Below, in pieces: positions 1 through 64,000 of a DNA stretch of 64,000 nucleotides. Each line of letters begins with the position of its first letter. Position 1 is the first letter of the stretch. The stretch covers positions 1,426,001-1,490,000 of the forward strand of contig JAACJK010000001.1 in the NCBI GenBank assembly GCA_013368325.1, read 5' to 3'. Under the pieces are notes generated by a model, which worked only from the letters and a program-made list of their open reading frames with translations, did no database searches and was not told the origin of the DNA. A program made the translations under genes and the position numbers. The stretch comes from Ephemerocybe angulata (taxonomy: Eukaryota > Basidiomycota > Agaricomycetes > Agaricales > Psathyrellaceae).

Positions 1-1162
1 AAGGTTCATGACTCCATTTCAGCCTTGCGATCTCTTGGCCCTTACATCCCTCCTTGTTGAGGCACCTCTCGATACATACACCACCAATCCCATCAACTTC
101 CAACCCCTTCTCCGAGGATCCCTGACGACACTGGAGCTACACCACAGTCACTCACCAAATCTTACCGCATCCGAGCTCAGAGAAATCTTTGCAGTATGCC
201 CTCGATTATCAACGCTCGTCCTGGGCGGGCTCAGACTTACCGGTGCGCAGGTCCTACAGAAGGAAACACGGGCTCCAATCCTTGCTCCGGCGCTCCGGCG
301 CCTCTCCATCGCCTCCCCAATATGTCATCAAATCAACCCTCATCTGGAGATCCCCTGCACCCCCGAATGCCCATGCATTTTCCGAGATCTCGTCGCCGAC
401 AATCTAGAATATCTCGAGATTGCGGGGAAATCGTCCGATGGGCTTTTTCACCTCGTTCCGCTCATCCTTCGTCAATCCTCTCTTCAACTTCAAGGTCAAC
501 CCAGCTCACAAAATCAAGCCAGTACCGAAAAGGCAAACAACGCTTCTCAAGGGCCTCAGCAAGGTCCTCAGGGCGCCCCTCTTATCCTCGTTCTTAACCT
601 GGGCGAGTATCCTTGGAGCACCTGGGAGCATCAGAGCCCTCAGCACATCCTCAAGGACCTGCCAAGAGGCATTCACTTACACTTCGTCTTGGGACAAGAC
701 CCGACGCCCTTCCAGTTTGAATTGTTCATAACCATGTTCAGCACGTTTTCCGCCACCGTCATTCATTACCCTTCGTCACCGACAACTCAAATTCCACCAT
801 CCCTTCAGGATTCTTGCCATCTGCTTGCAGGGTCAGAGGAATCGATGACTTCACTGGTTCTATTCCCTACCGCGACCAGGGACTCACTCGATAACGACGC
901 CATCCTTAGGACCGTTTTGGAAAACCCCAGGCCTTTCATCAACGGGGACAGAGCTCCATATCTTAACGCACAGGCCATCAACGCTGAGGACTTCTATGAC
1001 TACCCTGGTCTTGAAGATATCGTGTCGGATGATGATGATGATAATGATGATGATGAGCACTATGATTTGGACTATGATATCGATAGGTGGGGCTTCTCAC
1101 CACCATTCGAATATGACAACCACAACGACTTTTTTAATAATTTCAGCGATTCAGACGATTGA
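1..1162 (+). CDS. LRR/F-box-type protein, 3' part (5' end outside window)
   Basis: An open frame of 384 codons from the ATG at 8 runs to a stop at 1162, and the frame is already open at the window edge, so this is probably the end of a longer gene. The first 150 residues have spaced leucines in LRR-like steps (LTTLELHHS, LSTLVLGGLRL, LRRLSIASP, LEYLEIAG), as in the C-terminal part of fungal F-box/LRR proteins. No F-box is visible because the N-terminus is missing. The last 50 residues form an acidic Asp-rich tail encoded partly by a GAT microsatellite near 1029-1056. Substrate-receptor function is an inference from the repeat pattern only. Confidence 0.55.
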   Translation, partial: RFMTPFQPCDLLALTSLLVEAPLDTYTTNPINFQPLLRGSLTTLELHHSHSPNLTASELREIFAVCPRLSTLVLGGLRLTGAQVLQKETRAPILAPALRRLSIASPICHQINPHLEIPCTPECPCIFRDLVADNLEYLEIAGKSSDGLFHLVPLILRQSSLQLQGQPSSQNQASTEKANNASQGPQQGPQGAPLILVLNLGEYPWSTWEHQSPQHILKDLPRGIHLHFVLGQDPTPFQFELFITMFSTFSATVIHYPSSPTTQIPPSLQDSCHLLAGSEESMTSLVLFPTATRDSLDNDAILRTVLENPRPFINGDRAPYLNAQAINAEDFYDYPGLEDIVSDDDDDNDDDEHYDLDYDIDRWGFSPPFEYDNHNDFFNNFSDSDD

Positions 1163-1605
1163 CCGTCAGGAATTAAGAGTCAGAATAGTATACACGGACT
1201 GTTACAGTGCTGAGATTAGCCAAGGAGCTCAGCCTCAATCTTAGCTACTATTGTATGACGAGCGATAGAGATCTTGAATTTCTTGTACCTGTATTACCAG
1301 TGGTCACCAAATACATGCCCATTTCCTGCAAAACTGTCAATTTGAAGTCCGAAGGGCTAAGCGCCCGTCAGCACACATGATCAGGTCACTGCTTGTAAAG
1401 CTATTATTTTGCCACCTTGCCTCATTCCTCAGAACAGTTTCACAGCAAATACATCCAGTTCAGGCATGGCTATACAGATACAACTTCGGCACAGGATCAC
1501 AGATATGCCCTACCTGATTGTGGCCTCTCCAAATCATTACCATGAAGTCAGGGCCACCGTCTTACACTCGTTAAACCCGGGTTCGCCTTCAAATAAGATG
1601 GATAC
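1163..1605. other. Intergenic spacer between convergent genes
   Basis: The sequence separates the 3' ends of the LRR-type gene and the aldo-keto reductase. I see no gene or repeat in it; it should hold both 3' UTRs. Confidence 0.5.
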
Positions 1606-3474
1606 CTAGTTGTGACCAAAGACCCTTTGGGGCTGATACGCGTCTTCGAGCTGCTTGATTTCCTCATCCGTGAGCTTAACATGAATAGCACCTTTTGTTC
1701 AGAAATGCACGTGTCAGTACATCTCAAGCCGGAGTCTTGCGGTCCCACTCACCGAGCAAGTCGTTCAGGTTCTCCAGGGAGGTAGTACCCACAACAGGAG
1801 CCGTGATACCTAAGAACAACAGCGATGTGTGTCAATATACTGCCATGGATGATGGGCGTTAGGCTCCGAGTTCATACCTGGACGAGATAGTACCCAAGCA
1901 AGGGCAATTTGAGCCATGCTGATCCCACGTTTCTTCGCAATGTCCTCAGCCCTGAGGTTGCAATCCTCAGCTCGTATAATCTCGATATGATTATACGGAT
2001 AACATACGATGCCACAATCTTCTCAGTTCCCTCGTTCACGTTATACCCTTTAATCAGTCTACACCGCGCCATGAACACTTCAGAGAATCGTCTATTCGAG
2101 CTGAGCGGGCCATACCTGTCTGTGTTTCCACGTGTCGTTTCTGACTTGAAAGGCCGTGTAAGGAGCCCCCTAGCCAACGGAGACCAGGGAATGGACCCGA
2201 CGCCAAAGTGCTGTACATCGATTGAGATTTTTCCAGAACATGGGGAAAAGGCGACCACACCTTGAGCGTAGGGAACATCTCGCGTTCTTCCTCACGGTAG
2301 ACGAGATTGTAGTGGTTTTGCATTGAGATGAACGGTGTAAGCTTGTTGTAAATAGCATAGTCTAGAGTTGTGTTCAGTAACTGAAATTGGCGTGCCAAAG
2401 TTATCAGCTTACTTTGCATGGCGTGAACTATGATACAGTGTGCATCGTGTTATTAGAATGGACATATAGTCAACGGGCGTACGAAGGCTCCACGCACATT
2501 GGTAGGCATAGCAGGAGGACATGCCGATGTATCTTACATATCCCGCCTTTACGACGTCATGCAGGGCTTGCATCTGGAGGTATCAGTCAGTTTATTCCTT
2601 GAAGGTCTCGTTTCGTATGCCTCACTGTTTCCTCTATAGGGGTATCATAGTCGAAGCGGTGGCCTAGAAGCACCACGGGGTCGGTCCATATGGTCAACGG
2701 GGTTTGAACAAATTAATACACACATTGCAAGACGTCGATGTAGTCCAATTGCAGACGCTCGAGGCTCAGTTTGACGGAGTCGAAGATATGCTGTGGTTGA
2801 GGGTGTGACATAAGGGCACCGAGTATAAGAGGGTCGGTGACTGCGGACCTTTCGGCTTAGACGGTGCTGGTTAACGTATCCACTTGCGTCCAATTCTTCG
2901 GGTTCGCGGAATGGTTGCTCTGAGAAGTCCTTCTTAACGTTAGCGTAAACCTGAGACATTGGCATGAGTGATAGAGAAAGGAATATAGGGCGAGCAGAAG
3001 ACCTTGGTCATCACGACAATTTCCTCTCGTGGTAGCTTGAACTCCTTGATAGCCTTTCCAAGGATCTTCTCGGATACTCCATCCGAGTAGGCCTGTGCAC
3101 ATCAAGAATAATTAACATCCCGAACTTGAACTGCCAAAAGGAAGGCGCCGTTGACTTACATTGGCAGTATCGAATGTGTTGATACCAGCGTCATATCTGT
3201 CAAGGCTTGTTAGATCTTGTATGAAGTCAAATCGGCCTGGCCGGGCTTGACTTACGCTGCTTTGATGTGCTCCAAAGATTCCTCCTCATCTAGCACCCAA
3301 GGTTGCCATTTGGGTGTGCCATAGGACATACAGCCCAGTATGATCTTGGAGACTTTCAGTCCGGAGTTTCCCAGGCGAACTATTCCCGGTGCAGGTACGA
3401 TCAGGGTTGCTCAGAGTAGATGAAGAAAGCTTGGGCGCACCATATTGCATTGAGGTCTTTTGTCCGGGAACCAT
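1606..3474 (-). CDS. Aldo-keto reductase, multi-exon
   Basis: NAD(P)H-dependent carbonyl reductase of the AKR superfamily, resembling fungal aryl-alcohol dehydrogenase/YakC-type enzymes. Reading exons from 3474 downward gives, after an MVPGQKTSMQ start, YVRLGNSGLKVSKIILGCMS, then YGTPKWQPWVLDEEES, INTFDTAN, YSDGVSEKILGKAIKEF, VVMTK, LQLDYIDVLQ, HRFDYDTP, then ISMQNHYNLVYREEEREMF, GSIPWSPLARGLLTRPF, and the end TDEEIKQLEDAYQPQRVFGHN. The catalytic tetrad is visible as Asp (FDTAN), Tyr (YSDG), Lys (MTK) and His (HRFD). The first intron (about 62 nt, GTGCGC...TAG) falls inside the Val of YVRLGN, which fixes the 5' end well. Introns of 50-70 nt interrupt the gene many times; I did not resolve every junction. 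The physiological substrate cannot be told from sequence. Confidence 0.85.
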
Positions 3475-5173
3475 GATCTCTAATCAAGGAGGAAGTTGAA
3501 GTGAGCTTGCACTGAAGAAGAGCAACCCCCCTAAACCTTTATCTATCTCTTTAGGAGAAGATCGACATCTATCATTCGTCATCGTTCGGCAACTTCTCCT
3601 ATGTCACAATTCGATCGTAGTACGACGCGCGTGACCCCTCTATGCTGAGCGCTTCAAGTTATAGGGCGTCTAGGAAGGTTCAGCCTGTGCCGAGTTTACT
3701 GTACTCTGGAAAATGCGTACATGCTCCTATTACGGGCGTTCCCAGGAATCCCAACGCCGTCAGCTCATACCCGTCACAAGAAGATAAGCAAGGTTTTGGA
3801 ACTCACGCACAGCTACTGTGGACAATCGCTATCTCGAAAACGAGTTAGATGTTAGGCCGATATGGCTTATCAAGTGAACTGAACAACCCCGTGCGTCGGT
3901 TTCATTGAATATGGTACTGGCACAAACGCAAAGCACAACTATGCACGCATGAGGCTAGAAGGGAGTAAACCCGGGTGTGAAGAAAGAGCGACACTGCGCA
4001 TCCCCAGGCTTTGGACGGAGGTCCAGATGCTCATCTTCATGAGAGCACCACGACTTGGAGGCGGAAAGTTTAGCTCTCGATCCGAGTCGGGCAGGATAGA
4101 TATGAGGTCCAAAACGGCGAAAACTTCTTCATAACATTAAGGGTATGTGGCCGTGGTACCGAGTGACAGGTCTACTGCGAGACGTGCGACCAGAACGGAT
4201 TTGTTTCGAAGACTTTCTTGGAGGAGCGGGGACACTGGGAGATAGACTTCAACGAATTGACGCCCGTTGGCCAAAGTCAGGGATGGCGTTCAGTTTCAAG
4301 TTCAATAACTGCAACTTGAAGCAAACGCCGTTCGGCGTTTGGCCCATCAAAATGGTCCGACACCGACCGGATCCCACCGGAGTTTCCGGCCTCAGGCGGC
4401 CCTCAAACAGATGGCACTTCATGAATCTCCCTCCGCATCACCCTCCTTCTCAGTCGTATTATCAGGGTCATCTAGCAATCTGAAGTATTAACGATGGTTA
4501 CCAAAGCATATCCATACAGAAAGCGAACGCTGTGAGTACAGAGCAAAGTCCTCCGGCTCGGAAACTTGGGAGGATAACAATTCAAAAGGAATATTCCACA
4601 TACCCTCCAGCTTCCATGCTAACCGGTTTGCCTTTGGACCAGTGCCCTTGCCTTCATGCTCGTCACTCACAGGAAGGAACCCTTCTTGCGGCTCGCACAA
4701 CAGGTCAAGCCATGTGTGTGCTCAAGACGTACAACTTACCGAGACACAATGTCATTGTGTCTCGGTAAGTTGTACGTCTTGAGCACAGCGCAGCGCACAT
4801 AGAGGGAGACGGAGGTTCACGTCCAACGCTCACTCCTCAACTTGGATAAAACTGATAGTGTCAAAGGGAGCACCCCAGCCAGAGCGGACCCCGTTAACCA
4901 TCTTCCGCACAGACTCACTCCTGATGTCCATATGTCGCCGAAAGACAGTTACTCCAGCGACCGACCCAGGTCGATCAGCACTCTCGGATTAAGATACGCT
5001 ATCCTGACCTCGATACCCGAAGGGAACCGTTGCGGTCACTTTGTCTACGGAGTTCTGGGGCCTTTCTCCGTCCTGCTTTTCCCTCATGGGGTGGCCCCTG
5101 TTCCTCTTATGACCAAAGGTATTCTATAAAGGTAAGGATTGTCCCGTATTCTTTCCCCAGTACCTTCAGCGCT
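3475..5173. other. Gene-poor spacer
   Basis: About 1.7 kb between the divergent starts of the aldo-keto reductase and the TmpA-like gene. Short open frames exist but none has recognisable domains or plausible splice structure. The only clear structure is the palindrome at 4717-4787. Confidence 0.5.
4717..4787. repeat. Perfect 71-bp palindrome
   Basis: The stretch is a perfect inverted repeat: two 35-nt arms around one central base (T4752), starting TGTGCTCAAGACG and ending CGTCTTGAGCACA. Symmetry stops at 4716/4788. It lies about 390 bp upstream of the TmpA-like start codon. Confidence 0.95.
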
Positions 5174-6306
5174 ATGTCTTCTCCCATCATAATAGGACTA
5201 AACGGTCCTGACTCCAACACCTCAACTGGTATGTGCATGCCTATGGATATGGCTCCATTCCTGAATATTGTCTCTAGATTCCAACACCCAGTCTTTTGCA
5301 TCCAGCCTTGAGAGTATCAGTGCGGCGAAGCCGAAGCCTGCTTTGATTGAAGCGGATAGAAGCCTCCTGCCTGAGAAGACTGGCAATAGGGTCACTCGCT
5401 ACTTGAATTGTAGGTCGATCGAACAATCCGATATGTCCTACCACTCATCAACAAATTGTTGCAGTCAACTTTCTTACAGCTTACAGGAAGCTTTTCTCAG
5501 TTATCTTTGCTGCAAATCTCTCTGCCCTAGTTGCCTTCTGTGTCAAGACAAAGGGAGCGCCAGCGGCCTCCGATGTCGCCTCTGCAACCTCCGTGAACCT
5601 CATGGTCGCCCTCCTCTTTCGCCAGGAAAATGTTGTAAATCTTGTTTACGAGATCGCCGTCGCCGTGCCCCATTCCTTCCCACTGTGGTTCCGGAGGAGG
5701 ATGGCGAAAGTCTTCCATTATGGTGGTGTCCACAGCGGGTGTGGTACCGCCGCCGTCGTATGGTTCATCCTCTACACCGCACTCATCACGAAGAATTTCA
5801 TCCGGAGTCGCGACCACGATTCCCTCGCCAACCTAATCATGTCGTACCTCCTAGTTACCCTCCTGTGCACCATCCTCGCCGCCGCACACCCCAAATTCCG
5901 CGTCATGTTTCACGACTATTTCGAGGCAGGACACCGCTTCGCAGGCTGGTCGGCCCTCATAATTTTTTGGATCCACAATATCCTCGACGCCAATGTCGAG
6001 AGAAAACTCAGAGGAGTTCCCCTGGGGACTTACATTATCCACAGCCCCAATTTCTGGTGCTTCTTGATATCCACCGGCTGCACCTTCCTTTCCTGGTCCC
6101 GCTTTCGACGCCGCGAAGTCATCCCTGAATATCTCTCCGACCATGTCATCCGCCTCCACTTCAACTATCGCCCCATGCAACCCTTCTACGGCCTGAAGGT
6201 TTCTACCAGACCCCTTATGGAGTGGCACGCGTTCGCCACCATCCCTGACGAGGACGAGAACGGGACGATCAACGGGTTCTCCGTGGTTGTCTCGAACGCT
6301 GGAGAT
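5174..6306 (+). pseudogene. TmpA-like membrane flavoprotein, 5' part, interrupted by the KDZ element
   Basis: First 343 codons of an integral membrane protein of the fungal TmpA family (described in Aspergillus nidulans as a membrane flavoprotein affecting development; identified here from recalled family motifs). Exons are 5174-5228, 5278-5409 and 5465-6306, with GT...AG introns between; they begin MSSPIIIGLNGPDSNTST. Several transmembrane helices follow (VIFAANLSALVAF, AAVVWFILYTALI, MSYLLVTLLCTILAAA, FAGWSALIIFWIHNIL, FWCFLISTGCTFLSW), then the start of the reductase-like half (EWHAFATIPDEDENGTINGF, SVVVSNAGD). Coding stops being homologous exactly at 6306, where the element starts; a foreign stop follows within a few codons (6325-6327). 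The exon total of 1,029 nt is a whole number of codons. The rest of the gene is at 24817-25248. Confidence 0.88.
6300..6306. repeat. Left target-site duplication TGGAGAT
   Basis: TGGAGAT at 6300-6306 is repeated exactly at 24810-24816. The two copies flank the element's termini and belong to the same codons (Gly-Asp) of the split host gene. The base before each copy differs (C and G), so the duplication is 7 bp, or 8 bp with one mismatch. Confidence 0.85.
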
Positions 6307-6332
6307 CAGCGGATCCTGTCGGAATAATGCAC
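6307..6332 (+). repeat. Left terminal inverted repeat of the KDZ element
   Basis: 26 bp starting CAGCGGATC, then CTGTCG, GAA and TAATGCAC. Reverse-complementing 24784-24809 gives the same layout, CACCTGTAT, CTGTCG, ACG, TAATGCAC, with 18 of 26 identities. Confidence 0.8.
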
Positions 6333-6400
6333 AAGTAACATCAGTCGATGTATTTCCAGTTGTGCACAATTGACCATGATCATTGTCCACACCCAAATAA

Positions 6401-7105
6401 GGCATGTGCTCATGGACCGCGCGCCCAATCTGTGCGCAACAATGACACCACACCCCCCGGACACAAAATCGCACCTCTGCACATGCTCACGCGCGCCCAA
6501 TCGGTGCGCAACAATGACACCACTCCCCCCGGCACAAAATCGCACCTCTGCACATGCTCACGCGCGCCCAATCGGTGCGCAACAATGACACCACACCCCC
6601 CGGACACAAAATCGCACCTCTGCACATGCTCACGCGCGCCCAATCGGTGCGCAACAATGACACCACTCCCCCGGACACAAAATCGCACCTCTGCACATGC
6701 TCACGCGCGCCCAATCGGTGCGCAACAATGACACCACTCCCCCGGCACAAAATCGCACCTCTGCACATGCTCACGCGCGCCCAATCGGTGCGCAACAATG
6801 ACACCACTCCCCCCGGCACAAAATCGCACCTCTGCACATGCTCACGCGCGCCCAGTCGGTGCGCAACAATGACACCACTCCCCCCGGCACAAAATCGCAC
6901 CTCTGCACATGCTCACGCGCGCCCAATCGGTGCGCAACAATGACACCACTCCCCCCGGCACAAAATCACACCTCTGCACATGCTCACGCGCGCCCAATCG
7001 GTGCGCTACAATGACACCACTCCCCCCGGCACAAAATCGCACCTCTGCACCCCACTCCCCCCGGTACAAAATCGCACCTCTGCACATGCTCACGCGCGCC
7101 CCAAT
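6401..7105 (+). repeat. Left subterminal tandem array, about 71-bp unit, 9 copies
   Basis: Nine copies of GTGCGC(A/T)ACAATGACACC start at 6432, 6504, 6575, 6647, 6719, 6789, 6859, 6930 and 7001, so units are 70-72 bp and nearly identical. Each unit also holds CACTCCCCCCGGCACAAAA and GCACATGCTCACGCGCG. A shortened unit follows at 7045-7105. Long open frames across it on both strands are a by-product of the repeat and not genes. Confidence 0.95.
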
Positions 7106-7984
7106 AACACCTCTCTCCACCTCCCGCTCGCCAATCTATGCATGGCAATAACACCATTTCTCAGTCGTCCCTCGCCGCCTCTTCCATGAGTAATCACACC
7201 TCACACCTCCTCTCCTTCGCGATCTTCGTGTAGCACGCCATCACACCTCTTTCTGCCCCATACTCGGCTCATCCATGCGCAATTCACACCTCTCTTCACT
7301 TACGCTAGCCTCATCTGTGTGCGAAAATTACACCACGCTCCAGCCCCCTGCACACGGCAATGCTACCACTCTCTACACCTATCTCCGCCCTGCCCTCTTT
7401 CAAAATTCCTCTGCCTCTGCGCATAACATAACACCAATGCCCATCGTTTTCCTCGTATATGGGGGAATTATGAGTATATGTGCCTCCGTACATGTGAGTT
7501 GCACCCTTCCTCACCCCTGTCCAGACCATTGCTCCGAATTGCAAGTCAGATTGAATACACCAATCATCTTTAGTTGCAGCACACGTGGAGTCAATCAGGA
7601 CGTCCCCTAAATGATGAACCGGGCGCCAATTATGATTCCGCGCTCCCCGTAAAGTGAGCCGAATAAGGCGCTTCCTTTCGAACTTAAGATATAACAGGAT
7701 ATAACCCTTATACAATGAGTCCAAAATATATATTTGTAAGGAATATAAACCCTTGTACGTGCTCATGAATGCCAATACATTCTAACAATAAAATGGGCGC
7801 TTAAACAAGCGCCAACACCTTCAGCGTTCACTTCCTGCCCACGCGCCGTGAATTTGTGCTTGTTTGGCTTTCTCCTGGTAGACATCTGTGAGTGGATACA
7901 TTCTATTCGGCTCGAAGGCGGTTCGTGAGACGTCGGCATACATTGATATAAGCGACGATTTTTACTGAACCTGCCACCCCTAAT
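7106..7984. repeat. Decayed continuation of the left array and promoter-side spacer
   Basis: From 7106 to about 7440 short echoes of the array persist (CAATAACACC, GCAATTCACACCTC, ATCACACCTC) at irregular spacing, which suggests old, diverged units at the inner edge. From about 7440 to 7984 I see no gene or repeat. Confidence 0.5.
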
Positions 7985-8802
7985 ATGCCCACCCAACGCC
8001 CGTCTAAAGCCAAAGCTGCACCCATAAGACGCCGATCGAAGGCCCAAGCACCACCCAAAAAGGGACCATCCGAATATCACTCTCCACCTGAGGAACAGTA
8101 CGAAATCCGATGGCATGACGAGGACAATGGCCTCACAGTCTGGAACGACCCGGCGGCCTTCCGGGAGTGGTTATGGAGGTCAACAAAGGAGTCACAGGAG
8201 AGGGATAGCAGAGAGATGCGAGAGCGGCGGGAGAGGCATGACAAAGGCGAGTATACCGAGGACGAGGAGGACGATGAAGACGACGAAGAGAGAAGCGATG
8301 GGGGCGATGGGGGCGACGTTGCTGGTGCATTCGGCGAGGTCGAAAGTGGTAGATGCGGGAAGGTAGATGAAGATATCAAGCTGTTGTGGGCACAAGCTGG
8401 GCTATCCACTGAGGGTTTTGGACAATTCTTGTGCGTGTCTATGAGTCCAGTCCTTCTCGCCGGGTTTAAACTCGAATTACCAGGCAAAGGTGCGTTGACG
8501 AATACCACACCCACTCTGCATCAGCCACGGAGCCCCACGCTCTCGACTCCTACCCACAACCTAAAATGAGCGTAAAGGGATTTCAACAAACCATCGGGGC
8601 GAATGAATCTACGGTATCCAAGATCGATGAAGCCCGAGACTCAGCAAGAGAGGGAAGACAGAAATGTAAGAAGAAGAAAGTGCGACGTGCTGCTCAAAGT
8701 CCAGTTTTCGCACCACCCCGAAGGTCAGGATTGCGCGCTTCAGAGCTCCTCGTGCAGACCGAGCGTGCTGTGAAGGCATACAGGATTGGTAGCAACATGT
8801 AG
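7985..8802 (+). CDS. Small acidic hypothetical protein, KDZ cargo
   Basis: Not a family of known function. The first frame starts with a basic Pro/Lys/Arg-rich tail (MPTQRPSKAKAAPIRRRSKA), then EQYEIRWHDEDNGLTVWNDP, AAFREWLW, a charged Arg/Glu helix, an Asp/Glu stretch, and IKLLWAQAGLSTEGFGQFL. A donor-like GTGCGT follows near 8431 and a second frame (VKGFQQTIGANESTV, EGRQKCKKKKVRR) runs to a stop at 8802, so the gene is probably spliced. I could not fix the intron ends. The WHDED...WNDP...FREWLW block resembles short proteins that I recall near transposons in mushroom genomes; that link is from memory. Confidence 0.5.
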
Positions 8803-9094
8803 TAGAAGTCGAGAACATACTTTCCACCGCGCTATGGAAACATGCACACCTTATTCAATACTTCTCATCGAAATGAAGTCCATAGTCCCTTTCCCCCCCG
8901 GGGAAAGGGACTACCAAAACCTATTCACAAAGTACGTACACATACGTACATGCACACACGATTAAGCTACTGTCCGTACTACAACACAATGATTGGAGAG
9001 CAGGGGTATCAAAACAACAATCAGTCTCTAAATTCGGGCCCTGGTGTTAACGATCAATACTTTAGAACCCGGTAACATTTGAATATGCAAGTAC

Positions 9095-12000
9095 TCACCT
9101 CTTTGTCCCTCGCTGCGCTTCTAGACCCTCCGAACCACGACGCTTTGCTGGGGGAGATGGTGTATACTTGAGAAGCTCACTCAGGCAAAGACTAACGTCC
9201 TCAATGATGGCGTTCCATGCTTCGCGCGAGTCCTCTTCATACATTCCAACTTCCTTCAACGTTAGTCGTCCCCACCATAGTAGAAGCATCATCATTGCGA
9301 TAAATCCGTTAGGCCCCGACTTACGAATGTCACTCCAGGTTTGAATAGACGAGGTCGGCGTTGAGTAGATGGGTAATGGAAGTGGCCCAGTTGAGGAACG
9401 GAAATCAGGTTGGATTGACGACCACCATTTGGTAATCGCGATGCCAATATCGACGGGGTCCGCGATGAATGGAGGCTTGTCGTGTTGCCGAACCCCTCGT
9501 ACAGCCTTATTCGTCCACTTCGCCCATTCCTCTGGCCTTTGCTTGACTGGAAGTACACCCTAAAGGCCATGATCAGAACGAGTCGGTATGTTTTGGACAT
9601 GACGTGCTTGCATACCTTCGAAAGTCTTCCAAACCCAAGATTTGTCTCCAGGGTGACCCACTTTCCAAGAAGCTCCATCCACCTATCGCCGAGGTTCTGC
9701 TGACAGAGATCATCAACCGCCAGGCTGAACCAGGCCGGTGGGTTGTTCTCGTCATGGTTCTCCTTATTTGAAACCGGGACAGTCGTGACGTTGTACCCGA
9801 TCATTTGCTGCTTCTCAAGGCGTGTTGAGGGTACAGCAGGACGGCTCGAACGGCGAAAACTGCCGTCTTCCAACGAGCTTGAGGCTGCGTTGAGCTGAGG
9901 GAGACGAGGTCTCGAGGCATTGGGGATCGTCTGTGCGGTTGAGCCAGGATTGGGGGGTTGAGGCTCTGTGGTGAGGGATGAAGGGGGGAGATTCGAAGTG
10001 TCGTTGACGGGAGAAGTAGGATTTTGTGGCAGCGGCGGCTGCGGCGGATCGAGCGAAGAACCGGCGGTGACAGGAGGGGTTGGGTGTTCTAGTGGTTGGA
10101 CGTTCGGCGATGGTGCGGGGGACATGTCCATATCGAAGTCGAATAGTCCATCATCTTGGAACGACACATGTTCCTTTGGTGAACCTGCAGCCGACGATAG
10201 ACTGTTCGACGGAGGGATTGAATGAGTGAGATCATGTGGGCTGGGAGTAGAGAGGACGTGCTTGGGCACCACTTGCGAGATTGGCGCAGACAGTTGAACC
10301 GATGATCGAACCTCGGAATTCGATCCAAGGTTCAAGTTCGCTTCCATAGAGAAGACGTCAGTGAACTGCTGACCATCAGGTAGACTCCTGATCGGAGCCA
10401 GGTCATTTTCACCGTCGTTATAGTCGGGCAGAGAATAGCGAGCGTAGTGGGGCTTACGACTCTTAGGCGGCGTGATAATACGAAAGGGAGTCAATCGCTT
10501 AGAGTTCTCCAGAGATCCCGTAGGAGGCGTTGAACTGAGTTGGAAGTGTTGCGCGCTCAAAGTCGAAAGTGCTGGAGTCGGGGACGAGGGGAAGGACCGC
10601 AGGGAGGGGGAAGATGTGCCTAGGCAGCTTGGGGTGAAAGGCTCACCGCCCAAACCGGAAGATCCAAAAGAAGACGACGTTCCGCCAGGCGATCCGCCTG
10701 TCGACAATAGAGAAGACCGCTTCTTCAAGGAGAGATTAATCCAGGAAGGATCGAAGTTCTCCCAAGTCTCTGGTTATGATATCAGCTGGATATATCAATG
10801 ATAAGGAAATGGCACCCACTCGATGCTGGACTCCAACCTGTTGAAGGAGGTGGAATTCCTTCAAACCGAATATCGTCTAAGTGATAAAGATCTTGCCCAG
10901 TTAATGCCGACAGATACCTACTGCGATCTGGGGTTCCAAATCGCAGGGCGGGTTGGGGGGCGACACCCAGTGCGTTGTGTGGCATAGGTTGTGGGTGGGT
11001 ATAATCCGTCTGTTGAGGATATGTAGTCTGGAGCGATAGATTCTGAGGGTGCGGTAGGTCAGAAATAGACTGCGAAGGTGGAGGTGTTGGATTCTGAGGT
11101 GTATTTGAAGGGGGTGCCTGCCGAGCCGACAAATGCGAGGGACGAGATATCACGAGTTTAGGAGATCGAGTCGGTCGAGGTGGCTCTAGAGACCCAAATG
11201 GCTTTGAGAGCGGCTGAGACGAAGTAGGGTACAGTTGCCAAGGAGGTACACCTTGTGGGGGTGGTTCCTGAGACGTCGAGGCTGGCGTAGGAACCTCTTG
11301 ACGTTCGGATCGTTCTGAGAATGAGGCGGAAGCCTCGACAGCCAACGCACCAGGTATCGGCCGTAAAACAGCGGCTACCTGTGTCGTAGAATGGGATACG
11401 ACTGCATGATTACGCAGGTGAGCGCCCGACTCTAAAGACCCAAATGGCTTTGAGAGCGGCTGAGACGACGTAGGGTACAGTCGCCAAGGAGGTACACCTT
11501 GTGGGGGTGGTTCCTGAGACGTCGAGGCTGGCGTAGGAACCTCTTGTTGTGGAGATGGACGTTCGGATCGTTCTGAGTATGAGGGGGAAGCCTCGACAGC
11601 CAACGCACTAGGTATCGGCCGTAAAACAGGGGCTACTTGTGTCGTAGAACGGGATACGACTGCATGATTACGCAGGTGAGCGCCCGATGGATGGTTCTCC
11701 TTGGTTTTCTCGTGTGGCGGCGGGTTCATGGCTGATGCGACTGGAGATTCATGGGAGGCGTCTGGTGATTTCGGTGGTCCGCCCTCTACACGCGGATCCT
11801 TCGATGACCCAGAGGTTGAAGTCCCTGAAGGTTCGGCGTCGACCTCAAGGTCCAACATGGCCTCTAAAGATGCTATAGGTACCGAATCAGACTATCGCCC
11901 GGCGAGCCGTCAAAACATTGGCGTACCGTCTGCTGATTTGGGAGAGCTCCGCTCCGCATCATCCTCTGCCTTGGCCACCAGAGACCGCTTCTCGCACACC

Positions 12001-13061
12001 TCAGGACCTGAGGTTAATACCAGTTAAATTTAATTCCACAAGAAATCTGATGTCACATACCGTATTCATGTCTTCGTACAAATCTCGCAAGTGCTTCGAC
12101 ATACACAGGTTCGTGATCGGGCCAAGCCTTACTAAATAGGGGTGTATCTTCCTGTTCACCATACTGAAATCTAGTCTAGTATAAGCGTGCCGTTAAATGC
12201 ACACAACGTGGAGGAGAACATACGCCTTTGCGAGAATTTTACCGCCGTGTTCAGGCACAGGACCGACAATCGTAACAAAGGCCATCACACCAGCCTTCCG
12301 AACAGCGGGCTCAAGGACTGCAAGAAGAACAGCGGGGATTAGATCATAGGCTCTGGATAACACCACGTCTTAGCATCTAACTTCACAAAGTGAGGGAGTG
12401 TGGCAACGTACTTTTGATACGCTTGGGGATCGCGCTTGGTGTTGTCGTCCTCGATTTCAGCTTCTTCCTTCTTCGAAGCGAGCAAGGCTTCTACTGCTGA
12501 AAGCTGGTCTGTGGTGGCCTTGCTGAGTAGCTCCTTGCATGTGCTGTGCCATCGACCGATCTTCTTTCGGCCACGGAGACCTTCAGCTAGACAGGCGGCC
12601 TCATGAGCATCGTGCGTGAGCTCTGGATAGAGCTTCGCAAAAGCTTCGTAGGCCTTTGGGCTGCGGGTACGTGAGTTGTAGAGACTTCGAAGGTCCTTGG
12701 CAGAGATGGTAGTCGTCGTGTTTCGGCTTCGTGGATTCAACTGCCATCGGTACCATTCTTTAAGTCGCTGTAAACGAATTGGCTCAGGTCAGCAGATTGG
12801 CATTAAGATCACGTCGACGTGGCTTACGCGCTGTAGCTTGTCTAATCTCTCAGAATATACGCTCAACTGCTGGTCGTCGAGGTCCTTCATATCGAGGCCG
12901 GGAAAAAGCTCAGCGATGAGGGGGAACTTCTTCAGATAAGCATTGAAGAGCCGAGGCCAGAAAAGTTTATAGTTTCTGAGAACCTGACACTCTTCGTATT
13001 CGGGTATGAAGCCGTTGAGAAACTCTCGTCGAATGGGATCCGCCCACCCTATAGGAGCCAT
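9095..13061 (-). CDS. Large transposon-associated protein of unknown function
   Basis: One spliced gene of about 1,100 residues. It starts MAPIGWADPIRREFLNGF at 13061, about 84 bp downstream of a TATATATA box. The N-terminal domain has FWPRLFNAYLKKFPLIAELF and RRLKEWYRWQLNPRSRN, the fungal FW...FP...K.W.N pattern, then helical repeats (SPKAYEAFAKLYPELTHD, VGPVPEHGGKILAKA, RKIHPYLVRLGPITN). A long Pro/Ser-rich middle contains an 86/82-residue tandem duplication. The C-terminal domain is WFSLAVDDLCQQNLGDRWME, LLGKWVTLETNLGFGRLSKG, PEEWAKWTNKAVRG, TKWWSSIQPDFRSSTGPL and GPNGFIAMMMLLLWWGRLTL, matching a family that I recall as abundant around mushroom DNA transposons. Good GT...AG introns join the blocks (for example 9563-9619 and near 10780-10830). 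Role unknown; nucleic-acid or chromatin binding would be a guess. Confidence 0.75.
11184..11687 (-). repeat. In-frame tandem duplication within the large cargo gene
   Basis: Copy 1 (11687-11430, 86 codons) and copy 2 (11429-11184, 82 codons) both run from SGAHLRNHAVVS to SKPFGSLE. Copy 2 lacks four residues (PSPQ) after SERSER; otherwise they differ at a few positions. The junction is exact, GSLE followed by SGAHL. Confidence 0.92.
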
Positions 13062-13144
13062 AATTGTGGGAGCGACGTTGGGTAGAGAAAGAGAGGTGTG
13101 GAAGAATACACGGGAGATTCGAGTCGGAAGAAGGTCTGGCACTG

Positions 13145-13152
13145 TATATATA
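13145..13152 (-). promoter_or_regulatory. TATA box of the large cargo gene
   Basis: TATATATA lies 84 bp before the MAPIGW start codon on the minus strand. With a usual offset of about 30 bp, transcription would begin near 13115, leaving a short leader and favouring the ATG at 13061 over upstream codons. Confidence 0.5.
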
Positions 13153-13559
13153 GTCACACATAACCCCGACGTCCTTTTTCGACGTGCGATAACCGCCGGT
13201 CACCTCACGGCGGACTACTTCCCACGAAGTAGCTGTTTTGGTTCCTTCGTCCCATTAAAGCCTAGGACCTTTCAACGGAGTCTTCGAAATTATGCTTTTC
13301 TTAGTATGGAATACACCAATGTTTGTCTGAAGTGCAATCCATAAATGATTGACTTGTGCCGGCTCTGCCACGAGCCTAGTCTTAGTTGGCAGTTGAACCA
13401 TCGATGATAGAGATGCGTAATCGAACCGAACCCTTTGCCTCGATTTGCACACCAAATCCAACGCCTTCGTCTATATAAGGGAGGTGAACTACAGCGATTG
13501 ATCCTCATCTCCTTCCCCACTCTTTCAACAGACTTACCCGGCTCCATCCTCTTCGTATA

Positions 13560-14837
13560 ATGGCTGATAGGTCCCGCATGAGAAACGAGAGCGTTTCCTC
13601 TCCAGCGCTCTCGTCGGCTATGCAGGAGCTCTTAGGGTCCTTTATGCGAGCTCTGGATCTGCGCAAGTACACCTATTCGGGCCAGCACTACCTCCCTGAC
13701 AGTCTCATAGGTCGCTCAACGATTATGAAAGGACAGGAAGCGGGGCTTGGTATGTTGCTTCCCACAGTCTTAGTCCAAGTCGCGGGTAGTGATGCTAATG
13801 ACTGTAGAATCTGAGTCGTGCCCAACCTGCCTTGGAAGCGGGTTTATCTTGGTTCCCAATCCTCTCGTCCCTTCGTCCCCAGAGCCTGAAAGTGATGATG
13901 AGATTTATGACGATGCAGATGAAGATGACGAGCTTTTGCATGGAGCAGGTTAGTCAGGCTTGGTATATTTCTTTGGGTTTTACTCATGTCAGGATCGATA
14001 CAGGATCACACATGCCAGAGGTGCCTGCGACAACCCAAGCGACTGCCCCCTCCGTAGCTGCCAATGCTGACCATGCCGCCAATGCACCCGCACCCGTCTT
14101 TGGTCCCGCCCCTGCACCCATCGTTCTTGGTCCCAGCCTTGCAACCGCCGCTCCCGGTCCTTCCTCTGCACCCGCCGTTGCTGGTCCCGCCCTTGCACCC
14201 GCCTCTGCACCCGTTGCTGGACCTGGCCCTGCAGCCACCATTGCCGGTCCCGCTCCTGCACCCGCTCCTGCACCCGCGTCTTTCTTTTTGCCCGCTGTTT
14301 CTGGTCCCGCCCCTGCACCCGGCTCTTTCTTTTTGCCAGCTGTTTCTGGTCTCGCCCCTGCCCCTGCCCCTGCCCCTGCCCCTGCCCCTGCCCCTGCCCC
14401 TGCCCCTGCACCCCCTGCTGCAGCTCCCGCCTCCGCCCCTCTTCCACCTCCACCACCAGCAGTGGCCGCTACCTCCACCATAATTCCCGGTTTCCACTCC
14501 CTTTTGGGGGTTCCACCCCCTGCTCCCCAGGACGCCGTCTTTGCAGAGCCAGGTGGTAAGTCACTTCTATCTCCCCTGATGCTTTGTTGTATTCAACTTT
14601 CCTCAGAGGATCGATACTACACTATCACACGTGGACTTCGTGTAGGTGTACTCACTGGCTGGTAAGTGGCTATCGCTTACTTTCACGTTCACACCTCCCA
14701 CACTCCTCTCCAGGCAGAACACATCCCCGTACGTCACGAGCGTAGCAGCTGCTGCCTTCAGTCGCCATCGCACCCTGCAAGCCGCCTATGAGGCGTACTG
14801 TACCGCCTACAACAGGGGCTCTGTTATGTACCTTTGA
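13560..14837 (+). CDS. Pro/Ala-rich protein with C-terminal RNase H1 N-terminal (hybrid-binding) domain
   Basis: Spliced gene starting MADRSRMRNESVSSPALSSA. A second exon gives ESCPTCLGSGFILVPNPLV, with a CxxC motif, then an acidic stretch. A long Ala/Pro-rich linker follows (repeats of PAPAPAP and of FFLPAVSG), encoded by imperfect CCTGCCC repeats. The last exons read DRYYTITRGLRVGVLTGW, QNTSPYVTSVAAAAFSRHRT and LQAAYEAYCTAYNRGSVMYL. This is the caulimovirus viroplasmin/RNase H1 N-terminal fold, which in eukaryotic RNase H1 binds RNA:DNA hybrids or dsRNA. No RNase H catalytic domain follows. Introns are 13752-13809, about 13949-14004, 14555-14606 and 14662-14713. As KDZ cargo it could bind nucleic acid during transposition or silencing; that is inference. 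Confidence 0.75.
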
Positions 14838-16020
14838 GCTGATTGCGCCTCGAGGCTCCTTTATTTCTTCCTCCTATAGCTCTACTTTCTCGACCTTAGG
14901 CCCGGAGTGTGATACAGTACATAGATGGTGTGTGTAAATAGGACTCTTACTCGTAGCTTTCCCACCAAATGCTTGTACACCCTCCCCCCACATCGGACAA
15001 TCTCTGCCAATATACTTGTGACCTCAAATGTCTGGCTCTGTGACTAATGCTCCAAGCACCGTCGCCCTGCTCAGAAGGGTGACTGCGCAGAGAAAAACTG
15101 CAAGTCAAGGTACTCGTTGATATACATTTGGGTAAGGCTGGCGGCGGCACCTGTGCCGAACGTAAAATATTGAGACGCCGATGGACGAGTTCAAACACCG
15201 AAGCGTAGAACGACGTTGCAGTAGGTTCAAAGAGGCAGAATCCAAGTATGCTAGGCTTTGGGTATAGGTCGCATAAATATTAGCATTACAATAGTAATTT
15301 TACACTACGAGCGCATCTACATTCCAGAAGAAGGTAGGTAGTATAGCACGAATTAGGGCGCTAAACTCGGCGCTTAGTTACTATGGCCCCGGTATTTGCA
15401 TCCTTGGACTGCAAGTTAATTATTTCAGTAGAATAACGTTATATAGGCCTTTACCCAAGCCTAGAGCACCATTATATGGTCTGGAGGCGTGCTGGATGCG
15501 ACCGGGGCAGTCGTGAACACTCTCCTAGCCTTTTGGCATATTCCGCGCCCATTGGAGGTAGTATCTCGAGAGAACCAGCTTATACAAGGATAAAAATGCA
15601 GTATTAATACTTCTGCAGTGTTTCTATGCTTCTCTTAGGCAAAAATTTTATATGGTGTTTGTGAATCCAAGGTCGCGTTGAAGTTGCATACTGTGAATTG
15701 CTACAAATCAATGCAATCCATGAACCGCACCTAAAAGTCGGTATTGGGGCAAATAAAACATCGCATTTCGATACATAATAGTGGGTATACCATTTTTGCA
15801 CCCTCAAAAGCCTTATCGGAGCATTGGATAGGTTGCAATAACTGAATCTATGTTTTATCTCTTTAGCACGTTTTTATACGCCCTCTGATTCGCTGCTGGG
15901 CCTACCAATCTGGGAAGCTCGATCTGGATCTAAGATTTACGTCCCGCATTCGCTTATATAGTGAGGCACCAGGCGGTAAGTGCCCCCCATCTCCTCAGGT
16001 CAGACAAGAAGGTTTCTTTC
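14838..16020. other. Non-coding spacer inside the element
   Basis: About 1.2 kb with no supported gene. It is AT-richer than the flanks. Near 15890-15990 the phrase ending at a GTAAGT donor could be an upstream exon of the decayed gene that follows, but I cannot show it. Confidence 0.4.
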
Positions 16021-16678
16021 TCCAAGGCGCAGTGGAACTGTAAGTGTTGCAAGCCCCAGCGATAGCCCGCCTTTCTCTCTAACTCGATTCCAATAATAAA
16101 AGCGTATTACACAGATGCCGACCCCGCCATCCTCGCCAAGCGCCGTCGCGCCCTGGAGCCCGACATCCTCCCCTCACCGAGTGACTTCTTGGAGCATGCT
16201 TCACTTCCTCACTCTCCTCGTTGGGGCGATTGAGTATCTGAAGGTCCTCGAGAACAGGGGAAATATCTCAGCCTTCTTCAACGAGTTTTGGCACTACTGG
16301 GCTCAAACACACGGGGATCTCGACGAGCCGTACTGCTTCTATCCAGTCGTTCCTCACCGTTCTCGGCGGGTGGCACAATATCGAAGGGTGCGTTCCACTT
16401 GAGGATGGACGCATTCTGAGCTATGCTAACTGGTCTTACAGCGCGTTTTTAGAACCCTACGCTACCTGGCCTTCCAAGGGCGTCAGCCCGGCATTCGCCA
16501 CAACCGTTACGGTGCTATTCGTGCTCTCCGTACTCAGATACTCGAAGCCGTTGCCCACTTCCCCATCATGGGAATTTCGAACGAGCACTGGGCTTTCGCT
16601 TGCTGGGCCTCTCACTATCACGGAGAGGGAAATAGTGAAGGTCTCGCACTGGGGCCCTACAGGCCCTTCGATGATTAG
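16021..16678 (+). pseudogene. Decayed transposon-associated gene (RRRRLE...LPxPxDFL family)
   Basis: Exon pieces read YADPAILAKRRRALEPD, ILPSPSDFLEHASLPHSPRW, then, in another frame, IEYLKVLENRGNISAFFNEF, WHYWAQTHGDLDEPYCFYPV and VPHRSRRVAQYRR. After an intron at about 16389-16440 comes RVFRTLRYLAFQGRQPGIRH to a stop at 16678. The order matches a recurrent mushroom family that I recall as ADPxxxARRRRxLE...FL.HA..P..PRW...CFYP. Between SPRW and IEYLK the frame shifts by one base and a TGA appears (16217-16219) with no good intron to remove it, so the gene is probably broken. The 5' end is not identified. Confidence 0.5.
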
Positions 16679-17562
16679 GCTGTACTACGCTGTGTTTATC
16701 CGTACCGCTGTGTTTATCCATACTTCGTATGTTGTGTGTGACCCACACGCGCCTCCTATCATTACACACACTCTTTTTATTCTGTCATTGTAGTACTCCC
16801 CAATGCATGGATATACAACTCAGTGACCCACCCAACGTCCAGTGCGAGTTCTGTGCGCGCTACAGGCACGAATCGGCCTAATTGGGAAGTGCTGTCATCG
16901 ACCGCGCTTCGCAGTCTTTCCAATCCCCGTCGATTTTTGATCCCGACTTTCAGCTTGGACACTAGTCCGGAATACATTGACAGCAACTCACCACCTTGAG
17001 GCTCGAATCGAGAATCCCTGTGCGTGACCGAGCCCGACATCCAGCAACTCGTACCCGACATCCACAACTCGTACCCGAGTCAGAATTGAAGGCCGGCACA
17101 CGCTCAAAGTCGAACATAACACGACATTTAGCGGCGCGTCGCGTGGCTAAGACAGATCCGGAGACCCAAGTGAGAGGTAAATACAGTCCCGTCGCATGGC
17201 TACCGGACTGGGGCTGGGCACTAGGGTAGAACCCCGTCGTGAAGGGCCAGTCCGCCACAAGAAGCGAGGTGCCGCGGACCCCGGGCCGTCCTAATTGGGC
17301 AACCTGGTTTAGTCGTACTAATTGGGAAGTTCAAGTTCAGCTAGTCCAAGAAACAGGGAAGTTCAGCTAGTCCAAGAAGCCAGGTCTTCTATTGACAGGT
17401 AGAGACCGGATACAAGGAATGGTGTGATTCTTAGCCTTGGAAGGGAGAGCCCTGTCTAAGAAGGCTGTCATTCAGTACATCCGGCGGCAATTTAGGCTTT
17501 TGGAATCGGTCTATGGGTAGGAAAAGGGCGGAAATCGATGCCTGCCTGTAGTCATAGATAGG
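16679..17562. other. Non-coding spacer with short direct repeats
   Basis: No gene is supported. Short repeated phrases occur: CTAATTGGGAAG near 16878 and 17318, AACTCGTACCCGA twice near 17046-17076, and GTTCAGCTAGTCCAAGAA twice near 17335-17377. They may be remnants of older insertions. Confidence 0.4.
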
Positions 17563-17570
17563 TATATATA
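17563..17570 (+). promoter_or_regulatory. TATA box of the small cargo gene at 17666
   Basis: TATATATA lies 96 bp upstream of the ATG at 17666, on the correct side and at a plausible distance. Confidence 0.45.
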
Positions 17571-17665
17571 CAGGGCAGAAGTGTGAGGTGCATGGATAAA
17601 AGCGACCCCGGCGTCAGAGGCGATTTCCAGACGCCCGTTCCACAGCAGACTCAAGTCCAGCCAAA

Positions 17666-18091
17666 ATGTCACCAAGCCTTTACATCGTACGTCGTCTAGC
17701 TCGTCTCCAGGCTGGCACTCTCCCCGAGTTTCTAGCCGAAGTTCACAAGTTTTGGCGCGCCCATCGCCTTAAAATCGCGGTCGGCACGCCACAGTCGACT
17801 GTCGACTTTATCGAGTCTGCCGAATTTGCCGTGCGTGTTCGGCTAGCTTTTGCATCGGCCGGCTACTGATGTTATGTGCTTCAGAGGGTCTACGAAACTC
17901 TGCACCGACTTCTCTATTTGGAAAAAGTTCGGAGGGCGAGGTTGGAGGAAGAGAGGGTAGCGCTTGCCTTACTCAACAGCGTTATCGACGCTATGAGGCA
18001 GCTTCACGAGACCGAGCATACCCAGATCCCCATTGGGGCCTACTGCCCCACCTGCATGTTCCATTATTACCCTCGTGAGCCCGCCGCCTGA
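17666..18091 (+). CDS. Small helical hypothetical protein, KDZ cargo
   Basis: Two exons (17666-17830 and 17885-18091) with a clean GTGCGT...TTCAG intron give a protein of about 123 residues. The first exon reads MSPSLYIVRRLARLQAGTLP, EFLAEVHKFWRAHRLKIAVG; the second reads RVYETLHRLLYLEKVRRARL, then a charged helix and a tail IGAYCPTCMFHYYPREPAA. The helix content suggests a short coiled coil. A single CxxC is present, too few ligands for a classical zinc finger by itself. I do not recognise the family. It ends 4 bp from the 3' end of the convergent gene at 18096-18871, so both are probably part of one compact cargo module. Confidence 0.6.
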
Positions 18092-18095
18092 GTAT

Positions 18096-18871
18096 TTACA
18101 GATCGCAGACCCCGTAAACATCCCTATCACTACCTAGTTCGAAAACCCTTTCAGTGACAGTCCAGATGTATGAGTCTCGACCTCGTTTCAGCGCTTCCAT
18201 CTCTTCAACTGCGTAAGTAATACGTCGCGCTGTCCAGCGCTTGTTCTGAACCGCAATTCTGTGGGGTGGCGTGTCTTCCACGAAGACGTTGAGGGCTGAA
18301 TTAATCGTCTCGTACGCCTTAATGAGTTCGTCGTACTGCTGTCAAAGCTGGAGGCCGAGTTCGAGTCCTGTGATCGGTTGACGAAAGCGAGTAAACTTTG
18401 CCTTGGAGCATTCAAGGTATGTCATAGTCAAGAACCCGGCGAGGGCAGCGGATATGACAGGCCATTGATCTTCGAAGTCGCGCATCCAAACAACCGTCTC
18501 TGGATATGGTGGGGGCCCGACCATCGCCGCGAAGTCTGCCTCCTCCAGATATGCATGATCCAGCCCCAGTTCGGTCTGTCCTTTACAGAAGGACCAGAAG
18601 TAGCGAGCGAAGTCGGGGTCGAATAGTACCTCCGAGGCGTGTTGCTTCACCTCTTCTGGTAACAAAGGTACGTTGATGCCTTTGCGTTTTAGATACGCTT
18701 TCCTGTTCTGGATTTGTCGAGAAGCAATAGCACTGGTATAAATAAATGAGATTGAATTCTAAGACCGACGCGAATAAGTGCTTACGCTGGCGTGGACATC
18801 CGCTTAGCCCTGTTGGACTTGATAGCGGTCTGGCGCTCCTCCAGGGTGAGGTAGAGAGCTCTTCGACCCAT
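18096..18871 (-). CDS. Hypothetical protein with basic N-terminus, KDZ cargo, possible premature stop
   Basis: The first exon from 18871 reads MGRRALYLTLEERQTAIKSN, RAKRMSTPA. After an intron it continues AIASRQIQNRKAYLKRKGIN, VPLLPEEVKQHASEVLFDPD, FARYFWSFCKGQTELGLDHA, VVWMRDFEDQWPVISAALAG, then QYDELIKAYETINSALNVFV and TARRITYAVEEMEALKRGRD. The GRR...YLT.EER...R..R..Y start resembles basic N-terminal segments of other mushroom transposon cargo proteins (memory). The frame is interrupted at 18342-18344 by an in-frame TGA between LELGLQL and QQYDELI. I found no GT...AG intron of a length divisible by three that removes it cleanly, so this is either an unusual intron or a nonsense mutation. 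Confidence 0.5.
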
Positions 18872-19099
18872 AAAGCAAGATGTTGAACTGTTACAATATT
18901 TCCACTGAGTAGATACTTAATATAAGGGATGCCAAGATCCGGGCTGTCGATCCATATTTTGTTCGGTATCCTCCCTTTGCGATTTGATCGACTGGTGCTA
19001 GTGACGATGGCGCCCTACTCCGTGGTATCCATATATATGCCCTGTTCTTGCTGTTCAGTGCCATAAACGCGGTCCTTTTAACCAAGCAACACCACTAAG

Positions 19100-19368
19100 A
19101 TGGTTCGTTTTGATCAGTTGCGCATGGAGAATCGCAGGTAAAATAGCTCATCTGCCCTTTCTTTTATTTCTCAAAATATCCTAGGTTGTATGTGATCTCC
19201 ATATCTTTGGCTCTAGACGGCAACTTCGCCCTTAGGCGTAAAACCAAGGCCAGCCCCATCAATATACAAACCCAATCGCGTTCAAACAACACTGGCAATC
19301 GCAAGATCACATCTGATCAAAACGGCAACCGCCATGTGGCAGGTGTCATCGAGTCGAACACGGATTGA
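19100..19368 (+). pseudogene. KDZ transposase relic or mini-gene
   Basis: An ATG at 19100 gives MVRFDQLRMENR. A short intron (GTAAAA...CCTAG) joins to RLYVISISLALDGNFALRRK and TKASPINIQTQSR, ending at 19368. The phrase LYVISISLALDGNFALRRK lines up with the conserved block of the complete transposase downstream, WIHALNLALDANFRLRRK. It is therefore probably a fragment of a second KDZ transposase. Confidence 0.5.
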
Positions 19369-19465
19369 CAACTCACACCACACAACTCGATTCATATATA
19401 CGTCTGAGCGCTTTACGTTGTACCTATGCCAATCACCCTGTTCTTTATGCACCACTTTCACTGCG

Positions 19466-22400
19466 ATGGGCAAGTCCAAATCAAATCAGAAGAAGCGGCA
19501 GAAGATGCAAGGTCACTTGTGCCTGCCTGAGGCGACGATTCTCACAGGATCCAAGCAAGGAGTCGCAGCCAAAACACTCCGGACTGTGAAGTTGAAGGCT
19601 TTGCCGGGCGGGGGATACAAGGTAACCAATGCGACAAAGTTATCCGCCGTGAATACCTCGAGCGCTCCCGTCCGTCCCCCCTGTACGACAGAGGAGGTCC
19701 TAAAGCAGTGGCTCCAGGCATCTGAGGACTTCGGCTGGGATCAGGCGTACGTCACCAGTTTCCTCGAGAAGAATCAAAGCCCGCCCGACAAGGATCCAGA
19801 AAACCGTCGACCGAAAGGACAAGGGGTACGTCACTACAAAAACATACGGTAGTACGCAGGTCACTAATATGCGCCATAGGACAAGGTGACGCATGAATGG
19901 ACGAAAGAAATAGATAAATATATGCGCATCATGATGATTCTCGAGGGTCGAGGGGCGGACCCACCTGATCTCTGTACTCATTGCACCAACGGAGGATCTG
20001 CGGACCATCGATGTCTTGTGTGCGACAACGGCGGCCTTATGTGCCAGAGGTGCATGCGCGACAAGCATGTTCATCTCCCTCTGCATCGAATTCAGGTGCG
20101 TGTCAATATGAATGAGTACAGCCATGGGGTGACTGACTATATCCTCTCGATACACCAGGTCTGGAATAGAACCCACTTCGTCAAAACATCGCTGAAGGCG
20201 ATCGGAGTCCGCATTCAGCTTGGACACCCACCAGGAGAGTCGTGCCCACTGAAAGATGCGGCTTGGGCAGACGACTTCGTCATCATTGACTGTGATGCCG
20301 TCCATAACGTCGGTCTCGACTTCTGTCGCTGTGGTGCGACGACAAAGGACCACGTCGAGCAGCTACTTGAGCGTCGGCTTTATCCCGCGACGGTATCAAA
20401 CCCTAAGACTGCTGCTACGTTTCGCGCACTCGAACTATTCGAGCTCTTGCAGTACGAGGCGAAGATATCACCGTTTGAGTTCTTCAAAGCGATTGCCCGT
20501 CTCACGGACAATACTGGGCTATGCCCAGCAAAGGTTGTACCATTCAGCACCGTTTTCACTTCTCTGTTTATTCATATTCAATTAATGCAGGACCGTTATC
20601 CAAGTATGTTGCGAATGGTTCACGAGTGGCGACATATAAAGCTGCTGAAGCGCGCGGGAAGGGGCCACGATCCCCTGCGAGGTGCATGCGACACCCAGAG
20701 GGGCGAATGTGCAGTCTTATGCCCTGCGTGTCCTCACCCAGGAATTAATATGCCTGAAGGATGGGAAGACGAACCTGAAGAGACACGGCAAGTGGTTATG
20801 TTCTAGAGACGCTTTCACTTCTGACGTCACCTCAATTAGATGGATTCATGCATTAAACTTGGCCCTGGATGCTAATTTTAGGCTCAGAAGGAAGGACGTA
20901 TCGAGCGAGAAGGCGGACCCAGGGCTAAGTAGCGGCTTCGCATACTTCGTTGAGGAGGAGAGCTTCTCGAAGTACATTAAACTGCACGCCGATGAGGTCG
21001 AGCCAAAAAGCACGTGCTCTCGTCACGATGCAGTCAACTTGGCAGACACTCGACCAGGACAAGGATATGCCGCAACGGGCGTCGCGACGGTGGAGTGTGC
21101 TCGTCACAACATGAAGAGGCCATCGGCCGTGTGCGATCTTCAGAAAGGCGAAAGGTATGCATTTTCAGATTTATCGGTTCATTTAAAGTTGATTATGATC
21201 TAGATACAGCAACATGGACTACATTCTTCACTGGAGCATGTTCATCTTTGCGCTTGGACTTCTCAAGACATTCATCATCTCATACGACATAGCTTGTCAA
21301 TGGTCTAAGCATCTGATTGAACGATTGAAGAAGATTGATCTTAAATCGCCGCTGCTCAACGTTGGGTCTAAAGCTCGGTTCGTTGTGCCGAAATTCCACT
21401 TGCCTGCTCATGTAGCGCCCTGTCAAACCAAGTACGCATTTATGCTGACTCCAGGGGCTGGTTTGGGCGATGGCGAAGCAGCAGAGCGCGGATGGGCCGA
21501 CACTAATCCGATCGGCCCAAGTACGCGTGAGATGGGACCTGGAACGCGTCGGGACACACTTGATTGCCACTTTGGCGATTATAATTGGAGGAAAGTCACA
21601 GACTTAGGTATGGCAATTTCTATAGGCACTGAGAAGACTCGATACTTATGCAGACTCTAGGAATTTCACTTCAGAAGAAAATGAACAACGCCCTTCTCGG
21701 CGTTTCGGAACACGCCATCGCTCATCAAGAACTCGAAGCTACGCTTGACCCTGTCGACGTCAGCGCATGGCAGGAGGCCATGGATGCCTGGGAACGAGAT
21801 CCAACGAAGCCGAGCCCCTTCGAGACAACCATCGAAACGCCATCGCAGGTGGTCGTACGGAAAGTCATGGCTGACGATGAGAGGGATGCGCTCGCGACTG
21901 GCAAAGACTTCTCTCTCAGCAACGAGATATCTCCCAGCGCTTTGATATCACGGGGACTCGATCTCGAGGCTGAGCAGTCTGTCACTTTACTGTGTGGTGC
22001 ACCGATACTGACATGTGGTGTAGACGATCCCTCAAAGCTCAAATGAAAGAAGTTTGGACACACTCCCAAGATCGGCAGTTAACGCGGATTCAGCTTCGCT
22101 CGAACGCCCTGCTACGTAAGATCGAAGCATGGTACGAGCATCTACAGCTCTATATTCCAACAACATTACTGCTTCGCAAACAAGTCAGTACTCAGAAAAC
22201 AATCCCACCCTATAACCTTCCGCTTTTCCTTCCATCACAGATTGGGTGCCTCGCCCCGTGCGACAGGCGGCTAATGGAGATTGAGTACGCACTGCGCACA
22301 GCTCAGGCAAAGGAGGCCCTTTACGCTGTCAAACGAAACGTTCAAAGGCGTGTGACCGTCCAAGACCTGCGGGCTCGCTGGCTACGTGGTCAAGGCGCGA

Positions 22401-23173
22401 ATACAAGAGCCCTAACTCTCCTGAACTCAATCCAGGACAGGATCGCAGTTGGGCGCGATGAGTATCGTCAAGCGCGACTGGCTATCCTGGCTCTGGCGCA
22501 GGTACTCGGTCATACTGGTGTCGATCAGGTCTTTCTGGAACTCCAAGACGGTGATATTCGACCGATGGCTCCGGAAGATATGAATAAGCCTTCGCTGGGC
22601 CTTACCAAGGCCAAGGTATCCTGGATATGGAGATATGGGGCTGCCGTGGAGAATCAAACTACGTTCGAGAGCGAAAGTATGTCTACACGTACCTCATTTC
22701 ATCTTACATGCTGATTTATCCCTTCGGAAGTGGTCCGAGTTGAATGGGCGAAGTCTAAGGCGAGAGCGACGAGATATAAGGAGGAAGTATCGATTGTGAG
22801 GGAGGAGATGAAGCGAACTGACCGTTTCCTCCAGTATAAAGAAGACCAATGGCATCAGCGGGGTATGGGGTGGGAACCCGGGACGATATCCCCAGAATAT
22901 CAAGAGGGCCTGACTGCCTATGCAGAGAGGCAGGCCGCGATAGCTCGTGGGCTCCGACAGTCATTCAATCATACGTGGATGGGGGTCGACAGCGCCATTG
23001 CGTATGCTAACTCAGAGATCACCCAACCGGAACTGTTCTACAGCCGGCGAGCAAGGGAACAGGCTTGTTCCCCTGCCAGTCACATCTTTTCGTCGCCCCT
23101 CTCTGCTAATACTGTCTCGCCCCCATCTTCATCTTCGCATATTCCAATGGATATAGATCCACAGGTAGAATAG
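19466..23173 (+). CDS. KDZ-superfamily transposase with CxC2-like cysteine cluster
   Basis: About 1,000-1,070 residues over roughly ten exons; it catalyses movement of the enclosing element by the RNase H-fold transposase mechanism known for the Kyakuja-Dileera-Zisupton superfamily. It starts MGKSKSNQKKRQKMQGHLCL at 19466. The cysteine cluster reads CTHCTNGGSADHRCLVCDNG, GLMCQRCMRDKHVHLPLHRI. Core motifs follow: DFVIIDCDAVHNVGLDFCRC, WIHALNLALDANFRLRRK, MDYILHWSMFIFALGLLKTF, IISYDIACQWSKHLIERLKK, KFHLPAHVAPCQTKYAFMLT, GLGDGEAAERGWADTNPIGP. A C-terminal helical region ends MDIDPQVE. Acidic residues in YDIACQW and GDGEAAER fit the family's conserved positions, though I do not assign the triad. 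The intron at 20788-20839 uses a GC donor. No stop or frameshift was found, so it may be active. Confidence 0.92.
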
Positions 23174-23739
23174 GTGGTTCTTACCTTAGGATATTAAGGA
23201 TATTGTACAGAATTGAAACGAGACCTTAAGAATGAGGCACATACAGACGCATGGGAAACTGCGAAAACCAATTCAGTGAGAAAAACTTGCCAGGTGACGT
23301 CGGCGATGAGGTGTCGAGGTGCAAGTAATAGCCAGAAGCGGAGTTTGTATTATATATCCTGTGAGCAATAGAATCACCGCCACGTGGACCAGGAGCGAAC
23401 CCGAAAGTTTTAGCGCCTGGTAAGCGCCCAGGCATTCCCAATTCGAAATATGGCGAGAACTTAGATGTAGTGGGGTCGGAATGGATGAAAAATTGGTATC
23501 TGTAGAATAGAATGAATGGTTCTGGTATCTATGTACCAACTGCGAAGGCAGGTCGCTTATTCGGATCACACCTGATGTTCATCACAACAGTGAAAGGTGT
23601 TAGAGGAGGGTGCAGCTTGGGTGTGCAATATGAGCATCAGAGGCGGCGGAGGGAGGTGTAATTGACACGGACATAGCGGACTCAGAGAATGGTGCGAATG
23701 GTGCGCGCTAAAGCGGAGAGCGCGGGACTGAGAGCGACG
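23174..23739. other. Spacer with decayed repeat edge
   Basis: No gene seen. From about 23590 the sequence carries diverged echoes of the right array (GGTGTAATTGACACGG, AATGGTGCGAATGGTGCGCG), mirroring the decayed inner edge of the left array. Confidence 0.45.
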
Positions 23740-24722
23740 TGACACAGAGGAAACAAGCGCGGGGTGGGGAGTGGTGTCATTGTTGCGCTGAAATGTGGCC
23801 GGCGCGTAAAAACAGGTGCGAATGGTGTGCGCAGAACGGGATCAAGTGGTGAGGAGTGGTGCCATTGTTGTGCTGAAATGTGACCGGCGCGTGAACAGAG
23901 GTGCGAATGGTGTGCGCAGAAAGGGATCAAGGGGTGAGGAGTGGTGCCATTGTTGCGCTGAAATGTGGCCAAGGTGCGAATGGTGTGCGCAGAACGGGAT
24001 CAAGCGAGGGTGGGGAGTGGTGCGATTGTTGTGCTGAAATGTGACCGGCGCGTGAACAGAGGTGCGAATGGTGTGCGCAGAACGGGATCAAGGGGTGGGG
24101 AGTGGTGCCATTGTTGCGCTAAAATGTGGCCAAGGTGCGAATGGTGTGCGCAGAACGGGATCAAGCGAGGGTGGGGAGTGGTGCGATTGTTGCGCTGAAA
24201 TGTGGCCAAGGTGCGAATGGTGTGCGCAGAACGGGATCAAGCGAGGGTGGGGAGTGGTGCGATTGTTGTGCTGAAATGTGACCGGCGCGTGAACAGAGGT
24301 GCGAATGGTGTGCGCAGAACGGGATCAAGGGGTGGGGAGTGGTGCCATTGTTGCGCTGAAATGTGGCCAAGGTGCGAATGGTGTGCGCAGAACGGGATCA
24401 AGCGAGGGTGGGGAGTGGTGCGATTGTTGCGCTGAAATGTGGCCGGCGCGTGAAAACAGGTGCGAATGGTGTGCGCTGAACGGGATCAAGTGGTGAGGAG
24501 TGGTGCCATTGTTGTGCTGAAATGTGACCGGCGCGTGAACAGAGGTGCGAATGGTGTGCGCAGAAAGGGATCAAGGGGTGGGGAGTGGTGCCATTGTTGC
24601 GCTGAAATGTGGCCAAGGTGCGAATGGTGTGCGCAGGAAGGGATCAAGGGGTGGGGAGTGGTGCCATTGTTGCGCTGAAATGTGGCCAGCGCGTGAAAAC
24701 AGGCGCGAATGGTGTGCGCAGT
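23740..24722 (-). repeat. Right subterminal tandem array, two unit lengths, about 12 copies
   Basis: GTGCGAATGGTGTGCGC or a near match begins near 23816, 23902, 23974, 24062, 24135, 24210, 24299, 24371, 24459, 24545, 24617 and 24702. Spacings are either about 72-75 or about 85-89 bp. The long form has an extra CGGCGCGTGAA(AA)CAG segment before the next unit. Each unit contains AGTGGTGNNATTGTTGCGCTGAAA or the TGTGCT variant. Read in reverse, this contains GCGCAACAATGGCACCACT, matching the left array core at 18 of 19 bases, so the arrays are inverted relative to each other. Confidence 0.95.
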
Positions 24723-24783
24723 GGGACTAAGTACGACTGTTGTTAGAAGTGCACAAAGCTATTACAACAATTATCGTCAAAAA

Positions 24784-24809
24784 GTGCATTACGTCGACAG
24801 ATACAGGTG
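24784..24809 (-). repeat. Right terminal inverted repeat of the KDZ element
   Basis: Its reverse complement begins CACCTGTAT then CTGTCG, ACG, TAATGCAC, aligning without gaps with the left end at 6307-6332. Confidence 0.8.
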
Positions 24810-24816
24810 TGGAGAT
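24810..24816. repeat. Right target-site duplication TGGAGAT
   Basis: Exact copy of 6300-6306. It restores the Gly-Asp codons at which the host coding sequence resumes. Confidence 0.85.
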
Positions 24817-25248
24817 TGGACGAAGGAGACCATCAAGAACCCTCCCACCAAGCTTTGGACGCGTGGATACCCCCTGCATGGCTTGTTGTACACGTCACGG
24901 CTTTTCAAACGCATTGTAGTGGTCGCCACAGGATCCGGGATCGGTCCTTGCCTCTCCCTTCTCTACGCTGATGTTACCCCGAGGCGTGTCTTCTGGTCTA
25001 CGCCAAATCCAGAGCAGACCTACGGCGCCAAGGTCATGAAGGCAGTTCTGAAAGCCGATCCGGATGCATTGGTCTGGAATACGAAGGAGCGGGGTAGGCC
25101 TGATATGGTCGCTTTGACGTACCAGCTTGTCTTGGACAGCAACGCTGAGGCGGTCTTCATCATCTCTAACCCCAAACTTACTCGCAAGGTAGTGTATGGA
25201 ATGGAAACGAGAGGTATCCCCGCCTATGGTGCTATATTTGACTCTTAG
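24817..25248 (+). pseudogene. TmpA-like membrane flavoprotein, 3' part
   Basis: Continuation of the gene broken at 6306. It starts in frame with WTKETIKNPPTKLWTRGYPL and carries the nucleotide-binding half: FKRIVVVATGSGIGPCLSLL (glycine-rich NAD(P)-binding loop), YADVTPRRVFWSTPNPEQTY, DALVWNTKERGRPDMVALTY, and ends KVVYGMETRGIPAYGAIFDS. Joined to the 343 codons on the left, the protein would have 486 residues, a single in-frame product without any other damage. That argues for a recent insertion. By itself this half has no membrane part and no obvious start codon of its own. Confidence 0.88.
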
Positions 25249-25743
25249 TTAGATTGCCCCGCTCTAGGTTAAGATGCATCTTCTTTGTACTCGTTACTCT
25301 TCCGATGTAACGTCGAGGCCTGACATGGACAACGTCTCGCAGATCGACCTCTACGTATTTACTTACCGTAGCGCTGGTTAAATGCTGTATCTAATAGATC
25401 CCACCAGATCCCACTCTCCTGGTTGCGGACTGTAGACTCCAAAGCCCCACCCGGAGCGAGGAAGCATAGTTCCATATTTTAGGTAAGACGAGCGCTTAAT
25501 TTCCACTACAATATGTTGCGATTGAACTGCCTCGTCACGGTTGTTTCCACAACCAGCCGTTATAGTCCTTTTCAGCCGCAACGGTTAAATATGGTCGAGC
25601 CAGCTGCCCGAGAGTGCACCACTTTATTTTACTGGTCGGCCCCCGAAAGATCGGATAACCTCGTGCGGCATCCATTAAAATATGAGATACCAGTACAGTT
25701 TCACTTCCATTTAGCCTTTAGATACGTAGACAGACAAGGCCGG
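25249..25743. other. Intergenic spacer between convergent genes
   Basis: No gene, tRNA or repeat recognised; it should contain the 3' UTRs of the TmpA-like gene and the methionyl-tRNA synthetase. Confidence 0.45.
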
Positions 25744-28523
25744 TTAGTTTACCGGTGCAGCAGAGGCAGCAGCGGCGAGCTTCTTGTATTCTTCATCCAA
25801 TTCGCTCTTCAACGTCTTCAACGTCCCAACGGCCTCCTTAATCTTGCCATCCAACTCCGGCGTCTTCGGCTCCGCCTTCAGCGACCGAACGAGGTTGCCT
25901 TGCTCCGTAATCTTAGCCTCCAGCGCCAACGCCTCCTCCGACTTTGGTCCCGTGTACGCAGGGGCGGCGCTTGCCTTCTTCGCGGCAGCGGCGACCTTCT
26001 TCTTCGATCCTGGGGTCGCCTTCAGCGGGTCGGGGGTAGGTGTACCAGCAGCCTCGGCAGGCGCGGCCTTCGTTTCCTCGCCGCCGAACTTCGCTCTCCA
26101 CACCTCCGCCATGCCCTCGTCGATCTTCTTGAACAAGTGCTCGGGTGTACCGATCGTGTGTCCGGTAAGGATGTCGTTCGAGAACACCTCGGGCACGATA
26201 CGCTCGGGCGCGTTGAGCTGCTTGAGAATGGCGTCCGCGGTGGCGGGCATGTATGGTGAGATGAGAACGGAGAGCACGTAGATAAGGTTGATGGCGCGCG
26301 AGATGACTTGGGCGCAGCGGACGGGGTTGTCGTTCATGAGAGCCTTGTTGAGGCCGGATGACTGGAGGTAGTTGTTGCCCTGGGCGGAGATGAGCATGAT
26401 GGTCTGCAGACCGAGGCGCAGCTTGACGGCCTCCATCGCGTCGATGTAGTCCTTCAAGAGGTTGTTTATCGTTGTGATGAACTCGGAGTCTATGGGGTCG
26501 TTGGGGGAGTAGGGCCCGGCGGGATCCTGAGAGTCGGGGATCACGCTGTCGTACTGGGAGGAAACAAACTTCAGAGCTCGGTTGACAAAGTTTCCGAAGC
26601 TACAAAAACGAGGTGGGTCAGTTTAGTAGTCACTCGATCTGAGTCAGATCGTTCACTGACTTGTTCAGCAGGATGTTGTTGTTCGCAGCGATCTGTATAT
26701 ATGATCAGTTTTCTTTTGTCCTGCTTCGTCAAATGAATACGTACGCAGTCGGGCCACGAGAACATGGCATCTGCAGTTTCAGGACGAGTAGAGAGGAGGT
26801 AGTATCTCCAGACAGAAGCAGGGATTCCAGTGTCTTTTGCGGCAGGGCCGAAAACGCCGCGGTTCTTGCTCTTTGAGAACTTTCCGCCTTCGTAGTTCAG
26901 ATATTCTATGGAGCGGATTCAGTTCAAATGTTTTCATAAGTTCTAAGGTCGAGAAGGGCTTACCTGTAGTCGACAAATGATGCAACTTAGTCCAATTGCG
27001 ACCATCGGCGAGCTGCACGGATGGCCAGTAGACAGTGTGGAAGTAGACATTGTCTTTGCCCATGAACTGGTACAGGTTGACATGTTCCGGGTTGAACCAC
27101 CACTGCTTCCACTCGGGTAGATAGTTTGCTGTAATACTCGGGTATCCAATGGGAGCATCGAACTGAGTCCCTGGTTAGAAAACTGTATTTGGTGGTTTGG
27201 TTGCGGAATCTCTTACCCAAACGTCTAATCAGGGATGTGATGAGTGTGAGGTCGTGATAATTGCGAAAAAAGCACCTACAAAGCACCTTGCCCGCCATTC
27301 CGTTAACATCTTCTCCCTCGATGGGAACAGGGACACCCCATTTCAAATCTCGGGTGAGCGGTGTGGGCTGCAAGCCGCCTTTCATGCGGCTATCGATGAT
27401 CTCGCCATCCGCGTTTATAACAGCATTGGGTGACCATTTGCCTTCCTTCCAGGACTTCTTGATCCACTCCTCGGTTTTGGGTTGGATAGCATTCAGCTTC
27501 AAGTACATGTGCGAGGACGTCTTGGTAGTGACTTTGTGGGTGGGGTCGACCAGGCAGCGAGGGTTAATGAGCTCCACCGCGTCGAGGGTCTTGGCGCAAC
27601 CGTCGCACTGATCACCACGCGCATCCTCGAAGCCACAGTGGGGGCAGGTACCTTCAACATATCGATCGGCCAAAAATCTATGAACGATTAGTTGCAGTTC
27701 GTGGTAACACCCTCGCCGAGTCACATACTTGGGGCAGCCTTCGCAGTACACCTGGTCCTTGTCCTGCCTCTCTAGGTACCCATTTCGGCCAAGGTTCAAG
27801 AATATCTCCTGGGAGATCCTACATGGATGTCGGATGTCAGCATCTATACAAGTGACCCTGAGGAATGTTGTACTCGGTGTGGAGAGGAGTTGAGGTCCTG
27901 CCGAAATGGTCGAAGCTACATTGGTGTTGTTGAGCTCGCGGTCGAACAACACAGAAAAAGGGTAGACTCACCCGATGTCAAACCACTTGTATGTATCCCT
28001 ATGCAAGAGGGTATATTTGTCGCAAAGTTCGCGTGGAGAGATGCCTTCCTTCAGCGCTTGAGTTTCTGTGGCGGTACCATATTCATCCGTGCCGCAGATG
28101 TAGAGTGTAGGGCGATTTCTTGCTCCTGAGATCCGGTTTGAGAAAATGGGAACGGAAGGGGTGTTCTGAAAGAGACGCACGGTTGTATCTGTGATTTCTT
28201 CAGCTAGGAACAATCTTAAAGGCAGCATCTCTCGTACCGGCTGAAGACGTCTGCGCTCAGTGTGCTTCCGATGATGTTTCCTTTCCAAATAGTCAGATCG
28301 TCTCTTGAGTTCTAGTCCATAGAATAGTACCGAGATGTGGGACATTGTTGCAGTAGGGCAGCGCCGATGTAATGAGGACGTTCTTCTCCCCCTCCTTGGG
28401 CAATCTACACCTTGATTAGATTATGGGATTCTATCGGGATGATAACAGCACTGACAAGGCCTGCTCTCCGGGGGCGGGTACCGTCCTCAAGACGTCTGCT
28501 TCAGCTCGAATCTTCTGGGCCAT
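25744..28523 (-). CDS. MES1: Methionyl-tRNA synthetase, cytosolic type
   Basis: Class I aminoacyl-tRNA synthetase that charges tRNA-Met. From 28523 the exons read [80 protein letters not shown], so the HIGH-type motif is HLGN. Then come the zinc-knuckle region ([20 protein letters not shown]), [40 protein letters not shown] and [14 protein letters not shown], the KMSKS motif. An anticodon-binding domain follows, and a C-terminal Lys/Ala-rich helical tail resembling a WHEP domain ([20 protein letters not shown]). Two 8-nt microexons lie at 28181-28188 and 27217-27224. The long GST-like N-terminus of the yeast enzyme is absent. The first ATG in frame is at 28523; an upstream exon cannot be excluded. 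The C-terminal tail may bind tRNA. Confidence 0.92.
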
Positions 28524-28810
28524 AGTGTCGAGGGTATTGAGGTGAATCGATGTTCCTGGACAAGAGAGATCTTCACTCGGAGGAGTCACCAATTTGGCGC
28601 TGGGCCAAACAAAACCCAAACAACGCGACTCGGTAGAGCAGCCGGCAAAGGAACCGAACCATCATCTGGACCTGGCTGGCGCCATAAGCATGTCCTCTGC
28701 CTGGACTTGAACGTTGAACGTTGAACGTTGAACTCCCGCCAACCATGAGAATCGGGGCCCTGCTAAAGTGTGTACCTTTCTATCATCGTCAACCAGAAAA
28801 ATATTCAAGA
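28524..28810. promoter_or_regulatory. Bidirectional promoter region, synthetase and OPT transporter
   Basis: 287 bp separate the two divergent start codons. GTTGAAC is repeated three times near 28710-28730. No clear TATA box was found. Confidence 0.45.
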
Positions 28811-31147
28811 ATGAGCAGGTACTTTGGTCCCAGCCATGGTCACATTTCGGCTGCTCAACCGGAGTTTACGCTCACTGCAGTATTCATTGGCCTCGGAATT
28901 GGTTGCTTGATATGTTTCACCAACCTGAGTCTAGGACTTCAGTCAGGATGGATATCCATGTGCGTTGGCGATACCTCTTCAGTCGTCACCGTGTCTAACA
29001 ATGCCGCAGGATGTCGATCCAGAGTGCTTTGATAGGCTTCCTCATCTCGCGCATGCTTCCAACTCCCCTGAGTCCACAAGAAATCATTGTCGTTCAAACC
29101 ACAGCTGTAGCTACAGGAACTATGCCACTCGCGGCAGGCTTCGTAGGGATTCTACCCGCACTGGGGTTGCTGAGCGAGGAAAAGGACGGTCAACCACCAA
29201 TTCATTTGACATGGTTGTCTGCTGCGGCATGGTCCTGTGCAGTTGCATTCTTTGGGTGAGTCCACTGAGAGCTTCTCCTTCAGACTTCTAATGTTACTGT
29301 AAAGCGTCTTTCTCTCCCCTCCTTTACGGAAGCAAGTGGTGCGTGATTTATAACGACGGCGGGGTTCAATTACCAATCGGTCTACAGATTATACAAGAAG
29401 AGCTGCCCTTTCCATCAGGCACGGCAACTGCTCAGTTGATATCTGTGCTACACCAACTACCTCCACCGGACACGACTACTCGTCGGCGACGTGCCTATCG
29501 TGCAGTCGACGACGCCGAGGTCATTGAGACCCCCGCCGAGATCGATGAAGTTCCCCTTCAGGAAGAAGGACACGAGCAGGACGAGAGAGAAAGAGACCTC
29601 GTCCAGCACGAAGGATGGCATGACCTTCTATGGAGTTTTGGTTTTGCAGGCACTCTAACGGTACGTTGACTTCCTTCATGGGCTTCTAGATTACTGATTT
29701 GTGACAGCTACTGGCGTATTTCTTCCCCGCTATTTTCACAATCCCTCTGTTCGGAGCGTATCTGGCCAGAGAGTGGCTCTGGTACTTCACACCAAGTCTT
29801 TCCTACATTGGCCAAGGGATCATCATGGGATTCCCCACGACAGTCAGCATGAATCTCGGGATGTTCGTTGGCTGGGCGGTTCTCTCTCCGCTCTCTAAGC
29901 TTACAGGCTGGGCCCCAGGGCCAGTGGGCGATATGTCAAATGGTGCACGAGGTTGGATCCTGTGGGTTGCCCTTGGAATTATGTGTACAGACAGTCTGGT
30001 TTCTCTTCTCCCTGTCGTGTGGGAGTATGCTTCGGATGCCCTGAAGCCTGTCAGGCGGCACTATACCCCGATTACAGACAACCACGAAGAGCCTACGAAA
30101 CGCGATCATGAAGACGAGACTGAAGACAGACTCGTACCAATGTCGTGGGTTGGGGTTGGGCTTTCTACCAGTATTGTAGTGGGCACTATTCTTGTGTGGA
30201 TAGTGTTCGGGCACGAGGGCATCAAACCTTGGGCCACAGTGATTGGCTTCTTCCTCGGTGGCTTACTGAGTATCATTGGGTGCGTGTCGAAGTTTGCATT
30301 CTCTATTCAATACCCCTGACTTTGGCCACTGTGCAGAGTTCGAGCGCTGGGAGAAACAGATCTCAACCCTGTATCGGGGCTTGGGAAGATCTCTCAGCTC
30401 CTTTTCGCCTGGCTCCAACCAGGAAACATTGTTGCCAATATCATCGCTGGTGGCGTCGCAGAAGCAGGAGCCCAACAGTAAGATCTTCTTTTCGAGTATA
30501 CCCCTTCACTCGCTGAAAAACTATTCGATAGGGCTGGAGACCTGATGCAGGACTTGAAAACCGGCCACCTATGCCATGCTTCTCCCCGCGCCCAGTTCTA
30601 CGGCCAACTTATCGGGTCTTCAGTTTCGATCCTCGTTACAACCACAGCGTTTACTCTCTACAACCGAGCCTACCAAATACCCGGCCCGTCGTTCCCCGCA
30701 CCAACAGCCTACGTATGGCTCGGCCTCGCGCGACTGCTTCGGGACGGCCAGTTGCCTGAAAACAGCGCGAAGTTCATGGCAGGCTTCAGCTTGTTCTTCG
30801 GCATCCTCTCAGTGGTGAAGATATACTGTTCTTCCCGCCACCAGGCCAGGCCTGGGTATGCCAAATGGTTTCCCTCCGGCGTTGCGTTCGCCATCGGCTT
30901 CCTCAATACCCCATCCTTCTCTATTGCGCGGCTTATTGGCGGGGTTATAGAGTACGTGTACCGGACGCGCTACGCGAAGAAGGAAGGCGGTGGCGACATC
31001 CGTCTGGTGGTGATTGCAAGTGGGTTTGTCCTTGGTGAAGGTGTCGTCAGTATCGTCTCTCTTTTATTGAAGACGTTTGATGTTGGAGTGGTGAGCTGTT
31101 GGGGCTGCGGACATGGACTGTGTGGAGGATGCCCAGCTGTAGGGTAG
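28811..31147 (+). CDS. Oligopeptide transporter (OPT) family membrane protein
   Basis: Proton-coupled transporter superfamily that moves oligopeptides or metal-chelate compounds across plasma or vacuolar membranes. Exons read MSRYFGPSHGHISAAQPEFT, LTAVFIGLGIGCLICFTNLS, LGLQSGWISMMSIQSALIGF, EIIVVQTTAVATGTMPLAAG, EELPFPSGTATAQLISVLHQ; then an acidic cytosolic loop; then TPSLSYIGQGIIMGFPTTVS, NIVANIIAGGVAEAGAQQAG, SPRAQFYGQLIGSSVSILVT, YAKWFPSGVAFAIGFLNTPS. These are classical OPT phrases (PEFT..A...G, Q.GW..M, YIGQGIIMG). At least twelve hydrophobic segments are present. Introns at about 28960-29010, 29256-29335, 29660-29707, 30281-30337 and 30479-30531 join cleanly. The end CWGCGHGLCGGCPAVG is Cys/Gly-rich. 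Substrate not predictable. An in-frame upstream ATG near 28746 could add residues. Confidence 0.88.
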
Positions 31148-31256
31148 ATATATATTTTATGTTCACCCGTCGTATGAAATTGCATCGGGTATATTGACTG
31201 TATTACACCAGCCGACAAGAAGCTCTCGGAATTGGGAATGCGTTTGAAATGACAGC

Positions 31257-32831
31257 CTAGTTCGGGCCGTTGGGAGTGCGGTGCGAGAGTGGTTCTCGAT
31301 TCATGGTGTTGTTGGGCAGTCCGTATGCCTTGCCTTCGTACTCGAGTGTGGGTGCTTCCAACTTGCCTTGGTCATGTCGTTGGCAACAGTTGGCTATGTG
31401 TGGAAGAGTCAGTAATGGTTCAGTGGAGATAGCCGGGTTGCTTACCTTCTTCCCCTCCCCGCCTTTTGACGATACGTGAAGCGATGATAATGAATAAGCC
31501 CCAGGCAGAAGAGAACATGCTAAGGGTAGCGACCAAAACCGCCACGAAAAGGGAGCCACCGCTCTTCAACTTGGAAAAGTGGCAGATAAAAACGGTCTGC
31601 AGCGTCGCTGGGCCGGGAACGGTCAAGGTTGCATAGTTCTTGTTGGTTTGGGGATTGATCTGCGATTTCCAGGTGTCGTAGAGTTGAGAACGCGTCGTCG
31701 CGCCGGGGAGCCCGGATGGGAACTCTGGTATGAGGACGGTATCCACCATATTGAGGTTCGTAAGGAAGTTGTTGGGTGCCATGTTGCCCAAGTCGATCCG
31801 CGCTGCTGCGTGGGCGAGATGGATAAAGTTGAGGGAGGGGGCGAGGAGGGACTGGTCTAACTTGAACGATGCTGGGGTTACGGTGGAGAGGGCGTCGGCG
31901 GGTGCGAGAGTGTTGTTGTTCATTACTGCAGAGACGAGCTTGACGTCCACTGCGGGTGGTTGTTGGAGTTTCGCACCGCACGCGCTGCCCTGTGCGTGAG
32001 ATGGAGGGCATGACTCGAAGTCTGCAACTATGGAGTACGAAACGACCCCCGTGTCGTTTGATGCAAGGTATGCAGTGTAAAACTGGGTTCCAACATCGAC
32101 GCCTGCCAACGAAAGCCTTATAAGAAGTGGTTGTATCAGGTTGAGTTGGACATGGTGCAGAAGTAAAGGTGACTCACAAGTTGGCCAATGTGTCCATTCG
32201 AGACCCCTGTGCGGCATTCTTTGCCAACCTCTGGAAATTCGTCATCCTAGCAGCGAGCGCAGAAACTCCGAATTTCGCAACAGCTGCAAGTTCTATGGAG
32301 TCCCCGGTGTCGACATTTGTGCTGTTGCAGTATATGAAAATCTCTCCTTCCACTGTCCATGTCTTCAAGTCGCCAAAGACTGAGACTTGAATAACGTCAC
32401 AGTTGTCCATCGTGTCGCCTTTGTACGAGTACCCGGCATCCCCTGCATTGGCCCTGAAAATGGCGTCGACCGACCAGTCGAAGAGAGAGGAGTTGGTGAT
32501 CAGGGAGTCTCCGACGTTGAATAAGTGGGCTTCGCATTGTTTGCCTGGCTGGGATCTCCTTGCGAAAGACGGGGTGAGGGGGTCGAACCAATAGCTTTCT
32601 ATGCTGTTGAAGTCGCTCCGGAAGACGGTGATAGGATCATATCCAACCAAAGCGACTGGAAAGAGAGTCAGATAATGCAGGGAGCAGAAGGGAAAGAACA
32701 CACCGTTCAAAATGCAGAGGATGACAATTGAAATAAAACCCAGTGTATACGCAACCGCAGAGAGCCAGGGAGCCTCGAAAGGACGCGTGAGAGGGTAATC
32801 GAGTGGAGGGATGCGCCTGAGGAGCATCATG
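31257..32831 (-). CDS. Two-transmembrane hypothetical membrane protein
   Basis: Starts MMLLRRIPPLDYPLTRPFEA at 32831, followed by a first membrane segment (AVAYTLGFISIVILCILN) and a long probably extracytoplasmic region of about 350 residues with many Asn-X-Ser/Thr sites and paired cysteines (CEAHLFNVGDSLITNSSLFD, NCDVIQVSVFGDLKTWTVEG, YCNSTNVDTGDSIELAAVAK). A second membrane segment follows (SLFVAVLVATLSMFSSAWGL FIIIAS, split here), then a short basic cytosolic tail RIVKRRGGEE. After an intron near 31381-31443 it ends KAYGLPNNTMNREPLSHRTP. The fold recalls basidiomycete-specific two-TM proteins of unknown function. No enzymatic motif seen. Confidence 0.7.
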
Positions 32832-33523
32832 GTGCGCAGACTAAGGAGTGACGAGGAAGAAGTTTTCAGGGGAGGAAAGCAGGAAAGCAGTGGGCGACAG
32901 GAAGCCGGATCGCAACTCACACAAGTTTGATATAGAAACGGGTCCGGTGCCAGCGCGCCACTGACAGTGCCAAGAATGACACCTGTCTTGCTGTTTTGTC
33001 GCTGTCTATAGAAGGATATAAAGATGCAGTGTTGGTGTACCTGAACTGTAGAATGGAAAGCTGGAATCGGAAGGATCATGCTCCTCTGAGGCTCTGAGCC
33101 CTCCACCCTTGTATTCCGGCCCTTCTGAAGATTTTGACGAGCATTCTGTACAGATTCCAAGTGGCCTAATAATTAATTGTCACTGTAACTGAAAGCTGCC
33201 GGTTAAGATGATCCATCAATATGCAAAACCTAGCTGCAATCCTCTAGCTGGTTGACAATGCATGCCCGGCCGGGGGTCGAATTAGTTCATGTCTGGTGGC
33301 TAATTTAGATGAAAATCGCCAAGACGGTATTGCAGTAGACGCTCGTATTAGTCATGCTAGACGCCCTGCCGTTACGTCAGCGACTTCCATTTTGAGAGCA
33401 GCAATGGTCCGAGTCACCGGTTTGCTTTGCCTCCATGTCCACGTTGACTCCACGTCGATGGAGAAAATCTGGTCCACCGCCTTATGAGATAACACTTTCT
33501 TGCAACTACCTCTCATTGCCGCC
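32832..33523. other. Intergenic spacer between divergent genes
   Basis: Nothing recognised with confidence. A missing first exon of the SARAF-like gene, with its signal peptide, may lie near 33390-33500. Confidence 0.35.
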
Positions 33524-34606
33524 ATGTCGCGAGTAGAGCTTGCCAAAATCTCGTCCTTGACCTTCTACAAGGATGACCTTACAGCAGCAAGGCGAACCGA
33601 TGCATGGCCCCAGCTCAACTGTGTCGGTTCTGCTTGCAAACTATATCAACCGGAGGCTGTCAGATGTGTGAATACGGGCGGCTCTGGGACGGATATCGAC
33701 TGGAAGGTGCGAAGTTTCTCCTGCTCCGATCCTGGCGTGACCCTCAAACTCTGTTATCGTAGTGCGAAGCTGATCTGCCTGAAGCATTGAGGTTCGGGAA
33801 AGTAGAGGTTAATTGCGAGGGTTGGTCTCGGCCTGGTGACCCGTATGTCTTGAAGGGTAAGCTTGGCGTCTCATACTTGCTTGAATGAAGAGTGGCTGAA
33901 GCGGAGTCCAGGATCTTGTGCCCTAGAGTATCGTTTGGTCCAGGTTCCGGATGCACTTCGCAAAGGACGCACCGACTCTCCCATCTATGGCTCGTCAGAA
34001 TGTACGTCCATGTGTAAGCATACCACCCGTGCTTAAGACTAATCCTTCTGCTCAGCTACGCCATCCTATGACCTATCGACTATAATATTCTGGCTTGCCT
34101 GGTTTGGGATTTTAGCCTTCATCCTTTCCCGTTTCCTTGAGTCCTTTTGGCATCGAGATACACCAGGAACTGCTCATGGTCCCAACTCTGGCCCAACTCC
34201 TGGGCCTGGAGGAGGGGGCGGAGGGCGTGGGTGGTTCCCTGGTGATCATCCTGACTATGGCGGCTCTCCCCCGCCACCATACTCGAAGAATCCTCCTCAA
34301 GGCGCGCAACCTCAAGCGGGATGGCAGAATTGGAGACCAGGATTCTGGACTGGGGCCGCTGTGGCAGGCTTAGCAAATCACCTATGGAACCGACGAAACG
34401 AGGAGCGAGCCCAGCGACCGCCGATCATGCGCCCAGCAGAGCCTTATGGATGGGAGCAACAGTGGAACCCCTTTTCTACCCAACCAACCCGTCGCTCTGC
34501 CTACCGAAGGCCGAGCCACTTCGATAGCAATGACCGAGGGGAGGGCTCGTCTAACTTGGGGGCTATGAGGAGTAGCACCGGGATAGGCGGATCCAACGTT
34601 CGCTAA
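33524..34606 (+). CDS. SARAF-like protein (store-operated calcium entry regulator family)
   Basis: In animals SARAF is an ER membrane protein that restrains store-operated calcium entry. Exons read MSRVELAKISSLTFYKDDLT, AARRTDAWPQLNCVGSACKL, YQPEAVRCVNTGGSGTDIDW, KCEADLPEALRFGKVEVNCE, GWSRPGDPYVLKGSCALEYR: the SARAF luminal domain with its conserved cysteines and DxxW.C pattern. A membrane helix follows (IIFWLAWFGILAFILSRFL), then a Gly/Pro-rich cytosolic tail (PGPGGGGGGRGWFPGDHPDY) and Arg-rich end. Introns lie at about 33706-33766, 33860-33930 and 34001-34054. The frame before MSRVEL reads FLQLPLIAAMSRVE, like a signal-peptide end, but a stop precedes it, so an upstream exon or a later start is needed. 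Fungi lack an obvious STIM/Orai pair, so its fungal role is unclear. Confidence 0.8.
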
Positions 34607-35069
34607 CCATTCCCTGTGTCTCGCCAAATATGTAAGGCGTTCCTTGAATTGTTTGTATAGCAACTATGATGTATATTCTAATCCCTCCCACTCAATTTTG
34701 GATGCTCTGTTGAGCACCTGCATATACTTTACTCATCATTGAGATCGCATCTCGGAGATTACACCCCATGATCGCTGTTCTCGCGTTCTTTTGTGGTAGG
34801 TTGCATACCTTTTCTGGGTCGACTACCTATCAATGGTCATCTGGAACTGTCTCCGTGCTCCTTTTCGACTTGGACACGACACTGGACTTCACGTATCCCT
34901 AGCCCTCTGGAAAATTGTCGGGCTTGTCTCGATTTGCAGCCAAGAATGGGACAAGATACCTAGTAAGTTTACTCTTCTTCGGATAAACAACGGTTAACCA
35001 AGAGTTCAGAACCTATAAAATCTAGAAGTGCACGAGAGCCTAGTCCCTCGACTTTCTTTCTACGTCGAA
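34607..35069. other. Intergenic spacer
   Basis: Upstream region of the first GH5 gene; no gene or repeat recognised. Confidence 0.45.
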
Positions 35070-36932
35070 ATGAAGTCTCTTGCAGGTTTGGTCATTGCTT
35101 TGTTCACGACAGGCGTTTTTGGCCTCGTCCCTTCCCCTGCGATCAAGGCCCGCTGTGACGAAACCCCAACGTCTACTGCGGCGCCCACTCCTACATCCAT
35201 CTGCGAGAATGCCACCAAGTTCAAGTACGCTGGTGTCAATCAAGCTGGTGCTGAATTTGGCAACAATGTCATTCCAGTGCGTCATTTCACCACCGTGCTA
35301 CGCACCCAACATACTCATGTGTTCTCAGGGCTCTCTGGGAACTCATTACATCTGGCCTGCCCCAAGGTGTGTGTGGGAGTTCATCATTTTACTTGCAGGC
35401 CCAAATACCTCGTCATAGCTCTATCGACTACTTCGTCAAAGAGGGGTTCAACACCTTCCGTGTTCCCTTTCAACAAGAGCGCTTGAGCCCCCCAGAGACT
35501 GGAATCGATGGTCCTTTCGAGCCGGTGTACCTTGCTGGTTTGAAGCAGGTTCGTTAACTCAACAGTCAACCTAAACTTTGCTAAATTTCAATTTAGACTG
35601 TTGACTACATCACCAACACCAAGGGTGCTTATGCTGCCATTGAACGTAAGTTGTATCTCGCTCCCTCACTGCATGATGGTATGGCTGATGAAAATGGTGG
35701 TCGGCCCCAGCCCACAACTTCATGATCTACAATGGAAGCTTCATCACTGACGCAGAAGCGTGAGTCTGATATTTCAGAGATGTTGGGAATTTACTAACAG
35801 ATCACCCAGGTTGGCTAAATGTAACTCCTCTCTCGTATCCAAGTCAGTGCAGCAGCGCTAACGACAAGTACCAGTCTGGACCAATGTCGCAACTGAATTC
35901 GTAAGTACACATTCAGCAATTAGCCCTACAAATGTGTGCTCACCTCATTCGCAACAGAAAGACAACGATAAGGTCATCTTTGATATCATGAACGAGCCTC
36001 ACACCCAGGAAGCGAAGATTGTTTTCGAGCTGGTGGGTTGACAACGCCTGGCTTCTTGGTACCACTAAATTGGATTGGCAGAACCAAGCGTCCGTTAACG
36101 CTATCCGCGAAGCAGGAGCAACGACCCAGCTCATTCTTGTGGAAGGTGAGCCTACCCACGCTATTGCATGGATGGGACTTAAATAACGGAATAATGCGTG
36201 CGCCTATGTAGGAACTGGTACGGTACACTCCATCTCCTTACACAGTGATCACGCTCATCGAGCGCCATCATTTGCCATTAGCTTGGACTGGTGCCTGGAG
36301 TAAGTCTACACCACCACATCCATGAGATGAGCACTTCTTTACACTTTCCACCTTCCAGCTTGGACTGGATACAGTGGAAATGGTCTCGTCTTCGGCGCCA
36401 TATCTGACCCCTACAACAATACTGCCATTGGTGAGCTGGCGTGTAACCACCTTCAACAGAGGGGAGCTGACAACACATTACGGCTTAGAAATGCACCAAT
36501 ATCTCGATAGCGATGGCTCCGGAACCTCTCCCGTCTGCGTTTCTCCCACCATTGGAGTCGAACGTATTTCGGATGCGACCAGGTGGTTGAAGGAGAACAA
36601 TCTCAAGGGATTCCTCGGCGAATTGGGTGCTGGATCGAACCCTGATTGCATAGCAGCCGTGAAGGGTGCTCTATGCCATCTCCAACAGTCTGACGTCTGG
36701 CTCGGTGAGCGGGAGATGTTCCTATTGTCGATTCGCCAAGCCTTACACAATGCTTCGTCGCAGGTTTTGCATGGTGGTCTGCTGGACCATGGTGGGGCGA
36801 CGTAAGTCGATTTTCTAGCCTATTCTATGAGGAGGTTCATAAACCATGCCTCAGTATTTCCAGTCCATCGAACCCCCTAATGGGCCGGCTCTTGCGGAGC
36901 TGTATCCGCAAGCCATCAAACCTTTCCTCTGA
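35070..36932 (+). CDS. GH5 endoglucanase, without CBM1
   Basis: Secreted endo-beta-1,4-glucanase of glycoside hydrolase family 5 (subfamily 5-like). It starts MKSLAGLVIALFTTGVFGLV, a signal peptide, then a short Thr/Pro-rich stretch (ETPTSTAAPTPTS) and the catalytic domain KFKYAGVNQAGAEFGNNVIP, SIDYFVKEGFNTFRVPFQQE, KVIFDIMNEPHTQEAKIVFE (acid/base Glu in NEP), ATTQLILVEG, EMHQYLDSDGSGTSPVCVSP, LKGFLGELGAGSNPDCIAAV (nucleophile Glu in GE), [20 protein letters not shown] and IKPFL. About ten short introns are present, including an 11-nt exon at 35810-35820. It is a tandem paralog of the gene at 38413 but lacks the N-terminal cellulose-binding module, so it may act on soluble or amorphous glucan. 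Confidence 0.9.
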
Positions 36933-37247
36933 TACTGCGTTATCTCATGTTACCAAGAGTCTCGAGACTTCATACTGTGCTGTTTTTCTGCCAATCACCT
37001 TGTTACGAAGAAGCATTTAACGGGATAACTCAGGTAACCGTGAGACGTCGCATATCACGAGCCTGGCGACGGTGATGGGTGCGAATCCTTCAGCCTACTC
37101 ATGATTCTCGCATGAGAGCCAGCTCTTTTCAACTCCATTACTCGTCCATAAAGGATAATCCTCGGCTCCCCTCGCTCCCGCTGCGCATCCCTGCGTGCAA
37201 TAGCCATCAGGAATTTTATGCGACAGCTTCCGAATGCGAGAAGAAAC

Positions 37248-38098
37248 AGGACCCCCGAATATACCCTATGAACTCTGATCCAGGAGGGCCTGTTTCTGTC
37301 TGGTCAAAATCCGGAAATTCGGCCAAATCTGTCTGGTCCGGATCTGAGTCCAGCGGACCGTCCCCAAATCTGTCTGGTCCATAGGACCTGAGTCCAAAAT
37401 ATTCGAATTTTCGCTTATTTTCCTCAATTTTTCTCCCCTGCGCTCACGGAGCGCCGAATAGCACCAAATTGCATGTAGATTAGACGTAGTAATCCCTAAG
37501 TGCACCATACAATCCAATTTCATCATTCCTTTCCTGCTTATAGGTTTGCACAGCCTGAGCGAAGTTACGAGCTTTATACAGCGTAACCGCGTCAATCAAC
37601 TCCGCCTCCTGCTTCTTCAAATCGGCAAATCGAGTATACGTGGCGCTATCCATCACAAAAGTATTCTTGTCAGGGTGCGAAGGCTTGATATTTTTCGGTG
37701 AGAGGCGAAGGAGAACTTGGCTGGAAGGAATTTGAGAGAAACAGAGTGTCCGGAGGAGGGCAGTCAAAAAATCAATTATCATCCCCCGTCTCAAAATGTG
37801 ATCGCGTGCGCCAAAGAAAAGCCGTTGCATTCACTACCAAAAATTACTGTCGACCGACCGAGGTTCGAACCCCGGGCTTCACCAGGCTTCCCCTCGACAG
37901 GCCTCGCTACCACTCCACAATCTGTCTGGTCGGGGACCTATGTTGCCTCACCACCTCGTGTTCGTGTCTGGTCGAAAAATCTGACTCCAGGGACCCAAAA
38001 GTCCCAATTTTGTCTGGTCGGAGGTCTCTGAGTCCGCGGCCTACGGCCGCTTCTGTCTGGTCGGGGATCAGAGTTCACAGGGTATATTCGGGGGTCCT
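37248..38098. mobile_element. Nonautonomous DNA transposon (851 bp) with 34-bp TIRs
   Basis: Terminal inverted repeats at 37248-37281 and 38065-38098 match at 33 of 34 bases and begin AGGACCCCCGAATATACCCT. Both ends are flanked by GAAGAAAC (37240-37247 and 38099-38106), an 8-bp target duplication. The interior has no transposase. Seven copies of TGTCTGGTC occur near the ends, all in the same direction. It also holds a 116-codon minus-strand frame and a tRNA-like B-box. An 8-bp duplication fits hAT, P or KDZ-type enzymes; the superfamily is not decided. Confidence 0.88.
37480..37830 (-). CDS. Unassigned open frame inside the nonautonomous element
   Basis: A 116-codon frame ends VTLYKARNFAQAVQTYKQER, NDEIGLYGALRDYYV. 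The helical C-terminal half (YTRFADLKKQEAELIDAV) looks protein-like, while the N-terminal part does not. It may be a captured gene fragment or chance. No family recognised. Confidence 0.25.
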   Translation of the reverse strand: MQRLFFGARDHILRRGMIIDFLTALLRTLCFSQIPSSQVLLRLSPKNIKPSHPDKNTFVMDSATYTRFADLKKQEAELIDAVTLYKARNFAQAVQTYKQERNDEIGLYGALRDYYV

Positions 38099-38412
38099 GA
38101 AGAAACACTGGTCTCGTCTCAGCAACATGAACGACGGCGTTTTTGGCGAGAGGGGCCTTTTCGATCCGAAGAATCATCCACAGGTAAGAACCACAGGCTG
38201 CGGTAGCTATCGACTCTCTGTTTTCAATTGATCTGGTTTCTCCGCATTTATGCAGATAGGCGCTGCTTCTCTGGGTTACTCGATCCCAGATATTTTTGTT
38301 CTGTGCATCCGTCGTTCGGTCGGGTAATTGGCGGGGAATATAAGCGCGCCTGGATACTATTGAAGGCCAATATATAAGGCGGAAAGCCGTGTCCTAGGCC
38401 TCATCAATCACG

Positions 38413-40323
38413 ATGAAGTCCATCTTCTCCCCATTGGCATCGATCGTCGTCGCGGCCTTGGCCGTGCGCACTCTAGCTACCGGCCCTTACGGACAATGCG
38501 GGGTAACAATTTCGGAATGTCTATCTCGACATTGATACTGAACATTTCTTTAAGGGTAGCGGCTTCTCTGGGGACAAGAACTGTGACGCTGGGTATGCTT
38601 GCACAGTGGTCAATGAGTGGTACCACCAATGTCTTCCGGGAGCTGCAACGACCGGGACACCAACGACGACGACAACATCCACCACCACTACTACCGCAAC
38701 GACAACCACGAGCTCTGCGGGCTCCTCTGCTTGTCCCGGGGCTGTGGCAAAATTCAAGTACTTCGGTGTCAACCAATCTGGCGCTGAGTTCGGCGATGCT
38801 TACATCCCTGTGCGTGACTACTGACGAGGGCTTTAAGCTTCAAGCCTCCGAGTCACATACTAATAATATCGCTCAGGGTACTCTCGGCAAGGATTATACT
38901 TGGCCAAGCCCCAGCTCTGTGGATTACTTCGTTAACCAAGGGTTTAACACCTTCCGTATTGCCTTCAAGCTTGAGCGGCTGAGTCCCCTTGCTGGCGGAC
39001 TTGCTGGAGCATTTGACCAGACCTACCTTCAGGGTCTGCGGACGGTAAGAATGAACCTTATCAGCTCGAATAGTACCGTTTACCCCGTTCCACAGATCGT
39101 GGAATATATCACCAGGAAGGGTGCCTTCGCTGTTGTTGAACGTGCGTATTGGGACAGTCATTCTAGAGGCAACGTTTAATGAAAACCCGACAGCCCACAA
39201 CTACATGAGGTACAATGGCAACGTCATCACCGATACCACCGCCTTTGGAAACTGTGAGTCGTGTCGATTCTGAAGTTCAAACGAAACATACACTTACGTG
39301 CATATAACAGGGTGGACGAAGCTTGCCAACGAATTTGTACGGAACCCCAAACGGAAAGAAAGTCCTAATTACTAACGTACACTCCCCCAGAAATCTAACA
39401 ACAATGTTATCTTCGGTGAGAACGACGGTGCTGGACTTCATCTGCTTCTTTCTGACTGCATTGGTCAGACATCATGAACGAGCCCAACGGCATGGATGCT
39501 CAAGTCGTCTTCAACCTGGTGCGTTGCCAGAATCTTTTAAGTCGGGAACAGGCTGCTTACCCATGGTAAAGAACCAAGCTGCCGTCAACGGTATCCGAGC
39601 GGCTGGTGCTACCACCCAGCTCATCCTTGTTGAAGGAACTTGTAAGCGACTCTCTTGTATTTCCTTTTTCACAAACTGAAACAATTCTAAATAGCATGGA
39701 CTGGGGCGTGGAGTACGTTTGGTGCAGCTCGTTCTCACATTTAAACTAATTCTTGTCTAGCCTGGACTTCTAGCGGCAACAGCAACGCTTTCGGCGCAAT
39801 CCGCGATCCTAACAACAATGTTGCCATTGGTTAGTTGGTCCTTAACATCGAAGTTCTTCGCTCATTGGAATATGGCAGAGATGCACCAGTACCTTGACTC
39901 GGATGGCTCAGGCACCAGTGCGACGTGTGTTTCGGGAACGATTGGCTCCGAGCGTCTCCAAGCTGCTACGAACTGGCTAAAGCAGAACAACCTGAAGGGT
40001 TTCCTGGGTGAGATCGGCGCTGGATCTAACCCTACCTGTATCTCTGCTGTAAAGGGTGCTCTGTGCTCTATGCAGACCTCGGGAGTTTGGATTGGTAAGT
40101 GGTCCACCGGTTCGTTTCCGAACTGTAGAGTCTGAGTTTTGCTTTTCAAAGGTGCTCTGTGGTGGGCCGCCGGGCCTTGGTGGGGAGACGTAAGTCCATA
40201 TACACACTCCTCCGAAGTAATATAACTAACCAGCTCTTTTAATAGTACTTCCAATCGATTGAGCCCCCCAATGGTGCTGCAATCTCGCAGATCCTTCCTC
40301 AGGCTTTGAAGCCGTTCATGTAA
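38413..40323 (+). CDS. GH5 endoglucanase with N-terminal CBM1
   Basis: Secreted modular cellulase. It starts MKSIFSPLASIVVAALAVRT, a signal peptide, then a fungal CBM1 (YGQCGGSGFSGDKNCDAGYA, CTVVNEWYHQCLPG; four cysteines and surface aromatics, with Phe where Trp is common). A Thr-rich linker of about 25 residues leads to the GH5 domain: KFKYFGVNQSGAEFGDAYIP, SSVDYFVNQGFNTFRIAFKL, VIFDIMNEPNGMDAQVVFNL (acid/base Glu), LKGFLGEIGAGSNPTCISAV (nucleophile Glu), [20 protein letters not shown] and LKPFM. About a dozen introns. It shares domain order and most intron positions with the gene at 35070 and is the likely less altered copy of the tandem pair. Confidence 0.93.
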
Positions 40324-40855
40324 ACAACGGCTCCTTCAACGCAAGTGTAATGACGATATACCCTTGATGTGCGCCTTTGAAAAATGAAACCGAATGAGTC
40401 TCTTTTCTTTGAGTTTCGCTTCGTACAGAATCCCCACCGGTGTCCAGTCGGTGAGCATTGCAATACGAATAGGGGCCTCATCGCGATAGGGGTTATTATG
40501 TAATTTCGGGCTCAATCCAGCGTGCGGGCGTCAAAACATCAGTCGGGCGCTCTCTGCTTTCTACCCCAACTCGGGTAATCTACTTCAATCGCTCCCGCCT
40601 AAACGTATGCCGAAAGTCGTCCCTCGATAGAACCAGGTCATGGGATACGGTGTACGCGTAAAGCTTCTGACTGTCAGCCCAATCTTGAGCATGCAATTAT
40701 CACCTAGATAAAGCGAAGGCGGAAACGTAACGCGGTGGACCCTTGCTTGGGATACTATGAAGAAGACTCTCATGAGACAAGAATTTTACAGGTTTGACCA
40801 TGGCCGTACCCGCTGTATTACCCATCTGACTTAGAGGAAGAATCCCTCCCTCCCA
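40324..40855. other. Intergenic spacer
   Basis: No gene or repeat recognised; it may hide a first exon for the following gene. Confidence 0.4.
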
Positions 40856-41971
40856 GTGAATACATCGCCAGTCGGACAAAAGGGCCAACAAATTAGCAAA
40901 TCTCCAGCACCGTATCGTCTAACCGCCTTGTCGAATGCTGGAAATAATCATCGACAAGTTGGAGTTGAGGAATTTTTGAGAACTAATGCGGCTCGGCGCC
41001 CTGCCTTGCGAGCTAAACTCGGGCGTCTATGCCCCACCAAGGCCAACGAATCTGCCCAGGAGAATTTCGGAGGAACTACTACGCCGCCATGCCCCTCGCC
41101 ACCTCTTTCTAATATTGAATTCGAAGTCTCTCCCATGGCGAGGCCTGGAATCGATTTCATAACTGGTCAAATCTACCGAAACTCGGGGTGCAAGACGGAC
41201 CTTCACGCGGAATCGGATTCGGAGAAACGCTCACTTCCTGACATCGCTGTACTGGAATACGAAGCAAGCTCTGAAGACCCGGACTCGCTTCCCTTCTCCG
41301 ATGTAGAATCTCTTCGTCTGCGGTCAAGAACAGTCAAATGGCGGCGTATTGTCGAAGATGAATCGGATTCCGACGCCGACGATGGTTCAGATTTCGGAGA
41401 AGAATCACCCCCAGTGAAAAAGACTCAGAAGCCAGCGAAGAACAAGAAATATCGAACGAAGTCCTTAGGAACCCGGCTATTCGAGGCTTGTGCGGCAACG
41501 GACGGCAACCCCTTAGACAGTCTTGTCGTCTCCCCAGCAGAAGGGAAGGCTGAAGCCTCTTCCGGTTCAGCCCAGACCCAACGGAAGCCCCTTCAATTTT
41601 CACCAGAAGATAGCTCTCGCGCGTCGAGCTGTATTCCTCTCGGGAAAAGAACCTTTCTGGTAGACCCCTGGCGAACTGATCCGCTCCGAGATGCGTACTT
41701 TGCTACGAGGAAGATGACGCCGTCCCGCCCTAAGACCGTTGAAATGTCACATCAAACCCACAAATCACTCTCGAATTGGATGCCGATACTGGAGGAGCAA
41801 CACATGATTGGAGGAACTCCTCCCCAAAAGAGGGTCCGACGAAAGCGTGGATTAGGAAAGGGAGATCCCCAAATTCCAAAAGTCACTTTCCATCCTCTTC
41901 CCTTCGTCCTCCTTGCAGAATCACAGATGGACAAGGCTCGTAGGAATGCGGAAGCTGATACGGAAATTTGA
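40856..41971 (+). CDS. Hypothetical charged nuclear-type protein
   Basis: An intron-free frame of about 370 codons ends at 41971. The first in-frame ATG is at 41135 (MARPGIDFITGQIYRNSG), but protein-like sequence (RPALRAKLGRLCPTKANESA) extends upstream to about 40856, so a 5' exon is probably missing. Acidic stretches (EDESDSDADDGSDFGEE) alternate with basic ones (KKTQKPAKNKKYRTKSLG, KRVRRKRGLGKG), typical of disordered nuclear proteins; the basic runs could be localisation signals. No domain recognised and no function proposed. Confidence 0.6.
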   Translation: MNTSPVGQKGQQISKSPAPYRLTALSNAGNNHRQVGVEEFLRTNAARRPALRAKLGRLCPTKANESAQENFGGTTTPPCPSPPLSNIEFEVSPMARPGIDFITGQIYRNSGCKTDLHAESDSEKRSLPDIAVLEYEASSEDPDSLPFSDVESLRLRSRTVKWRRIVEDESDSDADDGSDFGEESPPVKKTQKPAKNKKYRTKSLGTRLFEACAATDGNPLDSLVVSPAEGKAEASSGSAQTQRKPLQFSPEDSSRASSCIPLGKRTFLVDPWRTDPLRDAYFATRKMTPSRPKTVEMSHQTHKSLSNWMPILEEQHMIGGTPPQKRVRRKRGLGKGDPQIPKVTFHPLPFVLLAESQMDKARRNAEADTEI

Positions 41972-42240
41972 ATGATGACCTACCTTGTCCCTGTGTGACA
42001 GTCCACAGCGCTCAGAATGTTCCGACGGCGAGAGAATCGTAGAAATCGTTAATTGTATAGTGTACAAGTTCGTCTGTGGCATGTGCATGAATGAATAAGT
42101 AGTGAAAAGGTATGACTGCGGTCGGAAATGCTGCTAATAAATTATGTGCTTTCAAACCTTCAAAGCGTGTTCGACATGTGGAGTCTGTATGTAGGAATTC
42201 GGTCTCTCGCCATGGGCGGCGGTGTGGACGTGATGCATGG

Positions 42241-43125
42241 TTAGGAGTCCCCTGATCTGGAGCGCGGTTCGATTCGATAGGTACGCATATTAGGGTATCT
42301 TAGAATCAATCCTCTGTTGGTCATTTGTGCATGTATCTCCTCGAACTAGGCGTAACCAAGCCGTATGAGTATGAAACCCCCTGGGTGTAAATGCAAGAGA
42401 CGCACCCTGGTTCCCTCTGGGAGAGGCACCGTCCTGTGGAAGTGTTTCAACGTTCGTTCTCTGTTCAGAACACCACCTTCCATCCACTCTTCGATCTCAG
42501 CATACTCCCAGGTCAGGATGAGCTTGTTCCGTTGGAAGCTGACATGGATATCCGGCTTAGCGACTTCAAGGGGCAGGTCAAAGGTGGCTACTATCGAACG
42601 TCCATCTGTTGACTCTCGCAAGTTACAGCTATAGCGGGGGCCGAGGTCAGCATTTCATTTCTCTGACATAGTCTTTAGACATGGCAGGCACAACGGGACT
42701 GACATGGATTTATGCTTCTTCAACGACTTCGGAACCGAAGAATGAGACTCCATGACGGGGACAGGCATGGGTGGCTGGTCTGCGACGAGAAGTTCCTGTG
42801 TCACTTCCTCCAGGGACTGCACTTTCGGCTTCTCCTTCGCCATTCGGCGTTCCTTTTGCTGGCGGATAGCCCCCCAAACCTGGTCCAGGGAGGATGCATT
42901 GGATGGAGGTTCGACTGGGTCGTCGATACTGGAGCCCACGATGTTTGGAAGCGTGTAAAATTGTTGTCCCCTCCCATAACCAGGCGCTCTCGAAGAATCT
43001 AAGTCTGTCGACGCATCCTCTATTGAAGGATAGTCGATGCCGGTGACGGCTGGTGTAACTGGTGAACGGGCTGCTTTATCGAGCGTTGATGAGAAGTCTC
43101 TACGATATTGATTGTGAGGGGGCAT
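42241..43125 (-). CDS. Hsp20-like (alpha-crystallin domain) protein
   Basis: Starts MPPHNQYRRDFSSTLDKAAR at 43125. About 150 mostly disordered residues precede an alpha-crystallin-type beta sandwich: RESTDGRSIVATFDLPLEVA, KPDIHVSFQRNKLILTWEYA, RERTLKHFHRTVPLPEGTRF, EEIHAQMTNRGLILRYPN. The strand pattern ATFDLPG-like...F.R...LP.G...I.A...N.GL.L.YP is that of Hsp20 holdase chaperones and related CS/Hsp20-like folds. One intron (about 38 nt, GTCAGA...TATAG) precedes the domain. A second (GTGCGT...CCTAG) splits it after EGTR. The long N-terminal extension and the RYP (for xxP) end are unusual. Chaperone activity is inferred. Confidence 0.75.
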
Positions 43126-44931
43126 CAAAGGGGAAGGGGGGATCCGCGGAAAAGGGGAGGCGTGGGGTAGGGGAGGAAGGACAGGGGCAAAGGGAGGAGA
43201 AGGCGATGTACGATAAGGCGATCCGCTGCTTTAAAATGGCAAGGGTCGAGGGCCAAGTTGTCTACCTCGCATCACTCACGAGGTCCTCAAGAATGACTGA
43301 ATGCAGCAGATGGAGATATCGGAAGGTCAAAGGTACGTCGCTGTCTGACGGTTACACAGACTGACGAGACCAGACAAACGATCCGTTCAGTCGGTGAATT
43401 GTCTCCCAAAAACAAAACCCTTTCAAATCGTGTAGATCTGGCACTGAAAAGTGCTACAAGAGGCCATATTCGTGAGCTAAAGACGTCTTTCCGGATCAAC
43501 GAAGGAGACTGACCTCTGCCTCACGAACAACACGAGGCGTTGTCCTCATCGAAGCAGCCAGGAGTTCTCGAGGAAAGGACCCCGGGCCACCACCTCGGGC
43601 CTTCCCGTGATTTCGGGGTCCTTGCCCTATATTTCTCGCATCGCGCAAAAATTTGTTCCCAACGAACGCTGATGAGGTGAGTTTCCTTTCCCATTCGAAT
43701 TCTTGCTAGGATGCCTAGTCAAAAGCATGTTAGACTACCGATGCACCTTTCGAGGAGCTGCGGATACCTTTTTCTTGACTCTGAGCATTTCTCGAATTTG
43801 TTGTTCTCAGAACTAACAAATGCCCTACAGGTTGTTGCTAAGATCGAAGCGCTGCCAGTGGGTGGTGTTGCTAGGACTTCGTCGTGTACGCCATTATGTA
43901 TCTTCACGAACATAACAACAGCTCTTTCTCTATGAACAAAAACGCGCGATGAGAACAAATCTTTTTCCGGCGTCATGTATGTCTGCACCCACCTCGTGGC
44001 GTAACCCCACCTCGACTCCCTTGGCTCTCACGTACACAATCTCTCGCAACCTTTCCAAAGCGATCTCCACGCCAAACTGTTCCAGACCGCACGAGTTCAA
44101 GGTGACCCGTGGAGGGCCTCCTCGGTGTTAGTTTCTCGTCGATGGTCGAACGTGGGCGCTTCGTCTCGCGAGCGTGATTCCGAGCGTTAGACTCACCACC
44201 TCTTCACGCCCGTGCAAAACTATCGATCTCCCCACCCCCACTGTTCAGCCCTTCCTTCCCTTCATAGGAATCACGTAACGTCTGAGTATATGACATATGA
44301 TATACCGAGAAGGGCGGCGGATTGGGTGAAGATGAGGAGTGGTCTCACTGAATCAGGCTATATGGTCCCGACACCGTATGCTCGTTTCCTAACTGCGGTG
44401 ATCCTAGGAAAACAATGGATTAAGTCAGCTCCTAATTGGAAGTGTCAAATGAACCGGTATAGTGAACGAACTCCGATCGTGATAACGCCTCCGACGATGC
44501 CTCGCGCGGCCGACCTAAGGTACGAGGGTGACCCGAGGGTAGAATGAAGCAGGAATCAGGATGCATCGGCCGCCAGTCATTTTCATTTGAATCGGGCTGG
44601 CTTCTTCTTGGAAATGAACCCCACAATACGCTTGGTAGATTTAACCTTGCCTTGCTGTGCTGAGACCCAAACGTTAAATATAATGGGAGAGGTTGGCCAG
44701 ATACGCGATCCACCGTTATGAAGATGTGGCAATGCACATCTCTTATCACATCCAACCTTCTTTCCCTCCTATTCAGGAATCCGTCGAGGTTCCGTACTTA
44801 CTCAAGGCCGAGCATCGAGGCTCGCCGTGCTAAAAACGCGAATGTCGTGGAAGGAGATATGATGATGGCAACGTGCTGAATAGTGTACAATGTGAAGTGG
44901 TCCTGAAAATGGCAAGAGAATGGGTCGGAAG
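43126..44931. other. Unassigned intergenic stretch
   Basis: About 1.8 kb upstream of the Hsp20-like gene and downstream of the helicase. Short frames exist, but none has a recognisable domain. An interrupted inverted repeat (AAGGACCCCGG...TCGGGGTCCTT) spans about 43575-43624. Confidence 0.4.
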
Positions 44932-47900
44932 TTACAGAGTTGGAGCCTTGAATTTCTTGTTCGAGTAACCACCTGCTGCTCTCGGCGCCATCCCCAGTCG
45001 CCGTTTAACACCCTGAGGTGCGGTAGCTGCGACGGTATTAGTAGAAGGTGGGGGTGGCGTAGGTGCTGCAAGAGGCTTTGGAGTGGAGTTATCTTTGACG
45101 AGAGGCGGGGTAGGAAGTTGACCGGTTAATGGACGCCGCGAAATGGAGGCGTTTCCACTTGGCTGAAAGACCTTTGATCTATCTTGAGCAACGGGAGGCC
45201 TAGCTACCGCCAGGTCGAAAGCTCTTTTCGATTGAGGGGTCCGCGTGCCAGACCTGGCAGCGTTCGTCATATGAGTGGAGGTCTCTTCCGTTGAGCTAAA
45301 AATTGGCTTCGATGGCCTTGAGGAGGCGGGTTGGAAGGAGGCAGGAGATGGTTCCTTTCTTAGAGTGTGTGATGAGAAGGAAGAGGCGGGGACAACTGTG
45401 ACAGGAGGAAGGGGTTGGGTAGTTGGTTCACGATAAGAGGGAAGTGCACTAGATCTCGATTCGTCGCATGGCGCTATGCTCCTAGCGGAGGTAGCAGAGG
45501 ATCGCGCGAGATGTGGGACAACAGGCCTTCCAAAGGTAGGTAACGGCAGGGAGTGGATCGGATTGGAAGCGGAGGCAGCATCTAGGATAAAGGTTGGAAG
45601 GTTGGATTGGTTGATATGACGAAAGAGATCATGGCCGACTTACGTGCCAAAGATGGTGCAAAAGGCCAGGTGGCCTGCACGGGATTCAATGGTTGTCCAG
45701 CTGGAGTCCATAGAATCTGTGGAGGGTGTTCACGTCCAAGCCTTCTACTATAATAACATAAGCTTCAGCGCCAAGGTTATCGATGAGGTTCGCTTACAAT
45801 CCTTCTACCATCCCTTCAACCTCAGATTCGACTGGTTCCGGCCTTTGGAGCACATTGCAGATTATGGCACGGTCTTCGAGTTCAAGATGAGGCACATGCT
45901 GTCTGAATAAAGGCTGGTTTGTTTATCAGTAATCGCAACCTCGTAAACGATGATTTTATCTATCACCATCTTGTTCTGAGTTGCGCAGTTCTCCATTATC
46001 GCCTGAATGAATTTGGACAACCCCCTAGTTTTCTGGTCACCGGCTACCATACGCGTCGTCGAACGAGTTAGGTACAAAAGTGCCTTAGCGCGAGTACAGG
46101 CAACATATAGCAAACGCCTGATCATGGTGTTATAGCACGGATAGAGGGGCGAAGAGGCATGTCTACATACCTTTCTTCATCCTCATCTTCACTTCTGATG
46201 AAAGGGTATGTACTAGCGTCCACTGCACCGGACATGAGATTGAGACTCGTCCGATAAGTGAGGAGACTAACCTGATGGGATCATAACCACAGGCCATTCT
46301 AAACCTTTCGCAGAGTGGCAAGTCGTGATCGTCACTTTCTACGAGACGATTAGGTCTTTCGGGTCTTAGCCAATTCCATACAACTGCTCACGTCTTGGCT
46401 ACTCTCCTCGGTATCATTATCCCCCGCAGAAGATAGCATAGACACTTGCAGAAACTGTCGAAGTGGAGACATCCTGATAGGAAGATCAGCACCATATCGT
46501 CGGACTAGGAAAGGATTCACGAACTCCACGTCCAAGGACGACACATCGGCCGACGCCTCTCGTGTAGCCGCGTCTCTCAAGTTCTGTTCTTCGACCTCTT
46601 TGGCAAAAGTGATCAATTCTTTAACGTTCTCCCAGCGTGTTTCCCAGTCTGGTTGGGTCTTTCTAAGATGATCTTCGTACTGCACAAGATCGAGGAGTTG
46701 GGATATCAGATCTGAAGGCCCCATTCCCTGCTCGAGCATTAGTGTCGGTTGATGAAAAGTATTTAAGGTTGAACATACCTCCTTGGCCGACTTTTGGAGC
46801 TTGCGCATCACCTGAACAAATGTCGTTATCTTTTTTCGGATTGAAGGCTTGTTGTCGGGTAGCCTCATGTCGAAGATGCCTTCCAGAAGTTGGAGTGGGG
46901 ATTTCTCAGCCTTTTCGGCGCGCTGCTGTATCTCCAAGAGCGTCTGAAGAGATACAATCAATCTGGATATGATGTACCCTCTATCCTTAAGACTTACCTT
47001 TTCCCCGATCCCTCGACCGGGAACGTTGATGACGCGAAGAAAGGCTGGGGAGAATGCAGGGTTGTCTACTAGTTGCAAGTATGCGAGAACGTCTTTCACC
47101 TTATTACATGGGGCAATCAGCGGATGATCACCTTTAGAAGCCGTACACACCTCAAGGCGCTCGAAGAATCTATGCCCGCCAAGAATTCGATGGGGAATAC
47201 CCTCCCTTTGAAGCGCGCTCTCCAAATTCCGGGACAGTGCATTGTACCTCACTGCGATGGTAAGTGGTTGTTGAAATGAGCGAAAAGGCAACTGGGAGCC
47301 TACAAAGTATGGCGAAGTCGCCCCATCTAAATGACCCGCCCATCTGAGCGACGAGCCTCTTGATCTCGATAGCTATGAACGCGGCTTCTTCTTGTTCCTT
47401 CTGGACTTGGTATAGCACAGGAGAAATACCGTCAGGGTGTGCGGTGTATAGCGATTTATTGATTCTTTTCGTGTCTAAGAAAGCCTTAGGCATATGTAGG
47501 AAGACTGTGTTTCGTGGTACCTACCTTGAGACACGATCTCAAGACTGGCATCCAAGATAGATGCTGTCGATCGATAGTTCTCTTCCAGAAAGACCTGAGC
47601 CGTATTTGGGAAGTCTATGTAGACGACTCGTTAGCCATATCATGTCCATTCTCCACATCAGACGTAGCGTGTGCAGCCCTCACCTCGTCTCATTTTAGCC
47701 AGATTCTCCACTTCGGCTGCCCTCCAGCCATATACTGAACCGTTCGATCAGCATATAAGCGCCAAAATGTATCGGTTATGCCTTACTTGACTGGTCGGGG
47801 TCACCAACTATTGTGATGCAGCGAGCCGACTCCGCGATAGAGCGCATTAGCTCGTATTGCGTGATGTTTGTGTCCTGGCTTGGAAACGTGAGCACATGTC

Positions 47901-48795
47901 CTTTGAGGGAGGTGTGGAGCGCCTACAATTCGTCCACGAGAATGTGCTGGCACCAGCTGACAGTCAGTGGGTGGCCCGAGAAAAGCTTGACGCCATATAT
48001 CAGGAGGTCATCGAAGTCGAGGGCGCTATTTCGACGCAAAGTTGCTTCGTATTGAACATAAACCTCTCCAACGACCGTTTCCAAAGAGGAAGGGATATCG
48101 GGCGAAGATGTTTTGGAGTGCATATGCGCTTTTGCTTCTTCGAGGTAGTCCTCAGCAGATAGACACCGTGACTTCGCTTTGGAGATCAGTGAAGCGCATT
48201 GACCTGGTTCAAGAGTCAACCCTCGGGCCTTCAAGTCCTTTTCGCGCGTCTTCAAAAGTGCAGTGATAATCTTCTTGCTGAAGTCATAGTTAGCAACTAT
48301 ATGCTATATACTCACCCAGGCGCACCTTTCACCGGCATCGCAGACCGTAAAGTTGTCGGGAATGTCTACCAGCTTTGCAAACTTGCGCAAGAAGCGAGCA
48401 CAGAGTGAATGGAACGTTCCCATCTTGAGTTGCGAAACCCGTGTCTTCCCAAGAAGTTTCGTTAGACGTTCCCGCATTTCGTTGGCAGCCTTGTTCGTAA
48501 ACGTTACAGCACATATGGCTGATGGTGGGATATGGCAATTCAGGATGAGGTGAGCGATTCGGGAGGTGAGGACCTTATATATGCGTGAGTTCTACGTCTG
48601 AAAGAGCTTGAGAGAACATACTCGGGTCTTTCCACTCCCAGGTCCCGCAAGTATCTGAAGGGTAGAGCTTGGATTATGAGTTGCCGCTGTCAGAGAATGG
48701 TAAGCACGCTTGTTATAACTTCTGTCACCACTCCAGACCGTACCTCTGAGCTGTTCCTCATTTAAAGCGAGCAGGAAAGAGGCCTCCTGGTCCAT
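44932..48795 (-). CDS. SRS2: UvrD/Srs2-type 3'-5' DNA helicase
   Basis: Superfamily 1A helicase; Srs2 strips Rad51 from single-stranded DNA and limits unwanted recombination. Starts MDQEASFLLALNEEQLR (Q-motif region) at 48795. After an intron come STLQILAGPGSGKTR (Walker A) and then CAVTFTNKAANEMRERLTKL, QLKMGTFHSLCARFLRKFAK, ALDFDDLLIYGVKLFSGHPL, HILVDEFQDTN (motif II), CITIVGDPDQSIYGWRAAEV (motif III), FLEENYRST, FERLEVKDVLAYLQLVDNPA, KVTITTCHSAKGLEWPVVMI and RRLLYVACTRAKALLYLTRS (motif VI). The C-terminus is a Pro/Ser-rich tail ending GGYSNKKFKAPTL, where Srs2 carries interaction motifs. About 20 short introns. The best label is Srs2-like; mitochondrial or bacterial-type UvrD paralogs are less likely given the tail. 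Confidence 0.88.
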
Positions 48796-49238
48796 AATTC
48801 TTCTGGGCTGGTCAGCTGTTCAGAGTTCCGAGATAGGACTGTAAATAGTGTTTGAAACGAGGCTTGGAGTTGTTGGTTGATGTGGTTCGCGTCAAGCGCG
48901 CGTCCGGACAAATCCCTGACGCGTCGGAAGCAATACATTTCACATGACCGTGGCTCTAACATCCCGGGCCGACCGGCGATTCAGGAAAGCCGCCCAGGGT
49001 TTGGGCCGCAGCAGGAGCCACTCGCACGGACCACAGCATCCCAATTGGCATACTTCGGGTTCCTCTGGGAATCCCTGGACATAGGAAGGGTGTAAGAAGT
49101 TATGTTATGACACTGCTGTCATAACACGAACCCAACCCTTCGTCCAACCTTCGTCTTGACCACTTCGTTGGCTTCGGCGCCCACCGCGTTTTCTGCTTGT
49201 TACAATCGGTTCATGCCTTGGTAGATTTGGCACAACCC
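48796..49238. other. Intergenic region between divergent genes
   Basis: Upstream region of the helicase and the membrane protein gene; TGTTATGACA/TGTCATAACA form a short inverted repeat near 49103-49123. Confidence 0.4.
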
Positions 49239-50538
49239 ATGGCCTTGCCCCCACAGAATGCAGTCGCTTGGAAGGGTATGCAGCCTGAGGTCACGTCAGC
49301 GTATCTTCAAATAGCTAACATGTATTCAAGTTTGCATCGAATTGCTACACATCCTGGCCCTTTTCTCTACTCTGTATCGCCTGCACTACCGATGGAAAGC
49401 TCAGCATTTGTGGTGGGACGACTATATGGTAACGGTACCTCTGGTGGTCGACTTCCTGTACAGCGTTCTCGTCCTTGTGCGCTTCCAGGATCCAGGTCAG
49501 CAGCTGGGTCAGGGCTCAGATGGGCTCCGTTCTCTGTCTAATATCCTACATGTCTAGTTCGACCGCATCCTAATCCTGCTATCGGCTCATACTGGCTGTC
49601 TACATTTCTCTTTCTTGTAGTCCTGTGGTATGTTTCTTCCATGGGAGCTGTCGAAAGTTGCCGGCTGACACACTCTACTTTTGAAGGTCAACTCGAATCG
49701 TCCTCTCCTTGTCGCTTGCGCGAGTTTTCCCTTCTGGCCATTTTGGTCGGTATGTGGGACTTGGATTGGCGATTGCCTTTGCCCTGACATTTTTGTCTGC
49801 TGTGCTGGTAACGGCCCTTACTTGTACCACAATGGGGTTCGTGACGCCGAAGGACGCGAGATGTATTCGGGGAATCGCTGGCTACAACGTCAAGGCTCTC
49901 TATCTGCCCTTCAGTGCGTTATTTCTCCCGAGTCCCATCGTTCATTCCTGAAAGTTACTTCGCTAGCCGACTATATCAGCGACGTTCTCCTCATCGTTTC
50001 CGCAGTGGGACTGTTGTGGAAGACGAGGCTTAGACCGCGAGAGCGATTCCTAATTTTGATTATCTTCTCAGCCAGCTTCTTGACTCTCCTTTCCGCGGTG
50101 GTTTTCACGATCGCATCCTTTGCCAACGTCAAACTGGGCCCCCACACTCGTTTCCTTTTCGGGATGTTTGCTTCACTTGAAGTCAGTCCCCCTCTTATCT
50201 ACGTTGGTAACGGGTTCCAAGTAACTAAAATCGAGCAGGTCGCAATCTCCCTCCTGGTATGCAATCTCGCAGTAGTGATTGCAGGAGTGTATCGTGCCCT
50301 GCGAAATCATGTGCCGTCTGCATTTGACGCGACCGGCGATGAAGCCACCGGGTCGAGACAGCGAGAAGGGGAACCATCCCTTCCCTCTCAAATGACATTC
50401 ACGGAGATATCCACCGAGTACTACCAAAGCTCTGGCAGTGGAATATCCTCGAAGAATGGGACACCTATCGCCTCAGATCACGATTACTCGACTAGAACCG
50501 CTCCCGCCCAAAGTCATAGCCTGCTAGACTCGAGGTGA
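49239..50538 (+). CDS. Multi-transmembrane fungal membrane protein (seven-TM type)
   Basis: Exons from ATG 49239 read MALPPQNAVAWKVCIELLHI, LALFSTLYRLHYRWKAQHLW, WDDYMVTVPLVVDFLYSVLV, then PAIGSYWLSTFLFLVVLWST, RIVLSLSLARVFPSGHFGRY, IAFALTFLSAVLVTALTCTT, SADYISDVLLIVSAVGLLWK, FLILIIFSASFLTLLSAVVF and VAISLLVCNLAVVIAGVYRA. The layout (WWDDY between helices, RLS-like phrase after TM3, long cytosolic tail) resembles the rhodopsin-like/Pth11-related families of unknown function that are expanded in agaricomycetes. The hydrophilic tail has Ser/Thr-rich stretches (YYQSSGSGISSKNGT). Intron ends near 49276, 49494, 49630 and 50182 are standard. Ligand unknown. Confidence 0.7.
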
Positions 50539-50559
50539 ACCATTTCGGACATTCCCAAT

Positions 50560-51112
50560 GTATACAGCTATCATCATATCGACATTTGTTAGTAGGCATT
50601 GCTATGCTGTCTTACCCCAGTGCGTCCAGCTACTTCATGAAACTAACTTCTCGAGCTGAGGACCCTTGCTGCACACCCCGCCGCGCTGATCAGCGCTTCG
50701 CTTCATCGCGGCAATTTTCTCCGCCAGCATTACCCCTTCTCCCGGCCATTGTGTTCACAATTGCGTCCTTCGCAAAGGTTAATTTGGGGCAACACACTAG
50801 GTTTCTCTTTGGGATGTTTGCGTCACTCGAGGTAAGGTCTCCTTTCCACCACAAGTAGTTAATATCCCGGGCTGAATTCCTGTAGAGGTTGCTATCGCCC
50901 TGTTGGCTTGCAACCTTAAGGAGGACCTCGCCGGTCAGGCGAACTCCGATGACCCCATTTCCTCTGAAACGAAGGTGGGCTCCACCCCGCTGATAGGAGA
51001 TGACGCAGAGAAAGGTTCCTTGTCGACGACACACACACACGAACTCGGAGGACGGAGATACGAAGGCGCGCGCCCCTTGACTTGCAATGCACAGGCCCCA
51101 CTCTGTACATGA
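50560..51112 (+). pseudogene. Truncated duplicate of the preceding membrane protein gene
   Basis: Between about 50700 and 50925 the sequence repeats the last helices of the upstream gene: LLPAIVFTIASFAKVNLGQH, TRFLFGMFASLE, then an intron and VAIALLACNL. The N-terminal two thirds are missing. A diverged tail (ETKVGSTPLIGDDAEKGSLS) runs to a stop at 51112. It is a tandem partial duplication that has decayed. Confidence 0.65.
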
Positions 51113-51499
51113 TACCACAGCTTTGAGGTTAGAACGATATAAGTACTGCTCTTGAACGTGGCTGATTCACCTCAATCACTTTAGTAGTATCCACGTCATG
51201 TCCAGTCGCAGGCTAAGTATGTGCGGCGAATACAACCGAGGATGATTCTGAATCTCGATCACGGCGATGTTAGGCAGTCGCTTACCCAAATTTAGCCAAT
51301 ATGCAGTAACCGCGTCCAGCTAGTTCGGCTCGGCGGTCGGGAAGCAGCCGCCGAAGACGCTAAGCAGGTGAGCCAACAGGCCAGCCACTTCTGTTCTCTT
51401 CCCTTTACTATATATTTTGCGTTCACTAGTGACCACGCCTTTTACGAGTTTCCTCCACGTCTGTCTTTACACCTCCAACATCCTACCCCTGAGCTCAGA
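51113..51499. other. Upstream region of the CAX-type gene
   Basis: No gene recognised; a TATATATTTT box occurs near 51409-51418, about 85 bp before the ATG at 51500. Confidence 0.4.
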
Positions 51500-54400
51500 A
51501 TGACGCCACCCTCCATTGACATCGACCATGCTCGCTCGGTCTCAGCCCCCCAGCGATACTGGCGGGAGCACAGTGATCCACCTCAGAGCGAACTGGCCTT
51601 GCCGCCTTCCCCCACTTCCGAAGCATCAGACTGTGAATCGATCCTCAGTAGCGGATCTGAAGACTTCAACGAGAAAGGGATCCCGAAACAAAGTGGCTTA
51701 CCATCATTCTACCAATCTGGCTCCCATCTTCAAGTGGACACGGCGAACCTCAACTCCAGCAGCACAGGCCTCATCCAAGGTCCAACGCTTGGGACTTCGA
51801 AGAGTCGAAATTGGAGGAGGCATTTCTTCGGTTGGCGAGTGGTGTTGATGGACTCGTGTAAGCCTGAAACGTTTCCTTGCTCATCGGCATATTATTGACT
51901 CTTAGTATAGGGCTGAATGCCTTACTATTCATGATACCAACTGCTTGGACTATTCGGTTAACGATGGAACACGAGCATGCGTTCGTCTTTTCATGTACGT
52001 TCAGTATCACCTCTTTCCCCTTCTTCACCGATTCTTAATGAACCAACAGTCTGTATCCTTGCTCTGATACCACTTGTTCGGGTACGTGTGTTCGACGCTT
52101 TTGAGAGAACAGGGTGATCAAAGGGTAACTTGATCAGTTACACGACTTGACAATTGAGCAGCTGGCCCTCAGAATCGGAGGATCGAAGACGGCTCTTTTA
52201 AACGCTAGCATGGTGTGTATCCTTCTTCATCCGCGCTCCTCCCTTTGCTGACTCCCCACTCCATTGACACAGAGTAACTTGTGAGTCCACTGTAGCTCGA
52301 GTTCGATCTATTCTGAGTAATGACGTTTCCTGTGTCCAGTATAGAGATTGTCCTTGCAGTCAGTCGACTCGGAGTGCTATTGGCAGACCTTTGGGTATTG
52401 ATCTACTGTACTGTCATAGATATCTGCGCTCCGCAAATGTGAGCTCCGGGTTGTACAATCGTCTCGTAAGTATTTCCTTATGTCATATCCTCGCGTTGCT
52501 GATAAGGACTTTCACAGTTGTTGGTTCGATCCTCAGCAAGTTATGTGAGTTCTGGACAACATTGGCTCTTGATTGGGACCTAAAATAGCTGATGAAATTC
52601 AACACAGTGCTTATTCTTGGGCTGTGCTTCTTCGGTGGAGGCCTACGCTTCTCTGAGCAAGGCTTTGATCCAAGTAAGGGAAAGAGTCGGTTCAAACATT
52701 GCGGCGACACTGAATCGCGTGTTAGCGGCTACCCAGGTGCACTCGTCGCTGTTGAGCATCAGTGTAGCAGTACTACTTCTGCCAGCCGCATACCACTTCA
52801 CGCTAAGCAACGGTAATGCTCAGAATGCAGATCTGCAGAAGCGAGATATCCTCAAAATGAGCCATGGAGTAAGTCGCTAAACAGTAGTGCTCTACGACTG
52901 GCGCTGACTAATGCATACTCAGGTGTCTGTCATTCTAATCCTAAGTAGGTTCACCGCTCGCGCGGACAAATTTCCGCTAAATTGTTACTGATTGATTCGC
53001 CAGCATATCTGTGCTACTTGGCCTTTCAGCTGTGGTCGCACACTCACTTGTACCAGGACAACCACAACAAGAAAAGCACGCGACTTCCTGCCACTCAGAA
53101 TATCTCTGCTGGGAAAACAGCTGCATACTTGAGCGCGAGGTCCCGATCGACACTCCAAAGCTGCAAAAATCTAGCCGATTTTGACAATATCAGCATTCGG
53201 AGCTCAGGACGAAGCAGGTCACGGTCGAAGTCGACTCTCACGCCTCCAAAGAGACCATACGTTTCAACTGTCTTTCCTGCGTCTGGCCTTAGAAACTCGT
53301 CCTCAAGCCTCGACCAATACGGAAGTGCCGACGACTTCCCGAGCCTCAGGCCACAGTACGGAAAACCGGAGTCCACTGACCAAACCCGGACAACCTTTCG
53401 ACTTGTCGGGCTTAGATCAGATGCCAGTGGTTCGAAGGGGGAGGACAAAGGTATGGCCACGGGCGCTTGCCTTAGTCCTGTAGGATCAACCTTCACGTAT
53501 AACGAACTCGGTGAAACGGGAAGGAGTGGAATCGGCATGCCCATGACGAGGACAATGGATTCTGGAAGCTCTGAATGGACGAGGGTTGAGGGGGCCGACA
53601 GAGTCAAGCCGAAGAAAGAACCGCAACTAAGCTGGTTTCTAACGATTTCTATGATGCTTCTTGTGACTGCAGTGAGGATGTCCTCATTTCTATCTCGTGC
53701 GGATGGCTCATTGATGTAATTGCGTTTGCCTCAGGCCGTGGCGATAACAGCGGATTGGCTCGTCGAGTCTATGGACGGGATTTCTACGGTGATCAGCAAG
53801 GAATGGGTTGCACTGATATTACTGCCAGCCGTCAGTTCTATCGCAGGTGGGTCCCTATTTTTCCATATTATTCCTCAACTAAGAACTTGGATCTGTTATC
53901 TAAGAGTGCATCACGGCTGTACGTGTGTCTGTACGAGACGAACTAGCGACAAGCGTCTCTGTAGCTGTCGGTTCAACGATTGTATGGAATTCACTGTAAC
54001 ATCTCTCATACGTCACGCTTGCTGACTTCCGTCCATTCTATAGCAAACTGCACTCCTCGTCATCCCGTACGTGCCGCATTCCACATAATAATGACGATGC
54101 TGAACGCCACCTAGATTCATGGTCTTACTAGGGTTGGCGATCGGCAAGCCTCTAACATTGCTGATGGACCCTTTCGAGTCATTAGTTCTGTACCTGTCAG
54201 GTGAGCTTTCCTGATAGCGTTCGTGATAAGCGCTCATCATAATTCTGCAGTTCAAACTACTAGCTATGTCCTGGCAGATGGGAAGTCTAACTGGCTCGAA
54301 GGTTGCATACTCGTCTGTGCGTAAAGAAAGTGCTCGCGCAGAAGGTATAACGTTGACGTTGTTGCATTTCAGCTCTTTACTTGATTATTGCAGTATCTTT

Positions 54401-54514
54401 CTGGTTTTACCCAGGTGAGTTTCAAGTTAGTTTCTGTAATAGCATCGTCAGGCTCTAACAAGTCTTCCAGGTTCCACTCCTTTAGACTTTTTGACAGTAT
54501 GTCCTCATGATTGA
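51500..54514 (+). CDS. CAX/VCX1-type Ca2+/H+ exchanger, divergent
   Basis: Vacuolar cation/proton antiporter fold. It starts MTPPSIDIDHARSVSAPQRY with a long hydrophilic N-terminus; then WLNALLFMIPTAWTIRLTME, HEHAFVFSFCILALIPLVRL, LTIEQLALRIGGSKTALLNA, SMSNLIEIVLAISALRKCEL, RVVQSSLVGSILSKLLLILG, LCFFGGGLRFSEQGF, HSSLLSISVAVLLLPAAYHF. A large central Ser/Arg-rich loop of about 220 residues follows; then AVAITADWLVESMDGISTVI, SKEWVALILLPAVSSIAECI, TAVRVSVRDELATSVSVAVG, IGKPLTLLMDPFESLVLYLS and ADGKSNWLEGCILVCLYLII. The paired motifs are altered: GNAVE reads SNLIE, and GNAAEH reads SSIAEC, though both glutamates remain. About 15 introns. It may be a paralog with changed ion choice. Confidence 0.85.
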
Positions 54515-54619
54515 GGGTGCTTTGATCATAACTGCGGGACGATAGAAACGATAATGGTCACGTCACTGCAATCCACATATCTATACTAATTGCACTACCC
54601 TAAACATAGACCCAATAGA

Positions 54620-56172
54620 TTACTGGTAGCTGCAGTTGTCCTGTTTAGGAGTGGTCGCGCCGTAACCCTGTTCTAAGGCGAAGTCTTTGATGGTTTTAGC
54701 GGCCCTCCAAATCCTTTTGCGGTTGCGCATACTCAAGCTTTGGCTACATTGGATTCGATAGTCCAGCCATCGGACGTTGCTTTGGGTCTCGTGAGGTTGA
54801 ATCTTCCCATGCTCTTCCCATTGCATTTCCCAATATTCGAGCTCTTCTCGATCCCTGTTCCCATCTGGCGTTTTGATTGGGAGAGCCGGCAGATACCATG
54901 GCTCGAATTTCTTCAAAGCGTTGTAGGATAGCACGTCGGAGTGTGCGAGTAGTAGCTCCCGAAGTCGTTTGTCCAAAGACAAGACGGCCAAGAAGGACTT
55001 GAGTGGGAGAGGTTCGCAGATGAGAAAAAGGATCTCTAGGGGAAGTTGAGTAAACCCTGATTTAGAGGAGGGCGCATGCAAGACGCTCCTCGAACCCACA
55101 GAGAATCGCGTAAGAGGGGACGCAGATACGGTGTCCGAAATGGGAAACCTGTACAATGTTGGTGATATTTTAGTTTTAGGATTTCTTTATCGTTCTTGGT
55201 AGCCTGACTTGTCTGGCTTGACAAAGACCCACAGATTCCCTTTACCATGCCAGGCTTCGCGCAGTGTCTCCTCGTCGTTCCAGTCAGGCGACGAACGCAG
55301 AAGATTGTTCCACCATATTTCATGGCTGGGAGACCCGCAAACGTTTATCCTTTTGACGTTTTGGTCGAAGCTGTCCGCGATGGGGCCGTAGTCGATCGTC
55401 TTCGGGATGCCAAGGAGTGGCTCGCAATCTTCGTAATCTGGGTGGGTAAAGACGCGATATAACTCGCTTGGACCGATTTCGGGTGCCACTGTCTTGAAAA
55501 TGCAGTACGCAGAAAAGGTTACTACAAAGGCAACCTCTTGCCACCAAATACTGTAGACGTCTCCTGTGTTCTTGTTGAGGTAGCTTCCCCCCAAATTTTC
55601 GTCGGGGTCAGGGATAACGTCAAACAGAGTGACTGCATGGGTTAGACCTTGAACGTAAGGAGGCTCGTCTAAGTTTCTATCAGTATACAGTAATATTAGC
55701 AGGCCAGTGGTGGAGAGAGACTTACCATCCTCCTGACACAAAGGGGCGCCAAGAGTACTCGGGTCGTATGCTGCGATGAGGATGAGGTCGTCGGATGCCT
55801 CAACATCTTCTTCGGATAGCAACAGGCCCTCTACGAACAATTTCTCCCTCGGCTTTGGGGACGCAGCACTAACAGCTTTCTCAGACTGGTCATTCGCTCC
55901 ATCCCTCTCGTCGCCCTCCCCGTTTGGTGATCCTAGTGTAGGTCCCGGGTTTATGAGTTCCTCGTCAACGATTTCATCAAGTTCGTCGAGTATCTAGAGA
56001 CAATTTCGTGAAATTGAGGACCTTGGAGTTGCGAAGCAGGAAGAGGTGGCCTCACAGCTGCCTGGTTTCCCCGGAACTGGGTGTTGCCAGAGACCTATGC
56101 CACATACTATCCATTAGGTGGGCGAAGGGTATTCGATGAGCGACGTACGATGCAATAAAAGTCGCGGTCCAT
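54620..56172 (-). CDS. F-box protein with N-terminal extension
   Basis: Starts MDRDFYCI at 56172. Following short exons it reads ILDELDEIVDEELINPGPTL, KLFVEGLLLSEEDVEASDDL, PYVQGLTHAVTLFDVIPDPD, YSIWWQEVAFVVTFSAYCIF, IGPSELYRVFTHPDYEDCEP, HEIWWNNLLRSSPDWNDEET, LREAWHGKGNLWVFVKPDK. A 60-nt intron (GTCAGG...TACAG) then joins in frame to FPISDTVSASPLTRFSVGSR and an F-box, FTQLPLEILFLICEPLPLKS, FLAVLSLDKRLRELLLA. A charged C-terminal region ends at 54620. The F-box would recruit SKP1-CUL1 ubiquitin ligase. If the 60-nt intron is not real, two adjacent genes are present (55187-56172 and 54620-55153). The N-terminal half matches nothing that I know. Confidence 0.6.
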
Positions 56173-56473
56173 GTTGTCTACCCTTATTGGATGCACTGGG
56201 GTTACTTTAGGATACGTGGATGAAGGTCTGTTGTCGGGGTCAAGGAGATGGCAAGTTCAAGAAATTGCTGTGGCCGAACAAACTTGGCAAGCCCTCCCAA
56301 CATTTCCGTGAGACTGTCCGCAGATGTTCGAAGTTGGCCAATGATCCGCCATCAATTGCACGTAAGCGCCCAAGCGCCTACTGCAAACATAAACGAATCC
56401 TTGTCTCATAGGGAGAGCCTATCATAGCACATCCATCGACACATATACGCTTTAAATCCAAGCGATTCACAGT

Positions 56474-58463
56474 CTACTCATCCCCAGCATCGTCCAGCAA
56501 GAAAGCTCCAATCTTATCTTTTATACTTCCGCGGCTGAGCTTCTTCGTCTCCCACACCTCTGCCTGAGCGACGTCTTCATTAGAGCCGGTTTGAAGATCC
56601 TTGCTCTCTGGGACAGTAGTATCCTCGCTTGAGCTCGGCAAACTCGCCTTAACCCAGACAGGGAGGGGCACAACGACCTCGTTGGCGGACGCGATCCCCC
56701 GGCTACTTCGACTTGTGAAGGTAGTATGACAAGAGTAGCATAAACGCGGCGCGAGCCCGTTGGTTGGAGAGGAGGCGGCGGAAACCCCAGCATCTGGTGG
56801 AGAGGTGAAATGAGGAGGGAGTGGATGCTTCGACTTTACGAAGGCTTCGTCGTGGTATGATCGTATTGAGATGCTGGCCTTCCATGCTTGAACGTCCGGC
56901 TGTGCCGGCCTGAGCGCGTCGTTAGCCAAACAATAGGCAGGCAAAGTAAAATAAACACACTTTTGGCACACAACGCATCCCCCAGAGACGCCCTTCTCCT
57001 TCGTAGTCACCTTCGCAAGCGTCCGCGCGATCGTGCTAACAGTGCTTGGGAAGTCTTTCTCGAGGCCCATAATGAAGTCCTGGGTGAGCACATCGATACT
57101 AGTCAACTTCTGGTTCTGCTTGACAGCCACTCTCGATGCCGCGGTTTCGCTCCCTAAAGGGACTGAAGAGACGGACGACGGGTACCGGTCTCGCCCAGGG
57201 ACCGGAAGGTTTGACCACCATGCCCAAAAAGCACTCTCCTTGATGCCTATATCCCTGAGTGGCCGTACAATGCTGATGTTTTGGTCATTCTTCCCTATCC
57301 ATGCTTCCTCCAAACCTTCGGAGACCATGGCAAAGCCCGCGCCTTGCGCAATCCCAGAAATCATGTTCATTGATAGACTGGTGAGGGATGTTCCGAGGAG
57401 GAGATGTGAGGCATCGCGTGAAGCGGCGGTGAACAGAAGAAGGACCCGGATGAGCGAGGAGATGGCGGAGTGGATAGCTGTTGGCGTCGGAAGTGATGAA
57501 AGGTATGTGTGCAAGGACTGGAGGGGGGTTGTGGGGATATTTGAGCCCTGGCGAAGAGTGGGTAGCGCTGAAGGAACAAATGGATCAGTGAAAAGCACGA
57601 CTGATATCTTCGATATCTTACCTTCGTCGTTTATATCTATCCCAAGGTCTCTCGCTCCCTGCTTAAGGTCGGTTCCTCCAACGGTCTTCCACCAGCCCTC
57701 GTCAAATGCATCTTCAAGGCGGAGTGGAATGAAGTCGATCTCAAAACCAGTGGTTGGATCTGAGTATGCCTTGACAGCTGCGCGAACCTCTTCAGTGCGC
57801 TCTTTAGCCTGCTCGAAATTAGACATTGACATTGATTTGAACGAAGATAGGACGTACCCCAGGTATTACACTGGCCACCTCAACGTAGCATACGGCTGGT
57901 GTTCCCTTCCACACATCCCCAGAATCTCCTTCTCCCCTTGCCCGGTTTCTTGGATGTTCGGAGCCAAGCGAAAGGCTGTCCTCAGGCAACTGCCCCGATG
58001 ATGTCGATGAACGGTAAAAGTAGGACTTTGCGACCAAATCCAGCAAGACGGTTGAACCTAAGCCACCGCTATGCCCAATAACAAGACTGCCAGGAGCCTG
58101 CATAAGGCCTTTAATCCTGCCTCCGCGTGCATTTGCACCCTTGTTCCCTCGTTTATTATTGATAGTTGGCCCAAGAGTCTTTCGGAATCGTGTCGAAATG
58201 AGAGGGAAGAAGCAACTCCTAGATAATCAGTGGTAAGAAAATTGGACCTTCAAAGCTGCGTAGGTGATTTTACTTGCAATAGACGGCGTGTCGAATGACG
58301 ATATTTCCTCGGCTTTCCTTACACTTCACGCACGTTTTCGTTTTGTCGAATTTGGTACGACCTGTGGGATATCATTGAGAAAAACTCCAGTTCATCTTGC
58401 ATTCCACTCACGAGTCATGAGAGCATCTTGCTCCGTCTCTGGGTTTCCGCAGGACGTCGACAT
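56474..58463 (-). CDS. NCS2: Cytosolic thiouridylase subunit 2 (CTU2/NCS2)
   Basis: Partner of NCS6/CTU1 in 2-thiolation of wobble uridine 34 of cytosolic tRNAs, with sulfur from the URM1 system. Starts MSTSCGNPETEQDALMTR at 58463; exon 2 gives KTCVKCKESRGNIVIRHAVY, CKSCF (N-terminal zinc ligands); then LMQAPGSLVIGHSGGLGSTV, LLDLVAKSYFYRSS, where SGGxGS is the altered PP-loop usual for this subunit. The long exon reads EIDFIPLRLEDAFDEGWWKT, SIDVLTQDFIMGLEKDFPST, and has two C-terminal zinc pairs, GGCVVCQKCVYFTLPAYC and RLCYSCHTTFTSR. Head to head with SDE2, with 137 bp between start codons. Confidence 0.9.
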
Positions 58464-58600
58464 GGTGGAGAAGATGAAAGTTGACTCGGCTGGGCGGCAT
58501 GGAAGATCAAATCGATCACCCGTCGGGTTTTGATCCGGAGCACAGGCTCCGACGCTCCGTCTCATGGGTGCACAGCCCATTACCCTCTTTCACTGCAACC
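58464..58600. promoter_or_regulatory. Bidirectional promoter, NCS2 and SDE2
   Basis: 137 bp between two divergent ATGs must hold both promoters and leaders. An imperfect inverted pair, GGAGCACAGGCTCC, lies near 58535. Confidence 0.5.
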
Positions 58601-59492
58601 ATGTCTACCTCCCTGCTCATATCTGCGTTTGCTCCCTTTCCTTCTCTTACCCTTTCTCTCCCATCAACAACGCCCATATCCGAGGTATATGGCCACCTAA
58701 CGCATCGCTACCCCGCTCTCCCTGACTCCCTGAAACACTCAAACTTGGTGCTTTCGACTCACAATGGGTGTATACCAGCACCTGAAGTCGCCCTCAGTTC
58801 TCTCCAATTGAACAACGATGACACGCTTGTTACCCTCCGGCTGACTCCTCTGGTTCTTGGTGGAAAGGGTGGTTTTGGTAGCCAGCTGCGTGCCGCTGGT
58901 GGTCGCATGAGTAGTCAAAAGACGAGCAATAATGACTCTTGTCGAGACCTCAGTGGTAGGAGGCTGAGCACTATCAAGGAGGCAAAGAAGTATGTCAAAC
59001 CCATCTGCAGTTCCCTGTCTCTTTGTCTGACCAGTTCTCAATAATAGGCTCGCGGAATACCTTGAAACCGAGCCTGAACGACTCGCTGCTCGCGCTGAGG
59101 CGCAGAAAGCCAAACTCGAAGCACTGGAGAAGAAGTTGGGCATCACACCTGCGGCCAACGGCGAGGGCTCATCATCCGCTCCTCTCACCCCCGATCAAAT
59201 CGCTGAGCACGTCCTTGCGGGCAAGAAGCACAAGTTCGACGACACCGAATATATCGACCAGACGAAGGAACTATCGGAGAACGTTAAGAGCGCTGTGGCG
59301 TCCGCCTTTTTGAAAAAGAGGAAGCTCAAAAATGGGGCTGGCGCGAACAAGAAGGCAAAGTTGAGCCCAACAGAGAGTGATCCTCTGAAGAGTGACGAGA
59401 AAGTGAAGGAGAACGCAGAGGAGAAGACGGAAGAGTCCGTGAAGCTACCGACAATTGTTAACACCATGGCACTGGATGCGGTTGGGGCATAA
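58601..59492 (+). CDS. SDE2: SDE2-like protein with ubiquitin-like N-terminus
   Basis: Nuclear protein made as a ubiquitin-like fusion; in fission yeast cleavage after GG releases Sde2 starting with Lys, which enters the spliceosome and helps splice selected introns. Here MSTSLLISAFAPFPSLTLSL begins a beta-grasp domain ending LTPLVLGGKGGFGSQLRAAG, with the diagnostic GG-KGG cleavage site at about residue 88. The conserved SDE2 block follows (GRMSSQKTSNNDSCRDLSGR, RLSTIKEAKKLAEYLETEPE), then a coiled segment (ARAEAQKAKLEALEKKLG) and a Lys-rich tail (FLKKRKLKNGAGANKKAKLS) with a nuclear-signal look. One intron (GTATGT...AATAG, about 58990-59047) splits the KKL block. Confidence 0.9.
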
Positions 59493-59657
59493 CCATGGGA
59501 AGCTTTTAGCCTGTTCAAATGCGTTACCTCTCGTTCAAGGCGAAGCAAGCAACTTCGAGCGTACTACGGCTAGATTCTCAGCACTTGTATATTTCCATTG
59601 TAATACATTGTAAAACAAATCCCCGGCGATTGGGGAGCTCTTATGAGTCGGAGACGC

Positions 59658-60371
59658 TTACGATTGTATTCTCGAAGAGTAGTCAAACCACTGCGGGGCA
59701 TGCATCTTCACAAACTCATCGAAAGACCATAATTCGGCCTCCAAGTTCTCAACTTCCAGGTAGACATAGGTATCTACCTCCACTCCGAATGCCAGATCAC
59801 CCTGGTTCTCAGGGATGGAAGATGAGTGCAGTGCAATCAACGCATCTTCGCCCTCGCAGTGCGTCGACATTGGGTGGAAGGGTGCCAAGGGATGCACGAC
59901 GACTAGAATTCGTGCATATTCATCCGATCCCTCCAACGCACAGTCAGAGGACCTTCTATAAATGAACGGGTGCGGTGACTTACTATGTCTTCGAAATCGT
60001 CTAGATACTCTAAGTCGTCCTCAGTTAGGCCTTCGACGACCGTTCCCCGAACGACCTTCTCAGACGGCGCGAGCTCTCGATTCGCAAGAGCCATGGATTG
60101 AGACAATGGAATGATACCAGGGTATGTCGCTCCTTTGACTTTGTGCCTGGTGTACCCCTAGGGCATGGAGTAGAATATTTCAGCAAAGTGGATCTATTAC
60201 CCGGGTCCAGGGTCGAGTTTGAGAATTACTTACGGGTAGGAACGCAGGGGAGAAACGCAGGTGCGATCCATCGTTCCCAATGATATGCTGCAGGATCCTT
60301 GGATGCATGAGAGTCCCGTAGAAGAACGCACGCTTCGGTTCCTTCGGTTCGTCCAGGGACGGTTCTGACAT
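59658..60371 (-). CDS. AIG2/gamma-glutamylcyclotransferase-like protein
   Basis: Small enzyme-like fold of the GGCT/AIG2 family. Starts MSEPSLDEPKEPKRAFFYGT at 60371 and continues LMHPRILQHIIGNDGSHLRF; the FYGTLMHPRIL phrase is the family's substrate-binding turn. Then YTRHKVKGATYPGIIPLSQS, KVVRGTVVEGLTEDDLEYLD, DFEDIGSDEYARILVVVHPL (catalytic-position Glu in SDEY), VEVDTYVYLEVENLEAELWS, FDEFVKMHAPQWF. Two introns: one after FLP and one near 59930-59984 that restores GSDEY in frame. Substrate unknown; many fungal AIG2-like proteins are uncharacterised. Confidence 0.85.
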
Positions 60372-60685
60372 CGTGACTTTCCTTGGGCCAAGTAGACCGT
60401 GGTATGTCGGGAGAAGAAGGAGAGCAGAAGGTCAAAGTGCTGATTCTGTTGCTGATAAATCGACCGTTGATGGCGATGGCAGGCCCTGATCATGCCACCA
60501 GCGGCGAATAAGCGCCCAATGCCTGGAGATGTGTGATTCGGCGAAATATGGTGTATCGGCAAAACAAAGCTCTACAAGATGTCAGATATACGCAGGGTTG
60601 CCTGTTTCTTTCTCATCTACCCCTACAAGAAACAATGTCCAACATTCAGACGCCTAACTAGTAGGCGGGATTCTCTATCTCTCGC

Positions 60686-62051
60686 TCAAACTGATTCTAC
60701 CTGCTTCTCGAGCCAGTCCCAGAGTTCCTTCCCAAGTTCCTCATTGAGGGACGCAGGTGGTGGAGGCCCATGCCGGGCCCATGGGATGAGATACTGAGAA
60801 GATGATAGATGGTGAGCTTCAGCGAAGGTCGATGAGAAGCACGGCATTCACCTTCCCGTTCATGTTGGAACCCTCCTCAGTTGTTCCGGCCCACAACTGT
60901 GTCAGTGCACCAAATTCGATGGGATGCAAAAATAAGAACTGAGTCACGACTCCTCATTTAAGTTCGCCATTGTTTTATAGTAAACTGTAAAACGTACCGT
61001 CATGATTGCTTTCGGCACTCGACCAACATGCCGTTGTAAGTCCGACTTCAGGTTTCCAGGGTTCACTGCAGCAGATATGAGCCCCTGCTCTCCATATCGA
61101 CGGGCGAACTCGTTGGAGATGACAACGTTTCCGAGTTTGCTTTGATTGTAGAGGGGGCGCTTTCCAAGCTTCCTTCGAGCGGGGCCGTCAATGAAGGTGT
61201 TGAACTCTAAGGTGTTGGCGAAGGTGGCGCTGAGAGACGAGGTGTGGATGACCCTGCCAGCCTTGCCATTGAGCGCCTTTGCGGCGAGAAGGGAGGGAAG
61301 GAGGAGTTTGGTCAAGTAGAAGTGTCCTGTAATCAACGTTAGTGAGCACCAGGCGGAGTGCGAAGCTGAAAATGCGTACCGAGGACGTTCGTCCCAAATT
61401 GTAAGTCATATCCTTGCTTCGTGAGCTGCTCAATGGGAGGTTCCATGACCCCTCTGACCAAATTGATTACATTCAAAAGGCTGAATCAGAATGTGCCAGT
61501 TGGTTACGCACGCATTATTAAAGAGGATGTGAAGCTGGGTCTCTTGCCTTGTATCACCGTCAGTTCGCTTACATCGGGACGTCGGCCGCAAAGTAACGAA
61601 ACTCACTTCTGAAACTCTTCGACAGCTCTTTTGACAGAATGCAGGTCGGACAAGTCGAGCTGCAAGAAGATCCCTTCTTTTCCTGTCTCTTCTTTCAGCT
61701 CTTCAATAGCCTGCTCAGCCCTCGTCTTATCACGCGCTGCGAAGTAGACTTTCGCATTGTGGCTCAGAAGCTCCTGTTAAGATCCAACAGGTTGTTAGTT
61801 GCCAAAACAATGTCATGAGGATAACACGAACCTTTGCGGTTACCTTTCCAACGCCTATTCCAAAGAAAAAAAATTGACCGAGATCGAGATCAGTACTCTT
61901 GAAGTGCAGTTAATCCGTAGCAGAACTCACCCGTGTTAGCGCCCGTGACAATCGCGACCTCACCAGTAAGGTCAGGAATGTCCGAAGTAGAGAACCGAGC
62001 CTTTGGAGGATATGCTTGGTCGATAAAGTTCCTGACGATAGCTGGTGGCAT
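60686..62051 (-). CDS. Short-chain dehydrogenase/reductase (retinol dehydrogenase 12-like)
   Basis: NAD(P)-dependent oxidoreductase with Rossmann fold. Starts [20 protein letters not shown] at 62051. Cofactor loop [19 protein letters not shown] spans an intron (TGxxxGxG). Then [80 protein letters not shown] (catalytic Ser), [20 protein letters not shown] (YxxxK), [20 protein letters not shown] and [20 protein letters not shown], ending [11 protein letters not shown]. Several short introns. The end resembles the many mushroom NAD(P)-binding SDRs; the substrate is unknown. Confidence 0.88.
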
Positions 62052-63431
62052 ATTTTCGAGGTGTAGAGGGTGAAGTGGGCTGGTTCTTGAGAAGTGAGCT
62101 GGTTCTTGAGGGTCCAAGCAAGTATTTAAACTCGAAGGTTGGATGAACTCGGATCGCAGTCTGATAGAATTGACCGCAGTGTGGCATATCAGAGGCCAGG
62201 AGGTGATGCCTGAACACGCAATGGCGACGGCTTGTAGTAATTTGGCACTGAAACTGGTATGCGCAGCGGGGACGTCAATGGTCGGGCTTCATGGAGTGCT
62301 TTGACACCACTGAAAGGGCGTCACGGATTGAAGAAGGTTGTGTAAACGGAACACGCCCCGACAGAATGCCAGAAACGCTGCGGGAATACAGCAGAACCTA
62401 CCACGAACAGGAGCCAGAACAGCAACTGGTCTCGCACTGTAAGAAGATTCAATTGTGATACATACCCACATCTTGCCAACGCCGAACTGAATGGTGCCGG
62501 GCCAGCAGCCTGATTGGCCACCCAATCAAAGCTGCAACTTGAAGATAAGCGCCCGCAGTCACTAGTCACAGCCTTGGCTGAAGATTAGCCTCGTCGAAGA
62601 TGGGCAACCTTCAGAGATCAACTCAGCATATAATCAATGCCATGAAGCAGTGGGGCTTGCTCACCAAATGGGACTAGCATAAATCCCAACGTCTGGTACG
62701 TGGCTTCTGCATGCCCGTCACTGCCGGAGGTCGCCTGCATCCTCAAGAGCTTATTGGTAGCATCACACGCTCGTTTCGCAAAAACTTGTGCCACGTAGCT
62801 CCCCGAGAGTGTGCGTCTGCCGCATGTACGATGAGGATGGGTTCTGCACGATAGAGAAAGAAACGCCACCGTCAAGGAGACGAAATTAGATCATCCTCGT
62901 TTGAAGGAAGACACGAGGTTGAGTCTTGAAACCTTGTTTAGACTTCTTGACCTTTTAGAGGCCCAAGGACAGCATGGTTGCACCGCCCTGCCTATCCAAA
63001 GAATCCCTCAGGGCCCGAAAATATGCTTCTGCAGGAACAACCTGACTCTAATCGACACCAGAGAAGATTCCCGAGCCATAACCTGCCGCAGCCGTGCCCT
63101 TCCTTGATGACCCAGAGGAAAACTTCAAGATAAGCTTCTCGAAGTCATGCCACAAAGGCTGTATGCAGAATTTCAACTTACTCGAAGGGGAAAGTATTCC
63201 TTTGGCTCGGTCTTCCAAGAAGGTTGACTGATCCTTCCTCCTCTCTCCGGTATGGAAACGGTCGACTATATGTATATTCAAGTCAAATCCCCGCAGAAAC
63301 GCATGCCAACACCCTGCCCTTCAGCACTCAGACCAGCAACACTTTCCCCGGGGCCAAGAAAACTTACTGGTGCGCTCATCATGCCCTTCCACCATCGTGG
63401 CGATAGATCTGATACTCGTATTTTAGTCACA
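62052..63431. other. Unassigned stretch
   Basis: About 1.4 kb without a supported gene. Several short frames on both strands (for example PSSKLKFCIQPLWHDFEKLI on the minus strand near 63150) could be exons of an unrecognised gene, but I cannot assemble a model. Confidence 0.35.
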
Positions 63432-64000
63432 ATGCCGAAGAAGAGCGACATCAGAACCAACAGAGCGATCCGTCCTGCAAAACCATGGAGAGTCCTTGAA
63501 GCACCAGGGAGCGGCGGCAGAAGACTCTACGCATTGAAAGGGCAGGCGACGCTTGCCAGTGGAAAGGTCGGCATAAAACGCGAGCCGACCATGAGTCCTT
63601 CAGAACAAGAGTCGTGCCCGAACCGGTCCTGGGAACGCGCAGAAAAGGAGAACAAGCAACACCTGAGGGAGAGGGCTGGAACAGCGCTCCGCGCCGACTA
63701 CATCTACCACACCTATCTCGCTAGATGCAATGCGTTGGACATACATGCACGGGATTATCGAGCGGGTCGGCTCGTCCAAGCGCTTGTGGATATCCTCCGG
63801 GACCGGAGTGCCTTCGTGAAGAGACAGGAGGAGATCATGCAGCAGATATCGAGGATTGTAAGGGCGATGGGCGACTTGGGGCTGGGAAAGGAGGAGATGG
63901 GGTTGCACCAAGCAGATGAGGGGGCGACTGGAGTGTTGAGGGACGTGCATGGGTTCAGATTTGGGCCCGACAAGGAAAGGATGGATGATTGGGAAGGATG
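63432..64000 (+). CDS. Basic hypothetical protein, 3' end outside window
   Basis: From ATG 63432 the frame stays open for 189 codons to the window edge: MPKKSDIRTNRAIRPAKPWR, VLEAPGSGGRRLYALKGQAT, SWERAEKENKQHLRERAGTA, LRADYIYHTYLARCNALDIH, SAFVKRQEEIMQQISRIVRA. It is Arg/Lys-rich with a helical, possibly coiled-coil C-terminal part. Unbroken length and codon choice support coding. No family recognised. Confidence 0.5.
   Translation, partial: MPKKSDIRTNRAIRPAKPWRVLEAPGSGGRRLYALKGQATLASGKVGIKREPTMSPSEQESCPNRSWERAEKENKQHLRERAGTALRADYIYHTYLARCNALDIHARDYRAGRLVQALVDILRDRSAFVKRQEEIMQQISRIVRAMGDLGLGKEEMGLHQADEGATGVLRDVHGFRFGPDKERMDDWEG

Follow-up and report, generated by a model that had tools for sequence, protein, structure and literature searches.

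The 64,000-nucleotide window of Ephemerocybe angulata DNA analysed here contains what is very probably a full-length and likely autonomous cut-and-paste KDZ transposon, Kyakuja-like in its target-site duplication (TSD) and tips, that interrupts an exon of a conserved gene and belongs to a family with a four-gene core. The family occupies several dozen loci in the genome, and its core consists of the KDZ transposase and genes A, B and D (Table 1). KDZ elements are widespread in mushrooms, but to our knowledge few of them have been defined to the base. From the window and the genome together come 15 copies bracketed by TSDs, a four-gene core and a terminal code; the genome also houses a distinct KDZ lineage that carries TET. 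The large size of the elements, the role of their accessory genes and the idea that TET and the A/B/D kit answer one problem in different ways thereby become open to test.

Table 1. Features of the element and of the gene it interrupts; positions count from the first nucleotide of the window.
Feature	Position	Strand	Description
Host gene, 5' part	5407..6306	+	300 codons of open frame shown
Left TSD	6300..6306	.	TGGAGAT, 7 bp; from sequence and end-pair comparison
Complete KDZ element	6307..24809	+	18,503 bp; tips 5'-CAGC...GGTG-3'
Left tip	6307..6332	+	9-nt CAGCGGATC, then CTGTCG-GAA-TAATGCAC
Left inner box	6360..6367	+	TTGTGCAC; begins at position 54, counted from the left tip
Left subterminal tandem array	6418..7085	+	71-bp unit (~9 copies) and 35-bp unit
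ORF F	7985..8566	+	Acidic, no confident Pfam domain, uncertain as a gene
Gene A	9098..13061	-	Pro/Ser-rich middle between conserved N-terminal (possible HMG-box-like fold) and C-terminal parts
Gene B	13560..14837	+	5 modelled exons, 348 aa, Pro/Ala-rich
Gene B2	16115..16678	+	2 modelled exons, 169 aa; window element and C68 relative only
Gene C	17666..18091	+	2 modelled exons, 123 aa; window element and, weakly, C68 relative only
Gene D	18096..18871	-	Just upstream of the transposase, in divergent orientation; conserved beside KDZ genome-wide
KDZ transposase	19466..23173	+	9 modelled exons, 1,092 aa, CxC2 and KDZ domains, no internal stop
Right subterminal tandem array	23761..24721	-	Periods of 85, 161 and 237 bp
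Right inner box	24749..24756	-	TTGTGCAC; begins at position 54, counted from the right tip
Right tip (read inward)	24784..24809	-	CACCTGTAT, then CTGTCG-ACG-TAATGCAC
Right TSD	24810..24816	.	TGGAGAT, 7 bp; from sequence and end-pair comparison
Host gene, 3' part	24817..25248	+	Runs to the stop codon

The original prediction placed a TGGAGAT duplication on both flanks and a CTGTCG-N3-TAATGCAC box 9 nt inside each end. The duplication is borne out to the base, and the box is exact at 6316-6332 (+) and 24784-24800 (-), with no further match in the window when up to two mismatches are allowed. Long terminal inverted repeats (TIRs) are absent; the inverted components of the ends include this offset box, with 14 matching bases, and the subterminal arrays, which share a 23-mer in inverted orientation. 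In shuffled windows, the box was matched 0.36 times on average and at least twice in 5 of 100 shuffles, so the window alone is suggestive of the ends but not decisive. Across the whole genome, the exact box occurs three times: twice at the ends of the window element and once at an end of a relative lying on contig C68.

The exact ends of the window element are fixed by related copies in the same genome. We built a degenerate terminal pattern from the window pair, the pair at C11:152380 and one C68 end, including the CA tip and allowing one mismatch, and obtained 44 matches genome-wide as compared to 8 for a reversed control pattern; the left end of the C68 relative was located in this way at 95669. 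Matching by place and orientation yielded 16 end pairs that use 32 of the 44 ends. These pairs are the decisive evidence: 15 of the 16 have perfect 7-bp TSDs (13 of 14 after leaving out the two pairs behind the search pattern). An 8-bp duplication appears in none of the 16, and none of 240 cross-pairings of ends reaches 6 or 7 matching TSD positions. Comparison of the tips took in 40 of the 44 ends, 31 of them distinct. All 31 begin with CA, which the pattern itself asked for; independent support comes from the C11 and C105 copies, whose likeness stops at the base after ..CAGGTG. In 30 of the 31 distinct ends, a GTGCA box that lies outside the search pattern begins +55 to +57 from the tip, completing a family terminal code of a CA tip, CTGTC at +10, RTGCA at +21 and GTGCA at +55 to +57. 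Like the subterminal arrays, this box goes unmentioned in the original prediction. The search for other copies with the same termini, which the prediction had proposed as a check, hence returned copies that share these tips, each with its own TSD, and gave no sign of copies with different termini.

The ends also lie at stereotyped distances from KDZ loci, which we defined by merging 138 exon matches by hand into 76 loci. With the first 46 of these loci, 43 of the 44 terminal matches could be assigned (within 60 kb and on the proper side) to 27 loci; the distance to the CxC2 exon is 4.5-6.0 kb for 21 of 23 right ends and 12.0-14.2 kb for 14 of 20 left ends.

Removing the element together with one copy of the duplication joins the flanks into a 443-codon open frame and restores a conserved SNAGDW motif at the join. 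All 120 listed homologues (out of 2,368, proteins of other species) align across the join, 78 of them without a gap within 15 residues, and these homologues are uninterrupted at exactly the insertion codon. The element was thus indeed caught in a gene, as predicted, and its movement as a single unit is supported both by the uninterrupted homologues and by the separately duplicated targets of the other copies; among the other-species proteins, none was seen to hold the 18 kb in an unsplit gene. We looked for a second allele or a paralogue of the host gene and found neither. Most likely, the insertion knocked the host gene out.

The spliced transposase model scores 203 bits for the Pfam KDZ domain (cut-off 26.6) and 126 bits for CxC2 (cut-off 27). 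The element therefore combines a KDZ domain and a cysteine cluster with defined ends and a target duplication, the features by which the KDZ superfamily is recognised, and on this gene model the transposase is, as had been claimed, without visible lesions. That the whole structure is a product of chance or of misassembly, with unrelated DNA lying between two similar 7-mers, is hardly credible: the shuffles of the window would leave room for it, whereas the 15 TSD-flanked pairs, the stereotyped distances to KDZ loci and the motif regained at the host-gene join argue against it. A non-autonomous or dying copy, its transposase open by chance and its mobility provided in trans by family members, is unlikely, with observations on either side. 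A search for another copy of the element's left kilobase found none, and gene D, unless spliced at a GC-AG intron, ends early at an in-frame TGA. Set against these are the open transposase model itself, with eight plausible introns and its high KDZ score, the identical TSDs, and the two host-gene halves, both of which are still free of stops and thereby argue for a young insertion.

The original prediction further described the element as a large, cargo-bearing member of its group, a description that is not supported. In 34 of 37 matches, gene A is no more than 12 kb away from a KDZ locus, 33 of them upstream and on the opposite strand; the same holds for proximity in 46 of 48 gene B matches (at 33 loci) and 37 of 38 gene D matches. 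Because A, B and D occupy stereotyped places beside 33-37 KDZ loci, cargo capture is unsupported, and we rejected it for these three genes on their linkage, fixed position and fixed orientation. Most of the non-transposase genes are the family's fixed set rather than acquisitions from a host. Nor is the size exceptional, as 8 of the 15 TSD-bracketed elements measure 17.3-18.9 kb. The four-gene set is not described in the accessible parts of PMC9674265, PMC7473861 and PMC3411680, and no paper on it was among the best 10-20 matches in open-licence PubMed Central papers. A small core KDZ transposon that took up ~12 kb of host genes and now moves them is very improbable. It would accommodate the remaining 7 of the 15 bracketed copies, which span 19.7-47.8 kb, and genes B2 and C, which we retain as candidates for acquired genes because they were found only in the window element and its C68 relative. 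It sits poorly with the constancy of A, B and D throughout the family, with the listed relatives of gene A, and with the 36.7-kb copy on C190, whose sampled stretch contains Ty3/gypsy gag and reverse transcriptase (of the large copies, this one and the 47.8-kb copy on C207, at two places, were sampled).

The KDZ names are reportedly traced to Iyer et al. 2014 (PNAS). In the accessible text of Kojima 2025 (PMC12730594), Kyakuja is characterised by 7-bp TSDs, 5'-CA..TG-3' tips and a lack of TIRs, with Kyakuja-1_LB and Kyakuja-2_LB of Laccaria bicolor as elements of this kind; Zisupton, given there as the only KDZ group that had been well described as a transposon, with its TIRs and TSDs, has 8-bp TSDs, as does the Dileera element Zisupton-1_PGr. 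The window family shares a KDZ transposase with all of these. Its 7-bp TSDs, its tips and its Agaricomycete host agree with Kyakuja as described in that text (PMC12730594), from which its short offset inverted boxes and, in the window copy, inverted subterminal arrays may set it apart; the family also differs from Kyakuja in showing no TET/JBP match and in its other accessory genes. By contrast, the comparison with 8-bp Zisupton duplications made in the original prediction misfits, because all good pairs (15 of 16) carry TSDs of 7 bp, the value reported for Kyakuja, and no pair one of 8 bp; placement in Zisupton or Dileera by TSD was rejected on the same count (PMC12730594). KDZ1, KDZ2 and KDZ3 of Cryptococcus neoformans, as far as the accessible text of PMC12810828 describes them, are likewise KDZ elements of several kilobases with insertions in genes, but they measure 9.2-11 kb and have TIRs of 139-241 bp, CxC1 and 4-8 bp TSDs, whereas the window family is mostly 17.3-18.9 kb with CxC2, and the window element has the offset 14-base terminal box.

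The distribution of TET separates two KDZ lineages within the genome. No Tet_JBP match was found within the window element, in a search whose scope lies short of a very divergent PE-type TET, and no TET/JBP was found at the 38 KDZ loci with A or D. Of 30 TET/JBP matches in the genome we used the 25 over the cut-off, 16 of which lie no more than 12 kb from a KDZ locus; the 15 loci concerned all lack both A and D. The identity of the CxC2 exon to the TET-linked loci is low, at 25-43% (main match per locus). Judged from sequence, the family is best read as a TET-less KDZ lineage, Kyakuja-like in TSD length and tips, with a four-gene core and one copy in a conserved gene.

These features suggest how the element might move. 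The transposase would recognise the subterminal arrays as well as the tip boxes (~+10 to +26 and +55 to +61), cut at CA/TG and paste into a 7-bp staggered cut. Insertion into the host-gene exon duplicated 7 bp of target. Gene A, if a true HMG box, could bend DNA and thereby help unite ends ~18 kb apart, and B (RNase H1-N-like) and D may be accessory or regulatory. HMGB1 is a host cofactor that assists the RAG recombinase. As an analogy only, an HMG-box protein would help a DDE enzyme to bring about synapsis; unlike HMGB1, the candidate HMG-box protein is encoded by the element. A multi-component machine, in which the DDE-type KDZ transposase needs DNA-bending A, nucleic-acid-binding B and D to pair ends 17-19 kb apart, is a speculative reading that we consider doubtful. 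If true, it would give the TET-less lineage an accessory kit unlike that of the KDZ lineage with TET/JBP that shares its genome.

An NCBIfam search of B, D and the A core gave no match at E 0.01, and for gene D no homologue was found at E 0.001 among 214 candidates in the protein database. The C-terminal stretch of B resembles the N-terminal domain of RNase H1, a resemblance only, as the Pfam Cauli_VI score of 19.1 bits (E 0.0016) falls below the cut-off of 21. For gene A, the exon chain was modelled from 13061 to 10782 and the remainder read as open frames only. In VIA, the top five rows for its domain and, in another run, the top six were HMG boxes, which tentatively hints at an HMG-box-like domain; PDB 6cij, which bears on the HMGB1-RAG analogy, appeared in both runs. 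A protein-database comparison that scored 7,997 candidates listed 14 relatives of gene A, all hypothetical proteins (from Ephemerocybe, Candolleomyces and Coprinellus), 13 of which have no precomputed Pfam domain. One relative, P0133, carries R3H and G-patch accessions, a combination that perhaps reflects a fused gene model.

At its two ends, the element carries a 7-bp duplication, TGGAGAT, at 6300-6306 and 24810-24816, which brackets a segment of 18,503 bp. Read inward, one end is CAGCGGATC-CTGTCG-GAA-TAATGCAC and the opposite end is CACCTGTAT-CTGTCG-ACG-TAATGCAC. Both the duplication and the shared terminal motif are as originally described, the motif matching exactly at these two sites and nowhere else in the window. 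Because at least two motif matches appeared in 5 of 100 window shuffles (0.36 on average at up to two mismatches), the motif judged within the window alone is suggestive. Behind the tips lie two subterminal tandem arrays that have a 23-mer in common in inverted orientation. With both ends read inward, their outer 1.3 kb share 49 8-mers, some repeated 8-9 times per end, versus 4 in the opposite orientation; with one end reversed, 14 are shared (at most twice each). In the relatives examined this bias is not clear: the same comparison gave 53 versus 48 for the copy on contig C11, 59 versus 69 for C112, and 61 versus 33 for C68, but there each motif is mostly single.

The genome-wide copies define the ends of the family. 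While the left 1,001 bp of the element have no other genome match in a search that skips repeats, the transposase exon has 138 matches in the same genome. The C68 relative is colinear across the coding part (~66-81% nucleotide identity in matched blocks), and the near-identical C11 and C105 copies diverge at the same base, directly after ..CAGGTG, with GTAGATA on both flanks of the C11 copy. A degenerate terminal pattern, built from the window pair, the C11:152380 pair and one C68 end, matched the whole genome 44 times (27 exact, 17 with one mismatch) versus 8 times for the reversed pattern. Matched by place and orientation, 32 of these 44 ends form 16 elements. The predicted termini thus recur in other copies, and 15 of the 16 end pairs carry their own perfect 7-bp target site duplications (TSDs), every one different; none of 240 wrong pairings exceeds five matching positions, and the score is 13/14 after leaving out the window and C11:152380 pairs. 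The original comparison with the 8-bp duplications of Zisupton does not hold, as an 8-bp TSD was seen in none of the 16 pairs. In the one pair that lacks a perfect 7-bp TSD (C117:2418745/2438702), both tips are of one type; this pair is possibly a chimera. Among the 15 TSD-bracketed elements, eight are 17.3-18.9 kb long and the remaining seven 19.7-47.8 kb.

When each end was assigned to the nearest KDZ locus lying no more than 60 kb away in the proper direction, 43 of the 44 matches fell to 27 of 46 KDZ loci; the recognised pattern was found at none of the other 19. Right ends lie 4.5-6.0 kb from the exon encoding the cysteine-cluster domain CxC2 in 21/23 cases and left ends 12.0-14.2 kb from it in 14/20. 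Outside the search pattern, GTGCA starts at +55 to +57 in 30 of 31 distinct ends (maximum 4/31 over 2,000 shuffles). A single terminal-type motif at C86:751128-751152, on a contig without a KDZ match in the transposase-exon search, is either a chance match or a remnant. In the elements at C68:95669-118463 and C152:384480-404213, the CAGC-type and CACC-type tips have traded places with respect to gene order when compared with the window element, possibly by internal inversion or end exchange. Equal-score KDZ matches form two groups (C11, C105, C106, C107 and C18, C68, C69, C70, C157, C208), several at contig ends or on 15-17 kb contigs; they may be subtelomeric copies or mark places where the assembly breaks off at the element.

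Judged by its TSD and tips, the family looks Kyakuja-like, and we class it provisionally as such within KDZ. Kojima 2025 (PMC12730594) reports that Kyakuja elements have TSDs of 7 bp, end in CA..TG and lack TIRs, and that Zisupton and a Dileera have 8-bp TSDs. The family resembles Kyakuja as described there in TSD length and tips, but differs in having short inverted boxes and no TET match. It is also larger than Cryptococcus KDZ1-3, which are reported to span 9.2-11 kb with TIRs of 139-241 bp (PMC12810828).

Features of the window element
Feature	Position	Strand	Description
Left subterminal tandem array	6418-7085		
Gene A	13061 down to about 9098	minus	between left array and transposase
Gene B	13560-14837		between left array and transposase
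Gene D	18871 down to 18096		between left array and transposase
KDZ transposase	19466-23173		nine modelled exons, 1,092 aa
Right subterminal tandem array	23761-24721		

The transposase, described originally as without visible lesions, indeed has no internal stop in its modelled frame and scores 203 bits for the Pfam KDZ domain and 126 bits for CxC2. Its introns (seven GT-AG and one GC-AG) are our own reading, guided by the C68 relative rather than transcripts. Gene D contains an in-frame TGA at 18342-18344 that a putative 63-bp GC-AG intron (18339-18401) would remove, beside the one in the transposase model. The accessory genes keep a fixed arrangement across the genome. Of the 37 matches to the gene A core, 34 are no more than 12 kb from a KDZ locus, and in 33 of those cases A is upstream and oppositely oriented; gene D has 38 matches, all but one (37/38) likewise upstream on the opposite strand; and gene B, queried minus its proline-rich middle, has 48, of which 46, spread over 33 loci, are upstream and share the strand of the KDZ locus. 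Genes B2 and C were found only in the window element and C68. ORF F (7985-8566) has an apparent tblastx counterpart in the C68 element at ~102.1-102.3 kb on the opposite strand. Precise insertion with a 7-bp duplication, an open transposase frame, conserved tips and a stereotyped gene set are what we observe; the element would move by DDE cut-and-paste transposition, its transposase presumably binding the tip boxes and arrays, and the accessory proteins may assist or regulate.

Of 25 TET/JBP matches over the cut-off in the genome, 16 are found no further than 12 kb from a KDZ locus. The 15 loci concerned do not overlap with the 38 KDZ loci carrying A or D. The genome therefore has two distinct types of KDZ locus, a TET-bearing one and one bearing A, B and D. 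The TET-linked loci sit on contigs such as C97, C47, C120 and C117. Among the large copies, a sampled stretch of the 36.7-kb C190 copy contains Ty3/gypsy gag and reverse transcriptase. The TSD-bracketed 47.8-kb copy at C207:175453-223202 has ~30 kb extra, and in it, sampled at two places, an A-like C-terminal frame is shifted away from its N-terminal core. No host-derived cargo was seen in the 7.5 kb sampled from these two copies.

The insertion point lies within an exon of the host gene. Joining the flanks with one TSD copy gives a 443-codon in-frame reading as far as the gene's stop, with which a protein database search found 2,368 proteins among 7,997 candidates scored. All 120 homologues listed, the set aligned across the join, span it (78 of them gap-free within 15 residues of it). 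A conserved SNAGDW motif runs across the join. These alignments uphold the predicted insertion in a gene. The best named homologues among the matches listed come from Coprinellus micaceus (87%) and from Candolleomyces aberdarensis (86%), both Psathyrellaceae, which puts the genome in or near that family. Names differ among sources (nonribosomal peptide synthetase 12, integral membrane protein TmpA); the database listing assigns PF26733 to homologues, and a Pfam scan of one homologue gave no match at E 0.001. Searching the same genome with the joined flanks returned no match besides the two flanks themselves. Because the TSDs are identical and both host-gene halves are still open, the sequence suggests that the insertion is young; host gene function would have been lost through it. 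Adjoining the host gene is an open frame at 25744-26622 on the minus strand, which, from its translation, we take to resemble the C-terminus of methionyl-tRNA synthetase.
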